Below, piece after piece: positions 1-64,000 of a DNA stretch of 64,000 nt. A program made the translations under genes and the position numbers. The notes under the pieces are model-generated. The model ran no database searches and was not told where the DNA came from. It was given only the letters and a program-made list of their open reading frames with translations. Source of the DNA: a virus. The first letter of the stretch is position 1. Each line of letters starts with the position of its first letter. The stretch is from positions 62,001 to 126,000 of IMG/VR virus record IMGVR_UViG_3300042923_000524. The stretch is one strand, 5' to 3'.

Positions 1-497
1 TTACCATTTAACTTATATCTTGACCTGCAAAATTCAGGTGGTAGTTGTTGTATTGCTATAACTCCCTCTAAATCTCTTTCATAACCATAAAAAACACCAT
101 CTTTAACGGTAATAAATGATACAAATCTATTAGTTTGTTTTGAATTAGAATCATCCATATAATTTACTGCTTTTTGAAATCCTGATTCAAAATTCTTTTG
201 GTCTAATTGTTCTTGATTTTTTATAATCGGTATTACTAAATTATCAAATGTTAAAATTGAAGAGTAATAGAAAACCAAACGTCTATATTCACCAGACACA
301 GCAAAGAAATAATTAGATACTTCACGAAGTTTTATATCATCATTATTATCAAGAAAAGTTTGTATTTGGTCTTTTGTATATTTGTATTGTGTTTTATCAA
401 CTTTATAGTTAATAGAATAAACACTTTCTGAAAGTTTTCTAAACTCTATATTATCTCTATCTTTAGGTTTGTTTGTAGTTCCTTTTGGTCTACCTAT
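1..497 (-). CDS. Putative portal protein, N-terminal part (cut by window edge)
   Basis: The frame stays open from the window edge to a start near 497. No ATG, GTG or TTG has a usable Shine-Dalgarno site, but an ATA codon lies 8 nt after GGAGG and gives a protein beginning (M)GRPKGTTNKPK, a common kind of N-terminus. A GTG three codons upstream overlaps the ribosome binding site. The next part (LREVSNYFF, then GEYRRLVFYYSSIL) resembles phage portal proteins as I remember them, and the place just downstream of the large terminase fits. The portal call is inference; the C-terminal part is missing. An ATATAAAA-type motif lies at about 550. Confidence 0.5.
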   Translation of the reverse strand, partial: MGRPKGTTNKPKDRDNIEFRKLSESVYSINYKVDKTQYKYTKDQIQTFLDNNDDIKLREVSNYFFAVSGEYRRLVFYYSSILTFDNLVIPIIKNQEQLDQKNFESGFQKAVNYMDDSNSKQTNRFVSFITVKDGVFYGYERDLEGVIAIQQLPPEFCRSRYKLNG

Positions 498-562
498 AGC
501 AAACACCTCCTTTGATTTATTTGGTGTATTGGGGGTGGGTCATTGAATTTTATATTGATTAT

Positions 563-2422
563 TTAATTAAAGAACATATATTTTGATAGGTCAACCGACT
601 GCTTTTTGTTAATTATATTTTGTCTTCTGAGTTGTTGTAGATACCAACCAAGCATAGCCAAACAATATGCTCTATCATCATTCATTTTATTTTCTTTATC
701 AGGTGATAAATCATATCTATAATTACCATTAGTACCATCAAATCTATAAATATTAACCAATTCTTCTTTTGCTAAATCAATATTTTTTAAAGCTAATTCT
801 TGGTCAAAATCTAATTTATGTTGTTCATATTTAATTTCTTTATCTTTAACTAATTCACCATCATCGTTTTCAATTTCAATTTCTTTACCAGTTTCTTTTG
901 GTAACATTAAATAGCCTTTAACATCATATTCTGAAGTGAAAGAAATTAAATCTAAATTTATCATTTCAAGTAAAGCATCAAACATTTCTTTTTTATATTT
1001 TTGTGGTGACATAAGTTTTATTTTATCTACTGCATTTGGAAATTTATTAACATAATCAACAGATTCTATTTTGTCAATTAAACCTTTATGTTTAACTCCA
1101 TCTTTATCTTCCCATTCTTCCATAAAATAGTCTGCTATATTTACACCACCACCACCAGCACCCGCATCTATAAGTAAAGATTCTATATTTTCATAATCCG
1201 CAACTTGTTTTCCGTTATATCCAAGTAGAATCTGTTTTACCATTTCTACCTGTTCTGGTGTACGCATTGGTGTCTTTTTTTTCTTTCCTATGTCTACGAA
1301 ACTAATACCATTACATATTTCCATTTTAAAACCCACATTATCATCAAAAATAATTTCTCCAGCCATACATATTGAATTATCATAAGAACGTGCGGGGTCA
1401 TAAGCTAAAACAAACTTTTGTTTATTTGTATTATTATGTAACACAGGTAATCTCGTTGTAGAATTTTTAATTACAGTTGCTCTTTTAAAAACTTGTTTAT
1501 CTCCACCATCAATAGAAAACTTGTTATAAAATTCTCTCATAGCTTTTTCTTTATTTTTTCTCATTTCTGCATCAATTTCATCTTTATTTATAAGAGCTGA
1601 TGGATATAATTTGCCATTAAAAGTTGGATTAAGCATAATTTCACAATTTAAATCACAAACAAAATAATTTTTATCACCTAAAAACATTCTCTTTGCATAA
1701 TCTTTATATAGTGTGTAAAAATAACTATCTGTGCTAGAAGCAGAAGAAATGAATAATCTCTGATTTGGTATTTGTTGAGGAAAAGTTGATACATCAAAAT
1801 TTCCACCTAGTCTAAAAGTTGAGTTTTGTAATAAGAAAGGAATGGTTGCAACCACATAATCTTCTTCAGTCCAACCACTTTCATCATAAACATTCAGATT
1901 TGAACGTTTACCTCTATTATTGTTAATATCTCCACTCAAACTAGTTACTGCACTACCATTATATAATTTATAATTGAATCCAGATTGTGAATGTGTAAAA
2001 CCATCTGTGTTTGCTGCTGATTTAACTAATTCACCCATAAAGAAATCTGTTAATCCAGAAAAACTAGCCAATTCTTTTTTTGCAATTTTTTCTATTTTCA
2101 TAAATGTATCTTGACTTTGTGCAGATACATTACTAAGTATAAAACTATTATGTCCATTTACCAATATGCCTTTTGACATAATAAATGGTGCTGACAATGT
2201 TGATTTGCCTCCATTTCTAGTAATACACCACAGATTAAATGGTTTTAACCATGAATTCATAAAGGCATATTTTTGTGCATCTAAGAATTCAATACCCAAA
2301 AATCTCTCATTGAATTTTATAGGATTTTTCCTACCCCATTGTATTACCTCTGCCAACTTTGCATAGCCTTCTAGTTTTTTTTGAGAAATTGCAATTTCAG
2401 AATTTCTAATAAAATAGTCCAA
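563..2422 (-). CDS. terL: Phage terminase large subunit
   Basis: ATP-driven DNA-packaging motor and headful or cos nuclease. Visible motifs are a Walker A-like TRNGGKSTL near residue 70, a Walker B NLNVYDES near residue 180, then the nuclease-domain pattern VLAYDPARS and LLIDAGAGGGG typical of the RNase H-like C-terminal half. About 620 aa is a usual length. GGGAGG directly abuts the first TTG (2431), so the TTG at 2422, 9 nt away, is the better start. It sits 14 nt downstream of a zinc-finger protein that may be the small subunit, and upstream of the putative portal gene. Confidence 0.9.
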   Translation of the reverse strand: MDYFIRNSEIAISQKKLEGYAKLAEVIQWGRKNPIKFNERFLGIEFLDAQKYAFMNSWLKPFNLWCITRNGGKSTLSAPFIMSKGILVNGHNSFILSNVSAQSQDTFMKIEKIAKKELASFSGLTDFFMGELVKSAANTDGFTHSQSGFNYKLYNGSAVTSLSGDINNNRGKRSNLNVYDESGWTEEDYVVATIPFLLQNSTFRLGGNFDVSTFPQQIPNQRLFISSASSTDSYFYTLYKDYAKRMFLGDKNYFVCDLNCEIMLNPTFNGKLYPSALINKDEIDAEMRKNKEKAMREFYNKFSIDGGDKQVFKRATVIKNSTTRLPVLHNNTNKQKFVLAYDPARSYDNSICMAGEIIFDDNVGFKMEICNGISFVDIGKKKKTPMRTPEQVEMVKQILLGYNGKQVADYENIESLLIDAGAGGGGVNIADYFMEEWEDKDGVKHKGLIDKIESVDYVNKFPNAVDKIKLMSPQKYKKEMFDALLEMINLDLISFTSEYDVKGYLMLPKETGKEIEIENDDGELVKDKEIKYEQHKLDFDQELALKNIDLAKEELVNIYRFDGTNGNYRYDLSPDKENKMNDDRAYCLAMLGWYLQQLRRQNIINKKQSVDLSKYMFFN

Positions 2423-2436
2423 AATTTTCAACCTCC

Positions 2437-3519
2437 CTAATCTTTATCATTGATTTCTGTAAGATGCATTTGAACTTTTAGCAATCTATAATCCTCTTTG
2501 GATTTCATTAATTCTGCATCAAGTTTTTTTATCATAGTATTTTGTTGAGCAATCATATCCGTGTATTCATTCTCATCAAGCATTAAATTTTCTAAAATAC
2601 TTTTATTACTAAAGTCTGCTATCTGTTTCATGGCATCACAAGTTTCTAAATCAAACAAATTTATTTCTGCCGAAGATAGACCAATTTCATTTAGCTTTTT
2701 AACAATTCCATTTAATGTATTTCCACCCTTAGACCTGTTATTGTTATGATTAACCGAGATACCATTATCTTTAGCCAAAGCTAATACAGCTCCAAGCATT
2801 TGTTTTTTTGCATCCATTAAAGACTTGATTCCACCCACATTATTTGTAACAGCTTTTATATCACTCGTTATTACCGCTAACGCACTATTAATTTTATCTA
2901 TTTGATTAAATGTTTTTACAATTTCTATAACTGCTGGTAACTTAAATGAATCATCTAATGTTGACTCATCAAGAAAATCTATTAATCTATTATATAAATA
3001 AGATTTATCATTGGGGTTTTCACTTTCAAATGGGTCGTAACCTAAAATTCTTAAAACATCTTCTTCATTCTGTTTATGATTTAGATTTACATCCCTTTCA
3101 TCAATCACTTCTTCAGAAACTACAATTTTCTTCTCATAAAAATCATCACTTTCATCAAATGTATAACTTGAATATTGATTAAGAGAGTTTATATTTTTCA
3201 TATAAATTGAATATATATGAGTTCCTTTATTATTAGATTCATTCAAAGAAGCATTATAAACATTCTCTACATATACAACATCTAATTTTCTGCATAATAG
3301 ATAAATAGCAGTTCTGGAATCCCCATTATTTTTTTCTAAATAATAATCATAAATACTTAAAATACAGTCTTTACAAACACCCATTCTCCCATCGGGCAAT
3401 CCTTTATATTTTATTGAATTTGATTTATAGTAATTACGTTCAGCTATTTTTTCAGCACCACAGCAAGTACACTTAATTGTATATTTTGCTACACTTGCTT
3501 TTTTCTTAGTACCTGCCAT
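2437..3519 (-). CDS. Zinc-finger protein, possible terminase small subunit
   Basis: 360 aa. The N-terminus has a basic stretch (GTKKKASVAKY) and a CxxC...CxxC zinc knuckle (CTCCGAEK and GVCKDC), followed by a helical body with coiled-coil character near the end. The gene ends 14 nt before terL in the same direction, the classical place of the small terminase, which binds DNA. Small-terminase function is inferred from position and the zinc motif only. ATG with an AAGGAG site. Confidence 0.5.
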   Translation of the reverse strand: MAGTKKKASVAKYTIKCTCCGAEKIAERNYYKSNSIKYKGLPDGRMGVCKDCILSIYDYYLEKNNGDSRTAIYLLCRKLDVVYVENVYNASLNESNNKGTHIYSIYMKNINSLNQYSSYTFDESDDFYEKKIVVSEEVIDERDVNLNHKQNEEDVLRILGYDPFESENPNDKSYLYNRLIDFLDESTLDDSFKLPAVIEIVKTFNQIDKINSALAVITSDIKAVTNNVGGIKSLMDAKKQMLGAVLALAKDNGISVNHNNNRSKGGNTLNGIVKKLNEIGLSSAEINLFDLETCDAMKQIADFSNKSILENLMLDENEYTDMIAQQNTMIKKLDAELMKSKEDYRLLKVQMHLTEINDKD

Positions 3520-3544
3520 TTAATCCATCTCCTTTAATCCTTTT

Positions 3545-3720
3545 TAATAATAAAAAATACACTGTTATTTCTGCCCTTATCTAAATAAGAGCAGTTAAAC
3601 ACTGTATTAAAATCACGACCAAATGTCCATTCAGAGGACAATATAATAAACCCTACAGTCAACTCCTTGCATTACGGACTAAGCCAGCTCTAAGGCGAAG
3701 GAAGGTAGGGTTATTAACTA
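3545..3720 (-). ncRNA. Structured intergenic RNA candidate
   Basis: No gene. The minus strand contains a strong hairpin CTGCTCTTAT-loop-ATAAGGGCAG (3575-3600), flanked by two copies of ACAGTGT, and an outer pair AACCCTAC/GTAGGGTT enclosing about 50 nt with further short stems. The GC content is clearly above the surroundings. It could be a processed leader, a terminator complex or an unknown small RNA. Strand is assumed from the flanking genes. Confidence 0.4.
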
Positions 3721-3730
3721 TAATTTTATA

Positions 3731-4051
3731 CTATTCTTCATCTATGTAATTTAAAACATCAGACATGAAAGTTCTTAATTTATCCTCTATACACCAAGGA
3801 CAGCCATCAGTATTACATATATCAACAACTGTATTATGAATCATATCTTCCAATTCATTTTCTTTACAATCACATCCACAACATTCAGCACAATTACGCT
3901 CATCTTCAAAATTAAAATCTTCAACATCTTTGAGGTCTGACTCTAAACCTATGAATTGTGTGGAAGTAATTTCTTGACCATTGTATAGAAATTTTTCTTC
4001 ATAAATTCCGTTCTTGTCAAAATTTATTTTATGAATTATATTAGCTTTCAT
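3731..4051 (-). CDS. Cysteine-rich hypothetical protein
   Basis: 106 aa, acidic, with a dense central cysteine cluster (CAECCGCDC) and a second pair (CPWC). The spacing suggests metal binding, perhaps zinc. ATG with GGAG about 12 nt upstream. It lies between the ClpP-like gene and the structured intergenic region. Function unknown. Confidence 0.6.
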   Translation of the reverse strand: MKANIIHKINFDKNGIYEEKFLYNGQEITSTQFIGLESDLKDVEDFNFEDERNCAECCGCDCKENELEDMIHNTVVDICNTDGCPWCIEDKLRTFMSDVLNYIDEE

Positions 4052-4074
4052 TAATTTTATTTCTCCTTTTATTC

Positions 4075-4698
4075 CTATAATATTTCATCTAAGTCGCAAT
4101 CAACGCCAATTATTTTATCAACTATACCTAATTCTCTACCTTCTTCATCGGCATAAATATAAAATTCTTTTTCATATTTAGCATCATAGAATTCTGGTGT
4201 CATTTTAGTTCTACTCAAAACATATTTCTTAATTCTATCATCCATCTTGTCATAGAATTTAGCTATATCTTTAAACTTACTTCCACTTGAAGAAGCTCCA
4301 ACATTTCCATCATGTATTAATATTGTACTGTTAATAAACGCATATTTTCTATCACAAGCAAGATATATTAAACTACCCATTGAGTATCCATATCCTAATA
4401 AAACTCCATCTACAGGCGTTTTACTTGCTAGAATAGAGTCTATAATAGTGTAGCCACTTGCAACTTCGCCACCGCAACTATTGATGTAAAGTTTAATTCT
4501 TTTTCGGTTTTCGATTGGTAGATTTTTATCTTCTTTGTTAAACTTTAATATCTGTAAAACTACCATTTCAATAACATCTTGTGTTATTTCTGAATTTAAA
4601 ACAATCACTCTGTCCCTTAAACTTTCTTCAAATACTCTATCAAAGAAACTATTACCACTTGGAATTTCTAACATTACATCATTATTAACTCTATTCAT
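4075..4698 (-). CDS. ClpP-like serine protease, possible prohead protease
   Basis: 207 aa with the ClpP/crotonase-like fold signature: INSCGGEVASG (oxyanion loop, about 73-82), nucleophile Ser106 in GYSMGS and His129 in ILIHDG. ClpP-like proteins next to terminase and portal genes are often capsid-maturation proteases; cellular ClpP replacement is the alternative. An ATATAAAA motif is about 15 nt upstream of the ATG. Confidence 0.85.
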   Translation of the reverse strand: MNRVNNDVMLEIPSGNSFFDRVFEESLRDRVIVLNSEITQDVIEMVVLQILKFNKEDKNLPIENRKRIKLYINSCGGEVASGYTIIDSILASKTPVDGVLLGYGYSMGSLIYLACDRKYAFINSTILIHDGNVGASSSGSKFKDIAKFYDKMDDRIKKYVLSRTKMTPEFYDAKYEKEFYIYADEEGRELGIVDKIIGVDCDLDEIL

Positions 4699-4763
4699 AA
4701 CCTATCCTCGCTTTTATATTTATTGTTTAAAAATTGACCTTAAAAACGTTATTTGGTGGTCAT

Positions 4764-5975
4764 TTACTGTAATACCACATCTTTAATCATTTCAACCTTG
4801 CCATCTGTTAGTATAGAAATAGTCTGTGAAGCCACTGTTGTACAACCAAAAGTTACGCTGAAATCATTATAGCCTGAAAGACAACCTGTAGAAATAATGT
4901 ATCTACCATTATTTTCAGACACGATATTGAAATTATGTAAATGTCCTTTATAATATAAATCATATATTACATTATCCATGGAAATTTCATTCTTTATTTG
5001 TTGTTTACCGTCTTTTACTCCATTATTTCCATGTACAAATTTACATTTTAAACCTTTTATTTCTTTTACTATTTCTTTATCAGTATGTCTTCTTTCAATA
5101 ACTGTAAGTCTATTATTTTCACTCAACTCTTTGTATTTTCCAAGTTGCTCTCTAATAATAACCTCTGCATTATCTCCGTCAAGATTAGATTGATAATCAC
5201 CATTCATACGGTCATGGTTTCCATAAATTGAATCATATTCAACATTGCAATATTTACAAAGAGCAGTTAGAAATCTATAAATAAGTTCTATTGCCTTGTT
5301 TATTTGCTGTGATTGGTTGAATTCACAGAATTGAGATTGATTTTTTCTCATAGATAAATGCTCAATCACATCACCTGTGTTTACAACAAATATTTTTTTA
5401 ATCCCATACATTTCAATATATTTATAACACTCACTGATTAATTTATCTATTCTTTGATTTGCAATTTTCCAATTGTAATAATTACCCTTACAATCATCTA
5501 TAATATAACCTATATGCCAATCAGATATATGAACTATCATTTCATATTCACTATTAATATTAATCGGTTCTACGCAATATTCAGGAATTGTAATAGTACA
5601 ATTATCTTCTAAATATTGTTTCAATTCATCAGCAATACTAATTGATTTTACAAAATCTCTTTTTATTCTATTTAAATCAGTTTTTTCTTTTGATATTTGA
5701 AATTTTAAAGTGTCTAATTCTCCAACTTTTTCTCTAATAGATTGAAGTTGTGTTTTTGACTTAGTTTTATCTTGTTCACTTCTCAGTACAGGAATTATCT
5801 TTTGTAGTCCATAAATTCTCTTCCGTGCTTCGTCTGGACTTAATTTCTCATTGAATAATAATTCCCAAACTTCACTATTTTCCAAATCAAATATTCCACT
5901 TTTCTTATTAGTGATTAATCTATCACAATAATCAAGGAAACTTTCATTTTCTTTTCTTAGAAAATCGCTATTCAT
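4764..5975 (-). CDS. Calcineurin-like metallophosphoesterase
   Basis: 403 aa. The N-terminal third is helical or coiled coil; the catalytic domain starts near residue 145 with the ordered metal-binding motifs SDWHIG, NTGDVIEH, YGNHDRMNGD, FVHGNNG and KGHLHNFN. Relatives in phages are predicted DNA exo- or endonucleases of the SbcD/Mre11 type. No SbcC-like partner is visible here. The ATG overlaps the end of the adjacent small gene region (5979), so the two are probably cotranscribed. Confidence 0.8.
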   Translation of the reverse strand: MNSDFLRKENESFLDYCDRLITNKKSGIFDLENSEVWELLFNEKLSPDEARKRIYGLQKIIPVLRSEQDKTKSKTQLQSIREKVGELDTLKFQISKEKTDLNRIKRDFVKSISIADELKQYLEDNCTITIPEYCVEPININSEYEMIVHISDWHIGYIIDDCKGNYYNWKIANQRIDKLISECYKYIEMYGIKKIFVVNTGDVIEHLSMRKNQSQFCEFNQSQQINKAIELIYRFLTALCKYCNVEYDSIYGNHDRMNGDYQSNLDGDNAEVIIREQLGKYKELSENNRLTVIERRHTDKEIVKEIKGLKCKFVHGNNGVKDGKQQIKNEISMDNVIYDLYYKGHLHNFNIVSENNGRYIISTGCLSGYNDFSVTFGCTTVASQTISILTDGKVEMIKDVVLQ

Positions 5976-5978
5976 GTA

Positions 5979-6131
5979 TTACTCCTTTTCTTCAATCTTA
6001 ATTTTCTTCTTTTTTCTATCTATCTTTTTATGCTTACTTTCTAATTCAAATTGTTTTATAACCCTAGAATCAACATCAAAACTTTCTAAAGCTTCATTTA
6101 ATTCATCTAAATAATCATCATAATTATTCAT
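5979..6131 (-). CDS. Small charged protein
   Basis: 50 aa starting MNNYDDYLDELNEAL, with an acidic N-terminal half and a very basic C-terminal tail (KHKKIDRKKKKIKIEEKE). ATG follows AAGGATG; an ATATAAAA motif is at about 6160. It ends three bases before the phosphoesterase start, so it probably leads that operon. Function unknown. Confidence 0.6.
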   Translation of the reverse strand: MNNYDDYLDELNEALESFDVDSRVIKQFELESKHKKIDRKKKKIKIEEKE

Positions 6132-6179
6132 TCTATTTTATTTATCATCCTTTTTAATCTATTTTTATATCTGGATAAA

Positions 6180-6690
6180 TCAATACAGATGCTCACCCAT
6201 TAGCAAGTAAGCATCTGTATTTTAGAGGGAGTATTATGAAAAATATATGTATAAGGCAAACTGTTAAATCTTCCACTTATCGGGTAGGAACTCTCCCCTG
6301 TTAGGTTGGGTTTTGAGAGGGTGTCAAAAGCCTCCACACCCTCTCTTGGATTCTACATGTAGAAAAATTAGTGCTTTGTTGATTACATAGTAACCAAACT
6401 CTAAATTAGTCTAAAAAGCGTGGTTTCTAAAACTTTGGTAATTTCCACATATCCAAAGTAAAACTTAACCCCGATTTGCTATCTAAGTGGTTTTAGAATC
6501 GCAGTTTTGTATATCTTATCACTGCGACGAATGATAAGTGTTGACAGTATCACCGACAGCGAATTGTCCATAAATTAAATATTCTGTGGTAAATTGTAAC
6601 AGTCTTATTAATTGTCTCATATTTAAACTCTCCGACACGGAGAACTAGAGGACTGTAACCCTAGTATGTATTATCTATGATGCCCTTTGG
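6180..6690 (-). ncRNA. Large multi-helix structured RNA candidate (~500 nt)
   Basis: There is no gene in this stretch, yet it is rich in perfect helices. They are ATACAGATGC/GCATCTGTAT (6182-6220), GAGAGGGTGT/ACACCCTCTC (about 6315-6346), CTCCG/CGGAG inside an ACAGTC/GACTGT pair (about 6600-6655), and CTTATCA/TGATAAG (about 6517-6540), whose loop TCGCAG can pair with a nearby CTGCGA to make an H-type pseudoknot. Size and density recall large ornate phage RNAs such as ROOL or GOLLD, but I cannot match their consensus. The strand is assumed from both neighbours. Confidence 0.5.
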
Positions 6691-6696
6691 CTAGTA

Positions 6697-6876
6697 TTAG
6701 TCTGTTATTTCTTCGCCATATGTAATGGCTATTTTAACATTCTTAGAATTAAAATCTTTTAGCAATTCTTTTAATTCCTTAGTTCCAATTTCTTCTACAT
6801 CCATTGTCATATCTTCTATATCCAAAATTCCCTCAATAGTCTTACTAAACTTTTCTTGTATTTTTGATTTTGCCAT
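6697..6876 (-). CDS. Small hypothetical protein
   Basis: 59 aa beginning MAKSKIQEKFSK, mostly helical and acidic, ending in a short beta-like stretch (NVKIAITYGEE). Strong GGAGG site 8 nt before the ATG and an ATATAAAA motif just before that. It is the last gene before the large structured RNA region. Function unknown. Confidence 0.6.
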   Translation of the reverse strand: MAKSKIQEKFSKTIEGILDIEDMTMDVEEIGTKELKELLKDFNSKNVKIAITYGEEITD

Positions 6877-6910
6877 CCTTTTATTCCTCCATTAATTTTA
6901 TATTAATTAT

Positions 6911-8350
6911 TTATAAATAAACTACATCATCTTTACTTATCGCATATACTTTAGCACTACTACACTTCTGACTTAGTCGTTCCTCCAGTAATTCAGCAAA
7001 TTGCACTTTATTTGAGAACTCTCCATGAACTAAACATATTTGTTTTAATCCATTTATACTACTATAATACTCAAGCATTTCATTGTGCTGAATATGTGAA
7101 GAGTATGATTTTAATTCAACTATATTACATTTGTTTTTAACTTCATCCTTGCCAATAAATATAGTTTTATATTTTTTGCTCTTAATTTTACCTAAAATAC
7201 TATCATCAGGAGAATAACCTATTGTTACAATACAACTATTTTCATCTTGTAATATATATGGTAAATAATGCATTACTCTTCCTGCGCTACACATTCCACT
7301 AGCTGAAATTAAAATTGAACTCTCATTGCTTGATACATTCATTTTACTTTCATCAGATGAATTGATAATATTTAATTTATCCCAATACAATATCTCATTA
7401 AGATAACTCTTTTCATCACCTTCTAATTGATTTAAATATTCCTCTGTGATTTTTATTGCAAGAGGACTATCTAAGTATATGGGCAGATTAAAGCTGTTAT
7501 CATCTTTAAATATAGTATATAAATCACTTAATATTTCTTGTGTTCTGGCAAATGAAAAAGATGGAATAAGTATTCTACCTTTTTTCCTATCTATAATATC
7601 GCAAACTATTGTTTTTAATTTTTCTAAATCTTTAAGCCTTGTTTTAGAATTTACATTATTAATTTTCATAGCATAAGTTGATTCAACTATTGCCATATCT
7701 GCATATTCTACAGGCTTAAACTCTTCAACAAAATGCTTTTTACCAACAATTAGGTTGCCTATATCTCCTGTGTATAGTAATACCTTTTTAATATTATTGA
7801 TTGTAATAAAAAGTTCAACTTGATTTGCACCGAATAAATGCCCACTAGGAGTAAATCTGAAGCTTAAAATATCATCAATCTTATGTATTGTGTTTGTCTC
7901 ATATTCTGTTATATGGTTTAAGCATTTATCTGTATCACATTTTTCATAGAAAGGTTTGATATTTTTACCCTGTTTTGATAATATTTCAGATGTTCTATTA
8001 ATAATGTGGCAACTATCTTCTAAAAGTAGTTTCATTATTCCACCTGTATTTTTAGGAATTATTATATCTGCATTACAATTATTTTTTTCTTTATATAAAG
8101 CAGGAGTCAAACCAATGTGGTCAATATTATTATGGGTGAAAAATATATGAGTTATTTCGCTAGGTCTAAATTTAAATGCTCTTGAATTTATTTGCATGTC
8201 TTTTAATGTGGAATTGCTTTGGTAAAGACCACATTCGAGTAAAATTTTATGATTTTTAAATTCTACGAGAATCATTGAATTTGTTACATCATGTGCATTT
8301 TCTCCCACAAATGAGACTTTAATATCTTCGCTTTTCTTCTTACTCCCCAT
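6911..8350 (-). CDS. Metallo-beta-lactamase / beta-CASP nuclease-like protein
   Basis: 479 aa, close in plan to CPSF-73/RNase J-type RNA or DNA nucleases. Motif 2 reads THNNIDHIG (72-80), then SGHLFGA, YTGDIGN, a beta-CASP region with LISASGMCSAGR, and a C-terminal SSHIQHNE and LVHGE typical of the RMMBL part. Oddity: the canonical HxHxDH is HxNxDH here (Asn75 instead of His), which would change or weaken the metal site. It overlaps the upstream Cys-rich gene by 11 bp. Role in phage RNA processing is inference. Confidence 0.8.
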   Translation of the reverse strand: MGSKKKSEDIKVSFVGENAHDVTNSMILVEFKNHKILLECGLYQSNSTLKDMQINSRAFKFRPSEITHIFFTHNNIDHIGLTPALYKEKNNCNADIIIPKNTGGIMKLLLEDSCHIINRTSEILSKQGKNIKPFYEKCDTDKCLNHITEYETNTIHKIDDILSFRFTPSGHLFGANQVELFITINNIKKVLLYTGDIGNLIVGKKHFVEEFKPVEYADMAIVESTYAMKINNVNSKTRLKDLEKLKTIVCDIIDRKKGRILIPSFSFARTQEILSDLYTIFKDDNSFNLPIYLDSPLAIKITEEYLNQLEGDEKSYLNEILYWDKLNIINSSDESKMNVSSNESSILISASGMCSAGRVMHYLPYILQDENSCIVTIGYSPDDSILGKIKSKKYKTIFIGKDEVKNKCNIVELKSYSSHIQHNEMLEYYSSINGLKQICLVHGEFSNKVQFAELLEERLSQKCSSAKVYAISKDDVVYL

Positions 8351-8672
8351 AATATTTTCCCTTGCCTTCTAAAAAATCTATCCACTCAGAGTCAGATTCG
8401 TAAAGTCTTGCTTCTAAAATCATTCTGTATTTATAAAGCATACAAATCTTACCCTTTAGCATATCCCACATTAATTTAGAATCTAGTTGTTTACCAAATT
8501 TATTTTCTCTGCAAAGGCGTTTAATATTTACATTTTCTTCTCTAATGAGTGAAATGTATTCTGACATTGGTTTACCTAATCTATAGTTTTCACATTGTTC
8601 ATCATTGTTTTTATAATTTTTGCAATCATTAATGCAGATTTGACACCTTGCACATATGTTTTTATCAATCAT
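8340..8672 (-). CDS. Cysteine-rich small protein
   Basis: 110 aa with an N-terminal cluster ICARCQICINDCKNY that looks like a zinc or iron-sulfur site, followed by a helical region. Its 3' end overlaps the beta-CASP gene by 11 bp, implying translational coupling and possibly a joint function. An ATATAAAA motif lies at about 8730. Confidence 0.6.
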   Translation of the reverse strand: MIDKNICARCQICINDCKNYKNNDEQCENYRLGKPMSEYISLIREENVNIKRLCRENKFGKQLDSKLMWDMLKGKICMLYKYRMILEARLYESDSEWIDFLEGKGKYYGE

Positions 8673-8956
8673 ATATAAACATCCTTCGCAATTTATTTTA
8701 TTTTGTCTGTATTAAATATTATAGTTTTATATTAATTATTAAAAATAAAATTGAGGGTATAATTTCTTACACCCTCCTTGAAGGGGTAAATATATCTCTT
8801 ATATTTGTAAATTAGACCTTGTTGCCCTCAAACACGATTATAGAAAATAAGCTATAACCGTGTTATATCAATGGTTATAATCATATTTAATAAAATTTTA
8901 AATTTATTAATAACCTAGCAAACCCTTATGTATCAACACTTGTTAGGATTTGGTGC
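8673..8956 (-). terminator. Terminator region downstream of the RNA polymerase gene
   Basis: On the minus strand two hairpins follow the yonO-like gene: ACACGGTTATAG/CTATAATCGTGT (about 8832-8863) and GAGGGTGTAA/TTATACCCTC (8752-8780) followed by a T-rich run, a good intrinsic terminator. After it comes an ATATAAAA motif that leads to the next gene. No coding sequence here. Confidence 0.65.
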
Positions 8957-11581
8957 TTATACAGAATTTTTCTTTTTATTGTAATATTCTTTCTGTTTTT
9001 CTCTATTGTATTTTTTCCATTCTTCTTTGCTACAATCTGGACAGTATTTTTTATTTGATGTTGTTTGCTGAATTCTTTCACCGCATTTTTCGCAAGATAT
9101 AGAATCATTAGCAATATTATTTTTTATATTTTCAAGTATTGTATCTCCAAAACATTCCCATAAAGTAGTTTTATAGTTGCTTTGTTTGTGTTTATATAAA
9201 TATTCAACTAGAACATCTACTACATAATTTACATTATCATTTATTTCTAATATTTCTTTTTTTATATCTTGATAGATATATGGTATGTTATTTGTTTCAT
9301 CATCGTCTTCAGAGCAATTAATCATAAAGTGTTTTTTTAAATCCATCTCTTGATATTTATCAATAATGCTATTATCCAACTTAACTCTTTTGTTTTTCAT
9401 TAGTACTTTATAATCAAATTTTCCTAAACCTATAGAATTAAAATTAATTTTGGGATTAGGTATGATTTTCTCTAGTTTGTTTACAACACTATGATTAATC
9501 TTTTCCACTTCTTCTTTCTTCTTGTCTTTGGCATATATAAAGAAGTGTGGCACTTTTGATTTAGTATAATCCGTAATTAGTTTTTTCTTATTCTTTGGTC
9601 TTTCTGGTTTATATAATGTCTTAGCAAAATCTATCGTAAAGTTATTTTCCATACATAATAACTTAATTACATCAATGTCTATGTTCTCACTATTCCATAT
9701 TTTAGTTATGTCGTTGCTAATCATACCAATGTTTCCACCTGTATAAGCAGACTTTAATCCATTATAAATAGTTTGATTGTCAATCTTTTCTGCTGGTGCT
9801 TTTCTCATATTATAATATAAAGGCACTATATCTTTCATATTGCGTTCAGATGCCTCTATAATCGTTTTTTCTGCACACACTAGGCTCTTATCCCCATCGT
9901 TATCAAATTGTAGAATCTTGGAAATTAAATCATGACAACTGGTGTATATAGCATCTGTAGTAAACCATTCACTCTTTTGCTTATCAACTATATTTCTTCT
10001 TACTGCATGCTCACGGAACAAATGAGGTGAACGCAAACAGTCAAGTTTATCTATATTCTTATATATTTTACAGAATACTTCTCCGTCTTCTAATAGACCT
10101 TTTGGATTCTTATCACCTAAAAACAAATATTCACAGAAAGCATATAAATCAGGAGATAGGAATGTGTATACTCCATTTATATCTACTTTTCCAGCTCTGC
10201 CATCTCTAACAATACTCTTTTTTACTTGTTTTAATATTTCTTTACTATATGTGTCATTCAATAATTCTGGATATATCTCTAATGCTTGTTGAATGTAATT
10301 CTTATTTTTATTAGAAGGCACAACGCCTAACACTTTTAACATTGTCTTTTTATCCGAACCAATACTTTTAATATTATGGATAGTTGTTTTAGAAATAGTC
10401 GCTAATTCTTTATCTGTCATATCTGTGAGAGTCTGAAGCATCTGATAGTTAATTTTTGCATTGTTAAAAGTATCTTCTTCCTCATTACATTTACCTGCTT
10501 GACAATTATATTTAATAAATTTATCTATGTAATCTTGCCATGAAGAGTAATATTTGTACATCTTAAATTGACTCTTAGTAAATATTACTTCTATACCATC
10601 TTTTAAAATATCCCATTCTTTTCCGTATATATCAGTAACTTTACTATAATCTTTTCCTTCAGTGTTTTTATTAGCTTCATTAATAAATTTATCAAAAGGA
10701 AAAGACATTAGAAGTCCCTTAATCCAAGGTAATCTCACCATCATGTTTTTCTTTGATTTGCTAGTTAAATACATTCCACAGCCGTCTGTGTGCGTTACAG
10801 GTATATCCATTTGCTTTCTTGTAATCTCATATGTAGTATCATCAATAAAATCAACAACGCCATTAACCATTGTTTCCATATCATCAACTACAATAGACTT
10901 AGTTATATCAAAATCTTCCCATATGTCAGTTGCAGAATTACAAAGAGCTAGATATGCCAAGAATTTATTAATATTAACTCCACCATTATCATTTATATCT
11001 TCAATTGTTAATCCACACATTAAAGTATTTTTATATTTATTGAATATAGATTCTTTTATAAATACTGTTTTCTTTGTTCTTATTTGTCCTGCTGAAGCTG
11101 TAAGACAAATATATTTTTCTCCATTGTGCATATATCCATCTAGTATTATATCTTCAATTACATCAAAGAAATAAGTTTGAACAATCATTATATCTTCATA
11201 TAATTGGTTTTGCTCCATATTTGCAGTTCTAGTTAATACGGAATCAAATACAGATATAATTCTATGTTTATTTAGACAATCTTTATTAAGATTTCTAATT
11301 CCTTTGTGTTTTTCAAACTCAATATATAACTTTTCCTTAGTATGTTTAATTTCTTTATTGGTTTTTTCTAGTAGTAGTTTAATTTTATCATTATGATTTG
11401 ATGCAATCATTTCTCTAATATGCTCTGGTATTAGTTTAAATTTGAATTTATCTCTTTTCTTTACTAATTTCTTGCGATACATATATAAACTATTGAGTCT
11501 TTTATGTATTTTCATTTCATTATCATTATAGAAACATGACGTATCCACTGAATATATATGTATTTGTTTTTTTAAGCTAAT
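8957..11581 (-). CDS. YonO-like single-subunit DNA-dependent RNA polymerase (predicted)
   Basis: About 874 aa. The signature is LQFDNDGDKS near residue 560, the DxDGD metal-binding motif of two-double-psi-barrel RNA polymerases (QDE-1-like and SPbeta YonO), preceded by RSPHLFREHAVRR and IYTSCHDLISK. The C-terminus adds a zinc ribbon (CEKCGER...CPDC) and a basic tail. A GTG at 11548 has no ribosome binding site. An in-frame ATT at 11581, 7 nt from AGGAGGGG, gives (M)SLKKQIHIYSVDTS and is the likelier start. SPbeta YonO transcribes late phage genes; the same role is proposed here. It is flanked by terminators, so probably its own unit. Confidence 0.7.
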   Translation of the reverse strand: MSLKKQIHIYSVDTSCFYNDNEMKIHKRLNSLYMYRKKLVKKRDKFKFKLIPEHIREMIASNHNDKIKLLLEKTNKEIKHTKEKLYIEFEKHKGIRNLNKDCLNKHRIISVFDSVLTRTANMEQNQLYEDIMIVQTYFFDVIEDIILDGYMHNGEKYICLTASAGQIRTKKTVFIKESIFNKYKNTLMCGLTIEDINDNGGVNINKFLAYLALCNSATDIWEDFDITKSIVVDDMETMVNGVVDFIDDTTYEITRKQMDIPVTHTDGCGMYLTSKSKKNMMVRLPWIKGLLMSFPFDKFINEANKNTEGKDYSKVTDIYGKEWDILKDGIEVIFTKSQFKMYKYYSSWQDYIDKFIKYNCQAGKCNEEEDTFNNAKINYQMLQTLTDMTDKELATISKTTIHNIKSIGSDKKTMLKVLGVVPSNKNKNYIQQALEIYPELLNDTYSKEILKQVKKSIVRDGRAGKVDINGVYTFLSPDLYAFCEYLFLGDKNPKGLLEDGEVFCKIYKNIDKLDCLRSPHLFREHAVRRNIVDKQKSEWFTTDAIYTSCHDLISKILQFDNDGDKSLVCAEKTIIEASERNMKDIVPLYYNMRKAPAEKIDNQTIYNGLKSAYTGGNIGMISNDITKIWNSENIDIDVIKLLCMENNFTIDFAKTLYKPERPKNKKKLITDYTKSKVPHFFIYAKDKKKEEVEKINHSVVNKLEKIIPNPKINFNSIGLGKFDYKVLMKNKRVKLDNSIIDKYQEMDLKKHFMINCSEDDDETNNIPYIYQDIKKEILEINDNVNYVVDVLVEYLYKHKQSNYKTTLWECFGDTILENIKNNIANDSISCEKCGERIQQTTSNKKYCPDCSKEEWKKYNREKQKEYYNKKKNSV

Positions 11582-11624
11582 AACTACCCCTCCTGTCTTT
11601 AGTTATATTATATTAATCCTAACC

Positions 11625-11783
11625 CTACTCAACCTTCTCAAAACAAATTCCACCACACATCCTACATTGTTCTGGAATTTCTCTACCCAAAGTGCTATAA
11701 AACTTAGTATGACAATTTGAACACTCCCAAGTTTTAGAAGTATTTTTTCTAAATGTAAATATTTTATTTAAAAATCTATTCAT
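11625..11783 (-). CDS. Small zinc-ribbon protein
   Basis: 52 aa starting MNRFLNKIF, with two CxxC pairs (CSNC and CRMC) forming a likely zinc ribbon. GGAG is about 11 nt before the ATG, with ATATAAAA inside the leader. Small phage zinc-ribbon proteins often bind nucleic acid or polymerase; nothing more can be said. Confidence 0.6.
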   Translation of the reverse strand: MNRFLNKIFTFRKNTSKTWECSNCHTKFYSTLGREIPEQCRMCGGICFEKVE

Positions 11784-11809
11784 TTATTTTATATTCTCCT
11801 TTTATTAAT

Positions 11810-12025
11810 TTAAATTGTCCAATCTTTTTTAGGTGTTATTATTTCAAGACTTTGCCAACCTTTAGGTATAATATATAATATTCCATTAGTTGTCTTTAAT
11901 CTATGATTACCTGAATCACTAACAAAGAATTCTGCTACATTCTTGATTGTTAATTTTCTATACCAAAATAAAAATGGAAAATAGTAAATTCTATCCTGAC
12001 ATCCAACATTTGTTGATTCCTTCAT
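11810..12025 (-). CDS. Small hypothetical protein
   Basis: 71 aa starting MKESTNVGC, with mixed aromatic and basic residues and no clear membrane segment. AAGGAG is about 9 nt upstream of the ATG. It sits in a run of small late genes with the same strand and spacing. Function unknown. Confidence 0.5.
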   Translation of the reverse strand: MKESTNVGCQDRIYYFPFLFWYRKLTIKNVAEFFVSDSGNHRLKTTNGILYIIPKGWQSLEIITPKKDWTI

Positions 12026-12064
12026 TTATATTCTCCTTTCCATCAAATTGAAATTCTATTGTAA

Positions 12065-12274
12065 TTATAAATTTGAATTAAAACCTGTTTTTATATTATC
12101 TATAATGTAATCTATAAACAATTTACTTGGATTAAATGTTTCTTCAATAAAACCATTTAAATCATGATTGTTTAACAATGCAAATATTGCAAATACTGGT
12201 ATTATAATTATCATTATTATCAAACAGGGTATAGATAATATTGTACAAATTATATTTCTAATTCTTTTATACAT
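12065..12274 (-). CDS. Small membrane protein
   Basis: 69 aa from the ATG after AAAGGAGAGA. A long hydrophobic segment covers about residues 8-36 (ICTILSIPCLIIMIIIIPVF), followed by a hydrophilic C-terminal tail. An upstream in-frame ATG (12298) lacks a good ribosome binding site. Function unknown. Confidence 0.55.
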   Translation of the reverse strand: MYKRIRNIICTILSIPCLIIMIIIIPVFAIFALLNNHDLNGFIEETFNPSKLFIDYIIDNIKTGFNSNL

Positions 12275-12321
12275 ATTCTCTCCTTTCAAAATCCCCATAA
12301 ATTTCGCATTCTAAAGTCATT

Positions 12322-12909
12322 TTAATCAATTTTAATAACTTTATCATCTTTAGTATTCATAATATAAAAAGGTCTTTTGACTCCACACCCATGCTTCTCA
12401 GATGCTTCTAATCCCTCTTTTATTCTATCTATAGTACTTTTATCCTTATTCTGTGATAAAACAGCCATAGCAAATTGTTTTCCAGAGCCACTAGTTACAT
12501 AATCATCTTCTGATTCTAAAACTTGACCATTGTTTTCTATTATGTATAATTGATTTTTATAGGCAAGAATTATATCACCATTTATACTTTCATATCCGTC
12601 TTTATATGTGGTACATCTATAATCCCTAGCCAAACTCATTATTTTAGTTGCTGTATGCTTAAAAATATGTTCAATATTAACTTCGTTCTTCAAATGTTTA
12701 ATTTCACTAATTAAACCATCTTCAGTAGAAAGTATATTTTGTAACTTATAATCTCCGCATATAGCCATTAAAACATTTGAATTATCTTTTGCTTTAAATA
12801 CTTTCTTGTTTTTAAATAGTTGCTGACAATATCCATTAGAACCTAATGAATCTGCACCTATGTATACACAATCTTGTTCTTTATCAAATACCCCTATAAT
12901 ACAAGTCAC
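12322..12909 (-). CDS. Proteasome/HslV-like Ntn hydrolase
   Basis: 195 aa beginning MTCIIGV...VYIGADSLGS, the classic start of proteasome beta/HslV proteins, in which Met1 removal exposes Thr2 as nucleophile. Further family-like segments are VLMAICGDYK, INGDIILAYKNQLYIIENNG and YVTSGSGKQFAMAVL. Such proteins appear in some large phages, with unknown targets. No HslU-type ATPase is present in the window. Alternative: a non-proteolytic Ntn fold. Confidence 0.7.
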   Translation of the reverse strand: MTCIIGVFDKEQDCVYIGADSLGSNGYCQQLFKNKKVFKAKDNSNVLMAICGDYKLQNILSTEDGLISEIKHLKNEVNIEHIFKHTATKIMSLARDYRCTTYKDGYESINGDIILAYKNQLYIIENNGQVLESEDDYVTSGSGKQFAMAVLSQNKDKSTIDRIKEGLEASEKHGCGVKRPFYIMNTKDDKVIKID

Positions 12910-12921
12910 TTATTAATCCTC

Positions 12922-13098
12922 CTATATCTCCGCACATTTCACAGCATAAATATTATATTTTACTTTACAAACTTGGCAAATATATGTATCTTTCTCAATA
13001 TCTAAATAAATTCTATTTACATTACTCATATCTCTACCACATATACTGCAACTCTCCCAAACATCACTGTATACTTTGTTATTAACTCTGTTGTTCAT
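12922..13098 (-). CDS. Small zinc-ribbon protein
   Basis: About 58 aa from MNNRVNNKVY, with CSICGRD and CQVC pairs typical of a zinc ribbon. The start is uncertain: ATGs at 13131, 13110 and 13098 are in frame, and all overlap the end of the upstream gene, so translation is probably coupled to it. Function unknown. Confidence 0.5.
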   Translation of the reverse strand: MNNRVNNKVYSDVWESCSICGRDMSNVNRIYLDIEKDTYICQVCKVKYNIYAVKCAEI

Positions 13099-13594
13099 CT
13101 CTTGACTCATCCTCTTGATTTCCTTTCTCATCTACGATTACTTCCTCTTTGTGAACTGTATTTATTTTTATATTAATTATTACATCTGTATTATAAAATA
13201 ATATTGTTTCTAAATCAGTATCTAGTGTACTAAATCCATTGCCGATTTTTTCAACTAAATAAAATTTCTCTATCTTATTCTCAAATCTTCTTATTAGCTT
13301 TCCTGTGCCTTCAAATATAATATTATTTAAATCTGATATACTAATATGTATTGGTTGCTTAGTTACGCTATACAGATGAATTCCAAGTGTCTCATTTATA
13401 TCAACACTTTCAGGTAGTTTACTATTATATAAGTGATATTCTATCTTATCTATTCTATTCTTCAGCATCAGTACCCCTGTCTTGTTTAATCCTTTAACTG
13501 GCTCATCTTCTGAATCTAGTGTTGGTATAACCATTTCATAAGATTTAGTATCTATATTCTTATTCATATATCTTTCTATGTATTGATTGTTCAT
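13082..13594 (-). CDS. Hypothetical protein
   Basis: 170 aa, beginning MNNQYIERYMNKN, with alternating beta-like segments (HLYSVTKQPIHISISDLNNIIFEG) and an acidic C-terminus. GGAGG precedes the ATG by about 11 nt. First gene of the leftward late cluster; an ATATAAAA motif at about 13635 lies in its leader. No family recognised. Confidence 0.55.
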   Translation of the reverse strand: MNNQYIERYMNKNIDTKSYEMVIPTLDSEDEPVKGLNKTGVLMLKNRIDKIEYHLYNSKLPESVDINETLGIHLYSVTKQPIHISISDLNNIIFEGTGKLIRRFENKIEKFYLVEKIGNGFSTLDTDLETILFYNTDVIINIKINTVHKEEVIVDEKGNQEDESRDEQQS

Positions 13595-14038
13595 TCTTTA
13601 TGATACCTCCATATATTTTGTTGTTTTAGTTATATTTATTAATTTTATATTTGTCATTATATAACTTTTGTAAAAGAAATCCTTAAATTCACAACTTTGT
13701 CGTGCTGACCACCTCCTTATAAATTAATTATAGCACGATTGTAGTGGAAGTCAATATGTAATTTTATATTTGTTATTAGTTAATTTTTACTTGATTAATT
13801 TGGAAATAAATTACAGTCCACACCCCCATTTCCACCTCTGGATATCCACCGTATGGAAACCCACATATGGAACTCCATAGTATGGAACTCCACCTCTGGA
13901 AAATGGCGTACTACTAATAATAATATAAACTAAAAATAATTAGACTAACAATAATATAACTAACAATAAGAAATTAAAAATAATGTTAATTTTCTGACCG
14001 CCAAAAGGCGTTTAGTATTGACTTTCTTTTTCACATTT
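13595..14038. other. Possible replication origin: tandem repeats plus AT-rich tract
   Basis: No gene. Between 13815 and 13905 the minus strand shows five or six imperfect copies of TGGAGTTCCATA-type units with a period of about 15 bp. They are followed (13906-13985) by an almost pure A/T tract of 80 bp, which would melt easily. Iterons beside a duplex-unwinding region next to a winged-helix gene are typical of plasmid or phage origins; an operator array is the alternative. ATATAAAA motifs occur at about 13635 and 13765. CGCC-AAAA-GGCG (about 13999-14010) may end the next gene. Confidence 0.45.
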
Positions 14039-14362
14039 TTATTCGTCATCCAAAATCTGTTCTTTCACTTTTCTAGTTTCGTAAATTTCATATGGATAAC
14101 TAAATCTACCATCTATTCTATTTTTGATTTTATCTCTTTCTACATATCCTGATTCAATTAACTCTTTCATTATCTTAGAAATACCCTTTACACCACAATT
14201 AAAGTGTTTTGCTATTTCTGTTTCATAAAATTGCCAATCATCAGGTTGAGATAATAAATACAACATTATTCCTTTTGCTTGAGGGGATAGTGTATGGTCG
14301 TTTATTAAGTCTTTATGTATTTGAACAAAATTGCCTTTTTCTTTTTCAGCTCTATATATCAT
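14039..14362 (-). CDS. Winged-helix protein, replisome-organiser-like
   Basis: 107 aa. The pattern FVQIHKDLINDHTLSPQAKGIMLYLLSQPDDWQFYETEIAKHF (quoted in part) is typical of the N-terminal winged helix of clostridial phage replication or DnaD-like proteins; the C-terminal DnaD part is absent. It may bind the tandem repeats just downstream (13815-13905). Alternative: transcription regulator. A sigma-A-type promoter lies at 14389-14416. Confidence 0.65.
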   Translation of the reverse strand: MIYRAEKEKGNFVQIHKDLINDHTLSPQAKGIMLYLLSQPDDWQFYETEIAKHFNCGVKGISKIMKELIESGYVERDKIKNRIDGRFSYPYEIYETRKVKEQILDDE

Positions 14363-14388
14363 TTAAACTTTTTTCACCTCCTACATTA

Positions 14389-14432
14389 ATTCTATCATGG
14401 TTATTTTGTTTGTCAACACCTAATTTTATATT
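14389..14432 (-). promoter_or_regulatory. Sigma-A-like promoter with upstream ATATAAAA motif
   Basis: Minus strand TTGACA (14416-14411), 16-nt spacer, TAGAAT (14394-14389). ATATAAAA lies about 8 nt upstream of the -35 box, the same arrangement seen for early genes on the plus strand. It drives the winged-helix gene. Confidence 0.7.
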
Positions 14433-14456
14433 TGTTTTTATAAACTTATATTTTGA

Positions 14457-14663
14457 TTAATCTCCTTCCTTAATAAACTCAACTATGTCCCCTATTTCAC
14501 ATCCTAAATAAACACATAACTTTTCTATAGTCTCCAATGTTAGGTTTTCATTATTATTTATCTTTGTTACTATCTTAAAACTTAATCCAGATTCTTTGCA
14601 AACCGTACTAAGTTTTAATCTTCTATCTACAAGCAAATGTAATAGTTTGTTATAACTTATCAT
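14457..14663 (-). CDS. Cro/CI (XRE) family HTH regulator
   Basis: 68 aa, one helix-turn-helix domain: LHLLVDRRLKLSTVCKESGLSF with recognition helix around KIVTKINNNENLTLETIEKLCVYLG. Length is typical for a Cro-like repressor. It is divergent from parM, so it probably controls the intergenic region 14664-14875, which has several imperfect repeats and a TTGACA. Confidence 0.8.
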   Translation of the reverse strand: MISYNKLLHLLVDRRLKLSTVCKESGLSFKIVTKINNNENLTLETIEKLCVYLGCEIGDIVEFIKEGD

Positions 14664-14875
14664 TAATATTCACCTCTATACCATTATATGCTAAAGGTAG
14701 TGAAAAATAAATATAGGAAAAATATTATATTTATGGTTGCAATATTAACCGATAGGTAATATAATAAGAGCATAAGGTATTACTTTTGACATACAAAACA
14801 TTAAACTAAAACTCAAAACAAAAGAAAAACCATAAAAAGTGTTACAAATAACATACTTAAAAGGAGAGTGAAACA
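14664..14875. promoter_or_regulatory. Divergent regulatory region, candidate parC
   Basis: About 210 bp between the XRE regulator and the ParM-like gene. It holds a TTGACA (about 14788) and A-rich stretches leading to AAAGGAGAG before parM. Low-copy plasmid centromeres often sit just upstream of parM, so parC is possible, but no clear iterons are visible. Confidence 0.35.
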
Positions 14876-15805
14876 ATGTATGCTAGTATTGATTTAGGTA
14901 CAACAAGAATAAAAGACCATCTAGGTAATTGTTATGCGTCTGGAATATCAGAGAGAGTTTACGACATGGCAAATTATGTTATGACACTAGAAGGTAAAAA
15001 ATATACAATGGAATTATTTCATGAGAAAGCAATATACGATGTAAATAGTAATAAAGCTTTAAATACTAATGCTAGATTAAACTACTTATATGCTTTACAC
15101 AAAATTACTAATGGTGATATGGGTATATATAAAGATGTTGTTGTACCCCTACCAGCAAAACAATATGAAAATGAAGAATCTGTAGCAATGTATAAGAAAC
15201 TTCTTACATTAGATAATTCAATAATGGTTGATGTAAATGGAAATACAAAAGAAATATATGTTGATAGTGTAGGAATTGTACCAGAGGATTTTCCAGCTTA
15301 CTATACAGAAGAAATAAATACTGAACGTTTTGGAAATGCAAAAACTCTATTAATTGGAATTGGTGGATTTAATTCAAATCAATACCTAATAAAGAATGGG
15401 GATATAATAAAATCTGACTCAGACGAACAGGGTTGTTTACAGTTATTTAGTGACATTGCAAGCATTATAAACAGTAAATATAATTCTAATATAAGTCTTG
15501 AAGAAGTGTATAGTACTTTAACTAAAGGATTATTTTACAAAGGTGAATATATTGATATTTTACCAATTGCTAAAGAACCTATAATGGAATATTGTAAGAA
15601 ATTTTATAATAAACTCAAACTTAAATTTTCTGTAGATACCGTGCCTTTTGTTCCTTGCGTGGGAGGCGGTAGCATATTTTTAACAGAATATTTACGTGAA
15701 TATATCCCCCACTTAGAGTTAATTAAAAATGCACAGAATGTTGCTGCTAAAGGTATGAGATATATGTTAGGTGTAGATGAATTACAGGATGTGGTTAATT
15801 TATGA
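14876..15805 (+). CDS. parM: Actin-like ATPase, ParM family
   Basis: 309 aa. Phosphate-1 loop SIDLGTTRIK (4-13), phosphate-2 LLIGIGGFNSNQY (about 158-170) and adenosine motif PCVGGGSIFL (about 260-270) are those of ParM/Alp actin-like filaments that segregate low-copy plasmids and plasmid prophages. The stop overlaps the next ATG (ATGA), coupling it to a ParR-like gene. Partition role follows from family and context. Confidence 0.8.
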   Translation: MYASIDLGTTRIKDHLGNCYASGISERVYDMANYVMTLEGKKYTMELFHEKAIYDVNSNKALNTNARLNYLYALHKITNGDMGIYKDVVVPLPAKQYENEESVAMYKKLLTLDNSIMVDVNGNTKEIYVDSVGIVPEDFPAYYTEEINTERFGNAKTLLIGIGGFNSNQYLIKNGDIIKSDSDEQGCLQLFSDIASIINSKYNSNISLEEVYSTLTKGLFYKGEYIDILPIAKEPIMEYCKKFYNKLKLKFSVDTVPFVPCVGGGSIFLTEYLREYIPHLELIKNAQNVAAKGMRYMLGVDELQDVVNL

Positions 15806-16017
15806 GCTGGAGGAGAAGTTTATCATTTTCAACAGATGAAGAGGATTTAAAGAATCACTTTGATACAGGTGGGAGAAGTGATTTTGCTAAAGAAGCTATG
15901 AAATTCTTTATTAAGTTTAGAGATAAGGTTTTTATTGTTCCAGATGGAATGAGTTTTAATCATTCACCCAAAACAGCACAAATACCAAAGAATAATATTA
16001 AGAAATTTATCAAATAA
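15802..16017 (+). CDS. ParR-like small DNA-binding adaptor
   Basis: 71 aa, overlapping parM by 4 bp. FSTDEEDLKNHFDTGGRSDF followed by AKEAMKFF resembles the short beta-helix-helix start of clostridial ParR proteins. ParR normally bridges ParM filaments and parC. The call rests on size, position and this weak pattern. Confidence 0.55.
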   Translation: MSWRRSLSFSTDEEDLKNHFDTGGRSDFAKEAMKFFIKFRDKVFIVPDGMSFNHSPKTAQIPKNNIKKFIK

Positions 16018-16065
16018 TACTAATAATTAACATAATTACCTATATAAAATACTTCTGATGAAATA

Positions 16066-16135
16066 ATTGATTACAAAAGACTTAAAGAACGCATTAAGAG
16101 TCTAATCAATAGTTTTATTAGGAGTATTTTTATTA
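16066..16135 (+). terminator. Long hairpin after the partition genes
   Basis: ATTGATTA and TAATCAAT enclose AGACTTAA/TTAAGAGTCT, giving a two-part stem followed by AGTTTTATT. Probably an intrinsic terminator of parM-parR. A CTGATGA precedes it, but no hammerhead GAA partner is present. Confidence 0.55.
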
Positions 16136-16167
16136 TAATCATTTGCTTAAAATAGGAGGGATATGAA

Positions 16168-16347
16168 TTGGAAGTGATAGGTGCATTTATATATACTTAT
16201 TTAGAATATGTTGTTGGTGGGGTTGGGGCAGTAGGATTTATAGGGTATATGTTGACTAGAAAAACACATGACCATTCAAATGATTTAACCCCTTATGTAG
16301 TAAAATTGGGTAGACAAAAAGATGCTATTACTAAACAAACAAAATAA
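16168..16347 (+). CDS. Small membrane protein (TTG start)
   Basis: 59 aa from a TTG 7 nt after AGGAGGG. One transmembrane segment (YVVGGVGAVGFIGYML), then a charged tail. It precedes the FtsK-like ATPase by 16 nt and may be its membrane partner. Function unknown. Confidence 0.6.
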   Translation: MEVIGAFIYTYLEYVVGGVGAVGFIGYMLTRKTHDHSNDLTPYVVKLGRQKDAITKQTK

Positions 16348-16363
16348 AGTGAGGTAGTGTATT

Positions 16364-17752
16364 ATGGCAAACCCATTAGCAAAAACAAATTTGAAATCTA
16401 AATTAACTAAAGAGGATATTCTAAATCAGAAAAAATATATAAAAGCAAAAAACGAATTCAAAGAAAAATTCTACAGATTAATGTTTGAGTTAGGTTTGTA
16501 CAATAAATTCAATAAAACTTATTTCTTACAGATAATGAATGAAACTAATTATGGATTTTATGCTCAGTTGTATCTTGTAGATGGTCTTTCGTTTAAACAA
16601 CTTCAACAAAAAATAGGTGAATTACAGGAGGGATTATGTTGTATTTGGATAATGCAGACTAAACAATTTGAGAATTATGCTTCAGTAAAGATAGTTACTC
16701 AACCTTTAGATGAAAACTTACCATTTGAAAATCCAAAGATTAAACCACATCAAATGTATCTAGGTATGAGTTTTTCAATGAAACCTATAATCATAGACGT
16801 TGTGTTAAACTGCATGATGCTCTGTGGAGGTGCTACAAACAAAGGAAAAACTAGATGGATATATTGTGTATTACTTAGTTGGATTTTAGGATGTAAACCT
16901 TCAGAAGTTGAATTATATATTTCAGATATTGCAAAGGATGAATACGTACTATTTAAGAATGTTAAACATGTTAAGTGTTATGCCAATGAATTGGAACAAT
17001 TATACAATATGGTACATGAATTAAAACGTAAGTTTGAAGAAAGAAAAGTATTAATTAGTAAATATAGAGAGACAGGTGAAGCGACTAATATATGGGAATA
17101 CAATCTAATTAGTAAAAACAAATTATCATATGTTTATTATGTTATAGATGAATTATCAGTGTTAATGCCTGATAAAACTGACAGTGAAGATGAAAAAGAC
17201 ATGAAAGGCGAAATACTAGCTATTTCAAAAATGCTAGAAAAGACCGCTAGAGCATTAGGTATATATGTATTATGTGCGACACAAAAAACTACTAAAGAAG
17301 AAATGCCAAGTATTATTAAAAATATGTCAGCCGTAAGAGTAAGTTTCGGAGCGAATGATGCAGTATCTTCAGAAGTTATTATGGGAGACTCCAGTGCAGT
17401 AGGGTTGCAACAGAGATATGCTGTCTACTCTTTAAATGGCGGTGAGAAGAAAGATTATTTGTTTAGTCCTTACCTAACCACAGATATGTTAAAAATGTTA
17501 CTAGAGCCGTATAAAACAAATAAAACAGAATTAAACAAACCTAATCCAATAAAAGAAATACCAACTATTGAAACTCTAGATTTACCGAAACAAATGATTC
17601 CTTATAATCAAAATTCAAATTATACACTTCAGCCTATTATATGGAAATTAGATGCAAAGTTTAGACCATATAAAAAGCAGGATGTGGAAATTGTAGAAAT
17701 GCCTAAACCACTATTTCATAATAATGGAGATGATGATTGCATTGATTACTGA
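16364..17752 (+). CDS. FtsK/TcpA-like DNA-translocase ATPase
   Basis: 462 aa with Walker A GGATNKGKTR (154-163) and Walker B YYVIDELSVLM (about 258-268), then the FtsK-type LGIYVLCATQK and IIKNMSAVRVSFG. No N-terminal membrane segments; the small membrane gene upstream might supply one. FtsK-like ATPases next to replication-relaxation proteins are common on clostridial plasmids and plasmid prophages, where they pump or coordinate DNA. Start ATG after GAGGTAG. Confidence 0.8.
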   Translation: MANPLAKTNLKSKLTKEDILNQKKYIKAKNEFKEKFYRLMFELGLYNKFNKTYFLQIMNETNYGFYAQLYLVDGLSFKQLQQKIGELQEGLCCIWIMQTKQFENYASVKIVTQPLDENLPFENPKIKPHQMYLGMSFSMKPIIIDVVLNCMMLCGGATNKGKTRWIYCVLLSWILGCKPSEVELYISDIAKDEYVLFKNVKHVKCYANELEQLYNMVHELKRKFEERKVLISKYRETGEATNIWEYNLISKNKLSYVYYVIDELSVLMPDKTDSEDEKDMKGEILAISKMLEKTARALGIYVLCATQKTTKEEMPSIIKNMSAVRVSFGANDAVSSEVIMGDSSAVGLQQRYAVYSLNGGEKKDYLFSPYLTTDMLKMLLEPYKTNKTELNKPNPIKEIPTIETLDLPKQMIPYNQNSNYTLQPIIWKLDAKFRPYKKQDVEIVEMPKPLFHNNGDDDCIDY

Positions 17753-18362
17753 TAAAGATTATTTAATCATACGCTATTTAGAAAAGTATAAATTTTGTAC
17801 CATAGGACAATTAGAGAAAATTTTCTACAGAGAACAACAATACAGTTACAATATTGTGAGAAAAAGACTTGAAGAAATGATTAAGGCTAAATATATTAAA
17901 GAACCTGTTAAGAATCTTGAAACTAATAAGAATGTTTATATTTACAATGACAAAGATTTAAAACCACCTAATCACCATAGATTAATCCTTTTAGATTTAC
18001 TTGCAGAGATGATATATTCAGGATTTAATGTAGAACAATTTGAAATTGAAAAATCATGGGCAGATGGAAAATTTCGTTCAGATGCTTTTGCAGTATTTAC
18101 AATTCCTGATGGTTTTGGTTCTACAAAGAAAAGAAAATATCACTTTTTTATAGAAGTGCAATTATCAAACAACTATCACAACTTGAACAAATATGATGAA
18201 CTTTATAAAACCTATGCTGTTCAAAATTATTTAAACAAAGACTTTTATCCTAATAAGATATTATTAATCTCTGACAAAACTTATCCAAAGATAGAGTTAC
18301 AACATGCTCAAGTAATACAACTAGATACTAAGTTAAGTTTATTTCCAATCATACTTTTATAG
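17733..18362 (+). CDS. Replication-relaxation family protein
   Basis: About 209 aa overlapping the ATPase gene by 20 bp. The winged-helix N-terminus (DKDYLIIRYLEKYKFCTIGQLEKIF) and later RSDAFAVF...FFIEVQLSNN match the replication-relaxation family as I remember it. It is likely involved in plasmid-type replication or DNA transfer with the FtsK-like protein. ATGs at 17724, 17730 and 17733 are all possible. Confidence 0.65.
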   Translation: MIALITDKDYLIIRYLEKYKFCTIGQLEKIFYREQQYSYNIVRKRLEEMIKAKYIKEPVKNLETNKNVYIYNDKDLKPPNHHRLILLDLLAEMIYSGFNVEQFEIEKSWADGKFRSDAFAVFTIPDGFGSTKKRKYHFFIEVQLSNNYHNLNKYDELYKTYAVQNYLNKDFYPNKILLISDKTYPKIELQHAQVIQLDTKLSLFPIILL

Positions 18363-18513
18363 TAAATATTGTAGCAAATACTGTAGTTTTATATGGTTGT
18401 TAACTACTAGATAATAAGGTATGTGGACATTGGGAATATGAATAGGGACAATAAATCAATAGTAATAGCGAATGAATATGAAGCTGTTACGTATGCATGA
18501 AGGAGTGATAGCG

Positions 18514-19134
18514 ATGTCATGGAATTTCAAAATGGCAATTGACGAACTCCATAAGATATTCACTTTCTTAAACTTAGAAATATTCAATAATATACTACCA
18601 GAACCAGCAATTACCATTCAATCTAAAGGTAAGAGAAATGCTCTAGGATGGTGTAGTAAAAATCCAATATGGGTAGATAGTGAAAACAAAGAACAAAAGT
18701 ATGAAATTAACATTTGTGCAGAAAATGCAAATATGAAGACTACTGATATAGTTGAAGTTATGTTGCATGAAATGGTTCATCTTTACGGAGATATACATGA
18801 GATTAAAACTACTTCAAGAAATGGGAGTTTTCATAATAAAAATTATAGAGACTTGGCATTGCAGTTTGGATTAAATGTTGCTAAAACAAAACAATATGGA
18901 TATTCAGAAACAATGCTGTGTGAGGAAACTATAATATTAGTTAATAATGCTAATTTTAATCAAGACGCATTTATATTAGCTAGAATTAATGATGAAGGCA
19001 ATATAAGTAAGAAAAAAGGTAGTATTAAACATGTATGCCCTGATTGTGGAAATAAAGCCAGAACCACCAAAGAGATTCCACTTATATGTGGTAAATGCAT
19101 GGAACAAATGGATATGGAAGTTGATGAAAGTTGA
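18514..19134 (+). CDS. SprT-like zinc metalloprotease
   Basis: 206 aa. The catalytic motif HEMVHLYGDIH (HExxH) is followed by a third possible ligand in NGSFHNKNYRDLA, and the C-terminus has a zinc ribbon (CPDCGNK...CGKCMEQ). This is the SprT/Spartan plan, in which the protease may clear DNA-protein cross-links. The ATG at 18514 follows AAGGAGTGATAGCG. Confidence 0.8.
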   Translation: MSWNFKMAIDELHKIFTFLNLEIFNNILPEPAITIQSKGKRNALGWCSKNPIWVDSENKEQKYEINICAENANMKTTDIVEVMLHEMVHLYGDIHEIKTTSRNGSFHNKNYRDLALQFGLNVAKTKQYGYSETMLCEETIILVNNANFNQDAFILARINDEGNISKKKGSIKHVCPDCGNKARTTKEIPLICGKCMEQMDMEVDES

Positions 19135-19464
19135 ATATTAATTTTCAAATTATGCGGTAAAACTGAAAAGTTGAATCCGCAATACATATAAGAAAGCTAA
19201 CTACAAAAGATGAATGCAATTTCTTATATTAGTTTAAATGTAGGAATTGTAGTAATACTTATCCTGTGTCTCCTTATGTGTTGGTTTAAGTTATGAGTAA
19301 GATGAATGTTGAATCATTATTCTGCGGTAGTAACTTATCTTGACATGTCTGGTTATGTAGGGTCTGTATTGTTGCAGTTGTTATGTTTGGATTGATGTAG
19401 GAAGATGTGTTGGTCTTATGTGGTTGGCTTTTTATTATATGAACAAAAGAAAGGTGGAATACAA
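19135..19464 (+). other. Mostly non-coding gap with one possible tiny peptide
   Basis: 330 bp with a T/G-rich plus strand and no strong structure. A 28-aa frame at 19210-19296 (MNAISYISLNVGIVVILILC...) would make a single membrane helix, but it lacks a ribosome binding site and may be chance. Confidence 0.3.
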
Positions 19465-19794
19465 ATGTTAAAATTTATGGTTAACTTGTTTGAACTTTAC
19501 TTAATTACTATGGTGAGTTTTAAAGTATTGAGATTTGTAGTAAGAAGAAGTTTTGGATTAGGCAAGAAAAGTAAAGTTAAAAACGCAAAGAAAAGATTGA
19601 GCATTCTTGGAAAGATTAGATTGTTGATTAGTAGACAGTTGCATAGCAAATTAGACGGAATGTTGACTAAACAATCTGAGAGATTTAAAGCAAAAAAAGA
19701 AAGCCTTGCTAAGATTGACGCTCAACAAGACTCAAAGGAGAATATTAATAAAGTTGTAGACTTTAAGGGTTACAAAAGTAAAGTTGTTAAGTAG
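19465..19794 (+). CDS. Basic protein with N-terminal membrane segment
   Basis: 109 aa from the ATG after AAGGTGG. Hydrophobic residues 1-25 (MLKFMVNLFELYLITMVSF) are followed by a strongly basic, helical region. It could be a membrane-anchored DNA-associated protein. No family recognised. Confidence 0.5.
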   Translation: MLKFMVNLFELYLITMVSFKVLRFVVRRSFGLGKKSKVKNAKKRLSILGKIRLLISRQLHSKLDGMLTKQSERFKAKKESLAKIDAQQDSKENINKVVDFKGYKSKVVK

Positions 19795-19885
19795 TTATGT
19801 GAGAGGTTAATTCCTCTCCTTACTACACTAACAATATTATGTGCTGATTGATTATGGTTTATGCGGAACAAAGGAGAGTGATTTT

Positions 19886-20104
19886 ATGAATTTAATAAAT
19901 TTAATAAGACTTTGCGAATTACTTGAAGCACCAATTACAATAAATTTTCAAAACAAACATATTAAGATTACGATAGACTTTCAAAATTTTGAAGGAAATA
20001 ATTCAGAATTATTATTAGAAGAGATACTTAATGATGAATTGATAAACAAGATATACAAAGAAGAATTAAAAAAATTTGAAAATACAAAGGAGAATGAGTT
20101 ATGA
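19886..20104 (+). CDS. Small hypothetical protein
   Basis: 72 aa from the ATG after AAAGGAGAGTG. Beta-rich start (APITINFQNKHIKITIDF), then an acidic helix. The stop overlaps the next ATG by 4 bp, so the two are translationally coupled. Function unknown. Confidence 0.55.
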   Translation: MNLINLIRLCELLEAPITINFQNKHIKITIDFQNFEGNNSELLLEEILNDELINKIYKEELKKFENTKENEL

Positions 20105-20238
20105 GATATTTATTGATTAATAGCAAAACAAATGAAAAAGTAGGTGATTTTAGTACACGACAAAGAGCAAGTAGAAAGCAAGATAAACTAGACAATGAAT
20201 ATGGTGGTTATATACATCATATTAAAGAAGTTATATAG
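20101..20238 (+). CDS. Small basic protein
   Basis: 45 aa, starting MRYLLINSKTNEK, coupled to the upstream gene by ATGA. Basic central part (STRQRASRKQDK). A terminator hairpin follows immediately. Function unknown. Confidence 0.5.
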   Translation: MRYLLINSKTNEKVGDFSTRQRASRKQDKLDNEYGGYIHHIKEVI

Positions 20239-20262
20239 GGAGTGAAATATCTCCCTTCTCTT
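20236..20262 (+). terminator. Intrinsic terminator
   Basis: GGGAG-tgaaatat-CTCCC followed by TTCTCTTC, starting in the stop codon of the 45-aa gene. Confidence 0.6.
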
Positions 20263-20316
20263 CACAAAAATAAGAATTTAAAATTATAAGAAATTAATTA
20301 AAAGTGAGGCTATTTT

Positions 20317-20547
20317 ATGGAAAATTGTACAGAAAATAAGCAAAAACATATGAAAATTAATAGAAATTACAAGAGAAAATCTAATAGAAATTATAGATAT
20401 ATACTTATAGATTTAAGTGCTTATAATATACAGAGTATTGCTAATGTGTTGCTGGGATATGGGGTTTATTTATTGTTTAGTAGTATTAATTTGGGTTTTG
20501 AGAGTATGGCTACTGTTAATGCGTTTAAATATTTGAATAGAATGTAA
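20317..20547 (+). CDS. Small protein with a C-terminal membrane helix
   Basis: 76 aa: a very basic N-terminal half (NRNYKRKSNRNYRY) and a hydrophobic segment near residues 42-62 (SIANVLLGYGVYLLFSSI). First of three small genes that could form a membrane complex. Function unknown. Confidence 0.55.
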   Translation: MENCTENKQKHMKINRNYKRKSNRNYRYILIDLSAYNIQSIANVLLGYGVYLLFSSINLGFESMATVNAFKYLNRM

Positions 20548-20568
20548 AATAAGAAAGGGGATAGAATA

Positions 20569-20751
20569 ATGGGTACAATTATTACAATGGCTGGTATTGC
20601 TATAGGTGGAATGATGTTAGAAGGAGTTTTAGCAAAAGCAGGTAAAATGGAAGAGGCTAAATATGTAGGAATGACAACTATAGCAGGTTTGGCAATCACT
20701 GCTGTTACTAAGTTTGTGCAATTAGCAAAAACACTTAGTAGTTTAGGTTAG
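20569..20751 (+). CDS. SpoIIIAC-like two-helix membrane protein
   Basis: 60 aa: two hydrophobic helices around a short polar loop with AKAGKMEEAKYVGM. Length and layout recall SpoIIIAC, a ~65-aa membrane subunit of the sporulation feeding-tube complex. Similar small proteins occur on clostridial plasmids. The resemblance is by pattern only. Confidence 0.45.
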   Translation: MGTIITMAGIAIGGMMLEGVLAKAGKMEEAKYVGMTTIAGLAITAVTKFVQLAKTLSSLG

Positions 20752-20759
20752 GTGATATT

Positions 20760-21107
20760 ATGTTAGGATTAATAACTTTAGCAGGAGGAGCAATTGTTAT
20801 AGGAATTAGTTGTATGGTTGATGCCAGTGGAACTGTAAAGTTAGTTGTTAGTGCAATCACAATAAGAGGTATTACATGGGTAATTAAAAAAACTATAGGT
20901 AGTATAGATAAAGATAAAGCTGATTTGATAAACTTTACTGGATGGAGTATATGTGGTATTAGTTTGGTTGGAATATTAAAGAATTGTAAGAAAGGGATAG
21001 AACCAATTGTGAGGGATTTTGGTGAAGCTGCTGGAACTGTGAGTAAGATTAAAAGTGATTTAGATGGATTTGCTGAATGGGTAGAGAGAATTACATTTTG
21101 GGACTAA
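20760..21107 (+). CDS. Small membrane protein
   Basis: 115 aa with hydrophobic segments at about 2-20, 27-40 and 60-75 and a soluble C-terminal tail. It starts 8 nt after the SpoIIIAC-like gene and may be its SpoIIIAD-like partner, though the sequence match is weak. Function unknown. Confidence 0.5.
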   Translation: MLGLITLAGGAIVIGISCMVDASGTVKLVVSAITIRGITWVIKKTIGSIDKDKADLINFTGWSICGISLVGILKNCKKGIEPIVRDFGEAAGTVSKIKSDLDGFAEWVERITFWD

Positions 21108-21150
21108 AAATATAAGGGTAGATTACTACCCTTATATTTTATTTTATATT
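21105..21150. terminator. Bidirectional terminator between converging genes
   Basis: AAAATATAAGGGTAG-atta-CTACCCTTATATTTT, a perfect 15-bp stem with A- and T-rich flanks, between a plus-strand operon and the minus-strand homing-endonuclease-like gene. Confidence 0.85.
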
Positions 21151-21152
21151 TA

Positions 21153-21734
21153 TTATTGATTAATATATGTAAAAGTGAATCCATTATAATCTTTTCTATT
21201 ATTATTTAATACTTGCCATATTATTTTATAATCTAAATTTAATTCTTTTCCTGCTTCTATAAGTGAATTATATATTTTTTTTGTTTCATTACATACTATT
21301 TTTCGTTTTGTTAAAGATTCATTTCTTATTAAATCCTCACCAGTATATCCAGATTCCAATCTTCCCAATATTGTAAGTCTTTTAACTCCACTTTCTTTTG
21401 ACCATTCAGAAATACTTTTTGTAATTCCATTAATTGTTATTTCTTTTCTATTTGACCTATTTATTGCTTGTTTGTTTAATGGTATCCATTTACAATTTTC
21501 AGGACAATAATCTTTATCAACATCAATACGTTCTAAACTCAATCCTTCTTCATAACCATTATTTATTGCCCACTCTTTAAATGTTAAATAATCATTCCAC
21601 TCATCACATATCTTAATTCCTTTTCCACCATAATACTTATAATTTTCAAATGTAATACAATTACATCTTTTTCTCATACCATTCCATCTTTTATAAAGTG
21701 TGGTATAAGATTCTCCATGTGTCTTTTTACCCAT
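21153..21734 (-). CDS. Free-standing homing-endonuclease-like protein
   Basis: 193 aa. The N-terminal block (YKRWNGMRKRC, then YYGGKGIKICDEW, then LSLERIDVDKDYCPENCKW) is a pattern very common in phage HNH/AP2-type endonucleases. The C-terminal ETKKIYNSLIEAGKELNL resembles a NUMOD1 DNA-binding module. The second ATG (21734) has correct spacing from AAGGAGG. Opposite orientation to its neighbours and its own ATATAAAA leader suggest a recent insertion. Confidence 0.7.
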   Translation of the reverse strand: MGKKTHGESYTTLYKRWNGMRKRCNCITFENYKYYGGKGIKICDEWNDYLTFKEWAINNGYEEGLSLERIDVDKDYCPENCKWIPLNKQAINRSNRKEITINGITKSISEWSKESGVKRLTILGRLESGYTGEDLIRNESLTKRKIVCNETKKIYNSLIEAGKELNLDYKIIWQVLNNNRKDYNGFTFTYINQ

Positions 21735-21740
21735 TAACAT

Positions 21741-23649
21741 ACCTCCTTGATTTTATAATTTTATATTAGTTATTTAATCATAACATGGATATACAGAATG
21801 TCAATAACAAATATAAAAGTGTACTTAAAAAATATGGTTTTAAATATAGTGAATTTAAAGTGATTTTAAGACATTGAGATGATAAGGGGTGTTTTGGTAT
21901 TGGGAATGGGTAAAGTTTTGTTATAGATTAAATTGGAATTCGGAGAGGGGATTTGGAAGATATATCTTTGGTAGGATTTATTATTAGTTTTGATTATGTA
22001 AGAAATATATGCATAGTGGAGTGCATGATAGATACATATGCATTGTAGACTGCATAATTAAAGAAGGTATTAAGTCAATTATATTTAGTTTTAAGACATT
22101 ATTTATTTTAGTGGTGTATTTATATTATGTGAGTGGGAAGTTTTATTAGGGATTATTATATTAATTGGAGAAGGGATATCGTAATGGGAGAATTGGGTGG
22201 GAATTTGGTTATCGGTTTGTTGGGTGGTATGGTTTGGATTATTTGGGTTAAGTGTTGGAATTGCTCTGTTTGATGTTTTGGTATTGGGTTTGTTTACAGA
22301 ATGTAGTCGGATTTATTGTGTAATTTCAATGGGTATAGGGTATTGTGGGTATTTTTTAATATTATTATTGTAAATACATGCCCCATTATTGGTAGAGATT
22401 GTAAGTTGTAGACGATAGTTTTGTCGATGTGGGATGGGTGGATTTTTGATTTTGTTTTGTAAAATTATACATTCGATTTCGTATTTTAGGTTGGGTGTGT
22501 TTGTTGATGTACTCATGTCCCCATCTGCTAAATGATAATTATTATTAATGTAAACTATGCCCTACCTTATGAAGCTGCTTTATTGACCAATAGCAATAAA
22601 TACCTTTCAACCATTGATATTACTATGTTTAAAGGTATTTATTACATTGTAAAAACATATCCTATAATGATTATTATGTTGTATGTTATGCATTATGTAA
22701 GCTAATAAAGGGAATAATAGTACTATAGAAGGTTGTTTTACTCTGGTTTATTGGATGCTCTGAATGGTTACATATAATTGCAGAATATTGCATAGTTATA
22801 ATGTAAAGTTCGCTTTACATAACAGCGGTTGTTACGTTGAAGTATTAGGTTAGTTACTTAACTAATTAACCACTGTATTAATACAATAATACAATATCAA
22901 ATACATGCAAAATAATTTGCACTATAGCAAATATATTTGCACTATAATTATATCATTACAATTAATCATCTATTGTCAACTAACTAAAACTACAAGTTAA
23001 CAATTAAATCACTAACCTAATAATCTAATAGTATTGTTAACTACAATCAAACAAAAGGTTAACAATCAATCATACAATAACCAATACAACCATATACATT
23101 AACCATAACTATATTATACATTAATTAATACTACTACACATAGTAATCAATACTACATAATTGTATATAAATTACAAAACAATTCAAACTGCATCAAATA
23201 CAACCTAATACATTATATCACATATTAAACTAATACAATATCATACAGTACCTATAAACATACTATGCTACACACTAATATTACATATCCTTTATACATC
23301 CACTGCATAACCAATCATACAATAACTAATATAAAACTCCACTCCATCCAATACCCTTCAAACGCTCCAAAATGCCTTTAAACGAATTAAACCCTTTTAG
23401 CATACACTAACACTATTCTCCAAAAACAATAGCTTTCCTTATATTGCAATGCTTACAACATATACCATCATAAACCAGTAATAAGCTAATAAAATGCATA
23501 AAATAAATACATAAACTAATACCATTATTAAAACTCTATTATATAATATATAAAAAATATATTTACAAATACTAATATAAAACTATTGCAAATTAAAATA
23601 ATAACTATATAATAGTATATAGAATCAATTATATAAGGAGTTGTTAACC
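21741..23649. other. Long non-coding region with a strand-composition switch
   Basis: About 1.9 kb without a convincing gene. From about 21880 to 22540 the plus strand is G/T-rich and nearly C-free in places; from about 22850 to 23640 it is A/C-rich and G-poor. Near the switch lies a 13-bp perfect inverted repeat AATAAATACCTTT/AAAGGTATTTATT (22595-22643), then a UUCG hairpin ATGTAAAG-ttcg-CTTTACAT (22801-22820). A replication switch point (terminus, origin or recombination junction) is plausible. Confidence 0.5.
22915..23066. repeat. Direct and inverted short repeats in the non-coding region
   Basis: ATTTGCACTATA occurs twice with a 20-bp step (22915, 22935). GTTAACAAT occurs three times (about 22997, inverted near 23033, 23058). 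Both look like protein-binding sites, perhaps replication or regulator operators. Confidence 0.4.
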
Positions 23650-24132
23650 ATGACATATGAAGTCACCAGAAAACAAACAAACAATAATAAAACCTTTACA
23701 AATATAATTAATCAAGACCAACTAAACAACATAATCAAATATCCTTCAAGCCTTTACACAATAGAATCAATATCACCAATAGAAGAGAACAAAACAACCG
23801 AACATGAAACAATAGAGCCTGAAGAAATAAAAAAGAATGATGCACGTTTAACTGAACAACAAAAAGCAGTTAAGCAACTAATAAAAGACTTGAATCTTAA
23901 ATATGATACCGTAATAAATACAACAACAAATATATACATCAATAAAAATAGAAAAATAAAAAACATACAAGACATACTATATTACGCTCTACAATATAAA
24001 ATAATCAGTATAGGCGAATATAGTAAAATAGGTGATTACATCTCAGTATTTAGAAACGGAATACAAGGATTAGAACATATAAAAAGTAATGGGAAAATAA
24101 AAATAGAAATGTATAGAGAAGATGCTAAATAG
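23650..24132 (+). CDS. Hypothetical protein
   Basis: 160 aa from the ATG after AAGGAGTTGTTAACC, rich in Thr, Asn and Lys. Its codons continue the A/C-rich bias of the upstream non-coding stretch. The C-terminal part (DLNLKYDTVINTTTNIYINK...) is ordered-looking but not recognised. Ends in a terminator. Confidence 0.5.
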   Translation: MTYEVTRKQTNNNKTFTNIINQDQLNNIIKYPSSLYTIESISPIEENKTTEHETIEPEEIKKNDARLTEQQKAVKQLIKDLNLKYDTVINTTTNIYINKNRKIKNIQDILYYALQYKIISIGEYSKIGDYISVFRNGIQGLEHIKSNGKIKIEMYREDAK

Positions 24133-24147
24133 GCATCTTTTTCTCTT
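24118..24147 (+). terminator. Intrinsic terminator
   Basis: AGATGC-taaata-GGCATCT followed by TTTTCTC, overlapping the stop codon of the 160-aa gene. Confidence 0.75.
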
Positions 24148-24253
24148 TGTATATCAAAATAGACATATTGACAATATACAAAACCATGATAATATTAATA
24201 TAAGACATAATAAAATCAATATAAAATTATAGAAGGGAGGAAATAATACTAAT

Positions 24254-24412
24254 ATGAAATACGAATATAAAATCGAGTTTGAATCTCATAATGATAATAT
24301 CATTGAAATAATACATAAAATTAATGATATATTATCATCCAAATTAATAAACCAAATTACAAATATAAAACAGACATTTACAATATTAGATGATATTAAG
24401 GAAAATAAATAA
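24254..24412 (+). CDS. Small hypothetical protein
   Basis: 52 aa, MKYEYKIEFESH..., an amphipathic helical peptide. GGGAGG lies 14 nt upstream of the ATG, a long spacing, so the start is uncertain. A/C-rich codons as in the neighbouring gene. Function unknown. Confidence 0.45.
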   Translation: MKYEYKIEFESHNDNIIEIIHKINDILSSKLINQITNIKQTFTILDDIKENK

Positions 24413-24767
24413 TCAATAGTAGTCTGCCGACGGCTTGACATTGGTCTGCTAAAGCATCCCAAGTCAAAATAATATTATTATCCTTTTACTTTATTATTTT
24501 AAACCTAATTTAAACCTAACAAACCAAACTAATATAAGGAGTTGATTATTATATAAACCTTAACTAATAACATATATAAAATTGTACTAGAATGTAAGAT
24601 AAGAGTTTAAACATCCTAAAAACCGACTTTAAACCTACTCTAACAACTCATTTCAGCTTTTGAATAGGTATGCTGTATCATACCTTTAGGTTCGCTGTAG
24701 CATACCTATTGAGTAAAATTGACCTATAAAACACATAAAAACACTAATAATTAAGGAGGAAATAACA
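24413..24767 (+). other. Non-coding leader with stem-loops
   Basis: Holds a G/C-richer element at 24425-24470 with GCC-gac-GGC and TGCT-aa-AGCA stems, an orphan AAGGAG at about 24535 with no frame behind it, and a 12-bp inverted repeat at 24663-24710. The latter can refold between GGTATG/CATACC and the long stem, like an attenuator before the ATA-start gene. Confidence 0.4.
24663..24710 (+). promoter_or_regulatory. Attenuator-like inverted repeat
   Basis: AATAGGTATGCT (24663-24674) pairs perfectly with AGCATACCTATT (24699-24710). A shorter GGTATG-ctgtat-CATACC stem uses part of the same sequence, so two mutually exclusive folds are possible. It is 58 nt before the ATA start of a winged-helix gene. 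Confidence 0.45.
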
Positions 24768-25358
24768 ATAAAAAACAAAGAAAGTAAAACTAATAATAAA
24801 CAATCTCCACTATATGAAATAGAAGATATAAAAGACGATGAGATTATCAAAGTATTAATAAATCCAGAGTCAGGAGAAATTGAAGGTTATATCCGTAATG
24901 GAGATAGAATAATAAGAAGTGGCTCAATTAATGCATTCAATAAACACAATGCTAATTATGAGGATAAAGATGACAGACATTTTACAAAGAATTATCATTC
25001 AGAGCTACAAAGAATTACTAAATTGAGACTCAATAAAAAACTATCAATGGCAGCAGAACTATTATTCAGAACTTTAGGAGATTATTTAGACTTCTCTGGA
25101 GATAATATAATAAAAAACAACTCTGAAGCAATGGGAACAAAGACAATAGGAGAAAATATTTTAGGTTATGGAAAAAGCCAGACAATAGCATTATTAAATG
25201 AACTAATAAATTTAAGTCTTATTGCAAAGGTTAAAAGAGGCAGAAACGTTATATACATAATGAATCCTATTTACTATCATAGAGGAAAAATATTAAAAAC
25301 AACTATTACAATATTCAAAATTAAGACAGATAATATTGATTGGGATATAATAGAGTAA
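24768..25358 (+). CDS. Winged-helix protein, RepL-like (ATA start)
   Basis: 196 aa if translation starts at ATA 24768, 8 nt after AAGGAGG; no ATG, GTG or TTG has a usable site, and the upstream frame is open. The body (ELLFRTLGDYLDF...TIGENILGYGKSQTIALLNEL) and the ending VIYIMNPIYYHRG resemble the winged helix of firmicute plasmid RepL replication proteins. A transcription regulator is the alternative. A terminator follows. Confidence 0.55.
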   Translation: MKNKESKTNNKQSPLYEIEDIKDDEIIKVLINPESGEIEGYIRNGDRIIRSGSINAFNKHNANYEDKDDRHFTKNYHSELQRITKLRLNKKLSMAAELLFRTLGDYLDFSGDNIIKNNSEAMGTKTIGENILGYGKSQTIALLNELINLSLIAKVKRGRNVIYIMNPIYYHRGKILKTTITIFKIKTDNIDWDIIE

Positions 25359-25383
25359 ATACATAATTTAATATTTTCATCTA

Positions 25384-25412
25384 AAAGGCTCATAAAACAG
25401 CCTTTTTATTTT
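25384..25412 (+). terminator. Intrinsic terminator
   Basis: AAAGGCT-cataaaac-AGCCTTT then TTATTTT, 25 nt after the winged-helix gene. Confidence 0.8.
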
Positions 25413-25656
25413 GCTTTAAACCGCCTAAAATCCATCCCTTAATAACCAAACTCCAAACACCACAAAACACGCTTAAAATCAATCCTAGTAGCTTACAAGG
25501 GCATATGTGATAAAAGATATAAAATTATAGTTAATAATCAGTATATAAACGACTACTAAAAATAAATATAAAATTATTGAACAAAACTATTGTAATTACA
25601 TATAATATAGTATAAAATAAGAGATAATAAATATAAAATTTGAGGAAGTGTTATAA

Positions 25657-25887
25657 ATGGAAGAAACAAAATTTGAAACCGCTTTAAAAATCTGGATGGT
25701 AGAAAATGGATATATAAACAAAGGCTGGAGATTTAGCATAGAAAGTAAATCAGCAATAGGAAATTCTGATTTAGCTGAAGTGATATGCAAAGCATATGAA
25801 CCAAGAAAAAGAAAACCTTTTTATATTACATTTAAATACAACTTTGTAAGGGAACAAATAAAAACAGATACGATTCAAGTTAATTAG
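25657..25887 (+). CDS. Small hypothetical protein
   Basis: 76 aa, MEETKFETALKIW..., with helical start (FETALKIWMVENGYINKGW) and a beta-like end. AGGAAGTG precedes the ATG; an ATATAAAA motif is in the leader (25630). Single-gene unit ended by a terminator. Function unknown. Confidence 0.55.
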   Translation: MEETKFETALKIWMVENGYINKGWRFSIESKSAIGNSDLAEVICKAYEPRKRKPFYITFKYNFVREQIKTDTIQVN

Positions 25888-25914
25888 AGGCAATATGCCT
25901 CTTTTTATTTCTCT
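25886..25914 (+). terminator. Intrinsic terminator
   Basis: AGAGGCA-ata-TGCCTCT followed by TTTTATTT, overlapping the stop codon. Confidence 0.85.
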
Positions 25915-26609
25915 TAATTCCTACTAAAACACTAAGATATAAATTATATCAATTAAATATATTACATATAAAAACTAAACAATTCAAACAATATACAAAA
26001 ACACCTACAATTCAAATAAATAAATAATCCTGCCAAAATAATCATAAACACCATAAAATAAAACCAGCCTATAAAATTGTATAATTTGTACCATAAAAAC
26101 ACTATGTATAAATCTGTATATTTATACACAGAAACAACCCAAATCCTGCATAAATATCCAGCCTTTTAAATGCGTTTTAAGACATTATTTTTATATTAGT
26201 CATACACTAATACCACCAACTTTTTATGCATCACAACCCATTGCAATTACTACATTATACATTGACTGCATACGATTATTTACATCAAAATTTCCACAAA
26301 ATCGTAAAAATATCCTAAATACTGTAAATTTTAGGGTATACCCTCATAGGGTAGTAGGGTAAAATGTGCATATCATATGCATATTAATTTTATATATGTT
26401 TTTATATAATAGCCATCTAAATTGTATAAATTGTGAAAAATGTTTTAAAAACTCACACAATTTGATCCCATTTGGTGAACTTGGGACTTAGTATTTTTAT
26501 TGATAGAAACATATAATAATAGATATAAAATTAATGTTTGACAATAAGAATATATCTATGTTAATATTAATATAATAAATCAAATATATTAATAAGGAGT
26601 TGTTACAAT
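25915..26609. other. A/C-rich non-coding region
   Basis: About 690 bp without a gene. The plus strand remains A/C-rich to about 26300, then becomes mixed. Small features: a GGGTATACCC palindrome with repeated AGGGTA (about 26333-26360), CATATCATATGCATAT, and a promoter-like TTGACA near 26538 preceded by ATATAAAA (26523). Otherwise nothing recognised. Confidence 0.4.
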
Positions 26610-26798
26610 ATGGTAAAGGAATTAATAAACTTTTTAAAAGAATCAAACTTTAACTACTTAGAAATAAAACTAAATGAAGATACCACGAGAACAATAGACA
26701 TAAAAACAAATTCAGAAACAACAATTAAAAAACACTTAAAAGAATATATAAATAAAAATTATAAGATAGAAAAGAAAACAATAAAAAGAGGTTTTTAA
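26610..26798 (+). CDS. Small hypothetical protein
   Basis: 62 aa, lysine-rich and helical (KELINFLKESNFNYLEIKL). AAGGAG 9 nt before the ATG. First of a series of one-gene units, each with its own promoter and terminator. Function unknown. Confidence 0.55.
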   Translation: MVKELINFLKESNFNYLEIKLNEDTTRTIDIKTNSETTIKKHLKEYINKNYKIEKKTIKRGF

Positions 26799-26813
26799 CC
26801 TCTTTTTATTTTA
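26784..26813 (+). terminator. Intrinsic terminator
   Basis: AAGAGGTT-ttt-AACCTCTT followed by TTTATTTT, overlapping the end of the 62-aa gene. Confidence 0.85.
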
Positions 26814-26844
26814 TCATAAATATATTGTTATATATTTAAATACA

Positions 26845-26889
26845 CATATAAAATTAATTGTTGACATACATATAATAAAGGATTATACT
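26845..26889 (+). promoter_or_regulatory. Sigma-A-like promoter with upstream ATATAAAA
   Basis: ATATAAAATTA (about 26847) followed by TTGACA (26861-26866), a 17-nt spacer and TATACT (26884-26889). Drives 26931. Confidence 0.75.
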
Positions 26890-26930
26890 ATATAATATAA
26901 TAAGTAATAAATCATAAGGAGTTGAATACT

Positions 26931-27206
26931 GTGACTAAATCTAAAACACCTACATACACAAAGAATGCTTTAAAAATATCAGAGTTAGCAATAAATTTAA
27001 CTTCAATTGCTGAAGACGATAAAAAGCAAATTAATGAATATACTTTACAAGAAGTATTAAATGAAGCAAAATATATATTAAGTTGCTACAATGAATCAGG
27101 ACATATGTTAAATGAAGATTTAGATTCAGACGATATTGAAACAAGAAAACAGGCACAAAAACAAGTTAACCAGTTAAAAAAATATATCATCAAATATAAT
27201 AAATAG
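26931..27206 (+). CDS. Small acidic helical protein (GTG start)
   Basis: 91 aa from GTG, 9 nt after AAGGAG. Long helices with an acidic patch (NEDLDSDDIETRK) and a Lys/Gln-rich end. In an operon with 27219. Function unknown. Confidence 0.55.
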   Translation: MTKSKTPTYTKNALKISELAINLTSIAEDDKKQINEYTLQEVLNEAKYILSCYNESGHMLNEDLDSDDIETRKQAQKQVNQLKKYIIKYNK

Positions 27207-27218
27207 GAGATGTATTAA

Positions 27219-27416
27219 ATGAAAAAAATAGAATATGAAGCGTTAGGATGGACTAAGAAAGGTATTGTTTATAGAAAAGGTAATATTAAAGTAAGGCATG
27301 CAGCAAAATTAAACGAAGCAAACGGAAAAAGAACCGATTATATAAAAGTAGAAATTGACGGAAAATTGATAGATAATAATTATAAAACATTAAACGAAGC
27401 ATTACAGAAATTATAA
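27219..27416 (+). CDS. Small hypothetical protein
   Basis: 65 aa, MKKIEYEALGW..., beta-rich (IVYRKGNIKVRHAAKL) with a final helix. AGGAGATG upstream. Second gene of a two-gene unit closed by a terminator. Function unknown. Confidence 0.55.
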   Translation: MKKIEYEALGWTKKGIVYRKGNIKVRHAAKLNEANGKRTDYIKVEIDGKLIDNNYKTLNEALQKL

Positions 27417-27445
27417 GAGCTTGAAAAATAGCTCTTTTTCTTTTC
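27414..27445 (+). terminator. Intrinsic terminator
   Basis: AAGAGC-ttgaaaaata-GCTCTT then TTTCTTTTC. Confidence 0.8.
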
Positions 27446-27508
27446 TCAATCTTTCAACCAATTCTGTAATTTGAGGACATTTAAAATTTTAGAAATATAT
27501 CATAATGA

Positions 27509-27552
27509 ATATAAAATTATATATTGACATATAATTATAATGGGTTTATAAT
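27509..27552 (+). promoter_or_regulatory. Sigma-A-like promoter with upstream ATATAAAA
   Basis: ATATAAAAT (about 27511), TTGACA (27524-27529), 17-nt spacer, TATAAT (27547-27552). Drives 27587. Confidence 0.75.
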
Positions 27553-27586
27553 TAAAGAAAATACAAATTAATTGGAGGTTTTAAAC

Positions 27587-27838
27587 ATGACTAAAAAAGA
27601 ATTATATATGAATAGAATCAATCATGCAATAATTACAAAGTATGACATTGAATTAGTTATTTTTACTGAAGGTCAAAGACATCCAGACTGTTATTACAAA
27701 GATATAGAAACTAATAGATGTTATGAAGAAACAGGAACAAAGAATTTAAAAAGTCAATTTGAGATTGTAAAAAGAAGAATCAAAAATGCTGATTTTGAAA
27801 ATACAATGAAAACTTGTCAAATACCTGAAGCCGAATAA
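27587..27838 (+). CDS. Small hypothetical protein
   Basis: 83 aa from the ATG 8 nt after GGAGG. Contains RHPDCYYKDIETNRCYE, a Cys/Tyr-rich centre between helices. In an operon with a small membrane protein. Function unknown. Confidence 0.55.
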   Translation: MTKKELYMNRINHAIITKYDIELVIFTEGQRHPDCYYKDIETNRCYEETGTKNLKSQFEIVKRRIKNADFENTMKTCQIPEAE

Positions 27839-27856
27839 AAATAAAAGGAGAAAATA

Positions 27857-28060
27857 ATGGATTGGATTTTATCAATAGTATCTATGGTAATGCTTTGGAT
27901 GATGGGCAATAAAAATAAGTATGCTCCATTTATAGGGATAATTGCACAAGTGCTATGGATATATTATGCAATATCATTAAAACAATATGGATTATTAGTT
28001 GGAACTATTGGATATTTAGTTATACATATTAGAAATGCTGTAAAATGGCAAAAGAATTAA
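27857..28060 (+). CDS. Small two-helix membrane protein
   Basis: 67 aa with three hydrophobic stretches (ILSIVSMVMLWMMG, FIGIIAQVLWIYYAISL, LLVGTIGYLVIHI). Small inner-membrane proteins of this size in phages often interfere with host processes or act in lysis, but there is no specific evidence here. Confidence 0.55.
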   Translation: MDWILSIVSMVMLWMMGNKNKYAPFIGIIAQVLWIYYAISLKQYGLLVGTIGYLVIHIRNAVKWQKN

Positions 28061-28363
28061 TTTGACCATAAAATAACAATTTCAAAGACTATTATAAAGC
28101 CTTTTGGATGCCCTCCAGAGGCTTTAATTTTATCTATGAATAAACATAATAGCATTATAGCAGTATTATATATTATAATATCTGGATGCCTTAAAAACGA
28201 TTTAAAAGCCTTGAAATTGTAGTAAAGTTATATTTATTGAGATGGCAGCAACGTATATTTTAATAATTTTAAATTAAATAATGAATATAAAATTTAGTTA
28301 TTGACTATAATAATATTGATATGATATAATTAAATTAATACATATTAAAAAGGAGTGATTACC
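28061..28363 (+). other. Terminator, gap and promoter
   Basis: An intrinsic terminator AAAGCC...GGCTTT followed by AATTTTAT lies at 28096-28134. After a featureless stretch comes ATATAAAA (28286), TTGACT (28301-28306) and TATAAT (28325-28330) with an 18-nt spacer, the promoter of 28364. Confidence 0.65.
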
Positions 28364-29041
28364 ATGACAAGTAAAGATATAAAAGAAATAGTAGAAGTAT
28401 GGAAGGCTCAACCAATAGAAAGATTTAGAGATAATGTAGAAAGTTATACAAGAGCAATAAAAAGACATGAAAACGAGATACAAGAAATATTATTAAAAAT
28501 GCAACAATTAGATGTTAATCATAAATATTATATTGATAAAATGAAGAATATGAATAGTGACATTAAAACAGCATTAGGATTTTTAAAAGAAGACAAAGCA
28601 CTTGTTGAAGCATCGCAACCAGAGCTTGAAAAAGCAGAAAATGAAATAAAAATACTTGAAGAGTCAAAGAAACCTCAATTTGAAGTATTAAAAAACTTTG
28701 TAGAGCAATGGAAAACTGAAGCTATAAATTATTATTTAGAACTTCTTAAAAATGGCTATGATGGCAAAGACGATTATATAATAGACTTATTACAAAGAGG
28801 AGAAAAATATATAATAAATCTTTACACAATAGAAGCTAAAGCAAGGCTAGTAAATATGATAACATTGATAAAAGAAAAGACTGGCGAAGTAATATCTTGT
28901 AATTTATACGGAAGTGGAAACAATCAAAAGTTTGGTTTTGAGGGAACAGTAACAGGAGAAAAGAAAACAGTAAGAGTCGAAGCAATTTTAGCAGGTGGAT
29001 GGAATATTCAAAAACTACATGTAAGACTATTAATAAATTAA
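28364..29041 (+). CDS. Coiled-coil protein
   Basis: 225 aa from the ATG 8 nt after AAGGAGTG. Residues ~15-110 form a charged coiled coil (KRHENEIQEILLKMQQL...); the C-terminal 70 residues are beta-rich (GNNQKFGFEGTVTGEKKTVRVEAIL) with a compact look. No family recognised; a single-gene unit. Confidence 0.55.
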   Translation: MTSKDIKEIVEVWKAQPIERFRDNVESYTRAIKRHENEIQEILLKMQQLDVNHKYYIDKMKNMNSDIKTALGFLKEDKALVEASQPELEKAENEIKILEESKKPQFEVLKNFVEQWKTEAINYYLELLKNGYDGKDDYIIDLLQRGEKYIINLYTIEAKARLVNMITLIKEKTGEVISCNLYGSGNNQKFGFEGTVTGEKKTVRVEAILAGGWNIQKLHVRLLIN

Positions 29042-29072
29042 AGAGTTAGAAATAACTCTTTTTTCTTTTAAT
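29040..29072 (+). terminator. Intrinsic terminator
   Basis: AAGAGTTA-gaaa-TAACTCTT followed by TTTTCTTTT. Confidence 0.9.
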
Positions 29073-29089
29073 AAGAATGAATATAAAAA

Positions 29090-29125
29090 TTATATTTGAC
29101 AATACTATTGTTAGCGTGTTAAAAT
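29090..29125 (+). promoter_or_regulatory. Sigma-A-like promoter with upstream ATATAAAA
   Basis: ATATAAAA just before TTGACA (29096-29101), an 18-nt spacer and TAAAAT (29120-29125). Confidence 0.65.
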
Positions 29126-29159
29126 GAGTTATAATCTAAATTTAAGGAGTGAGTATTTT

Positions 29160-29315
29160 ATGAGTATGTATATAATAGAAGTTAACGAAGACGGCGAAAA
29201 TATGCAATATGAGTATGGCAGCAAGGCACATGCTGAAGAGCATTATAATTTTGAAGCACATTGTACAATGTATGAATATATAGATGGTAAACATTATTAC
29301 ATGAAATCTAAGTAA
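29160..29315 (+). CDS. Small hypothetical protein
   Basis: 51 aa, MSMYIIEVNEDGENMQYEYG..., acidic and rich in Tyr, His and Glu. AAGGAGTG upstream and a terminator (29325-29354, AATAGGCT/AGCCTATT plus T-run) downstream. Function unknown. Confidence 0.5.
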   Translation: MSMYIIEVNEDGENMQYEYGSKAHAEEHYNFEAHCTMYEYIDGKHYYMKSK

Positions 29316-29324
29316 ATATGATTA

Positions 29325-29354
29325 TAAAATAGGCTGAATAAAGCCTATTTTTTT
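29325..29354 (+). terminator. Intrinsic terminator
   Basis: AAATAGGCT-gaata-AGCCTATTT followed by a T-run. Confidence 0.9.
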
Positions 29355-29438
29355 TATGTATTGACTTCCTATAAACTCATGTTACAATTAAAGAGAATAC
29401 ATAACACATATAAAATTAATAAAGGAGGAAACGAATTA

Positions 29439-30314
29439 TTGAATGTATTATCATTATTTGATGGAGGCTCATGCGGTCAAGTAGCATTACAGAGGGCAAA
29501 TATAAAAGTAGAAAAATATTATGCTAGTGAAATAAATCCAAATAGCGTAAAAGTAACACAAAAGAATTACCCTAATACAATACAGCTTGGAGATGTAACA
29601 CAACTAAACAAAGAAAAATTATTAAATTTAGGTAAAATTGATTTATTAATTGGTGGTAGTCCCTGCGAAGATTTAACAATAACCGCAATTGATAGAAAAG
29701 ATATTAACAAAGGTTTAGAAGGTAAAAAGTCAAAGTTGTTTTATAATTATGTGGATGCTCTTAATATTATTAAACCTAAATACTTTTTACTTGAAAATGT
29801 TGCAAGTATGACAAAAGAAAATATAGATATAATATCTAGTGAATTAGGAGTAAAACCAATATTAATAAATAGTAATTTAGTATCGGCTCAGGATAGGGAA
29901 AGACTTTACTGGACTAATATTACAGGTATTGCACAGCCAAAAAATAAAGAAATTTTATTAAAACACGTCTTGCAGCGAGATGTAGAAGAAAAATTTTACT
30001 ACAATAAACCCTTTGAATTTTATGGATTAGATAAAAAAGTATGTGCGAAATTGTTAGTAAATTCTCATGATTTAGTTAAAAGAGTTTATAATCCAGATTT
30101 TAAATGTGCAACATTAACAGCTGTACAAGGTGGATATCAAGAGAAAAAAGTTTATATAAATAGTAGAGTTAGAAAATTAACACCAATAGAATATGAAAGA
30201 CTTCAGACTTTACCAGATAATTATACATATGGAGTTAGCAATACAGCACGCTATAGTATTTGTGGAGATGGTTGGACAGTTGATATAATAGCACATATTT
30301 TTAAAAATATATAA
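29439..30314 (+). CDS. DNA cytosine-5 methyltransferase
   Basis: 291 aa from a TTG 9 nt after AAAGGAGG. C5-methyltransferase motifs in order are LSLFDGGSCGQ (I), GGSPCEDLT with catalytic Cys76 (IV), FLLENVASM (VI) and QDRERLYW (VIII), ending in PIEYERLQTLPDNYT and GDGWTVDIIAHI (IX-X). Small solitary phage enzymes of this type protect phage DNA or mimic host marks.  No cognate restriction gene is nearby. Confidence 0.85.
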   Translation: MNVLSLFDGGSCGQVALQRANIKVEKYYASEINPNSVKVTQKNYPNTIQLGDVTQLNKEKLLNLGKIDLLIGGSPCEDLTITAIDRKDINKGLEGKKSKLFYNYVDALNIIKPKYFLLENVASMTKENIDIISSELGVKPILINSNLVSAQDRERLYWTNITGIAQPKNKEILLKHVLQRDVEEKFYYNKPFEFYGLDKKVCAKLLVNSHDLVKRVYNPDFKCATLTAVQGGYQEKKVYINSRVRKLTPIEYERLQTLPDNYTYGVSNTARYSICGDGWTVDIIAHIFKNI

Positions 30315-30406
30315 TGACTTATATAAAATTATCAATAGTTATTGACATATAAAACGTTGTAGTATAATATAATATATAAGATACTACATAAAAAAGGAGT
30401 GAAGTC

Positions 30407-30634
30407 ATGAAGATATATTATACATTAAACTCCGAAGAACTTGGAGAAGAAGCAAAGAAAGAAACATTAATAAATATTTATAATGAATGGCTGAGATATA
30501 AGAAAGATGATAAAGAAACGGGAGACAAGAAGACATATTATTTTATTAAACATGAAATAGAAAACAATGTTGATAATACAACAGAAGGAAAAGTTTATAA
30601 AAGAGGTAATCAAATTTATTTTAAATCAATATAA
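30407..30634 (+). CDS. Small hypothetical protein
   Basis: 75 aa, MKIYYTLNSEELGEEAKKE..., acidic helix then basic middle (RYKKDDKETGDKK). Strong AAGGAGTG site. ATATAAAA (30321) and TTGACA (30342) lie upstream. Function unknown. Confidence 0.55.
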   Translation: MKIYYTLNSEELGEEAKKETLINIYNEWLRYKKDDKETGDKKTYYFIKHEIENNVDNTTEGKVYKRGNQIYFKSI

Positions 30635-30653
30635 TATTAAGGAGTTGTTATAA

Positions 30654-30806
30654 TTGGCTATTATGACAGATAAAGAATTACAAAATATAGCAAGTGATTT
30701 ATTTCGTAAATATTGGAATATGGATTTAACTATTTCTGTTTCGGTTAATCCTAAAATGTATAAATGGTCTGCAAGATGTTACCCTATGACAGTTGGGAAA
30801 CATTAA
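30654..30806 (+). CDS. Short protein, possibly a truncated gene
   Basis: 50 aa from a TTG after AAGGAGTTGTTATAA. MAIMTDKELQNIASDLFRKYW...SVNPKMYKWSARCYPMTVGKH looks like the start of a longer metallopeptidase- or SprT-like domain cut short by a stop. A terminator follows at 30847-30872. Decayed remnant or genuine small protein cannot be separated. Confidence 0.45.
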   Translation: MAIMTDKELQNIASDLFRKYWNMDLTISVSVNPKMYKWSARCYPMTVGKH

Positions 30807-30846
30807 TAAATAGAGGATATAAGAAAAGAATTTAGCAGTTTATTAA

Positions 30847-30872
30847 TTGCAGCCGAAAGGCTGTTTTTAATT
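30847..30872 (+). terminator. Intrinsic terminator
   Basis: GCAGCC-gaaa-GGCTGT followed by TTTTAA. Confidence 0.85.
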
Positions 30873-30976
30873 TCACGACAAAACACTTCTTTCATGGTCA
30901 TTACTGGAGCAGATTATTTTTAAAAATCATGTATCAACTTTAAACTAAAAGCATATAATAAATTAACCAAATACAA

Positions 30977-31029
30977 ATATAAAACTTTTAAAATATTTGT
31001 TGACAGAAATTTCTAGCATATGTTATAAT
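30977..31029 (+). promoter_or_regulatory. Sigma-A-like promoter with upstream ATATAAAA
   Basis: AAATATAAAAC (about 30977), TTGACA (31000-31005), 18-nt spacer, TATAAT (31024-31029). Drives the 31062 gene and the ribozyme that follows it. Confidence 0.7.
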
Positions 31030-31061
31030 GAATTATCGAATAAATTATAGAAGGTGAAATC

Positions 31062-31295
31062 ATGAAACAATATAGAACATCATATAAAAAAGTTAATGAC
31101 TTATGCAACTTATTAGAGTATAGACTTGTAAAACATGAATGGTTAGGGAAAACAGATTATTTTTATAATTACTCTCTTGTAAAAGATGAAAACGGACGTT
31201 ATAAAGAAACAATTCTAAAAACAACTAGCTTGAAAAATGTTTATGAATGGTTATTAGAAAATGGAATCAATTATAATAATGGCATAAAATATTAA
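31062..31295 (+). CDS. Small hypothetical protein
   Basis: 77 aa, MKQYRTSYKKVNDLCNLLEY..., basic, mixed alpha/beta. Its stop is two bases before a candidate pistol ribozyme, so the mRNA is probably cut just downstream. Function unknown. Confidence 0.55.
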   Translation: MKQYRTSYKKVNDLCNLLEYRLVKHEWLGKTDYFYNYSLVKDENGRYKETILKTTSLKNVYEWLLENGINYNNGIKY

Positions 31296-31296
31296 A

Positions 31297-31368
31297 TCTC
31301 GACTATGCGAGTATAAACAGACTTTAAGCATAGAGCGTTAACAGGTTTAACAGCCTGTTAGGTAGTAA
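31297..31368 (+). ncRNA. Candidate pistol self-cleaving ribozyme A
   Basis: Folded by eye: P1 CTCG/CGAG (31298-31311) with loop ACTATG pairing to GCATAG (31328-31333) as the pseudoknot; junction TATAAACAG; conserved GCGT (31335-31338); P3 TAACAGG/CCTGTTA (31339-31360); then GGT and AGT pairing with ACT (P2). The order and the GG-U cleavage context match the pistol consensus as I remember it. It would cleave between 31362 and 31363. A second copy lies at 33500. Confidence 0.75.
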
Positions 31369-31399
31369 TAAATAATAAATTAATAGGAGTGATTTATCA

Positions 31400-31537
31400 A
31401 TGCCAAGTAAAACAGTAAGAGAAACGGAATATAATAAAACAATCCAATATAAAGACGGACAAATGACATATTGTATCAACTATAGAAAAGAATTTCATAA
31501 ATCATTTATAAATGGTTTTAGATGGGTAGAATGTTAA
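31400..31537 (+). CDS. Small basic protein
   Basis: 45 aa, MPSKTVRETEYNKTIQYKDG..., starting 10 nt after TAGGAGTG. It is the first gene downstream of ribozyme A. Function unknown. Confidence 0.5.
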   Translation: MPSKTVRETEYNKTIQYKDGQMTYCINYRKEFHKSFINGFRWVEC

Positions 31538-31589
31538 TTCAATAAAATCCAAATTTGGTCATCATGTAAAAATTTAGGAGGTGCGTATA

Positions 31590-31697
31590 ATGTGTAGAAT
31601 CTGTGGAGCAGAAACAAAAGAAACTATTTGTAAAGAGTGTCAAAAAGAATTAATCAAAGAAAACTATAACAAAACTTTTATTAAAATATCAAAATAA
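31590..31697 (+). CDS. Tiny zinc-knuckle protein
   Basis: 35 aa, MCRICGAETKETICKECQKE..., two CxxC pairs forming a likely zinc ribbon. AGGAGGTG upstream. A leader hairpin of the ACCAAAT/ATTTGGT family partly precedes it. Function unknown. Confidence 0.5.
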   Translation: MCRICGAETKETICKECQKELIKENYNKTFIKISK

Positions 31698-31725
31698 AAA
31701 TATAAAATTATAGGAGAGTGTAAAA

Positions 31726-31938
31726 ATGAGCAATTACAATTTAAATAGCAAACAAGTAGCCTTAATTATACAATCCCTTTTAAATGATGCCTGTTTTTAT
31801 GAATGTGATAATAAAGAATATGAAAAGACAGTTAAAAAAGAAGGGCACGAACTAATTAACTTTTTATTAGAACAACACAATAAACAAGAATCAGAAACAT
31901 TAAAACACTATAATAATTATGTTGAAGGAGTGAATTAA
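31726..31938 (+). CDS. Small helical protein
   Basis: 70 aa, MSNYNLNSKQVALIIQSLLND..., mostly helical. ATATAAAATTA directly precedes its GGAGAG. The stop lies within the leader of 31941. Function unknown. Confidence 0.5.
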   Translation: MSNYNLNSKQVALIIQSLLNDACFYECDNKEYEKTVKKEGHELINFLLEQHNKQESETLKHYNNYVEGVN

Positions 31939-31940
31939 AA

Positions 31941-32090
31941 ATGAAAGATTTATTTGAAAAATTAGAATATGCAAAAAAGGCGGTATTAAGAACATTAGAA
32001 AAAGAAAGTTGTTCAGTTGATTTTCATGGTTTATCATATTGGGCAAATGAAGTAGAGCGTTTACGCAATGAAATTAAAAAGATATTATAA
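31941..32090 (+). CDS. Small helical protein
   Basis: 49 aa, MKDLFEKLEYAKKAVLRTLE..., amphipathic helices. GGAGTG in the end of the preceding gene. A terminator (32100-32116, AAGCCT/AGGCTT plus T-run) closes the unit. Function unknown. Confidence 0.5.
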   Translation: MKDLFEKLEYAKKAVLRTLEKESCSVDFHGLSYWANEVERLRNEIKKIL

Positions 32091-32097
32091 TATTAAG

Positions 32098-32128
32098 AGA
32101 AGCCTGTAAAAAGGCTTTTTCTTTTATC
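32098..32128 (+). terminator. Intrinsic terminator
   Basis: AAGCCT-gtaaa-AGGCTT followed by TTTCTTTT. Confidence 0.75.
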
Positions 32129-32192
32129 TAATATCCAGACCAAATAGATGTTTTATTGTCATATAATGTCGATAAGTTTTATAATAATTAAT

Positions 32193-32243
32193 ATAAAATT
32201 GAGCAAAATAATGTTGACAGATTAAAAACACGTATGTTATAAT
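32193..32243 (+). promoter_or_regulatory. Sigma-A-like promoter with upstream ATATAAAA
   Basis: AATATAAAATT (about 32191), TTGACA (32214-32219), 18-nt spacer, TATAAT (32238-32243). Confidence 0.7.
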
Positions 32244-32319
32244 TAGTTATACCAATTAATTAGAAATTCAATAATAACAAATAACAAATAACAAATATAA
32301 AATATAAGGAGTGGAAATT

Positions 32320-32991
32320 ATGAAAAAAACATTATATTTTGAAGGTGCAGGATGGTCGGGAGCAGATATAAGCCAAAGAACAATAGGAAATTGCAGAATA
32401 AGAACAGGATTCACAAACAACGAAGGAAGAAAAATCTATTTAGAAATTACTGGTTATGAAAAATCAGCCAATGATAAAAAGATTGACAGATATTCAGAAT
32501 ATCAAGTTGGAGAAGCAATTGGATTTGTAGATTATTGTTTTTATATTGATACAGAATCAAAAGACCCTTGCAACGAATGCAGAATAAAAGACATAGAACA
32601 TAATGCAAAATTTGCTTATACAAAAGAAGGTATAACAGAGTTTATTAATAAAAATCTGAAGTGCAGCTTTGAAACTATCGAAGTATTGCCAGATTTAGGA
32701 GGTTACAGAGTACACGGAGATAACAAAACATATAGCATGATGGAAGACTACAATCATAATTCAGAACTAATTAAGACAAGAGAAGAAGTTTACAATCATT
32801 TTTACGGACTTGAAAAATCAGAAGGTAAACAATATCCAAACTTCTCTTTATGGGTAGATGATAAAGACATTCACTTATTACACTTGTTAAGACATTTTAA
32901 TGGTTATAATAAGCATTGGTCAATTCATACCGATATAGAAAACTGGAAAGAAACAATAACAGAAACCAAGTTGGGAAAATATGCCTGTTAG
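32320..32991 (+). CDS. Hypothetical protein
   Basis: 223 aa from the ATG 9 nt after AAGGAGTG. Starts MKKTLYFEGAGWSGADISQRT and contains DPCNECRIKDIEH (possible metal site) and a C-terminal LHLLRHFNGYNKHW. Reminiscent of conserved phage early proteins of unknown function. Largest protein of this stretch. Confidence 0.6.
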   Translation: MKKTLYFEGAGWSGADISQRTIGNCRIRTGFTNNEGRKIYLEITGYEKSANDKKIDRYSEYQVGEAIGFVDYCFYIDTESKDPCNECRIKDIEHNAKFAYTKEGITEFINKNLKCSFETIEVLPDLGGYRVHGDNKTYSMMEDYNHNSELIKTREEVYNHFYGLEKSEGKQYPNFSLWVDDKDIHLLHLLRHFNGYNKHWSIHTDIENWKETITETKLGKYAC

Positions 32992-33008
32992 TTAATTATT
33001 TACTGTTA

Positions 33009-33045
33009 GAGTACACTATAACAAATATAAAACTATAGTGTACTC
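33009..33045. repeat. 12-bp inverted repeat with ATATAAAA in the loop
   Basis: GAGTACACTATA (33009-33020) pairs perfectly with TATAGTGTACTC (33034-33045); the loop is the recurrent ACAAATATAAAAC motif. Terminator, operator and RNA hairpin are all possible. Confidence 0.5.
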
Positions 33046-33096
33046 CATAGAGTAAATAAAACTCTAAAAAATATAATAACAGGAGCGTGTTTATAT

Positions 33097-33498
33097 ATGA
33101 TAAAAACATTTAAGAAAGAATTAAATAGCCACGATTACAATGAAATAAGAATAATTAATTTAGAATCTGGAGAATTTACACACTATTTTCAGGATAAAAA
33201 TATAGGCTTTATATTTTCAGATTATACAACAACAGTATTTGAAATGGGCTATAAATCAGTTAAAGAATGCATTAAAGAACTAAGAAGCCGAGGTTTATTA
33301 GGTCAAGAAGTTGATTACAAAGAACAAAAAGAATCTGAAAGAATCGGTTATATTAAATTAGGCGTAGAGCGCATTAAAAGAGCAGGAAGAGTAAATACAA
33401 ATGATTTTGAAGATGTAATAACAAAGCTATCAAAATATGGTATGGGATTCTGTGATGCTCAAAATGTAATAACAGAAACATATTTATATCAAGCATAG
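33097..33498 (+). CDS. Hypothetical protein
   Basis: 133 aa, MIKTFKKELNSHDYNEIRI..., with a basic helical centre (KECIKELRSRG, RIGYIKLGVERIKRAG) that could bind nucleic acid. Stop is directly before pistol ribozyme B. Function unknown. Confidence 0.55.
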   Translation: MIKTFKKELNSHDYNEIRIINLESGEFTHYFQDKNIGFIFSDYTTTVFEMGYKSVKECIKELRSRGLLGQEVDYKEQKESERIGYIKLGVERIKRAGRVNTNDFEDVITKLSKYGMGFCDAQNVITETYLYQA

Positions 33499-33499
33499 C

Positions 33500-33575
33500 A
33501 ACAGGTCACAGCCTGTATAAATAGTGCTTTAAGCTGTGAGCGTGTCAAGGTATAACAGCCTTGACGATAGCAAAA
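33500..33575 (+). ncRNA. Candidate pistol self-cleaving ribozyme B
   Basis: P1 ACAGG/CCTGT (33501-33516) with loop TCACAG pairing to CTGTGA (33534-33539); junction ATAAATAG then TGCTTTAA; GCGT (33540-33543); P3 GTCAAGG/CCTTGAC (33544-33565) with loop TATAACAG; GAT, then AGCA pairing with TGCT (P2). All helices differ in sequence from ribozyme A but keep pairing, while the single-stranded bases are shared. The cleavage position would be A-U (33567/33568) rather than G-U. Confidence 0.78.
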
Positions 33576-33599
33576 TAAAGGTTTAGGAGGTCGTTAAAC

Positions 33600-33908
33600 A
33601 TGAGTTATAATAAGGCTATGAAGCATTCAAACAATCATAGAAAAGATAAATACTATCAACCAGTTTTAGGTATGCCCTTTGAAGGTTTAAAAGAAGGAGA
33701 GCATATAGAAAGCTATCAAAGTATAGCAGAAAGAACAGCAGAATCATATCATGTTAAAGCTTTTAACGAAATAAATAATACATGGGAAAGAATGTCTAAG
33801 GATTTTTTAACAGAATCAGAAGCGATTGACGAAAGTTTTATATTTGACGAAAAGGGTTATAGAACTAGAATATATAGTGATAAAGATATGAGAGTTGCAG
33901 GATGGTAA
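33600..33908 (+). CDS. Hypothetical protein
   Basis: 102 aa, MSYNKAMKHSNNHRKDKYYQ..., basic start, acidic middle. AGGAGG site 9 nt upstream. It is the gene downstream of ribozyme B and upstream of the TATAACAG-rich stretch. Function unknown. Confidence 0.55.
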   Translation: MSYNKAMKHSNNHRKDKYYQPVLGMPFEGLKEGEHIESYQSIAERTAESYHVKAFNEINNTWERMSKDFLTESEAIDESFIFDEKGYRTRIYSDKDMRVAGW

Positions 33909-34234
33909 AAACACTATAACAGCCGAGGTATTTTAAACCATGAAGTTTTAAAAAGTTACTATAACAGTCGACACAAAATAGTTGACGAAGTTTTCTTATA
34001 ACAGAAAGCACTTTTTACTTCATGGATTTTAACTATAACAGCAAGTTTAAAATGGTTGACCGACTTTTGTAAATAATATATAAAAGATTGGTATAAAAGT
34101 TACTAAGACTTGACACAATATAACTAAATACAAATATAAAATTTATTTTAAAAAAGCATTGACAAAACTTTTCTATGTATGGTAAAATAAGTATAACAGG
34201 TAAACGAAAAATAAATATATTGGAGGGTTTGAAT
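33909..34234 (+). other. Structured non-coding stretch with four TATAACAG copies, then promoter
   Basis: TATAACAG recurs at about 33915, 33957, 33996 and 34032, spaced 36-42 bp. CCATGAAGT (about 33939) pairs with ACTTCATGG (about 34016), enclosing two copies; GTCGAC/GTTGAC and TTTCT/AGAAA form inner stems. The promoter of the next gene follows: ATATAAAA (34134), TTGACA (34159-34164), TAAAAT (34183-34188). Confidence 0.5.
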
Positions 34235-34363
34235 ATGGAATTAACTAAACAAGAAATACAATCAAGGATTGAGAAAATAAGCAAACTTAAAGAAACTGAA
34301 CAAGATATTCAAAAATTAAAAATCATCAATCAAGCAGTAAAAGATTTAAGTAGTTTATTATAA
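34235..34363 (+). CDS. Tiny helical protein
   Basis: 42 aa, MELTKQEIQSRIEKISKLKE..., a single long amphipathic helix, possibly a coiled coil. TGGAGGG 8 nt upstream. Function unknown. Confidence 0.5.
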   Translation: MELTKQEIQSRIEKISKLKETEQDIQKLKIINQAVKDLSSLL

Positions 34364-34419
34364 AAAGCCAATCAAAGACGTATTCAGTTGAAATTTAAAA
34401 TATGAAAGGTGGAAATAAA

Positions 34420-34743
34420 ATGAATTATATTTTTGAAAGTATCAAAAGAGAATTAGGAGAAGATTCAATTGGTTGGAGAGAAATATCAAAATTATTAGAT
34501 GCTCAACCTAAAAAAGAAGAAGTTGGTTTTAAAACAGAATTTAAAGGTGAATGCTATATAATTCAAGATGCAACAGGAAACTTTGTTTATGGCGAATGTG
34601 AAGGTGAAGGAATGGATTTTGAACAGGCACAAAAGTTTAATGATTTTAATGGAGCTTTAAGATTTGTAAATCACAATGAAGAATACGACAGTGACCATTG
34701 GAAAATATTTAAAGTAAAGATTGATTATGAAATATTAGTATAA
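34420..34743 (+). CDS. Hypothetical protein
   Basis: 107 aa, MNYIFESIKRELGEDSIGW..., acidic. Contains GECYIIQDATGNFVYGECEGEG. AAAGGTGG upstream. Its stop codon TAA lies inside a TATAACAG repeat, directly before the hammerhead candidate. Function unknown. Confidence 0.55.
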   Translation: MNYIFESIKRELGEDSIGWREISKLLDAQPKKEEVGFKTEFKGECYIIQDATGNFVYGECEGEGMDFEQAQKFNDFNGALRFVNHNEEYDSDHWKIFKVKIDYEILV

Positions 34744-34752
34744 CAGCATCCC

Positions 34753-34819
34753 TTCCCTGTCTGATGAGAGCTTGATAGTAACAAGCCGAATCCTGCTATA
34801 ACAGAGCAGGAAACAGGAA
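34753..34819 (+). ncRNA. Candidate hammerhead ribozyme (variant)
   Basis: Stem I CCTGT/ACAGG (34756-34760, 34813-34817); core CTGATGA (34761-34767); stem II GCTTG/CAAGC (34770-34786); core GAA (34788-34790); stem III TCCTGCT/AGCAGGA (34791-34811) with ATAACAG in its loop. Only the 15.1-16.1 pair is unusual: U-A instead of A-U, giving GAA at the cleavage site, so activity is uncertain. Confidence 0.6.
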
Positions 34820-34850
34820 ACTGAAATAAATATTTAGGAGTGAAATATAA

Positions 34851-35015
34851 ATGGAAAAGAACATGATAGAAATTAATAAAACAACTCGTATATCAATTGA
34901 CGATGATGGTATAATATCAATTCATCAATTAGATTGGAAAGGTAAAGACTATACAACTATTCATCTTAGCAAAGAGGCATTAAAGCAAATTACAGAGATA
35001 GTTGAAAAGGTATAA
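34851..35015 (+). CDS. Small hypothetical protein
   Basis: 54 aa, MEKNMIEINKTTRISIDDDG..., beta-rich with a C-terminal helix. TAGGAGTG upstream. The stop codon again falls within TATAACAG. Function unknown. Confidence 0.5.
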   Translation: MEKNMIEINKTTRISIDDDGIISIHQLDWKGKDYTTIHLSKEALKQITEIVEKV

Positions 35016-35075
35016 CAGTAAAATCCAGACAAAACAGTAGTTTTATCAAAATATAAATTGAAAGGATGGAATAAA

Positions 35076-35243
35076 ATGAATGATACAAAATTAGAAAATA
35101 TGATATTAACAACTAAACTATGTTTAGTAGAGGCAGAAACAAAAAGCCAAGATTTTAAAGACGGTGCAATATATATGTCAAAAAGTATTTTTAGTTCGTT
35201 GGGTATACCAGATAATGTTATAGAAAAATTTATAAAAGCATAA
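35076..35243 (+). CDS. Small hypothetical protein
   Basis: 55 aa, MNDTKLENMILTTKLCLVEA.... AAAGGATGG 8 nt upstream. Stop codon TAA is followed by CAG (ATAACAG repeat). Function unknown. Confidence 0.5.
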   Translation: MNDTKLENMILTTKLCLVEAETKSQDFKDGAIYMSKSIFSSLGIPDNVIEKFIKA

Positions 35244-35298
35244 CAGACAACGAAAGATAGATTTGGTCAAAATAAATAGATGAAAGAAGGAAAGAAAA

Positions 35299-35742
35299 AT
35301 GAAATTTGCAAAGTATTATAATGTAACAAACAAAATGAACGAAATGATTGAAAAGGGTGATTTATTTTCTTATGAAAAAGGTTTTTACAAAGGATTATAT
35401 ATCTGTAAAGATACTCATGATTTCTGGATTAGTAGAGTATTAGAAGGGTATAACAGCGAGTTTGAGCAAGAAGATGGAAAATGGTTGGTAGAGCGTAATA
35501 AAATAGATAAATATGACTTCTGTGAATTTTTAAAAGAAAAGAAAAATGATGATTCTATAATAACAGATAGACGTACTAGAGATTATTATATAGATGAATG
35601 TTTCCAAGATGAAGTAATAATGGAAACACTAATACTTATGGATGATGATAAAGGTCTTGAAGGATGGGATAACTATGAATGTGATAGTTATGAAGAGGCA
35701 GTTGAAGCCATTGATGGAGGCTACGGAATATTAACGACGTAG
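35299..35742 (+). CDS. Hypothetical acidic protein
   Basis: 147 aa, MKFAKYYNVTNKMNEMIEKG..., acidic with many aromatic residues and a C-terminal DDKGLEGWDNYECDSYEEAVEAI. AAGGAAAG upstream; preceded by a GAC...ATTTGGTC leader hairpin (35246). Function unknown. Confidence 0.55.
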   Translation: MKFAKYYNVTNKMNEMIEKGDLFSYEKGFYKGLYICKDTHDFWISRVLEGYNSEFEQEDGKWLVERNKIDKYDFCEFLKEKKNDDSIITDRRTRDYYIDECFQDEVIMETLILMDDDKGLEGWDNYECDSYEEAVEAIDGGYGILTT

Positions 35743-35822
35743 ATACAATTATATTGTGTTAGGGTGCATTATAACAGAGTGCATCCAATAGAATATAAAT
35801 ATAAAATTAAGGAGGATTTAAA

Positions 35823-35963
35823 ATGAATATAGTAAAAGAATTAGAGCAAATTCTACAACAGCCAAACTTTATGGGCAATGACAAATTAGGTTGTAATCTA
35901 GCAGTAAATCAAATACTAGATAAAATTGAAGAGCTAGGACTTGAAATAGTAGAAAAGAAATAA
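35823..35963 (+). CDS. Tiny helical protein
   Basis: 46 aa, MNIVKELEQILQQPNFMGND.... ATATAAAATTA and AAGGAGG sit directly upstream. A hairpin GGGTGCA/TGCATCC with TATAACAG in its loop (about 35758-35785) lies in the leader. Function unknown. Confidence 0.5.
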   Translation: MNIVKELEQILQQPNFMGNDKLGCNLAVNQILDKIEELGLEIVEKK

Positions 35964-36047
35964 TATAAATATCCCAATAAAATCAACATTCTGAGCCAAT
36001 TTAACGCTCTATAACAGATTGTTATAACAGAAAGGAGTCAATAGACC

Positions 36048-36278
36048 ATGAGAACATTAAAAGAGATTTATCCACCTACAAATGAATTTAATATTATATA
36101 TGCTGAGTTAATCAAAGAGGATAATAATGAAGATTATATAAAAGTTAACATACAGTATCAAGACGAATCCACAGAACAAATTAAACTTTTAATGCATGAT
36201 GATTTATTAGAAGATATCAACAGATTATCAGATTTTGAACTTTGTTATGATATAACAGAAAATGTCTATTGGGACTAG
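36048..36278 (+). CDS. Small acidic protein
   Basis: 76 aa, MRTLKEIYPPTNEFNIIYAE.... AAAGGAGTC upstream, just after two TATAACAG copies that pair as TATAACA/TGTTATA (about 36011-36028). Function unknown. Confidence 0.5.
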   Translation: MRTLKEIYPPTNEFNIIYAELIKEDNNEDYIKVNIQYQDESTEQIKLLMHDDLLEDINRLSDFELCYDITENVYWD

Positions 36279-36293
36279 GGAGGTATAACAGCC

Positions 36294-36461
36294 ATGCAAT
36301 CAGCGAACCAGAGACAAACTGATTTTGAAGTACTAAAGACAACTAATATAAAATTAAACTATAACAGAAACCCAAATGAATTCAGCAAAACTATGAATAT
36401 CACAATAACAGCAGCAACATTTATTATGATGGTTTTTCTAGCAATAAAGTTTCTATCATAA
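36294..36461 (+). CDS. Small protein with C-terminal membrane helix
   Basis: 55 aa, MQSANQRQTDFEVLKTTNIK... with a hydrophobic end (AATFIMMVFLAIKFLS). GGGAGG 10 nt upstream; the spacer is itself TATAACAG. The coding sequence carries further ATAACAG copies. Function unknown. Confidence 0.45.
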   Translation: MQSANQRQTDFEVLKTTNIKLNYNRNPNEFSKTMNITITAATFIMMVFLAIKFLS

Positions 36462-36514
36462 AATACATATAACAGTCACAAATACATATAACAGCGAACT
36501 AAGGAGGGGTCACA

Positions 36515-36664
36515 GTGAATGCAATTAGAATAATAGGTATAGATACATTTGAATACTCACAAAGTAAGATAACAGCCGACATAACAACATACTGGAAAGA
36601 GTTGTATTGGAAGAATAACAGCTATTTGACGAGATACAGAACAGTTTATGAAAACACATTATAA
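36515..36664 (+). CDS. Small protein (GTG start)
   Basis: 49 aa, MNAIRIIGIDTFEYSQSKIT..., from GTG 7 nt after AAGGAGGG. Contains two ATAACAG copies in frame. A promoter for the next gene follows (TTGACA near 36684 behind ATATAAAA). Function unknown. Confidence 0.45.
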   Translation: MNAIRIIGIDTFEYSQSKITADITTYWKELYWKNNSYLTRYRTVYENTL

Positions 36665-36752
36665 ACACAAATATAAAACTATTGACACGGAGTAAACATA
36701 TGTTAAGATTAAATTAATCAGAATAATCCAATATATTTAAGGAGTGAAAGAA

Positions 36753-37043
36753 ATGAAAAAATCAGAATTAAAAACTGGAATGTGGTTAGAAGTAGAACAA
36801 AAATTTACCAATGTTACACTTATAAATATGGGAATGGTTTTATTAGATACTGAAAATGGAGATATAATTGTAGGTGAAACATGGATGCCATTAGATAGTC
36901 TTAATGAAGATTTAGAATATGAAAATTGTCATGTAAAAATAACAAAAATATATCAACCATCAAACAATATAGATTACCTTAGAAAAGAAAGTCCATTTAA
37001 TTTTAAATTTAGAGAAAACGAGTTAGTTTGGGAAAGAAAATAG
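36753..37043 (+). CDS. Small hypothetical protein
   Basis: 96 aa, MKKSELKTGMWLEVEQKF..., beta-rich; the KxGMxLE(V) pattern is common in small phage SH3-like folds. AAGGAGTG upstream. Heads the operon running to 38445. Function unknown. Confidence 0.55.
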   Translation: MKKSELKTGMWLEVEQKFTNVTLINMGMVLLDTENGDIIVGETWMPLDSLNEDLEYENCHVKITKIYQPSNNIDYLRKESPFNFKFRENELVWERK

Positions 37044-37088
37044 AATGACAATAAAACAAGAATTTGGCTTGGAAGGGAGAAATAAAAA

Positions 37089-37355
37089 ATGAAACAAACT
37101 TTTGAAGTGATGATAAATGAAAAGAATGGTAAGGTTACTATTGAAAATTTAGGAGAAACAAATTATGCTAATCAATTTATTTATAGGTTTGATAATAACG
37201 ATAGATTTACAGGATTTTACTGTGACGAATCAAAAATACAATCTATGTTTACTAAAATAAAAGAAAGTGAAATTAAAAGTCGTGAAAAGCAAATAAAACA
37301 ACTCCAAAAAGAAATTAAGATATTTGAAAAAGCTAAAATACCAACAATTCAATGA
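37089..37355 (+). CDS. Small protein with C-terminal coiled coil
   Basis: 88 aa: beta-like N-terminal half, then a Lys/Glu-rich helix (REKQIKQLQKEIKIFEKAK). GGAAGGGAG upstream. Function unknown. Confidence 0.5.
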   Translation: MKQTFEVMINEKNGKVTIENLGETNYANQFIYRFDNNDRFTGFYCDESKIQSMFTKIKESEIKSREKQIKQLQKEIKIFEKAKIPTIQ

Positions 37356-37393
37356 AATAAGAGTTTCAACGAAATAACGAAAGGAGAAGACAA

Positions 37394-37651
37394 ATGACCA
37401 TTCCAGAAAAAGAAATATTAAGAAGCATTAGCTACTATACAAAAGAAATTGCACCTAAATGTGGAACTGAAGATTTTGACGATGATTCTATATATTGTTT
37501 GGGTATACTTACTGGATTGTTTATATCTCTAGGCAAAGGAAAAGAATTCACTGATATGATAAGAGCAGGAGAAGAAAAGTGGGCAAATTATGTGATTAAT
37601 TTATTAAAGACAGAATTTAAATTAAATGAAACAACTTCAAAATTAAATTAA
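37394..37651 (+). CDS. Small hypothetical protein
   Basis: 85 aa, MTIPEKEILRSISYYTKEIA..., helical. AAAGGAG 8 nt upstream. Part of the early operon. Function unknown. Confidence 0.5.
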   Translation: MTIPEKEILRSISYYTKEIAPKCGTEDFDDDSIYCLGILTGLFISLGKGKEFTDMIRAGEEKWANYVINLLKTEFKLNETTSKLN

Positions 37652-37668
37652 TAAAGGAGAATACTAAA

Positions 37669-37833
37669 ATGAATTTTACATTATACGATGTCACTTTAAC
37701 AAATGGAACAGTTCAAAATACATACAGAAAAAGAGCAATTTGCCAAAGAGAAGCAATAATATTAGCTCAAGCCGATGCAATATTATCTGCAAATGGTTAT
37801 GATTTTGTATCTATAACTGAAATTAAATATTAA
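37669..37833 (+). CDS. Small hypothetical protein
   Basis: 54 aa, MNFTLYDVTLTNGTVQNTYR... ending in VSITEIKY; a beta-alpha-beta look. AAAGGAGA upstream. Function unknown. Confidence 0.5.
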   Translation: MNFTLYDVTLTNGTVQNTYRKRAICQREAIILAQADAILSANGYDFVSITEIKY

Positions 37834-37855
37834 TAATAAGGAGGTAAATATAAAA

Positions 37856-38017
37856 ATGACATATTGTATAGGAATTAAAATCAATCACTGTATATTTGGC
37901 AGAGGTAAAATCTTAGACCGTGGATTTGAAAAGGATACTTATAAAATTGAATTTGATAAACCAATGGACGGAATTAAAATAAGAAATATCAATAAAGATA
38001 GAATATATTTGTGTTAG
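37856..38017 (+). CDS. Small hypothetical protein
   Basis: 53 aa, MTYCIGIKINHCIFGRGKIL..., beta-rich, with pattern FGxGKI...YKIEFD seen in small Tudor/SH3-like domains. AAGGAGG upstream. Function unknown. Confidence 0.5.
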   Translation: MTYCIGIKINHCIFGRGKILDRGFEKDTYKIEFDKPMDGIKIRNINKDRIYLC

Positions 38018-38049
38018 AAAAAATAATAAATTATAAAGGAAGGTTAATT

Positions 38050-38445
38050 ATGTGCAAAGCAAAACAATATTCTGAGCAACTATTAAATATATACAAAAGC
38101 ATTGAAGAGGATATAAATACATACGATATTGAATTAAGAAAAACTGAGGGATATTTGCAAGATATTATGCACATTATTGAAAATGAAAACTTCAATGCAT
38201 CTGAAGGATATAAATTATCTAAAATGATTAAAGATGCCAGAATTGAAAGAAGAGATTTAAAGAATGAAATAGAAACACTCAATATTCTAAAGAAAACCTA
38301 TATACAGATGAGTAAAAAGCAACTTAATAAAACAAGTGAAAGTATAAAAGAGAAAGATAAGCAATTGGGTGAGTTAAAGGAAAAGAAAATATATGTTCCA
38401 AGAACTTTGAAGACAACTAATTTAAAATTAGTTGTGTCGAGATAG
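38050..38445 (+). CDS. Coiled-coil protein
   Basis: 131 aa from the ATG after AAAGGAAGG; a long charged helix throughout (EEDINTYDIELRKTEGYLQD..., SIKEKDKQLGELKEKK), likely a parallel coiled coil. Last gene of its operon before the HNH gene. Confidence 0.5.
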   Translation: MCKAKQYSEQLLNIYKSIEEDINTYDIELRKTEGYLQDIMHIIENENFNASEGYKLSKMIKDARIERRDLKNEIETLNILKKTYIQMSKKQLNKTSESIKEKDKQLGELKEKKIYVPRTLKTTNLKLVVSR

Positions 38446-38482
38446 GATAATATAAAACGAATATAAAAGAAAGGATGATTAA

Positions 38483-39268
38483 ATGCCATTAAGTGCTGAA
38501 GAAAAGAAAGTAAGAGCAGACAAACGTAAACAAGATAAATATAATAAAGAACATAAAATTATCAACGAAACTTTATATAAATGGTGTACTGAAGATGAAC
38601 ATTGGGTTATTTGTGATGAAAAACATTTTTATATAAATAAAAGTAATACCGTTGATAATTTTAGTAATAGATGTATAGAATGTGAAAAGAAACGTGCAAT
38701 GCAATGGAAGATAAATAATAGACCAAGAGTAAGAAAATCAGCTAGAAAATATAATGCTAAACCCCATATCAAATTAAAAATGAGAGAAGCATCTAAAAAG
38801 CAAAGAGAAGAAGGATATCAAGTAAAATACCAACAAGAAAATAAAGAGCAAATAAACCAATATAGTAAAAATAGACAGCAAAAGAATCATAGAATTACCA
38901 AAGAAGAATGGGAAAATTGTAAACATTACTTTGCCAATAGATGTGCGTACTGTGGTTTAGGTATTGAAAACCATTTAGTTATGAAGAAAGGTAAAATGGA
39001 ATACCATGATTTACATAAAGAACATGCTATACATGATGGTAAAGATAATTTATCAAATTGTATTCCATCGTGTCGAAGTTGTAATGATAAAAAATGGAAG
39101 TTTACATTAAACCAATGGTATAATTTAAGTAATCCAATTTATACATATGAAAGATACCACAAGATTTATCAATGGTTAAGATATGATTATAAAAAATATA
39201 TACATAAAAAGAAACAAAAAGGTAAATATGTTAAAAAGAATATGGAATATTGGGATAATAAAAAATAA
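38483..39268 (+). CDS. HNH endonuclease
   Basis: 261 aa. Catalytic zinc-finger HNH pattern near residues 150-210: CAYCGLGIENH, DLHKEHAIHDGKDNLSNC and IPSCRSCNDKKW. Lys/Arg-rich N-terminal half with a CxxC pair. Possibly a free-standing homing endonuclease or a packaging-associated nuclease; the position among early genes favours homing. Confidence 0.75.
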   Translation: MPLSAEEKKVRADKRKQDKYNKEHKIINETLYKWCTEDEHWVICDEKHFYINKSNTVDNFSNRCIECEKKRAMQWKINNRPRVRKSARKYNAKPHIKLKMREASKKQREEGYQVKYQQENKEQINQYSKNRQQKNHRITKEEWENCKHYFANRCAYCGLGIENHLVMKKGKMEYHDLHKEHAIHDGKDNLSNCIPSCRSCNDKKWKFTLNQWYNLSNPIYTYERYHKIYQWLRYDYKKYIHKKKQKGKYVKKNMEYWDNKK

Positions 39269-39359
39269 TGTTATATTTAGCACTTTACAACATTATCCAA
39301 CATATGATATATTAAATACAAATATAAAATTAATATAATAATAAAAGGGATGTGAAACT

Positions 39360-40235
39360 ATGAAATCTGAAAACAAATTACTCAACAATTTTCTTCTAGC
39401 TTTAAAATCAAAAGGAAGGTCACAGAACACAATAACATCATATGAGATAGATAACATCCAGTTACTTAATTACATACGAGAGAAAAGGCATATAGAAGCA
39501 TCTATAGATACATTTGATAAAGAGTTTTTTAATTCTGTAGGGTATCAGGATTTAGAATTCTATATGAATTATTTAACGCAAAAAAACAAAGCAGAATCAT
39601 CCAGAGCAAGGAAAGTGTCAAGTATTAAAGAGTTTTTTAAATATATAACAAAGATGAAAGTTATTACAATCAATCCTGCATTGGATTTAGAAGCTCCTTC
39701 AATACCAGAGAGAAATCCTAAATATAAAAACACAGAAGAATGCAAAACAATGCTTCAGAACATAAAAAGCAGAAATAAAGAAAGAGATTTGGCAATCATA
39801 ACATTATTTATCAATCTAGGTTTGCGTGTCTCTGAATTAGTTGGAATTGATTTAGATGATATAAAAGAGAATAAAGTTAGAGTTATCAGAAAAGGTAATG
39901 AAGAAAAGAACATGAGATTAAATGAATATTGTATAGATGCAATCAATAAGTATTTAGAAGTTAGAAAAACAACTGATGAAAAAGCATTATTTATTAGTGA
40001 ACGTGGTACTAGAATTAGCGTTAAAGAAATTAGATATCTAACTTATAAATATGGTAATATTAATCCTCATGCCTTGAGACATAGTTGTTTTACAAACTTA
40101 TTAAGTACAGGAAAGGTTAATATTCGTAAGATACAAGAGTTAGCAAACCATAAAAATATTCAAACTACAGTTCGATATACACATATTACGGAAGATGAAA
40201 TGCAAGAAACTGTTAATGCAAACCCATACTATTAA
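39360..40235 (+). CDS. Tyrosine recombinase (Xer/integrase family)
   Basis: 291 aa. N-terminal SAM-like core-binding domain, then the catalytic set Arg156 (LGLRVSEL), Lys178 (RKGNEEK), HxxR at 237-240 (HALRH), His264 (LANHKN) and Tyr273 (VRYTHI). All residues are intact. It may resolve multimers of a circular element or integrate it; no att site is recognised. An ATATAAAA motif lies in the leader. Confidence 0.85.
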   Translation: MKSENKLLNNFLLALKSKGRSQNTITSYEIDNIQLLNYIREKRHIEASIDTFDKEFFNSVGYQDLEFYMNYLTQKNKAESSRARKVSSIKEFFKYITKMKVITINPALDLEAPSIPERNPKYKNTEECKTMLQNIKSRNKERDLAIITLFINLGLRVSELVGIDLDDIKENKVRVIRKGNEEKNMRLNEYCIDAINKYLEVRKTTDEKALFISERGTRISVKEIRYLTYKYGNINPHALRHSCFTNLLSTGKVNIRKIQELANHKNIQTTVRYTHITEDEMQETVNANPYY

Positions 40236-40267
40236 TTAATATAAAAATTAAAAGGAGAGTGTATTAA

Positions 40268-40465
40268 ATGTCATTAGCAACATTTAAATCAGAACATGAT
40301 GATTGGCAACAATTTATGCAGGAAGAACACTCAATGGAAGAGTATATACAAAAATTTGACATAAAACTTACTAGAGAAGATATATTTGGGATTGCTAAAC
40401 AGGCTTTAATGATTGAGTATATAAAAGATTTAGCAATTATAATGAATTATAAAGTAATTGAGTAG
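40268..40465 (+). CDS. Small hypothetical protein
   Basis: 65 aa, MSLATFKSEHDDWQQFMQEE..., acidic and helical. AAAGGAGAG upstream. Ends just before the zinc-ribbon gene. Function unknown. Confidence 0.5.
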   Translation: MSLATFKSEHDDWQQFMQEEHSMEEYIQKFDIKLTREDIFGIAKQALMIEYIKDLAIIMNYKVIE

Positions 40466-40475
40466 GGGTGGGAGT

Positions 40476-40724
40476 ATGAGTGAAAAAGTAGAAAAAGCAA
40501 TAGATATATCAAAGTATAAACTAGGGCAAGTAATTAAAGACTTAAAATGTCCTCGTTGTAAAAGCAAAGGAGGAATGCGACTTATGGGGTTATATCATAG
40601 AGAAACAAATTCACACGAATTAGAATGCAGTTGCTTTTACACCCAACGTGTATACCCAAAGAATGTTGAATTTACATATGAAGAACCTAAAGAACCAAAG
40701 AGAAAGAAAGGAGATAATAATTAA
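40476..40724 (+). CDS. Zinc-ribbon protein
   Basis: 82 aa from the ATG after GGGTGGGAG. LKCPRCKSKGGMRLMG...LECSCFYTQRVYP gives two Cys pairs, like Ogr/Delta-type small zinc proteins. The stop overlaps the following ATG by one base. Function unknown. Confidence 0.55.
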   Translation: MSEKVEKAIDISKYKLGQVIKDLKCPRCKSKGGMRLMGLYHRETNSHELECSCFYTQRVYPKNVEFTYEEPKEPKRKKGDNN

Positions 40725-40900
40725 TGAAAATTATAATGTTAAATATAAAATGGTTTTTAGTTTCAAGTATAACATTTTTCTTAATGAGTGCTATGATATA
40801 TCTATTTCAAGATGATATAGAGCGTTTTGCGACAAGAATTATAACGTCTTTGGTTATGGCTTTAGTATTTAGACTAATGGGTTTAAACGAAAAGGAATAA
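40724..40900 (+). CDS. Small membrane protein
   Basis: 58 aa with two hydrophobic segments (WFLVSSITFFLMSAMIYLF and IITSLVMALVFRLMG). Coupled to the zinc-ribbon gene by a one-base overlap. Function unknown. Confidence 0.55.
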   Translation: MKIIMLNIKWFLVSSITFFLMSAMIYLFQDDIERFATRIITSLVMALVFRLMGLNEKE

Positions 40901-40936
40901 CAATAAAATTTATCATTTATTGAAAGGAGATAGTTT

Positions 40937-41185
40937 ATGTTAAAATTAAAAGAATTAAAACAAACTTGTAGTTGTTGTCCTAGTCAATGGGAAGGAACAA
41001 CTAAAGAAGGCAAGTATGTTTATATTAGATGTGATAATAATGAACTTGAAGTCGAAACAGCAAAGAACGAAGAAGATTGGTATAAAGGTAAATTTAAAGT
41101 GGTATTTGTTGATTATAACAGTGATTATGGTGATGTAATGGATACTAATGAAATGTTGTCTCGTACAGGAATTCAACTCATATAG
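40937..41185 (+). CDS. Small hypothetical protein
   Basis: 82 aa, MLKLKELKQTCSCCPSQWEG..., with a CSCC motif and acidic beta-rich body. AAAGGAGA upstream. Function unknown. Confidence 0.55.
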   Translation: MLKLKELKQTCSCCPSQWEGTTKEGKYVYIRCDNNELEVETAKNEEDWYKGKFKVVFVDYNSDYGDVMDTNEMLSRTGIQLI

Positions 41186-41231
41186 TCTCATCCAATTTCT
41201 CATTTGGTTAGCATTTTGAAAGGAGATTAAT

Positions 41232-41393
41232 ATGTTCGATTTTATAGCATGGTTATTTTTTCATATTTGTAAAATAGTATTTTTACCAGTGTTTATGCTA
41301 ATATTCTTTATAAAACATTTAGTATATGCACTAGGTAAAACTTTGGAAGATTGTAGTCATATATTATTGGCTAAGTTTCCAGAAAATAATTAA
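41232..41393 (+). CDS. Small membrane protein
   Basis: 53 aa, one long hydrophobic segment (FIAWLFFHICKIVFLPVFML). AAAGGAGA upstream. Followed by ATATAAAA and a TTGACA promoter (about 41424) for the next operon. Confidence 0.5.
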   Translation: MFDFIAWLFFHICKIVFLPVFMLIFFIKHLVYALGKTLEDCSHILLAKFPENN

Positions 41394-41492
41394 ATACTAA
41401 TATAAAATTTATATAAAAAATATGTTGACAGGTTTAGAAATATTTGATAAGATTGGTTTAAGATATTAAATAATATTTTGGAGGTAATCGAT

Positions 41493-41678
41493 ATGGATAT
41501 GGATATTAAATCTATAAAGAGTAATGAATTAAAAACACAAGTTGATTTAGTATGTACTCACTGTGGAAAAGAGCATGATATCTTAAAGTCAAAAGAAGGA
41601 AAAGATTTTGTTTTTGAAACAGATTGCACTGAAGAATGGTGTATATGTGTTGATTGTCAAAATAAATGTAATCAATAG
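41493..41678 (+). CDS. Small zinc-ribbon protein
   Basis: 61 aa from the ATG 7 nt after GGAGG. CTHCGKEH...CICVDCQNKC gives two metal-binding pairs. Heads the operon containing the 678-aa protein. Function unknown. Confidence 0.55.
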   Translation: MDMDIKSIKSNELKTQVDLVCTHCGKEHDILKSKEGKDFVFETDCTEEWCICVDCQNKCNQ

Positions 41679-41747
41679 ATTTCGTCCGAATATTAGATTT
41701 ATAGAAATATTAAAAAAATAATATAAAAATAAAAAGGAGAGAAAGAA

Positions 41748-43784
41748 ATGGAATTTAAAAATTTTAAGAGGTTGTTACAAGAAAACTTTAAACAAATGTC
41801 ACAAGATGTAACTCATTTATTTGAGGTCGAAGTTGACAAAGATGAGCTGTGGAATCTATATTTAGATAGTTTTCCAACAGGTACTAATGAAATCTATAGG
41901 GAAAGAAGGGAATACGATTGTAGTTGTTGTAGGCACTTTATAAAGAACGTTGGTAATGCAGTAGTAATTAAAGACAATCAAGTTAAAACTATTTGGGATT
42001 TTGAAACAAATAGCACAACATTTCAACCAGTAGTGAATGCTTTATCTAAATACATAAAATCTAAAATTGTCTCAGATGTTTGGATAAGCAAATTTAAGAC
42101 CATAGGCACTGATAAAAATTATGAGCAATTAGATGGAAAAGTAACTGAATGGACTCATTTATATTTAGAATTGCCAGATAAATTTGTAGATAAGAGTGGT
42201 AGGTCAGAAGGGGATATTAAAGGTCAATACAGAGACATTAGAAATGTTTTTAAACGTTCTTTGGATGAATTAACCGAAGATTCTATTCTAACAGTATTAG
42301 AGCTAATTTCATCAAATACACTATATAAAGGTGAAGAATGGAAACAGCAACTTACATTATTTCTACAACACAAGAAAGCATATATCAAACTAACTGATTT
42401 AGAAAAAGAAAATTATACATGGGAACAATCAGTTAAGGTTGGTGCGGTTATTGGTAAAATCAGAAATCATTCTATTGGAACATTGCTTATAAACATCAGT
42501 GAAGGAATGGATTTAGATACAGCAGTAAGAAAGTATGAAGTTATTGTTGCTCCAACTAATTATAAAAGACCTAAAGCAATCTTTACTCAAAAGATGCTAG
42601 ATGATGCCAAGAAAACAATAGAAGAGTTAGGATATATGGAATCTCTAAGCAGAAGATATGCTATGCTTGATGATATTACAGTAAATAATATTCTGTTTTC
42701 TAACAAAGATTCTGCCAAAAGAATAGCTAATGCAGATATATTTGCAGAAATGTCAGGAGAAGCTGCCGTTAATCCTAAGAAATTCTCAAAGGTTGAAGAA
42801 GTTTCAATAGACAATTTTATAAACAATATATTACCAACAACCAAAGAACTTGAAGTACTATTAGAGAATAAACACTCTAATAGCATGGTATCACTTATAG
42901 CACCAGAAAATAAAGATAGCAAAACAATGTTCAAATGGGATAATAATTTTAGTTGGGCATATTCAGGAAATATAACTGATAGCTTGATGAAAGAAAGAGT
43001 AAAATCTGCTGGTGGTAAAGTTGATGGAGATTTAAGGTTCTCAATCCAATGGAATGATATTTCAAGAGATATGTGTGATTTAGATGCTCATTGTATTGAA
43101 CCAAGTAGATATGAAATTTACTACGGAAATAGAAGGCAAACTTCACCATCAAAAGGCACTCTTGATGTAGATATTATTAGTCCACAAAATGGAGTTCCTG
43201 CGGTTGAAAATATCACATATGAAGATAGAAAGTTTATGAAGGATGGAGATTATAAATTCTTTGTATATTATTTCTCAGGTAGACCAAACAATGGATTTAG
43301 AGCTGAAATAGAATTTGATGGTCAAATATACTCTTTTGAAAGCAAAGAAAACAACCCATCTAGCAGGATAGTTGAAGTGGCAACTGTAACTTTAAAGAAT
43401 GGTCAATTTACAATAAAAGAACATTTACAATCTTCAATGTCTTCAAAAGAAGTTTGGAATTTAAAGACAAATAACTTTGTACCAGTTTCAGTTGTTATGT
43501 ATTCACCTAACTATTGGAATGAACAAGATGGTATAGGGCATAGACATTACTTCTTTATGTTAAAAGACTGTGTAAATCCAGAACAACCTAATGGCTTCTA
43601 TAATGAGTTTTTAAAAGAAGATTTAATGAAACATAAGCATGTATTTGAAGCTCTTGGTGGCAAGATGAGAGTTAAAGATGTTGATGACCAATTATCAGGA
43701 TTGGGATTTTCATCAACTAAAAGGAACGAACTATTAGTTAAAGTAAAAGGTCAAACAGAAAGAATAATTAAAATAAAAATATAA
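41748..43784 (+). CDS. Large protein with YfaP/DUF2135-like C-terminal domain
   Basis: 678 aa, the longest early protein. The N-terminal ~400 residues are helical with CSCCRHF near residue 60. The region [20 protein letters not shown]...[13 protein letters not shown]...[23 protein letters not shown] (in parts) matches the YfaP/DUF2135 beta-sandwich pattern. Related ~680-aa proteins occur in large phages with no known role. It precedes a coiled-coil protein that may be a partner. Confidence 0.6.
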
Positions 43785-43808
43785 AATTAAAAAGGAGAAA
43801 TGAAAAAT

Positions 43809-44195
43809 ATGAATGAAAAAATGTTTGAAATGGCAGTAAGAACAAAAATGAGGTTTCCATTTAAGGGAATGGTATCAGTTGAGGATTTGTGGGATTTAAA
43901 TGTAAGAGACTTGGATTTGGTTTTTAAATCCTTGAATTCACAGTTAAAGCAGGTAAAAGAAGAAAGTTTGCTTAATGTTAGAACAAAACAAGATGAAGAA
44001 ATTGACTTGAAAATTGAAATTGTTAAGCATATAGTTAGTATTAAGTTAGAAGAAGAACAATTGAGAAATAAAGCCAAAGAAAACAGAGAAAAGAAGCAAA
44101 GAATATTGGAGATTTTATCAACGAAGCAAGATGCAGATTTACAAAACAAATCGCCTGAAGAACTTATGAAGATGCTTAATGAACTAGATAATTAA
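43809..44195 (+). CDS. Coiled-coil protein
   Basis: 128 aa (an ATG at 43800 is too near the ribosome binding site). Helical and charged; ends in NKSPEELMKMLNELDN. Cotranscribed with the 678-aa gene, 24 nt downstream. Function unknown. Confidence 0.5.
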   Translation: MNEKMFEMAVRTKMRFPFKGMVSVEDLWDLNVRDLDLVFKSLNSQLKQVKEESLLNVRTKQDEEIDLKIEIVKHIVSIKLEEEQLRNKAKENREKKQRILEILSTKQDADLQNKSPEELMKMLNELDN

Positions 44196-44207
44196 AGATG
44201 GTATAAT

Positions 44208-44246
44208 ATATTAGTATACAGGGTTTTATTTCCTGTATACTAATAT
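44208..44246 (+). terminator. 15-bp perfect inverted repeat
   Basis: ATATTAGTATACAGG (44208-44222) pairs with CCTGTATACTAATAT (44232-44246), loop GTTTTATTT. No T-run follows, so terminator, operator or RNA-stabilising hairpin are all possible. Confidence 0.55.
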
Positions 44247-44324
44247 TAAAACCTAGTAATTGCAACAGGTATAGAAGTTAAATGTTTCGATGAAATGTCA
44301 ATTCTGTCTAGAAAGGAGTTTTGT

Positions 44325-44630
44325 ATGTTAGAATATGAATATTGGGATGTTAAAAAAACAAATAAAACTAATGAAGGATTAATAACTGCTGTTGAGTTAA
44401 GAGATAAAGATTATAATGCATTACAACTTGATTTTAAATGGGACGGTTGTATTAATCTTTGGAAGTATTATAATGGCTATACTCCAGATGATGATTCTGA
44501 AGAAGCTAGAGAAAATATGGATTACATTCATATTTGTGATTTAGAAGAGTTTATAAATCAATTACAAGAAGTCTTAGTTATTGCAAAAGATATATTAGGT
44601 GAAGAAAAATATGAACGTGATTTTAGATAA
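44325..44630 (+). CDS. Small acidic protein
   Basis: 101 aa, MLEYEYWDVKKTNKTNEGLI..., with LQLDFKWDGCINLWKYYNG and a helical acidic C-terminus. AAAGGAG upstream. Function unknown. Confidence 0.55.
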   Translation: MLEYEYWDVKKTNKTNEGLITAVELRDKDYNALQLDFKWDGCINLWKYYNGYTPDDDSEEARENMDYIHICDLEEFINQLQEVLVIAKDILGEEKYERDFR

Positions 44631-44687
44631 AAAGAAGATTTTAAAGATATATAATAATTATTTAACAACATTAAAGGAGGAATGAAG

Positions 44688-44852
44688 ATGGTTCAATATA
44701 TATGGGGCGTTATGGCAATTTGCAGTATTACATGGATATTATATTTAACTTTAAAATATAGAAAGTGTATACCTAATATAGTAGCATTGGCAATTAATTT
44801 ACAATCTTTATTATTGTTGGTCATAGTTATTGGCAATATCTATTCAAGATAA
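44688..44852 (+). CDS. Small two-helix membrane protein
   Basis: 54 aa, hydrophobic at 3-22 and 30-50. The second in-frame ATG (44688) is 7 nt from AAAGGAGG and preferred over 44682. Function unknown. Confidence 0.5.
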   Translation: MVQYIWGVMAICSITWILYLTLKYRKCIPNIVALAINLQSLLLLVIVIGNIYSR

Positions 44853-44979
44853 TTAGTTACAATAAATTATAAAAATAAATATAAAATTTATTTGAAATGC
44901 ATATTGCATTTGTTTCCGACATATAATATAATAAGCATAATAACAAATATAAAAATTATATAAAGGAGTGGTAATTGAA

Positions 44980-45636
44980 ATGACAACATGCATTCAAAAC
45001 ATTAATAGTCACACTACATACGATAAACCAATAAACACACTAATCAACGCAGCACAAAAATTATTAGAGGTACGGAAAGGTGATTTGATATTTGTAGACT
45101 TTGACCAACTAATAAAAAGTGGTAGAGACCATAGTATACAATCGAAACCTAGACCAGCGGTAGTTTTAAGCAATAACGTTGGAAACAAGTTTTCACCTAC
45201 TATTTGGGTGGCAACATTAACTTCTAATCTTAACAAAAATAAACTACCAACACATGTAAAAGTATCTGAAGAAACAGGACTTAGATTTGATTCGTTGGTT
45301 TTAGTAGAACAGGTATTCACAATTGACAAAAAACTTATATTATCAAAAGTGGGGAAATGTTCAGCACATATAATGGAGCAAATTGACACAGCAGTTAAAA
45401 TTCAAGCAGGTACAATTGATTTAGAGTATATAGAAGATACAGTTAATTGGATTAATAAAGTAGAGTGCGAAGCTCGAATAAATGGGTTTGACCCAGAGGA
45501 TGCAAGATTACACACTAGACTAGTTAAGGAATTGCAATCTTATTGTAATCAATATGGATATGATTATACTAAGGTATTAAAAGAAAAAACATTTATAAAA
45601 GTCTCCGTGGACAATAGAAAACAAAATGCAATGTAA
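44980..45636 (+). CDS. MazF/PemK-family toxin-like protein
   Basis: 218 aa. VRKGDLIFVDFDQLIKSGRDHSIQSKPRPAVVLSN followed by TIWVATLTSN and ...VLVEQVFTIDKK is the MazF/PemK RNA-interferase fold; the C-terminal ~70 residues are an extension beyond the usual ~115 aa. No MazE-type antitoxin precedes it; the next gene, 21 nt on, is a TPR protein. It may cut RNA under control of that partner, or be a regulator. AAAGGAGTGG upstream; ATATAAAA in the leader. Confidence 0.7.
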   Translation: MTTCIQNINSHTTYDKPINTLINAAQKLLEVRKGDLIFVDFDQLIKSGRDHSIQSKPRPAVVLSNNVGNKFSPTIWVATLTSNLNKNKLPTHVKVSEETGLRFDSLVLVEQVFTIDKKLILSKVGKCSAHIMEQIDTAVKIQAGTIDLEYIEDTVNWINKVECEARINGFDPEDARLHTRLVKELQSYCNQYGYDYTKVLKEKTFIKVSVDNRKQNAM

Positions 45637-45657
45637 AATATAAAAATGGAGGACGGC

Positions 45658-46305
45658 ATGATGAACAATAATTTTGTAGGGGAACAGAATGAGGTTAGAA
45701 CTTTTATAGATAAAAGTAAATTTAATGAAGCAATTTTTAAATGTAAAACAGTATTAGAAACATTAAACGATAATTATATCGAAGATAATCACAACAAATG
45801 GTTTTTTAATCTAAGAATTGCAATATGTTATAGAAAAAAAGGTCAATTTAAAAAAGCATTAAATTATGTATTTGAAAGTAAAAACTACACAAATGATTTA
45901 AAAGAGCATATGGAATGTAATTGGGTTTTAGGAAATTGTTATTACTCTATGAAGTTATATAAAAAAGCTACACTATTTTTTAGACAATGCAGTGACTACT
46001 TTACAAACAACAACATGGAAGATGAACGTATTCATATGGATTTCAACATTGCAAAAATTGAAAATGACGATGTAAAAATTAATAGACTTTTGATTGAAGC
46101 TTATAATATGGTAAATATCGATGCCGATTCTCTAAGTAATGCAGAGTGGTTTTTCAACAACGCTTATGAAACCCTCTGCGAAATATACATAGATAGAAAT
46201 CAATTAGAAATTTTTGAAGAAACTATTGTTAAAATTAAAGATAGAAATATTGTTGATGATTTACGAAATAGAATGCAAGTGGTGAATATCACTAACATTT
46301 TATAA
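45658..46305 (+). CDS. TPR protein, RRNPP-like peptide receptor candidate
   Basis: 215 aa. Helical repeats: FNEAIFKCKTVLETL, WFFNLRIAICYRKKGQFKKALNYV, CNWVLGNCYYSMKLYKKATLFFRQC and a fourth near the end, the TPR layout of Rap/AimR-type receptors but without an N-terminal HTH. It lies between the MazF-like gene and an exported repeat peptide, the usual receptor-peptide order. Start: ATG after TGGAGGACGGC. Confidence 0.65.
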   Translation: MMNNNFVGEQNEVRTFIDKSKFNEAIFKCKTVLETLNDNYIEDNHNKWFFNLRIAICYRKKGQFKKALNYVFESKNYTNDLKEHMECNWVLGNCYYSMKLYKKATLFFRQCSDYFTNNNMEDERIHMDFNIAKIENDDVKINRLLIEAYNMVNIDADSLSNAEWFFNNAYETLCEIYIDRNQLEIFEETIVKIKDRNIVDDLRNRMQVVNITNIL

Positions 46306-46327
46306 TATAAAACAAGGAGGAAAAAGA

Positions 46328-46474
46328 ATGAAAAAAATTGCATTGTTTCTCACAACAGTTGCGGTACTTGCGATGTTGGTTGGAGGTATGGTTTTTGCTT
46401 CTGACGTTACAGACCCAAAAGTAGCTAAACCAGTGGTAGTGAGTCCTAATTCTGACGTTACAGACCCAAGATAA
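46328..46474 (+). CDS. Exported propeptide with a duplicated heptad (signal-peptide candidate)
   Basis: 48 aa: a Sec signal sequence (MKKIALFLTTVAVLAMLVGG, cleavage likely after VFA24) followed by SDVTDPK (25-31), a spacer, and SDVTDPR (42-48) at the C-terminus. Two near-identical exported heptads right after a TPR gene are what is expected of a Phr/AimP-like communication peptide. GGAGG 8 nt upstream; terminator downstream. Confidence 0.75.
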   Translation: MKKIALFLTTVAVLAMLVGGMVFASDVTDPKVAKPVVVSPNSDVTDPR

Positions 46475-46479
46475 TTAAT

Positions 46480-46507
46480 AAAACAAGAGGGGTGAAATGC
46501 CCCTCAA
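46480..46507 (+). terminator. Terminator after the peptide gene
   Basis: GAGGGG-tgaaatg-CCCCTC (46487-46505) followed by A-rich sequence; a strong hairpin, weak T-run. It could also be a partial terminator. Confidence 0.6.
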
Positions 46508-46542
46508 ACAAAAAACTACAATAAAAATGAGGTGACAACATT

Positions 46543-46893
46543 ATGATAGACCAAAACAAAGTAAAAAATCTATGTGAAAAATATAAAATCAACTACAAAA
46601 TACATCCTAATAATATCTATATGGAAACTCCATTAAATACTTGGATATGTGAAGATAAGGATACTCACTATCGCCTTAAACATAAAAATAAAGGTGTCTG
46701 TAAACATACGATGCATATGCACGATAGAAAATTTGAAAATGTAAATGAAGTATTAGAATATATACATACTCATGACACAAAGACAATATTTGACCGTAGA
46801 AGAAGTAATGAGAGAAGATTAGATAGGTTATTTGAATCTATATCAATACATAAAAAATCAAATAAGAAAATAAATAAATCAATTAGTATATAA
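46543..46893 (+). CDS. Hypothetical protein
   Basis: 116 aa, MIDQNKVKNLCEKYKINYKI..., with HKNKGVCKHTMHMHDRKFEN (His/Cys-rich) and a very basic C-terminus (RRRSNERR, KKSNKKINKS). GAGGTG upstream. Function unknown. Confidence 0.55.
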   Translation: MIDQNKVKNLCEKYKINYKIHPNNIYMETPLNTWICEDKDTHYRLKHKNKGVCKHTMHMHDRKFENVNEVLEYIHTHDTKTIFDRRRSNERRLDRLFESISIHKKSNKKINKSISI

Positions 46894-47025
46894 ATAGATT
46901 AACATAAATAATGAATATAAATATTTTTCATGATTCACACATACATATCAGTATAATTACTTGACACCAAGGATATAATTATATTAAGATATAAATAAGA
47001 ATGAATATAAAAGGATGTGTGAGTT

Positions 47026-48336
47026 ATGAAAATAGGAAAAGATAGAGATTTACTAGAGAAAGAATTAGCAAAAATATTCGTAAAGTATAATTTAGATAAT
47101 AATGTAATCAATAAAATTAAAGAAGAATTTATATCAAGAGGGGTATCTTCAGGAGAATTCTTGTCTATTATAGATGGCAAAATTCAGATTGAAACAATCC
47201 CTCTTAATATGCTTTGTCTTTTAACAGAGTTGTTTTATAAAGAAACTACAGAGCAAAATATAAAACCAGAAACTTATTTTACTGAACAAGAAATTAACAC
47301 AGCTAAGAATTTTAGACGAGAGTCAGAAGAACAATCTAAATATCCATTAGTATTTGAAAATGTCATGAAGATTGGTGATGACCACTATGTAACATATAAA
47401 ACAGCTCAAGAAGTTGCTGGTTACTATGCAAAGAATTTAATTGTTTATAACAAACAAACTCAAAGAAATGCAAAGTACAGTGAGTATCAAGATAAAATTG
47501 TTGAAATGATAAGTATAAATAAATCTTCTATTTCTGATATTGCAAAAGATATTGTTGAGGGCAGACAAATTACAAACTTTATCACTTTTAATATTCTTCA
47601 AAATGGCGAAGAGAATTTTGAATATGATGCTAAAAATAAAACTTTAACTGTATTTGAAGGTGAGATTGATATACTTGACGGTTTTCATAGGTCAATGGGA
47701 ATTCTCTCAGCAGTACAGAAAGAGCCTAATGTAAAATATATCACTGGAATTAATATAGTGAATTGGGATATTGAAAAATCAAGAAGATTTATTGTACAGG
47801 AAGATAAGAGAAATAAGATTAATGCTTCTCATGTAAAATCACTTAATCCAGATAGATATGAAAACATGATTATTAAAAAACTAAATGAGAGTAGTTCAAG
47901 TGATTTAAAAGGCAAAATTACTACAGATAATTTATTTATAAGAAAACATAAAGCTTTAACAACATATGATGTTATTAATAATACTATTCAAAAAGAATAT
48001 AAAGACATTAAAACCAATAGAGATGCTTCTTTAATTGCTGAATGGTTAATTGAATTCTTTAATGAATTAATTGGTTTGTATCCAACTGAGTTTTTAACTG
48101 AAATTGAATCTACTAAGGAAACTTCATTTATTAACAATGAGAATATGTTCGCAGGTTATATTTCACTTTCAAAAGAATTACAGAATGTTAGCAATTGGAG
48201 ACAAAAACTACAGGAAGTGATGAGTAAAATTGATTTTAGCGTTAATAATTCTAAGTGGGAAAGTCTTAAATCTGCAACAGAATTAAACAAGAGATTATTA
48301 AAGAATATATCTAATTATTTTAGAGAGATTGTTTAG
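47026..48336 (+). CDS. DGQHR-domain (DndB-like) protein
   Basis: 436 aa. The central VFEGEIDILDGFHRSMGILSA matches the DGQHR motif family that includes DndB, and the following RFIVQEDKRNKINASHVKSL agrees. DGQHR proteins are ParB/DndB-related and usually bind DNA or nucleotide. Its position directly before the MrpR-like repressor suggests a role in lysogeny control; no other dnd genes are present. Confidence 0.6.
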   Translation: MKIGKDRDLLEKELAKIFVKYNLDNNVINKIKEEFISRGVSSGEFLSIIDGKIQIETIPLNMLCLLTELFYKETTEQNIKPETYFTEQEINTAKNFRRESEEQSKYPLVFENVMKIGDDHYVTYKTAQEVAGYYAKNLIVYNKQTQRNAKYSEYQDKIVEMISINKSSISDIAKDIVEGRQITNFITFNILQNGEENFEYDAKNKTLTVFEGEIDILDGFHRSMGILSAVQKEPNVKYITGINIVNWDIEKSRRFIVQEDKRNKINASHVKSLNPDRYENMIIKKLNESSSSDLKGKITTDNLFIRKHKALTTYDVINNTIQKEYKDIKTNRDASLIAEWLIEFFNELIGLYPTEFLTEIESTKETSFINNENMFAGYISLSKELQNVSNWRQKLQEVMSKIDFSVNNSKWESLKSATELNKRLLKNISNYFREIV

Positions 48337-48365
48337 TTAAAAAATTAAGAAAGGTGTGAATATAA

Positions 48366-49331
48366 TTGAAACATTTTATTATGTATAATCCAGAATTAAA
48401 AAATGTTTATCTTAATACTATTGACAACGAAGGAACTAGAGAAAATATTGGATATACTTTTCAAAAGGCTAGAATACTAGAAGATGAAAAAGGAAAAGAT
48501 ATATGTCATTTTAATTTTGATGAATTAGGTGAATTATGGAGTAGCTTCAGAGCAAAAAGTTTTGCTGCCATTACTACTAAAGTTAGTATTATAGTTAAGT
48601 ATATTGACTTTTGTATTGATAAAGGATTGGCTGATGTAAACTACAATTGGGCAAAGATGTACTTTAATGAAGATGGATTAAGACCATATGTAAGCAAAGT
48701 TGCTATAGGTAATAAAATAATTGACAAAGAAACTTTAGAAGATATAATTGATTTTTGTGCTAACGCTCAAGATGCTGTAATCTTTGCATTATTATTTGAA
48801 GGTGTAAAGGGTAGACCAATACAAGAAAATGCCTTTGAAGAAGTTAGGAATCTTAGAATGGTTGATTGTAATACTGATACTAATGATATTATACTAAGAC
48901 AAGATGATGGTAAAACAAGAGTTATTCAAATATCTGAAAGAACTATGAATTTAATAGTAGATGCTTATAATCAACAAACGTATTTAAGAAAAAATGGCGA
49001 ATCAACCGCAAAACTTAAAGAGATAGAAATGATTGATACAGGTTATGTTTTAAAATTAGGTGATATAGGCAAGAATTCCAATTCGAGTGAAGATAGAATA
49101 AGTCATCAAGTTTTATTTAGAAGACTAAAGAATATTGCAAAAGCATATGGAAATAGTTTTTTAACACCTACTAATATTTACATGAGTGGAATGGTTGACT
49201 ATGCTCAAAGACTGCAAACTGAAAAAGGTGTAGAATTAGACAATAATGATTATATTCATATATGTGAGAAATATGGAATAGACCCTAAAAGATGGTATAA
49301 GATAAAAGTGGAGATTAAGCAGTATCTATAA
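48366..49331 (+). CDS. MrpR/YopR-like master repressor
   Basis: 321 aa from a TTG (ATG at 48381 also possible). Starts ...MYNPELKNVYL and carries VIFALLFEGVKGRPIQE and VLFRRLKNIAKAYGNSFLTPTNI in the order of the SPbeta lytic repressor MrpR (YopR) as I remember it. It has the tyrosine-recombinase fold without catalytic residues: the Arg position reads VKG and no catalytic Tyr is present. It should keep lytic promoters off during lysogeny. Confidence 0.65.
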   Translation: MKHFIMYNPELKNVYLNTIDNEGTRENIGYTFQKARILEDEKGKDICHFNFDELGELWSSFRAKSFAAITTKVSIIVKYIDFCIDKGLADVNYNWAKMYFNEDGLRPYVSKVAIGNKIIDKETLEDIIDFCANAQDAVIFALLFEGVKGRPIQENAFEEVRNLRMVDCNTDTNDIILRQDDGKTRVIQISERTMNLIVDAYNQQTYLRKNGESTAKLKEIEMIDTGYVLKLGDIGKNSNSSEDRISHQVLFRRLKNIAKAYGNSFLTPTNIYMSGMVDYAQRLQTEKGVELDNNDYIHICEKYGIDPKRWYKIKVEIKQYL

Positions 49332-49398
49332 TTTAAAAATAAAGTAGTTTTATTACTACTTTAACAAATACAAATATAAAATTTATTTAATAAAAGTG

Positions 49399-49430
49399 TT
49401 GACAAAGGCAAAAAGTGGTAGTAGTATTAT
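49399..49430 (+). promoter_or_regulatory. Promoter upstream of small genes
   Basis: TTGACA (49399-49404), then AGTATT or TATTAT 18-20 nt on, preceded by AAATATAAAATT (about 49373). Precedes the 26-aa membrane peptide. Confidence 0.5.
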
Positions 49431-49447
49431 AGATAAGAGGTGAGTAT

Positions 49448-49528
49448 ATGAAACAATATGGATATATGATTCTTGTTTTAGGTATTATTGGAGTGGCTAT
49501 AGCAGTGGTAATAAGATTTATAAAATAA
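49448..49528 (+). CDS. Tiny membrane peptide
   Basis: 26 aa, MKQYGYMILVLGIIGVAIAV..., one transmembrane helix. AGAGGTGAG upstream. Followed by an ACCAAAT/ATTTGGT leader hairpin (49532-49550). Possibly a small toxin-like or regulatory peptide; unknown. Confidence 0.45.
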   Translation: MKQYGYMILVLGIIGVAIAVVIRFIK

Positions 49529-49608
49529 GCTAACCAAATTGAGATTTGGTCGTGATTTTAGAAAAACTAGCCGCTGCGAGAGTAGGGTTGTAGAAAAGGA
49601 GAATAAAT

Positions 49609-49794
49609 ATGAAAAGTGATAATGTAATTAAAGAAACAAGAGTTTTAGATAATGGAAAGAAATTTAATGTTATAGTAAGATATGTCGGAACAGGTACTAT
49701 AGAAGATATTCTCACAGATTTTGCAAACGAAATGGTTAAAAAGATAAATTTAGGAGTTGATAAATATGACAAATTATCAAAACAGATTAAATGA
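49609..49794 (+). CDS. Small protein, paralogue of 49902
   Basis: 61 aa, MKSDNVIKETRVLDNGKKFN... with IVRYVGTGTIEDILTDFANEMVKKIN, which matches NVTWVHTGEKTIKEFISDYAEQIIKKIN two genes downstream. AAAGGAG upstream. Overlaps the next gene. Tandem duplication; function unknown. Confidence 0.55.
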   Translation: MKSDNVIKETRVLDNGKKFNVIVRYVGTGTIEDILTDFANEMVKKINLGVDKYDKLSKQIK

Positions 49795-49918
49795 TTTGAG
49801 AAAAGAATATATTAACAATCTTAAAGAGGAAGGTGACATATCATCTAATGAAGAATGGTTAATAAATAAACTTTTTGATTTTCTAATAGAGGGGGCTAAC
49901 AATGACAGCTCGAGATAA
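49766..49918 (+). CDS. Small helical protein
   Basis: 50 aa, MTNYQNRLNDLRKEYINNLK..., overlapping both flanking paralogues (28 bp and 17 bp) in another frame. TAGGAGTTG 6 nt upstream supports it. The position between the two copies suggests it was part of the duplicated unit. Function unknown. Confidence 0.5.
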   Translation: MTNYQNRLNDLRKEYINNLKEEGDISSNEEWLINKLFDFLIEGANNDSSR

Positions 49919-50090
49919 TTCAAATGTAGTTTATAAAGAAGGTTATCCTAAAATCACTAAAACAGTGCATAGGTCAAGAGGTGGCTATGACATAAATGTG
50001 ACTTGGGTACACACAGGAGAAAAAACTATAAAAGAATTTATTTCAGATTATGCAGAGCAAATAATTAAAAAGATTAATGATAAAATTTAA
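49902..50090 (+). CDS. Small protein, paralogue of 49609
   Basis: 62 aa, MTARDNSNVVYKEGYPKITK..., with the conserved TxKEFISDYAEQIIKKIN block shared with 49609. AGAGGGGG upstream. These small proteins recur in clostridial phages as YddF/Tgl-like families of unknown role. Confidence 0.5.
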   Translation: MTARDNSNVVYKEGYPKITKTVHRSRGGYDINVTWVHTGEKTIKEFISDYAEQIIKKINDKI

Positions 50091-50115
50091 AATCAAAAGA
50101 AGGGAGGGTAGTTAT

Positions 50116-50400
50116 ATGACTGGTGAATTATTAATAAAAGGAAATACTGGTTGTTATCACATATTGAATTCAAAGGATTGTATAAATCACAATGTATCAG
50201 AAATCTTAGATTTTAATTTAGATAAAGAAAAGACTATATGTATTACAACAAAGAGTGAAAATATTTTATTTAATGAATGTGGAATTGTTAATAAACACCA
50301 AGTACAAGAAAATATGTTTGATTATTTTGTAAATGATAAAAATCTCACACAGATATTATGGGATAACTTAAATAATAAAATTGTGTTTAAAGTATCTTAA
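50116..50400 (+). CDS. Hypothetical protein
   Basis: 94 aa, MTGELLIKGNTGCYHILNSK..., beta-rich. GGGAGGG 9 nt upstream. It ends 35 nt before the predicted tracrRNA, so transcription may run into the Cas12f locus. Whether it is part of that system is unknown. Confidence 0.5.
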   Translation: MTGELLIKGNTGCYHILNSKDCINHNVSEILDFNLDKEKTICITTKSENILFNECGIVNKHQVQENMFDYFVNDKNLTQILWDNLNNKIVFKVS

Positions 50401-50430
50401 ATAACATTTAAATTTATTGGCACTAAATAA

Positions 50431-50690
50431 TAAAGGCGGTCTTAGCAAAGGAGTAAAACCTTTAATTGTCTGCAAGGATAATTTCGCCTATAGTCGAGAT
50501 AGTGACAAGTAAATCTTATTAATAAGTTTTGTAATACACTCGATAAGGTAATAAGTGCGAAAGTGAAGCGAACGTGTTTCTACTGTAGTATTCGCACCTA
50601 TTGAAACTGCTAACACAAAGTCCGTTAGCACAACTTATAATTAAATACAATTGTAACAATTGAATAGTTTCGCATTATTATAACTTAAAA
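50431..50690 (+). ncRNA. Predicted tracrRNA of the Cas12f system
   Basis: Helices: AGGCG/CGCCT (50434-50489), TCGAG/CTCGA (50494-50543) followed by TAAGGT, AATAAGTGCGAA/TTCGCACCTATT (50550-50602, one mismatch), inner GAAGC/GTTTC, and TGCTAAC/GTTAGCA (50608-50630). Then ACAACTTATAATTAAATACA and TTGTAAC (50630-50657) is nearly the complement of the array repeat, an anti-repeat. The TCGAG...CTCGATAAGGT core resembles published Cas12f1 tracrRNAs from memory. Confidence 0.75.
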
Positions 50691-50722
50691 GTGTTGAAAA
50701 TGCTGTTTTGGATTTGTAAGCA

Positions 50723-51017
50723 GTTACAATTTGTATATTATATAGGTTGTAAGTTTTAGAGCATTGATTTCTGTTTCTATTGCGTTTAAAGTTACAATTT
50801 GTATATTATATGAGTTGTAAGTTACTTTGCAAATGTCGAAAATAGATGTATAATTATTACAATTTGTATATAAATATGGGTTGTAAGTTGACTACAGGTG
50901 TTAATATTTATTTATTCTTCATGTTGCAGTGTATTATATGAGCTGTAAGTTTAAAAGCCATTTATAAAATCATCTTTGTATTTGCTTTTGCAATCTGTAT
51001 ATTATATGAGTTCTAAG
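50723..51017 (+). CRISPR. Degenerate five-repeat CRISPR array of the Cas12f system
   Basis: Repeats of about 31 nt begin GTTACAATTTGT and end GAGTTGTAAG. R1 50723-50753, R2 50791-50821 (2 changes), R3 50856-50887, R4 50923-50949 (4-nt deletion), R5 50987-51017. Four unrelated spacers of 34-37 nt lie between them: 50754-50790, 50822-50855, 50888-50922 and 50950-50986. A repeat 3' end (GGATTTGTAAG) just before R1 hints at a lost sixth unit. Repeat ends TTACAA/TTGTAA are complementary. Confidence 0.8.
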
Positions 51018-51123
51018 ACATAATTAATTGGAAAAGTTAATATATAATAATAAATTGTAAATGATAGATGTTATGATGTGAATTTAATTTATATAAGAAA
51101 AAATATAAAATAGGAGAGATAAG

Positions 51124-52437
51124 ATGAATAAATGTATAAAAATAACAATAAAAAATTGTATAAATATAGATAAATATAGACAGGTATTAAGGGATTTAAG
51201 ATATCAAACTTGGTTAGCAAGTAATAAAGCTATGACTAATTATTATACTTTTGCATTAGAGAACATGGAATATAAAAACATAAATGGAATCAACATAAAT
51301 GAGAAAGAGAGATATGGTAAAAGTTATGATGCATGGATACAAAATAGAATGAATGAGATTATGACCATGCATCAAAGTGGGAATGTAGCTCAAACAGCAC
51401 AATTTGTCGCTAAGAGATTTAAAGACGATATAAAAAAAGGTATGTTTAAAGGCAAGATATCAATATCTAATTTTAAACAAGATATCCCACTTATTATACA
51501 TAATAAAAACTATAAAATCATACAGGGTGATAAGGGATATAAAATTGAATGTAGTTTATTTAATAGAGAATACCAAAAAGAAAATATTATTAAAAAAGCT
51601 GAATTTCAAATTGATAAGATTGATAATAATTGTAAAAGTGTATTAAATAGAATTATATCTGGTGAATATAAGCAGGGTTCTATGCAAATTACAGAAGATA
51701 AAAAAGGTAAATGGTATTTTATAATTAGTTATAGTTTTGAAGCATCCAAACAAACTTTTGACCAAAATAGAATATTAGGCATAGATTTAGGTATAACTAA
51801 AGTAGCTACAATGCAAATATTTGATAAAACCATTGAAGAGTGGGATAGATTATCTTGGAAAGAATGTATGATGGATGGTAGAGAGTTAATACATTATAGA
51901 CAAAAGATAGAAGCGAGAAAAAAACAATTACAAATAGCTAGTAAGTGGTGTGGAGAAGGTAGAGTTGGTCATGGTACTAAAACAAGAATGAAACCTTTAG
52001 ATAAAATAGGAAGTGTGGTAAGTAATTTTAAAGATACATATAATCATAAAATAAGCAGATATATAATAGATTTTGCTATTAAACATAATTGCGGAATAAT
52101 TCAAATGGAAGATTTAAGTGGATTTAGTGAACAACAAACAGAAAGTTTATTAAAGAATTGGAGTTATTTTGATTTACAAACTAAGATAAAATATAAAGCC
52201 GAAGAAAAGGGAGTAGAGGTTATATTTATTAATCCTCAATATACAAGTAAAAGATGTAGTAGGTGTGGTTGTATAGACACACGAAATAGAGATTGTGAAA
52301 ATAATCAATCCAAGTTTGAATGTGTAACTTGTGGTCATAAAGAAAATGCAGATATAAATGCAGCGAAAAATATTAGTATGCCTGATATTGAAGAAATTAT
52401 TGGTGAATACATAAAATATGGTTTAAAAGTAAGTTAA
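51124..52437 (+). CDS. cas12f: Cas12f (type V-F) miniature CRISPR nuclease
   Basis: 437 aa RNA-guided DNA nuclease. RuvC-I Asp221 (LGIDLGIT), RuvC-II Glu329 (QMEDLSG), zinc ribbon Cys378/381 and Cys400/403 (RCSRCG...CVTCGH), RuvC-III Asp410 (NADINAAKN); all catalytic residues intact. Cas12f-typical blocks absent from plain TnpB are QSGNVAQT (84), DIPL (120), IISGEY (177) and GRVGHGTKTRMKP (279). From memory it follows ~422-aa Cas12f1 proteins over its whole length. tracrRNA and array lie directly upstream on the same strand; no cas1, cas2 or cas4. GGAGAG 5 nt before the ATG. Confidence 0.9.
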   Translation: MNKCIKITIKNCINIDKYRQVLRDLRYQTWLASNKAMTNYYTFALENMEYKNINGININEKERYGKSYDAWIQNRMNEIMTMHQSGNVAQTAQFVAKRFKDDIKKGMFKGKISISNFKQDIPLIIHNKNYKIIQGDKGYKIECSLFNREYQKENIIKKAEFQIDKIDNNCKSVLNRIISGEYKQGSMQITEDKKGKWYFIISYSFEASKQTFDQNRILGIDLGITKVATMQIFDKTIEEWDRLSWKECMMDGRELIHYRQKIEARKKQLQIASKWCGEGRVGHGTKTRMKPLDKIGSVVSNFKDTYNHKISRYIIDFAIKHNCGIIQMEDLSGFSEQQTESLLKNWSYFDLQTKIKYKAEEKGVEVIFINPQYTSKRCSRCGCIDTRNRDCENNQSKFECVTCGHKENADINAAKNISMPDIEEIIGEYIKYGLKVS

Positions 52438-52613
52438 TTAATAATAAATATAAAATTAAATATATAAACCACTTGTAATTTTTTATTCTTAGTAGTATAC
52501 TAATATTAGGAAATATACAAAAACAAAAATATAGCGTTTCCAATGGTTGTAGCAATCGCAAATGACCATAAAATCGGGATTTGGTCAGAAGTATAAATTT
52601 AGGAGGTATAACG

Positions 52614-52766
52614 ATGATAGAATTATTTTGTTTAGAACATGACTGTGACTTTAACATTAATGGTAAATGTGAAAGAGTAGATTTACAAGCTAGGTATGAT
52701 GCTTCTATTGGTTCTGTTGTATTAGAAACAGAAAATTATGAGTTATGTTATAAAAGAGAGAAATAG
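52614..52766 (+). CDS. Small cysteine-containing protein
   Basis: 50 aa, MIELFCLEHDCDFNINGKCE..., four cysteines, DUF1540-like look. AGGAGG upstream; preceded by a GACCA...TGGTC leader hairpin (52564-52586). Function unknown. Confidence 0.5.
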   Translation: MIELFCLEHDCDFNINGKCERVDLQARYDASIGSVVLETENYELCYKREK

Positions 52767-52792
52767 AAAATAATTCATGGAGGGCAAACAAG

Positions 52793-52948
52793 ATGCAATT
52801 AAAATGTATTTTTAGTATGAAAGGTATAGATATTACTCTTAATAAAATCTATGAATTATTAGACGAAGATAATTTGAATTATTACATTTATGATGATATG
52901 AACGGATATAGGGCATTTAGTAAATTTATGTTTGAAAAGATTCAATGA
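52793..52948 (+). CDS. Small hypothetical protein
   Basis: 51 aa, MQLKCIFSMKGIDITLNKIY... then DDMNGYRAF. GGAGGG upstream. Function unknown. Confidence 0.5.
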   Translation: MQLKCIFSMKGIDITLNKIYELLDEDNLNYYIYDDMNGYRAFSKFMFEKIQ

Positions 52949-52986
52949 AAACGATATTCTATCTAAATATGAAAGGAGATTAAATA

Positions 52987-53154
52987 ATGGAACAAAATTA
53001 TTTAGCAACATATAGAAATGGTGATAATTTTGAATATGCATGGTTTGGAACAGAAGAAGAGGCATTAGAATGGATAGATATAGAATCTCAAAAATATACA
53101 AATGTAGAAGTAGTGGAATTAAAAGTTGTAAATGTTCTATTTGAAAGAGACTAG
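52987..53154 (+). CDS. Small acidic protein
   Basis: 55 aa, MEQNYLATYRNGDNFEYAWF..., a beta-beta-alpha-beta pattern with acidic helix (EEALEWIDIESQ). AAAGGAGA upstream. Function unknown. Confidence 0.5.
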   Translation: MEQNYLATYRNGDNFEYAWFGTEEEALEWIDIESQKYTNVEVVELKVVNVLFERD

Positions 53155-53196
53155 CAAATGGTTATTCTAATGAAATTTAGAAAGGAATGTTTAATA

Positions 53197-53400
53197 ATGA
53201 ATAAATTTCAAAAATTTGTAAGTAGGAAAGCAAAGCAAATGATTCGTAATGAAAAAAATTCTCGTAGTTTTAGATACTATAGAAAAGAATGGAGATTTAT
53301 AAAATCAGAAGTTCTTGATAGTCAAATTGATTTTGAAAAAACAAATAATTTTAAAGAAAAACAATACTCTTATTTATCTGGTGAAACTGACCCACATTGA
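53197..53400 (+). CDS. Small basic protein
   Basis: 67 aa, MNKFQKFVSRKAKQMIRNEK..., strongly basic first half (possible nucleic-acid contact). AAAGGAATG upstream. Function unknown. Confidence 0.5.
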   Translation: MNKFQKFVSRKAKQMIRNEKNSRSFRYYRKEWRFIKSEVLDSQIDFEKTNNFKEKQYSYLSGETDPH

Positions 53401-53442
53401 TAAAATAACGACAAAATGCGAGATTGATAGGGAGTTGATAAA

Positions 53443-53694
53443 TTGAAGGTAATTATAAAAACAGCATATAATGTAGACTTAAAATATATTTACTCTCATG
53501 TAAAACCATTGGTAGATAAAAATGTATTTATTAAACGTATTAGAGATGAAGTAAGTCAATATGTAAAAGCCTGTTTAGACACTTCCACAAATGAAAATGG
53601 GAATGGATTAGAAGATAACATTATCTACTATCTAATTCAAGATGGATATGCTGAAGCTAAATCAGAACATGCTAAGTATTTAATTACTGAATGA
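53443..53694 (+). CDS. Small helical protein (TTG start)
   Basis: 83 aa from TTG 8 nt after GGGAG. MKVIIKTAYNVDLKYIYSHV..., with helices to the end. Function unknown. Confidence 0.5.
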   Translation: MKVIIKTAYNVDLKYIYSHVKPLVDKNVFIKRIRDEVSQYVKACLDTSTNENGNGLEDNIIYYLIQDGYAEAKSEHAKYLITE

Positions 53695-53715
53695 ATATTT
53701 TAGGAGGCGGTTTAT

Positions 53716-53904
53716 ATGAACAAATATATAGTAAGAATTACTCCATTATATAAAGATACTTTAAATCAATTTGGAAATATAGTTTTTGAGTCAAAATTAA
53801 TTAATAGTTTGGTGGGATTGGAATCTGAATTATCAATAAATGATATATGGAATATTCCACATGTATTTAAAGTAGAAGAAGATGTTGAAGGAAAATTCGA
53901 TTAA
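53716..53904 (+). CDS. Small hypothetical protein
   Basis: 62 aa, MNKYIVRITPLYKDTLNQFG..., mixed alpha/beta, acidic C-terminus. AGGAGG upstream. Function unknown. Confidence 0.5.
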   Translation: MNKYIVRITPLYKDTLNQFGNIVFESKLINSLVGLESELSINDIWNIPHVFKVEEDVEGKFD

Positions 53905-53938
53905 AATGTTAATAGTATATGTGTTTTGAGGTGATTTA

Positions 53939-54232
53939 ATGAATGAAAAAGAAGAATGGATTATAGATTATTTAAAAAATAAGACCGCATTTAAATTTAT
54001 AGATATGCTGGATGAAGATTTTGTTGAAGCATATATAGATGAATTTGAAGTTAAAAGCCAAAACATGACGTTAGGAGCTTCTAAGTGTAAGGAATTATCA
54101 AAGCTGCTTGGTAGTATGTATAAAAAAGGCTTATTGAATAGATTTCCTCATGGTGTGAGAAGTGGTTATAATCAAGATTATGCGAATTTTAAAGCACCTA
54201 AGTGGGTATATTCATATGAATTAATAAATTAA
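53939..54232 (+). CDS. Small helical protein, possible DNA-binding
   Basis: 97 aa, MNEKEEWIIDYLKNKTAFKF...; TLGASKCKELSKLLGSMYKKGLLNR resembles a winged-helix with turn GVRSGYNQ. Role unknown; regulator possible. Confidence 0.5.
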   Translation: MNEKEEWIIDYLKNKTAFKFIDMLDEDFVEAYIDEFEVKSQNMTLGASKCKELSKLLGSMYKKGLLNRFPHGVRSGYNQDYANFKAPKWVYSYELIN

Positions 54233-54277
54233 GACAAAATGTGGATTTGGAGAAAATATTGAAAGGAGTTATATATT

Positions 54278-54409
54278 ATGGGTTCAGCACAACAAGACTT
54301 TAATAAGTTTATAGAATATAAAAGAAAGTTTAGAAATAAAGTAATAATTAAATCTGTTATCGGTATTATTTTTGTGACATTTATTATATATAAAGTATTA
54401 TTAATATAA
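54278..54409 (+). CDS. Small membrane protein
   Basis: 43 aa, basic N-terminus then one transmembrane helix (VIGIIFVTFIIYKVLLI). AAAGGAG upstream. Function unknown. Confidence 0.5.
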   Translation: MGSAQQDFNKFIEYKRKFRNKVIIKSVIGIIFVTFIIYKVLLI

Positions 54410-54449
54410 TTCCAATAAAAGGTGAAATTGATTGGGAGTTGGTAATAAA

Positions 54450-54662
54450 ATGAAAAATAAATTAATTGGTAAAAAAGTAGATATAATCGACAAAGAATCA
54501 ATATATTATAAACATTGGGGTTTTATAAGAGGTTTTGATGGAGATGTTTATCATATAAATGGTGGTTCTATATCTTTAAATAATGGTGACTTAACTCCCA
54601 TATTTGATAGAAATCAATTTTCAGTTAGAAGAAGGCAAGAAGGAGACAATAATGAAGTGTAA
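54450..54662 (+). CDS. Small beta-rich protein
   Basis: 70 aa, MKNKLIGKKVDIIDKESIYY..., SH3-like pattern (GFIRGFDGDVYHINGGSISL). Overlaps the next gene by 11 bp. GGGAG upstream. Function unknown. Confidence 0.5.
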   Translation: MKNKLIGKKVDIIDKESIYYKHWGFIRGFDGDVYHINGGSISLNNGDLTPIFDRNQFSVRRRQEGDNNEV

Positions 54663-54807
54663 TAACTGTACATGTAAGAAATGTAAAAATTACGAATGTG
54701 AATATCATTGTAAGGATATGACTGATTTAGAGAAACAAATATGTGATATGGATGTATCTGGAGAATGTGATTGTTTTAAAGGAGAAAAAGATGTTAGAAA
54801 AAGTTAA
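54652..54807 (+). CDS. Small cysteine-rich protein
   Basis: 51 aa with nine cysteines (CNNCTCKKCKNYECEYHC, CDMDVSGECDC), a likely metal-binding miniprotein. Overlaps both neighbours, so translation is coupled. AAGGAGA upstream. Confidence 0.55.
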   Translation: MKCNNCTCKKCKNYECEYHCKDMTDLEKQICDMDVSGECDCFKGEKDVRKS

Positions 54808-54976
54808 TCAAAACAAAGAATTAAACAAATATGTAACTATAGTTTGTCAAGATAAGATTGGTGATAATTTCTTAGAAGCCACTGTCAAAGTTAATGCCAC
54901 AATAATAATTGATAATGATGACATTAAAGATTTCTCTAAAGAGATAAGAAGATTAATACTTGGATATAAAGTTTAA
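54791..54976 (+). CDS. Small hypothetical protein
   Basis: 61 aa, MLEKVNQNKELNKYVTIVCQ..., alternating beta and acidic stretches. AAAGGAG inside the preceding gene. Function unknown. Confidence 0.5.
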   Translation: MLEKVNQNKELNKYVTIVCQDKIGDNFLEATVKVNATIIIDNDDIKDFSKEIRRLILGYKV

Positions 54977-55008
54977 ATAAAACGAATATTTGATTAGGAG
55001 TTGAGAAT

Positions 55009-55188
55009 ATGGGATTAAAAGCAATACCAAATGTTTATAGTTATAGATGTGATGAGTGTAATACAGGTTCAGACCCAGTTCAAGAATATGAATCAATTAA
55101 AGAATGCCTAGAAGATTTAAAAAGTGCAGGATGGAAGGGAAATTATAAAAAACTCCTGTGTCCTGAGTGTGCAAATAAATCTAAATAA
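55009..55188 (+). CDS. Zinc-ribbon protein
   Basis: 59 aa, CDEC and CPEC pairs flank an acidic helix (EYESIKECLEDLKSAG). TAGGAGTTG upstream. Function unknown. Confidence 0.55.
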   Translation: MGLKAIPNVYSYRCDECNTGSDPVQEYESIKECLEDLKSAGWKGNYKKLLCPECANKSK

Positions 55189-55212
55189 AATGAATGTTTG
55201 GAGGTAATAAGA

Positions 55213-55353
55213 ATGTCATATTATGATTATTTAGATGATTATAGATTTATGCATCCAGAAGAATTTGATGATGCAGAAGAAAATGAAAAGAGAGCATTAA
55301 AAGAAGCTGAAGTGATAGCCAAGATTTTAAACAATATGTCCTCAAAATCATAG
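55213..55353 (+). CDS. Small acidic helical protein
   Basis: 46 aa, MSYYDYLDDYRFMHPEEFDD..., very acidic. TTGGAGG upstream. Last gene before the agr-like operon. Function unknown. Confidence 0.5.
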   Translation: MSYYDYLDDYRFMHPEEFDDAEENEKRALKEAEVIAKILNNMSSKS

Positions 55354-55658
55354 TTTGCTTTAAATATTTAATAAAAAATATAAAACTAAACACAAACTAA
55401 TTTTCAGAATACACCAACAAAAGAAAAACATTACCTTAGTTTCCATAAATAACTTGCGAAAATATATAATAGCACTTATAATAAAATATACGAACATGCG
55501 TTCGATAAACAACCAAATAGTAATTATCTGAATATTCGACAAAATAGGAAAAACTAACCAATAATATGTCGAAACATGTAGTAATTATCCACTGTAAACC
55601 TTTACATAATAATGTTATTATTAATGTAATAGATAATTAAATATCAAGGGGTGATATA
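55354..55658 (+). other. A/C-rich regulatory gap before the agr-like operon
   Basis: 305 bp without a gene, plus strand A/C-rich like 22.9-26.3 kb. It contains the SOS-box promoter at 55454-55504 and an ATATAAAAC motif at about 55378. The rest shows nothing recognisable. Confidence 0.6.
55454..55504 (+). promoter_or_regulatory. Sigma-A-like promoter overlapped by a LexA (SOS) box
   Basis: TTGCGA (55454-55459), exact 17-nt spacer, TATAAT (55477-55482), then CGAACATGCGTTCG (55491-55504), a perfect CGAAC-N4-GTTCG Gram-positive LexA/DinR box just at the start point. It should be repressed until DNA damage and would drive the agr-like operon at 55659. Confidence 0.8.
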
Positions 55659-56507
55659 GTGGATACAATGAGTGTTAGAGATATTTGGTTAGTAGCAATA
55701 CCAGAGATTAGTTTATCCATATTATTTGGTCTTTTACTTATAAATAAGCAAATATTCAAAAAGAAAAATAGGTCTTTAGTCGGGGTATTGAGATTTATAG
55801 TATCTGTTATAATGGTATTAGTAATAAATTATTACTCAAGAGCAACGGTAAATAATGTTGTTTTAATTATATATTGCACTACAGTTGCATATTCTTTAAC
55901 TTTTAGTTTGGTTTGGAGAAATAATTTAAGGCAGAGTTTATTAGTTGGATTATTAATAACTTATTTAATTATGGGAGCAGAGTTTATAACATTACCACTT
56001 ATGAGTTTATTAATTAACAAATTTCAAGCATTATCAATTTTTAGCATTAGATTTTTATTATCAATACCCTCAAGAGTTATAGATGCGGTGGCTATTAGTG
56101 GACTTATGATATATGATATGTCAATACAAAGTAAATTGTTTGATAAGAATTGGAGCTTATTAAAAGTTCAAGAGAAAATAACGACAACAGCTATATTAAT
56201 ACTTTTTACAATGATTGTAACAATAGCTGCAAATAATTCAGACATGTTTGTAAAATTAAATCAAAATGGAATTGATACTTCATTTATTAATAATAATTTA
56301 CAGAGTTCTTTCTATGGCGTAATCTTCTTTATGATAGTTTCTGTAGTATTCTTTTATACAATAATTAAGTATTGTGAATATAGAGATATAGCACTAAAAA
56401 CACCAAGGGAACTATTTACGGATATTGCAGAAATTTCATCTCCTGAAAAAATAAATGATTATATAGATATTTTACAAAAGCATTTATCAGAAAAGGAGGT
56501 GAAATAA
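55659..56507 (+). CDS. AgrC-like membrane receptor without kinase domain
   Basis: 282 aa from GTG after AGGGGTG. About six to seven hydrophobic segments (ISLSILFGLLLIN, LRFIVSVIMVLVINY, VVLIIYCTTVAYSLTF and more) resemble the sensor half of AgrC; the cytoplasmic tail is only ~40 residues, with no histidine-kinase motifs. Its stop overlaps the leader of the agrD-like gene. It could sense the peptide and act by another mechanism, or be a non-signalling decoy or immunity receptor. Confidence 0.6.
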   Translation: MDTMSVRDIWLVAIPEISLSILFGLLLINKQIFKKKNRSLVGVLRFIVSVIMVLVINYYSRATVNNVVLIIYCTTVAYSLTFSLVWRNNLRQSLLVGLLITYLIMGAEFITLPLMSLLINKFQALSIFSIRFLLSIPSRVIDAVAISGLMIYDMSIQSKLFDKNWSLLKVQEKITTTAILILFTMIVTIAANNSDMFVKLNQNGIDTSFINNNLQSSFYGVIFFMIVSVVFFYTIIKYCEYRDIALKTPRELFTDIAEISSPEKINDYIDILQKHLSEKEVK

Positions 56508-56627
56508 ATGAAGAAAATTTTATCTATATTAACTATGGGTATTATAATAGTTGGAAGTTTAGTAACTCAAACATTTGCTTGTGGAGCAATATTAGGAGAA
56601 GATTCAATTCCAGATTCACTAAAGTAG
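56508..56627 (+). CDS. agrD: AgrD-like cyclic peptide precursor
   Basis: 39 aa: amphipathic leader (MKKILSILTMGIIIVGSLVT), core with a single Cys25 (TFACGAIL), and acidic tail GEDSIPDSLK, the three-part layout of clostridial AgrD. AgrB would cut after the core and form a thiolactone; a five-residue CGAIL ring is predicted. GGAGG 8 nt upstream, coupled to the receptor gene. Confidence 0.7.
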   Translation: MKKILSILTMGIIIVGSLVTQTFACGAILGEDSIPDSLK

Positions 56628-56653
56628 AAAGAAGGGGTGTATCCCCTTCTAAA
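56628..56653 (+). terminator. Hairpin after agrD
   Basis: AGAAGGGG-tgtat-CCCCTTCT (56630-56650) followed by AAAATCC; a strong stem without T-run, so it may attenuate or stabilise the peptide mRNA. Confidence 0.6.
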
Positions 56654-56673
56654 ATCCAAATGAGGTGGTTTCT

Positions 56674-56982
56674 ATTGATGATACGAGAAGGTTAAAAACA
56701 AATGAATTACTTAACACATTGGATTGTACTATAAAAGATAAAATTAAACTCAAAGAGATTTTGAGGTCTCTTGATAATGAAGATGTTGAAACTGGTAGTA
56801 TATATGAATTAATAAGTCAAAAAACACATAAAGACCAATCAACCATAAAGAAATTTATGGCAAAGATTACAGGTCGATTAGATAATAAATTATTAAGGAA
56901 ATTAGGTATTAAAAATAAACCAAAAGGAAAAGAGTTTTTAATACATCTGTACAGGACAATAAATGAAAATGAGGATACATAA
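56674..56982 (+). CDS. Spo0A C-terminal-domain-like DNA-binding protein (ATT start candidate)
   Basis: 102 aa. DVETGSIYELISQKTHKDQSTIKKFMAKITGRLDNKLLRKLGI followed by KPKGKEFLIHLYRTI (in parts) parallels the Spo0A effector domain (trans-activation and recognition helices, ending in KP...EFI) but has no receiver domain. A GTG at 56665 lies inside the Shine-Dalgarno; ATT 56674, 6 nt after GAGGTGG, gives (M)DDTRRLKTNELL. It may be the output regulator of the agr cassette. Confidence 0.5.
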   Translation: MDDTRRLKTNELLNTLDCTIKDKIKLKEILRSLDNEDVETGSIYELISQKTHKDQSTIKKFMAKITGRLDNKLLRKLGIKNKPKGKEFLIHLYRTINENEDT

Positions 56983-56984
56983 AA

Positions 56985-57545
56985 TTGATTGATAAAATAG
57001 CAACATGGATAGGCAAAATACTTTCTGATTATACAGGATTAAATGAAGTTAAGCAGATAGAATTGATATATTTTCTGAAGAGAATAATTAAAAATTTGAT
57101 ATTCTATATAATCACATTTAATATAGCAATTTTACTAAATATATTTAACCCTGTATTAATACTATTACTAAGTTATCATTGTGTAAGATTGAGGTTTGGA
57201 GGAATACATTTAAAGAATCAGACATTATGTTTAATAATAAGTATAATTGCTCCTTTGGGATTAGGATACATAGCATCTAATTATAAATTCAATTTACTTT
57301 TTATGGTAATATTATATGCCGTAATGATTTTATACGCAAATTACATAGACGTGATAGATAATATTAATAGACCCCTGACAGTTGATAAGAAGCTTAAATT
57401 TAAAAAACAAGGCTTAATAACTATGACAATATTATTTGTACTAAATATTATAATATATATACTTGATTTCGTATTAATAAGCAATAGTATCCTAATGGGA
57501 GTCTTACTAGGAGTGATATTACTTATAAGGTTTCCAATAAAATAA
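56985..57545 (+). CDS. agrB: AgrB-family peptide-processing membrane protease
   Basis: 186 aa from TTG. Catalytic pair His75 and Cys82 in RLRFGGIHLKNQTLC, the exact seven-residue spacing of AgrB, between predicted transmembrane segments (LIFYIITFNIAILL, LIISIIAPLGLGYIA, ILFVLNIIIYIL, ILMGVLLGVILLI). It should cleave and cyclise AgrD. Length is normal. Confidence 0.85.
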   Translation: MIDKIATWIGKILSDYTGLNEVKQIELIYFLKRIIKNLIFYIITFNIAILLNIFNPVLILLLSYHCVRLRFGGIHLKNQTLCLIISIIAPLGLGYIASNYKFNLLFMVILYAVMILYANYIDVIDNINRPLTVDKKLKFKKQGLITMTILFVLNIIIYILDFVLISNSILMGVLLGVILLIRFPIK

Positions 57546-57554
57546 AAGAATGAG

Positions 57555-57705
57555 AAAAACAAAAGCCAGAGTTTCCTCTGACTTCCGTAGCAATAAGTGT
57601 GTCTTTTGCCGAGTTCACGACTTATGCCTATAGATAAGTATAATGTTTTTCTCTTCTAAATACAACATAAATTTTTACAAATAATTTAAATGTAAAGGAG
57701 AGAAA
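57555..57705 (+). ncRNA. Structured intergenic element
   Basis: Between agrB and the next gene. AGAG/CTCT and an AATAAGT...ACTTAT pair enclose about 45 nt; the stretch is G/C-richer than its surroundings. It may be a terminator-antiterminator or a small RNA; no known riboswitch recognised. Confidence 0.35.
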
Positions 57706-57708
57706 GGA

Positions 57709-58296
57709 ATGAAAAGAAATGCTAATTTAGTTTACAAGGAAATGATGTTAGAGGTTAATAAGTTTATTAACGAAATGGGATTGGATTGCGAAATATTAGG
57801 TCTTAAAACTAACCAAGATAAGATGTTATACTACTGGAATTACATAGACCAAAAAAATGTTTTTAAAGGCATCCTAGAGCTTCCAAATATATATTTTATT
57901 AAACTAGCAAACTTATTGTGTAATACCACTGAAAGAATGATAGAATTTCAAGAGAAGTTTTATAATCCTGATGGAAATGTTGCTAATCAACTTAGAGAAT
58001 ATAGAAGGTATTTACTAGATATTAGAGATGATAATGCTATGTCATTGTATAAAGTGTTAAAAATAGTTATAGATAATAGATGTTGGAGCAATTTAGATAC
58101 AGTATTAATGGAATTATATCTTGAGCCGATAGACAAATGGATATGTGATGAGATAATAGATTTGATACATAATGAGAATCTTACGGCAGAAGATATATAC
58201 TTGTGGTATAAGAGAGGAAAGAATGTTAAGAGTTTAATCAGTTTCGATATTGATTATATAAAGTTGTCAAATAAACAGTTTGTAGAAGAAATATAA
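57709..58296 (+). CDS. Hypothetical helical protein
   Basis: 195 aa, MKRNANLVYKEMMLEVNKFI..., helices throughout, acidic, with LREYRRYLLDIRDDNAMSLYKVLK. AAAGGAGAG upstream. Downstream of agr but with its own leader. Function unknown. Confidence 0.55.
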   Translation: MKRNANLVYKEMMLEVNKFINEMGLDCEILGLKTNQDKMLYYWNYIDQKNVFKGILELPNIYFIKLANLLCNTTERMIEFQEKFYNPDGNVANQLREYRRYLLDIRDDNAMSLYKVLKIVIDNRCWSNLDTVLMELYLEPIDKWICDEIIDLIHNENLTAEDIYLWYKRGKNVKSLISFDIDYIKLSNKQFVEEI

Positions 58297-58354
58297 AAGT
58301 TTATCATTATTGGATTAATGCTATGCGGAGATTTAGCAATCCTTACAATTTATC

Positions 58355-58384
58355 TAAACAAGTGGAGAAGTCTGCTTGTTTAAA
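58355..58384 (+). terminator. Intrinsic terminator
   Basis: TAAACAAG-tggagaagtctg-CTTGTTTA (58355-58382) with T's following. Confidence 0.6.
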
Positions 58385-58399
58385 ACTTTATTAAAAACA

Positions 58400-58487
58400 A
58401 ATATAAAATTACTATTGACAAATGAATTAGTGGTAGTATAATAAATTATAGGAGATGAAATAAATGGCAGTTCCACCACAGTACTAA
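58400..58487 (+). promoter_or_regulatory. Promoter and seven-codon leader frame
   Basis: AAATATAAAATT (58400), TTGACA (58415-58420), 16-nt spacer, TATAAT (58437-58442). Then AGGAGATG and ATG at 58464 encode MAVPPQY and a stop, 25 nt before the next gene. Two adjacent prolines could stall ribosomes, so it may be a regulatory leader peptide. Confidence 0.5.
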
Positions 58488-58512
58488 AATAAATTGACGG
58501 AGGTTGTTGCAG

Positions 58513-59220
58513 ATGAAGAATTATAAGATGGTAGATAGGTATAAATTATACGAGAATTTACTTGGAATTATAATGATAGGTGTTATATTGTTTGCTCATG
58601 TTAATAATTTAAATAATATTAATAAAAATGAATATAAAACTAAAACAAACATATACATATTATCAGAAGAACAAGAAGTATTTATTAAAGAATGGAGTGG
58701 TATTCCTAGGGAATTGAGAGAGTGGATGGATGGGTATGAGGAAGAAAAGTTTCAACCAATGGAAATTCCTTTAAGTTTGGAACTTCAGGAATATACATAT
58801 GAGATGTGTAAGAAGTACAATGTTGATTATATATTCGCAATGAGTATTATGAGGACTGAAAGCAGTTTTAATATTAAAGCTAAATGTAAAAACAATACAG
58901 ATAATTATTACAGTAGGGGACTTATGCAACTAAACGAAAGATATATATCTGAATTCGTAGAACTTACAGGAATAAAGGATTTTAATATAAATAATCCACT
59001 ACATAATATTGAAGGTGGCGTTGCAAAATTAGCTAATTTAAATAGATTTTGGGATAAATATGAATTAGCAGAAGAAGATAATTGGTATGCTGTCACCAAT
59101 AGCTATAATTTAGGGCTTAATAAATATAAAAAACAAGTAATAAGTAGGGGTAATTTCTTCAGTAGGGAGTATGACAGAAAGGTAATGAAAAATAAAGAAA
59201 AATTAGAAGGAGGAATATAA
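58513..59220 (+). CDS. Lytic transglycosylase (SLT domain), membrane-anchored
   Basis: 235 aa. N-terminal transmembrane segment (LLGIIMIGVILFAHV), then an SLT domain: catalytic Glu in MRTESSFN, GLMQLNERY, NNPLHNIEGGVAKLA and a C-terminal YNLGLNKYKKQV. The enzyme cuts peptidoglycan; a role in infection or local wall opening for plasmid transfer is inferred. ATG 58513 preferred after GGAGG. Confidence 0.8.
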   Translation: MKNYKMVDRYKLYENLLGIIMIGVILFAHVNNLNNINKNEYKTKTNIYILSEEQEVFIKEWSGIPRELREWMDGYEEEKFQPMEIPLSLELQEYTYEMCKKYNVDYIFAMSIMRTESSFNIKAKCKNNTDNYYSRGLMQLNERYISEFVELTGIKDFNINNPLHNIEGGVAKLANLNRFWDKYELAEEDNWYAVTNSYNLGLNKYKKQVISRGNFFSREYDRKVMKNKEKLEGGI

Positions 59221-59796
59221 TTGAAACAAATTTATTTAATCTCAGGGCATGCTCAAAACGGCAAAGATGAAACAGCAGACATTATAATTAAACATCTTGA
59301 AGGTAAATGTACAAAAGTATCATTAGCAAGAGATTTAAAAGCTATATGTCAAGAGTATCTTGGATGGGATGGAAGTAAAAATGAATTAGGTAGAGAAATC
59401 TTACAAAAAACAGGCACAGAAAAAATAAGACAAAAACTTGGATGGGAAGTATTTCATGCGCATCGAGTTTATGAAACAATTAAGATTATAGAAGATGCTT
59501 ATGATTACATATTTGTACCTGATACGAGATTTAAAAATGAAGTATTTTATTTACAAGCAATGTTCCCTAGTAAGGTTACAACAATAAGGGCAGAGAGATT
59601 GAATTTTAAGAGTCCTTTAACTAAAGAGCAACAATTACATGTAAGTGAAACGGATTTAGATAACTTTAAGTTCGACTACATAATTAGAAGCAAAAGTGGA
59701 TTAGATAATCTTGAAAAAGAAGTGTTAAAAACTATTTTTGGCATAAACGATAAAGCGTCTGATATGGAAGAATGGTTTAAGCAATATAGTTCGTAA
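59221..59796 (+). CDS. Deoxynucleotide monophosphate kinase-like
   Basis: 191 aa from TTG directly after the transglycosylase stop. P-loop GHAQNGKDET (9-18), ARDLKAICQEYLGW, then RVYETIKIIE...FVPDTRFKNEV, the layout of T4 gp1-type dNMP kinases that feed phage DNA synthesis. Walker A is slightly unusual (QNGKD). Confidence 0.75.
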   Translation: MKQIYLISGHAQNGKDETADIIIKHLEGKCTKVSLARDLKAICQEYLGWDGSKNELGREILQKTGTEKIRQKLGWEVFHAHRVYETIKIIEDAYDYIFVPDTRFKNEVFYLQAMFPSKVTTIRAERLNFKSPLTKEQQLHVSETDLDNFKFDYIIRSKSGLDNLEKEVLKTIFGINDKASDMEEWFKQYSS

Positions 59797-59809
59797 AGGA
59801 GGAATAAAT

Positions 59810-59986
59810 ATGGAAAGGTTTTTAATTAAGTTAACAGATTTATTAAATAATGATTTTACAAAATTACCTTGTAGTGATAGTTGTAAAGATTGTAAATTAA
59901 ATATAAAACTTGATGATGAAAACTATAATGGTTATACAATTTGTGATATACTTACTGATTTACAAGATGTATTAAGTAAAATATAA
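59810..59986 (+). CDS. Small cysteine-containing protein
   Basis: 58 aa, MERFLIKLTDLLNNDFTKLP...; CSDSCKDC likely metal-binding. AAGGAGG upstream. A TGACCA...TGGTC leader hairpin (59988-60011) follows. Function unknown. Confidence 0.5.
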   Translation: MERFLIKLTDLLNNDFTKLPCSDSCKDCKLNIKLDDENYNGYTICDILTDLQDVLSKI

Positions 59987-60043
59987 CTGACCACAAAAGA
60001 ACAATTTGGTCGGGAAATAATATAAAAATAAGGAGATAATTTA

Positions 60044-60592
60044 ATGCAAAAATATTTTTTAGCAACAAAAGATAGTGAATTTGCAAAAGAAATGACTAAA
60101 TACATAGAAATGTATGAACAACAAAGGGTGTTTGTAAAACAATTTTTTAAAGATAATGAAATAGAAGGAACTCAATATATTGTATCTGGAGATGGTTGGG
60201 TTAATAAACCTTTTGAGGAATGGAATAAGAATAAAATTACACTTAATATCAACCCCACAGAAAAAGATAATCAAAAATTCGGAAGTATGTTGACTAAACC
60301 TAAACATCATGGATTGTGTGCATTTAAAAAAGGTTCAAAAATTGCAAAAGAATTTTCAGATTTATGCTTCAAAGAAAAGATTGTGGTGAATCTATATCAG
60401 CCTAGTTTAAGAGATTATTTTCAATCAATTGGATACTCAGCATATACATCACATTTACTTGATAATGAAGACAATAGTTTTTATTTAAAAGTAGAGAGTA
60501 AGAATCTAAAAGAAGATGATATACCTGAATATATGACAGAAATAAAAGCAAGTGATTTTTATAAAATATTAGAAGAAAGAAAAGAAATATAA
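60044..60592 (+). CDS. Hypothetical protein
   Basis: 182 aa, MQKYFLATKDSEFAKEMTKY..., with SLRDYFQSIGYSAYTSHLL and an acidic C-terminus. AAGGAGA upstream. Resembles short phage early proteins; not identified. Confidence 0.55.
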   Translation: MQKYFLATKDSEFAKEMTKYIEMYEQQRVFVKQFFKDNEIEGTQYIVSGDGWVNKPFEEWNKNKITLNINPTEKDNQKFGSMLTKPKHHGLCAFKKGSKIAKEFSDLCFKEKIVVNLYQPSLRDYFQSIGYSAYTSHLLDNEDNSFYLKVESKNLKEDDIPEYMTEIKASDFYKILEERKEI

Positions 60593-60632
60593 GACAATAA
60601 AACGATGATTTGGTTGAAAGAGAGGTTTGGGT

Positions 60633-60824
60633 ATGTATGTAATATATAAAGTTTCCGTAGATAAAACTTATTATATTGACGATATTGATACAAAGATTGA
60701 AGTTAAACTCATTGAAAGTTATGATAATCAATCTGAAGCTGCAAGATTGTGTAGCATATTAAGTAAAGAAAATAAGGATGAAAGAGTAAAATATAAATAT
60801 GGATATTTAAAAGATAAAAATTAA
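60633..60824 (+). CDS. Small hypothetical protein
   Basis: 63 aa, MYVIYKVSVDKTYYIDDIDT..., beta start with basic C-terminus. AGAGAGG upstream. Function unknown. Confidence 0.5.
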   Translation: MYVIYKVSVDKTYYIDDIDTKIEVKLIESYDNQSEAARLCSILSKENKDERVKYKYGYLKDKN

Positions 60825-60877
60825 AACTACTCAAAATGCTTATTTAGAGGTAACTTAAAAATAGAAAGGAGAATTAA

Positions 60878-61546
60878 ATGATAGCGTTAATAAATTTTAC
60901 AAAAGACCTGTTTATTCCAAGACAGGATGCAACAAACTTAAATTTACAGTACGAAGAAGTAGGAAAGATTGGAGTAAATTATCAAAGTAATATTGAAAGA
61001 ATGACAACTAGTTATTACTATTATAAAGATGAATTAATCAAAAATGAAGAGGACGGAAGATATTACAAAGATGATAAAAAGATTGACAATTATTATGTGT
61101 ATGACAGAGTAAAAGATGGTATAGATTATGTGTATGTTAAAAGTGAAAATCATATTGTAGATTTACTGGAGTTTGCTCCTAAATGTAATTATTCATATTC
61201 AATACAAAAGTGTATAAAATCTAAAGAGCCTACAGTACAAAATATACAATCATTATTAAGCATTATAGAAGAAAAAACAGAAGCAATAAATAAAACTATT
61301 GATATAATGAGCAATCAAACATTTAATCAGAAATGTAATGTTCATGTAGGTGGAGGGTTAATTGCTACTTATAATGATTTAATGCTAAAAGAAGATTCTT
61401 GTACCGATGCATTACAATCTGAACTAAATAATGGTTGGAGAATAATTGCAGTATGTGTGCAACCAGACCAAAGAAGACCTGATTATGTGTTAGGTAGATA
61501 TAACCCTGAGTTAGATACATATAGAAAAAATAGTGCGGAGAGATAA
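60878..61546 (+). CDS. Hypothetical protein
   Basis: 222 aa, MIALINFTKDLFIPRQDATN..., ending in GGGLIATYNDLMLKEDSCTD and NGWRIIAVCVQPDQRRPDYVLG; the C-terminal part has an NGWxI-type pattern typical of DUF4177-like beta folds. AAAGGAGA upstream. Function unknown. Confidence 0.55.
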   Translation: MIALINFTKDLFIPRQDATNLNLQYEEVGKIGVNYQSNIERMTTSYYYYKDELIKNEEDGRYYKDDKKIDNYYVYDRVKDGIDYVYVKSENHIVDLLEFAPKCNYSYSIQKCIKSKEPTVQNIQSLLSIIEEKTEAINKTIDIMSNQTFNQKCNVHVGGGLIATYNDLMLKEDSCTDALQSELNNGWRIIAVCVQPDQRRPDYVLGRYNPELDTYRKNSAER

Positions 61547-61654
61547 GATGTCGATAGAAAGATAATACCATTGAAATATTTTAGTCATAAATTAGAAACT
61601 AATACATAGCATATATTAATTAATATAAAATTATAAATAAGGAGGTTGAATAAA

Positions 61655-62107
61655 ATGATAGAAATTTTAGGTGCAGAATTAGACATAGCATTTGAAGAAC
61701 TTAAAATGAATGTACTAAAGACATATGAAATAATAAACAAACCTTGGGATTACTGTGAAACATATCAAGTATGGGAACTTTCTGAAGAAGATTTTGAAAA
61801 GATTTGTAGCATACCAGACAACGAATGGAAAGACAATTGGGGTTGGTGGAGATATGCAAAAGGTTCAAATCTAGGAAGTGTAGGTCATAGGTATAATATA
61901 AATGGTCATTACATTTCTGCGTGGGATGGTTATAAAAGAGAAAATACAAAAGATTATCCTTGGAATAGGGAATATAAAACCCTCCTACAATATTTCTGCA
62001 ATGAAATTGGTGTATCAACTGAAAAGAATGTTTGTGCTGTAGCTGTTGATTTAGCAGAGCAGAATGGAATTACAATGGCTGAATTGTTTAAGAAATATCA
62101 AGGCTAG
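61655..62107 (+). CDS. Hypothetical acidic protein
   Basis: 150 aa, MIEILGAELDIAFEELKMNV..., tryptophan-rich (DNWGWWRYAKGSNL) with NREYKTLLQYFCNEIG. Strong AAGGAGG and ATATAAAATTA upstream. A GGGG/CCCC hairpin follows. Function unknown. Confidence 0.55.
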   Translation: MIEILGAELDIAFEELKMNVLKTYEIINKPWDYCETYQVWELSEEDFEKICSIPDNEWKDNWGWWRYAKGSNLGSVGHRYNINGHYISAWDGYKRENTKDYPWNREYKTLLQYFCNEIGVSTEKNVCAVAVDLAEQNGITMAELFKKYQG

Positions 62108-62180
62108 TGGGGAGCAATCCCCTGATACATAGTTTCAACATAATAGGTATTTTATAGGAATTTTAAAAAAGGAGATAAAT

Positions 62181-62384
62181 ATGGAAAGAAAAATTAAACT
62201 ATCAAAGGGTGAAATAGAATCATTTTTTATAAAAGGTCAAAGAAATCCTTGTAATTGTGGCTCAAATTGTTTTCATAAGGAGAATGATGAATTAATAACA
62301 CTTGGAGTTTGTAATGCTTGCGGTGAAGATATATATGAATATGAAGAGCGAGAAGAATTTGACGAGTGGAAATATAAAAAGTAA
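62181..62384 (+). CDS. Zinc-ribbon protein
   Basis: 67 aa; CNCGSNCFH and VCNACGED form a likely zinc site; acidic C-terminus. AAAGGAGA upstream. Function unknown. Confidence 0.5.
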   Translation: MERKIKLSKGEIESFFIKGQRNPCNCGSNCFHKENDELITLGVCNACGEDIYEYEEREEFDEWKYKK

Positions 62385-62417
62385 ACTGTCTTCAAAAGGC
62401 AGATTTGGAGGAAAAAT

Positions 62418-62603
62418 ATGAATGGTTTTAATTTAGTAAAAAAGATAATAGATGAATTAAAAGAAGAGGATATGCCAAGATTCATGAATGAGTTAGGATG
62501 CCCGAATTATTTCAGGTTAGAACAAGTTTCTGATGATGAATGCAATAATTCACCTTGTATAGAATGTTGGAAACAGGCATTAAACAAAGAGTATGAAGTT
62601 TAA
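62418..62603 (+). CDS. Small cysteine-containing protein
   Basis: 61 aa, MNGFNLVKKIIDELKEEDMP..., with CPNYFRLEQVSDDECNNSPCIECW. TTGGAGG upstream. Function unknown. Confidence 0.5.
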   Translation: MNGFNLVKKIIDELKEEDMPRFMNELGCPNYFRLEQVSDDECNNSPCIECWKQALNKEYEV

Positions 62604-62646
62604 ATAAAAGACAGGTTTTAAAGACAAATTGAAAGGAGGATTTTTT

Positions 62647-62790
62647 ATGAATAATACTATCACAATTACACAAAAGGAATACAATGAATTACTAGAATCA
62701 CAACGGTCTTTAGAAGCATTACAATGTGCAGGTGTAGACAATTGGTCAGGATATTGCGAGGCACAAGAGATTTTTAATAGTGAAGATTAA
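62647..62790 (+). CDS. Small hypothetical protein
   Basis: 47 aa, MNNTITITQKEYNELLESQR..., acidic helix then a Trp/Cys-containing end. AAAGGAGG upstream. The start is a common phage TITQKEYNELL-type pattern. Function unknown. Confidence 0.5.
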   Translation: MNNTITITQKEYNELLESQRSLEALQCAGVDNWSGYCEAQEIFNSED

Positions 62791-62826
62791 ATCACATCAT
62801 AACAATTAATTGGAGGTAATAAAAAG

Positions 62827-63018
62827 ATGGAAAATAAAGAAATAGCAAAAAGAATAAGTGAAATGGTATGGAAAAATTATGAAGATAATGACATATTTGC
62901 AGTACAATTATTTGTAGAAAAAATTTGTTTACCTGAAGGAGTTCAAAGTTATACTCAAGAAGACCTAGAGGAATATATATTAAAAATAGCAAATAATAAT
63001 TTTATTACAGAAATTTAA
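62827..63018 (+). CDS. Small helical protein
   Basis: 63 aa, MENKEIAKRISEMVWKNYED..., helical, acidic. GGAGGTAAT upstream. Function unknown. Confidence 0.5.
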   Translation: MENKEIAKRISEMVWKNYEDNDIFAVQLFVEKICLPEGVQSYTQEDLEEYILKIANNNFITEI

Positions 63019-63046
63019 ATTAAAATAAAAAAGGAGATATATAAAA

Positions 63047-63346
63047 ATGAAAAAAGCAATAACAATAATCCTAGTAATAACCATTATCCTAACATCATTA
63101 ATCCTAACATCATGTTCGCAACAATCTCTTAACGATGAATATCAAGCAACGATACAATCAATAGACGGCAATAAGGTAACTGCTTCAGTAGGCAATATAA
63201 CTAAAACAATATACATAAACGAAGATAATATGACTTTAGGAGCAATCGGCAAATATGAGTTTCTTAAAATCAAAGCTGGAGATATAGTAAGTATTAAGGT
63301 TTCTGAAGGTAGAATTGTAGATGTTAATTTAGTAAAACAGAAGTAA
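63047..63346 (+). CDS. Small lipoprotein
   Basis: 99 aa: signal sequence (MKKAITIILVITIILTSLIL) with lipobox LTSC, Cys23 as the acylation site; the mature part is a small beta fold (YQATIQSIDGNKVTASVGN). It may be surface-exposed in the lysogen, for example superinfection exclusion; the role is inference. Confidence 0.7.
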   Translation: MKKAITIILVITIILTSLILTSCSQQSLNDEYQATIQSIDGNKVTASVGNITKTIYINEDNMTLGAIGKYEFLKIKAGDIVSIKVSEGRIVDVNLVKQK

Positions 63347-63396
63347 ATAATAAATATTTAATAACTAATATAAAATTTATGGAGGTAAACATACAT

Positions 63397-63855
63397 ATGG
63401 CTAGACAACCAAAAGCAGAAATAAATAAGGGTAGTAAAAAGAATACAACAACTAAAGTAGTTACAACTGAAACTAAAAAATCAAGAGGCAGGGAGAAAGG
63501 ATTTACTGTTGAGCCTACTGTGGCTATTATAAATATTACCGACACACCATATAGAATTGATGAGTCAGATGGTCGCAATAAAATTATTCAGAAGTTGATT
63601 ACTAAAGTAAGAACAAAAGAAGAAAAAGATGATGAATTCAATAAAGGTGTTAAAGTAGGGGAAGAGTACACAAGATATGTGAACGTATTAAAATGTTACC
63701 GTTCAGACTATAAATCGGCTTTCTATAGACTTCACGAAGTAATGGTTGAAGATGAAATAGAAAAGAGAAAAATAGTTTCATTAGAAGAATTCTTAAAAAT
63801 TTATAGAGAAATGAATGTCTTGTTGGATAAAACATTTCCTGTGAAGGCTGAATAG
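63397..63855 (+). CDS. Hypothetical basic protein
   Basis: 152 aa from the ATG after GGAGGTAAACATACAT. Disordered, Lys/Thr-rich N-terminal 40 residues (KGSKKNTTTKVVTTETKK), then a helical body (FYRLHEVMVEDEIEKRKIV). Could bind nucleic acid; not identified. Confidence 0.55.
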   Translation: MARQPKAEINKGSKKNTTTKVVTTETKKSRGREKGFTVEPTVAIINITDTPYRIDESDGRNKIIQKLITKVRTKEEKDDEFNKGVKVGEEYTRYVNVLKCYRSDYKSAFYRLHEVMVEDEIEKRKIVSLEEFLKIYREMNVLLDKTFPVKAE

Positions 63856-63867
63856 GAGGTAGGTTTT

Positions 63868-64000
63868 ATGACATATGAATACTACTGTCCTTATTGTAAA
63901 ACTTACTCCGAAGTTACTTGTAAGGTAAGTGAATATGAAGAAGAAATTCAATGTGGTTGCGGAGGTTCTGCTAAAAGAAATTACTCTCCTACAAGAACAA
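63868..64000 (+). CDS. Zinc-ribbon protein (FmdB-like), cut by window edge
   Basis: 44 residues visible: MTYEYYCPYCKTYSEVTCKV...CGCGGSAKR, a CxxC/CxC regulatory zinc ribbon like FmdB. AGGAGG upstream, 12 nt after the preceding stop. The end is outside the window. Confidence 0.6.
   Translation, partial: MTYEYYCPYCKTYSEVTCKVSEYEEEIQCGCGGSAKRNYSPTRT

What the first reader, a model, noticed from the sequence alone, without database searches (positions are those of the whole stretch)
50431..52437. Self-contained miniature Cas12f (type V-F) CRISPR locus on a phage or phage-plasmid
Seen: a 437-aa RuvC nuclease with all catalytic residues, preceded on the same strand by five ~31-nt repeats with four unrelated 34-37-nt spacers, and before that a strongly folded RNA whose end (50630-50657) is almost the full complement of the repeat. 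Known: Cas12f uses a tracrRNA and such repeats; TnpB does not have an array. Inference: the locus is functional in interference but cannot acquire spacers (no cas1/cas2/cas4 in the window) and may target rival mobile elements or host genes.
Basis: partly seen in the sequence, partly recalled or inferred. Interest (0 to 1): 0.95.

Follow-up and report, generated by a model that had tools for sequence, protein, structure and literature searches.

The report
Phage-borne miniature CRISPR (Cas12f1) locus
A temperate phage related to SPbeta carries a complete-looking but acquisition-less miniature CRISPR unit (guide RNA scaffold, short spacer array and a 437-residue Cas12f1 DNA-cutting enzyme); it belongs to a known enzyme family, with clear relatives on other phages.

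Summary
Window 51124-52437 encodes a 437-aa Cas12f1 of the V-U3 (V-F1) branch. It has an intact RuvC triad (D221/E329/D410) and zinc ribbon, and its nearest solved relative is AsCas12f1 by sequence and by predicted fold. Upstream lie a tracrRNA (50431-50659), a conserved 63-nt leader, and five repeats with four 33-35-nt spacers. A covariance model built from this tracrRNA and three relatives recovers the tracrRNA beside the AsCas12f1 gene (E 1e-9). In five of seven cassettes tested, the antirepeat pairs best with its own repeat. The tree puts the protein with phage Cas12f1s, apart from TnpB.

The carrier is an SPbeta-like temperate phage (MrpR/YopR, YonO polymerase). The locus sits 1.1 kb after mrpR, so expression in the lysogen is plausible but not shown. 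No cas1 was found in the 138-kb record, and the last repeats are decayed.

Most likely the prophage uses crRNA-guided cutting to exclude competing DNA. No spacer target was found, so this step is inference. Phage-encoded V-F1/V-U3 systems are already reported, so this is a new member of a known kind.

Two side leads: relatives with two tandem tracrRNA-array cassettes, and catalytically dead Cas12f1 with multiple cassettes in gut Clostridia.

The parts
51124..52437 (+). cas12f1 gene (437 aa; RuvC D221, E329, D410; zinc ribbon C378/C381/C400/C403)
   Evidence: PADLOC Cas12u3/Cas12f E 1e-130; AsCas12f1 E 1e-81; predicted model closest to AsCas12f1; dN/dS 0.16-0.18 against phage relatives by NG86, dS saturated
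50431..50659 (+). tracrRNA (core 50494-50657)
   Evidence: Conserved in L003, L004, L037; covariance model finds homologues beside many cas12f genes, including AsCas12f1
50630..50659 (+). antirepeat at the 3' end of the tracrRNA
   Evidence: Duplex with repeats -14.8 to -22.5 kcal/mol; best site in 20 kb outside the array; pairs best with its own repeat
50660..50722 (+). conserved leader between antirepeat and first repeat (motifs TTCRCAT and TTGATATTACTG-like)
   Evidence: Alignment with L003, L004, L037; function not known
50723..50755 (+). CRISPR repeat 1
50756..50790 (+). spacer 1 (35 nt)
   Evidence: no target found
50791..50823 (+). CRISPR repeat 2
50824..50856 (+). spacer 2 (33 nt)
   Evidence: no target found
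50857..50889 (+). CRISPR repeat 3
50890..50922 (+). spacer 3 (33 nt)
   Evidence: no target found
50923..50951 (+). CRISPR repeat 4 (shortened, degenerate)
50952..50986 (+). spacer 4 (35 nt)
   Evidence: a single 20-nt match that does not extend (chance)
50987..51017 (+). CRISPR repeat 5 (terminal, degenerate, weakest duplex)
49399..49427 (+). candidate operon promoter TTGACA-17-TAGTAT after mrpR, upstream of the small genes that precede the tracrRNA
   Evidence: consensus scan only; lacks the TAAAATTA element seen before many other promoter-like sites of this phage (by eye)
48366..49331 (+). context: MrpR/YopR-like lysogeny repressor
   Evidence: PF22822/PF22823; YopR of SPbeta phages about 26% identity
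47026..48336 (+). context: DndB-domain protein in the position of SPbeta yopQ
   Evidence: PF14072; gene order as in SPBc2

Best explanation
The locus is a minimal, acquisition-less type V-F1 (V-U3) CRISPR-Cas unit carried as cargo by an SPbeta-like temperate phage. The tracrRNA pairs through its antirepeat with crRNAs from the four-spacer array. The tracrRNA-crRNA pair guides a Cas12f1 homodimer, which by analogy with characterised Cas12f1 enzymes recognises a 5' PAM and cuts dsDNA about 20-24 nt downstream with its RuvC site. Because it lies just behind the lysogeny repressor, it is most likely expressed in the lysogen and excludes superinfecting phages or plasmids that match its inherited spacers. 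Shown by sequence: protein family, intact catalytic residues, tracrRNA homology, array, repeat-antirepeat co-variation, phage context. Inferred: expression, dimerisation, PAM, cleavage, targets, timing.
For: Protein family and fold; tree apart from TnpB and inside a phage/Clostridium Cas12f1 clade; low dN/dS; tracrRNA covariance model reaching the AsCas12f1 locus; antirepeat-repeat pairing and cognate specificity; array; SPbeta-like carrier and position behind mrpR; no Cas1. Literature: V-U3 Cas12f1 proteins cleave PAM-bearing dsDNA and some, AsCas12f1 among them, interfere with plasmids in E. coli (PMC7229846); phages with type V effectors generally lack acquisition genes (PMC12607003).
Against: No spacer has a convincing target in IMG/VR (exact 20-nt), INPHARED, PLSDB or the own record. 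The array is short and its last two repeats are decaying, so it may be ageing. The expected promoter is 1 kb upstream and only a consensus match.
Confidence: 0.75

Rival explanations
1. The unit works, but on the host side: the spacers direct Cas12f1 to chromosomal or plasmid genes of the host (anti-defence or host takeover) rather than to competing phages.
For: Phage CRISPR against host defence elements is known (ICP1; PMC11656645). Virus-only searches would miss host targets.
Against: No convincing match in six Clostridiaceae genomes or in plasmids; the host is not identified, so this is weak evidence.
Confidence: 0.12
2. A decaying remnant: intact protein but ineffective array, kept by recent arrival rather than function.
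For: Repeats 4 and 5 are degenerate; no acquisition gene found; no targets found.
Against: dN/dS 0.16-0.18 against phage relatives, though dS is saturated; catalytic residues, tracrRNA and antirepeat pairing intact; the first two repeats are nearly identical.
Confidence: 0.1
3. Self-regulation through the leader: the 63-nt stretch after the antirepeat acts as a degenerate repeat plus guide that directs Cas12f1 to the operon promoter at 49399 and represses the locus (possibly beside the exclusion function).
For: A 12-nt exact match of the leader to 49391-49402, at the -35 box of the candidate operon promoter. In L017, L018, L042, L060 the tracrRNA runs straight into the first repeat.
Against: Match not significant in the local null (P 0.075) and absent in L004 and L037; the 'guide' position is itself conserved in four loci, as a leader or promoter would be.
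Confidence: 0.05
4. An ordinary TnpB transposase gene with chance repeats.
For: NCBIfam's best model is generic guided_TnpB; PHROGs calls it transposase.
Against: Tree, PADLOC, PDB and tracrRNA model all place it in Cas12f1; array and antirepeat co-vary in relatives.
Confidence: 0.01

Closest known systems
AsCas12f1 (Acidibacillus/Sulfoacidibacillus, type V-F1/V-U3; PDB 8dzj, 8j12, 7wju)
   Same: About 36% identity over the whole length, same predicted fold, intact RuvC and zinc ribbon, homologous tracrRNA found by covariance model, array of similar unit length
   Different: Here the tracrRNA and array precede the gene (they follow it in the AsCas12f1 locus L054), the repeats are AT-rich and decaying, and the carrier is a temperate phage
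Cas12f1 on other viral contigs: L003, L004, L030 (IMG/VR) and Alicyclobacillus phage MMB025 (PV686781)
   Same: 64-67% identity for the three IMG/VR relatives; type A tracrRNA in L003 and L004; MMB025 carries Cas12f1 (annotated transposase) next to an annotated CRISPR
   Different: L030 has two tandem tracrRNA-array cassettes with other repeats; no YonO or MrpR relative was found in L003, L004 or L030 (fragments)
Virally encoded V-F1/V-U3 effectors from landfill phages (PMC12607003)
   Same: Phage-carried type V effectors near V-F1/V-U3, arrays, no acquisition machinery
   Different: Reported at survey level in the passages read; this case adds tracrRNA, leader and a lysogeny-module context
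TnpB / omegaRNA
   Same: RuvC plus zinc-ribbon ancestry
   Different: TnpB has no array or antirepeat; the tree separates the two (98/93)

Membership tests
Cas12f1, type V-F1 (V-U3) | Sequence and fold of compact Cas12f1 | tested here: met
   PADLOC E 1e-130, PDB AsCas12f1 E 1e-81, Foldseek E 4e-40, TM 0.75/0.78, tree
Cas12f1, type V-F1 (V-U3) | RuvC catalytic D-E-D and zinc ribbon CxxC...CxxC | tested here: met
   Aligned columns D221, E329, D410, C378/C381/C400/C403
Cas12f1, type V-F1 (V-U3) | tracrRNA with antirepeat, homologous to known Cas12f tracrRNA | tested here: met
   Covariance model R1 finds the AsCas12f1-locus tracrRNA, E 1.3e-9; antirepeat pairing
Cas12f1, type V-F1 (V-U3) | CRISPR array of direct repeats with unrelated spacers | tested here: met
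   Five repeats, four spacers
Cas12f1, type V-F1 (V-U3) | RNA-guided, PAM-dependent dsDNA cleavage | not testable with these tools
   Needs biochemistry; shown for V-U3 relatives in PMC7229846
Adaptive CRISPR-Cas (with acquisition) | cas1 (and cas2/cas4) in the element | tested here: not met
   No Cas1 in the 138-kb record; Cas2 and Cas4 not searched
TnpB (IS200/IS605) | Groups with TnpB; no CRISPR array | tested here: not met
   Tree 98/93; array present
SPbeta-like temperate phage (carrier) | YonO-type RNA polymerase, MrpR/YopR repressor behind yopQ, serine integrase | tested here: met
   YonO 52% to phi3T; MrpR; yopQ-yopR order; serine recombinase
Phage-plasmid | Extrachromosomal replication and partition | tested here: inconclusive
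   Actin-like/ParM domain, weak; no replication initiator identified

The most novel reading that the evidence does not exclude
The conserved leader between tracrRNA and array is a built-in natural single guide: tracrRNA fused to a degenerate repeat and a seed that binds the operon promoter, so that the phage's Cas12f1 represses its own locus while also carrying spacers against competitors.
Probability: 0.05. Interest if true: 0.7.

Novelty: new member of a known kind. Interest (0 to 1): 0.42.

Why it matters
It is a well-delimited example of a compact, single-effector CRISPR unit that a temperate phage of the SPbeta type may deploy as a lysogen. Few phage CRISPR systems have been tested experimentally: the 2024 review read here (PMC11656645) names only one CRISPR-encoding phage studied experimentally for anti-defence activity. 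It also gives a 437-aa Cas12f1 with a predicted guide scaffold, adding a distant lineage to a family of interest as small genome editors, and a covariance model that finds tracrRNAs across the family.

Tried and rejected
Spacer targets: own genome (best 4-5 mismatches in 20 apart from itself, as in shuffles), IMG/VR exact 20-mers (0, 0, 0 and 1 non-extending), INPHARED and PLSDB BLAST of tracrRNA plus array (chance-level E 0.05-1), six Clostridiaceae genomes (noise). Arrays of two other viral loci gave nothing usable.

Leader as self-targeting guide: 13 loci tested, no general signal.

Second cassette in this phage: searched the record with two tracrRNA models and the repeat; only one cassette found.

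Rfam: no match to a tracrRNA family. Close DNA relatives of the flanking 24.5 kb: none. A weak 80-bp similarity at window 13613-13693 is AT-rich chance.

Full report
WHAT IS THERE. The window is bases 62001-126000 of a 137,947-base virus record. The ORF at 51124-52437 (+, 437 aa) matches PADLOC's Cas12u3/Cas12f models at E about 1e-130 and AsCas12f1 in the PDB at E 1e-81. Pfam gives the Cas12f1-like zinc-ribbon domain. NCBIfam and PHROGs only reach generic TnpB/transposase labels or weaker Cas12f2 matches below cut-off. Alignment with relatives shows the RuvC triad D221, E329, D410 and the zinc-ribbon cysteines intact. An AlphaFold model (mean pLDDT 86.6) has AsCas12f1 as its best PDB matches, then SpCas12f1 and OsCas12f; TnpB structures come far lower.

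THE RNA PARTS. Five repeats lie at 50723-51017, with spacers of 35, 33, 33 and 35 nt; repeats 4 and 5 are degenerate. The stretch 50616-50660 is the best partner for the repeat outside the array in 20 kb of the same strand (-22.2 kcal/mol, mean -8.4, sd 2.8). The preceding region folds a little better than shuffles (z -1.87), so energy alone is weak evidence. Conservation is stronger: four loci share the fold, with 7 pairs changed on both sides. A covariance model from those four finds tracrRNA-like hits beside cas12f in several dozen loci. One is L054, whose protein is AsCas12f1: E 1.3e-9, next to the repeat GTTTGCGAGCTAGCTTGTGGAGTGTGAAC. In a 7 x 7 test the antirepeats of the window, L003, L004, L037a and L030b pair best with their own repeats. 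The second cassette of L037 and the first of L030, for which my boundaries are less certain, do not.

PHYLOGENY. In a 68-row tree the window protein groups with viral L003 and L004 (98/89), then viral L030 (100/97), then a clade of mostly clostridial proteins (100/100). Five TnpBs form their own side (98/93). The TnpB sample is small and long-branched. dN/dS against relatives is 0.16-0.18 by NG86 with dS above 1, so saturated.

THE CARRIER. The phage encodes a YonO-type RNA polymerase 52% identical to that of phi3T, an MrpR/YopR-like repressor directly behind a DndB-domain gene as in SPBc2 yopQ-yopR, a serine recombinase, Pol III alpha, ribonucleotide reductase, NAD ligase and a tail protein. 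No near-identical phage or plasmid was found for the flanking 24.5 kb. The host is not identified; clostridial is a guess from the relatives. In SPbeta, mrpR, yopQ and neighbours are core genes most likely active in lysogeny (PMC10516654); the locus starts 1.1 kb after mrpR. A promoter-like site at 49399 lacks the TAAAATTA element that I see before many promoter-like sites in this genome. This suggests, but does not show, lysogenic expression. Cas1 is absent from the record.

TARGETS. No spacer matched the own genome beyond chance. IMG/VR exact 20-nt searches returned nothing for spacers 1-3 and one non-extending match for spacer 4. BLAST results were at noise level. What the system attacks is therefore unknown.

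LEADER. Between antirepeat and first repeat is a 63-nt stretch, about one repeat-spacer unit long, conserved in window, L003, L004 and L037. I tested whether it is a degenerate repeat plus self-targeting guide. A 12-nt match to the -35 region at 49391-49402 exists, but its local P is 0.075, it has no parallel in L004 or L037, and most other loci show nothing. I read it as a leader, possibly with the array's promoter (L003 and L004 have TGGTATGAT there).

HOW IT MOST LIKELY WORKS. Established for the family (PMC7229846; PMC8053092 abstract): Cas12f acts as an asymmetric dimer on one guide RNA and cuts PAM-flanked dsDNA about 20-24 nt from the PAM. Inferred here: the same chemistry, with the four inherited spacers as a fixed target list, expressed by the prophage against incoming DNA. 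The lack of acquisition and the worn 3' repeats fit a fixed list.

VERDICT. A confirmed phage-borne V-F1 (V-U3) CRISPR-Cas12f1 unit without a detected acquisition gene. Viral V-F1/V-U3 effectors are already reported (PMC12607003), V-U3 nucleases are characterised (PMC7229846), and Alicyclobacillus phage MMB025 carries one beside an annotated CRISPR. Hence a new member of a known kind.

SIDE LEADS. Relatives L030 and L037 carry two tandem tracrRNA-array cassettes of different repeat type before one cas12f. Several Cas12f1 proteins of gut Clostridia have lost catalytic residues in the alignment (L064, L065, L066, L068, L070; one residue in L009, L032, L071), and L064, L065, L068 and L070 have two or three tracrRNA cassettes. 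They resemble natural RNA-guided repressors and deserve their own study.

Noticed in passing
L064, L065, L066, L068, L070 (gut Clostridia MAGs); L009 (R. albus plasmid pRUMAL01): Cas12f1 homologues lacking RuvC catalytic residues by alignment (e.g. F-E-F, T-E-H, H-E-N), and L064, L065, L068, L070 with two or three tracrRNA cassettes with short arrays: candidate natural CRISPR-interference regulators.
   Followed up: partly
L030:2340-2983 and L037:2101-2890: Two tandem tracrRNA-array cassettes with different repeats ahead of a single cas12f gene (type A plus type B in C. tagluense, two type B in the viral contig).
   Followed up: partly
L017, L018, L042, L060, L065: The tracrRNA runs directly into the first CRISPR repeat without a leader, so the primary transcript could form a single guide in cis.
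   Followed up: partly
window 56985-57545: AgrB-family protein (PF04647, E 5e-21) on the phage: possible phage-encoded peptide quorum-sensing module.
   Followed up: no
window 44968-45636: PemK/MazF-family toxin domain (E 9e-25) on the phage; no antitoxin identified.
   Followed up: no
window 49448-49528: Small hydrophobic peptide ORF (about 26 aa) directly behind the promoter-like site at 49399.
   Followed up: no
window 24168-36682 and elsewhere in the record: Many promoter-like sites share an upstream TAAAATTA-like element before TTGACA and an ATTAATTATAA-like tail: probably a phage regulator site comparable to the SPbeta repeated element.
   Followed up: no
L034, L085 and L081: Clostridiaceae cas12f genes preceded by a recombinase gene (tyrosine type in L034 and L085, serine type in L081, read by eye), hinting at mobile carriage.
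   Followed up: no
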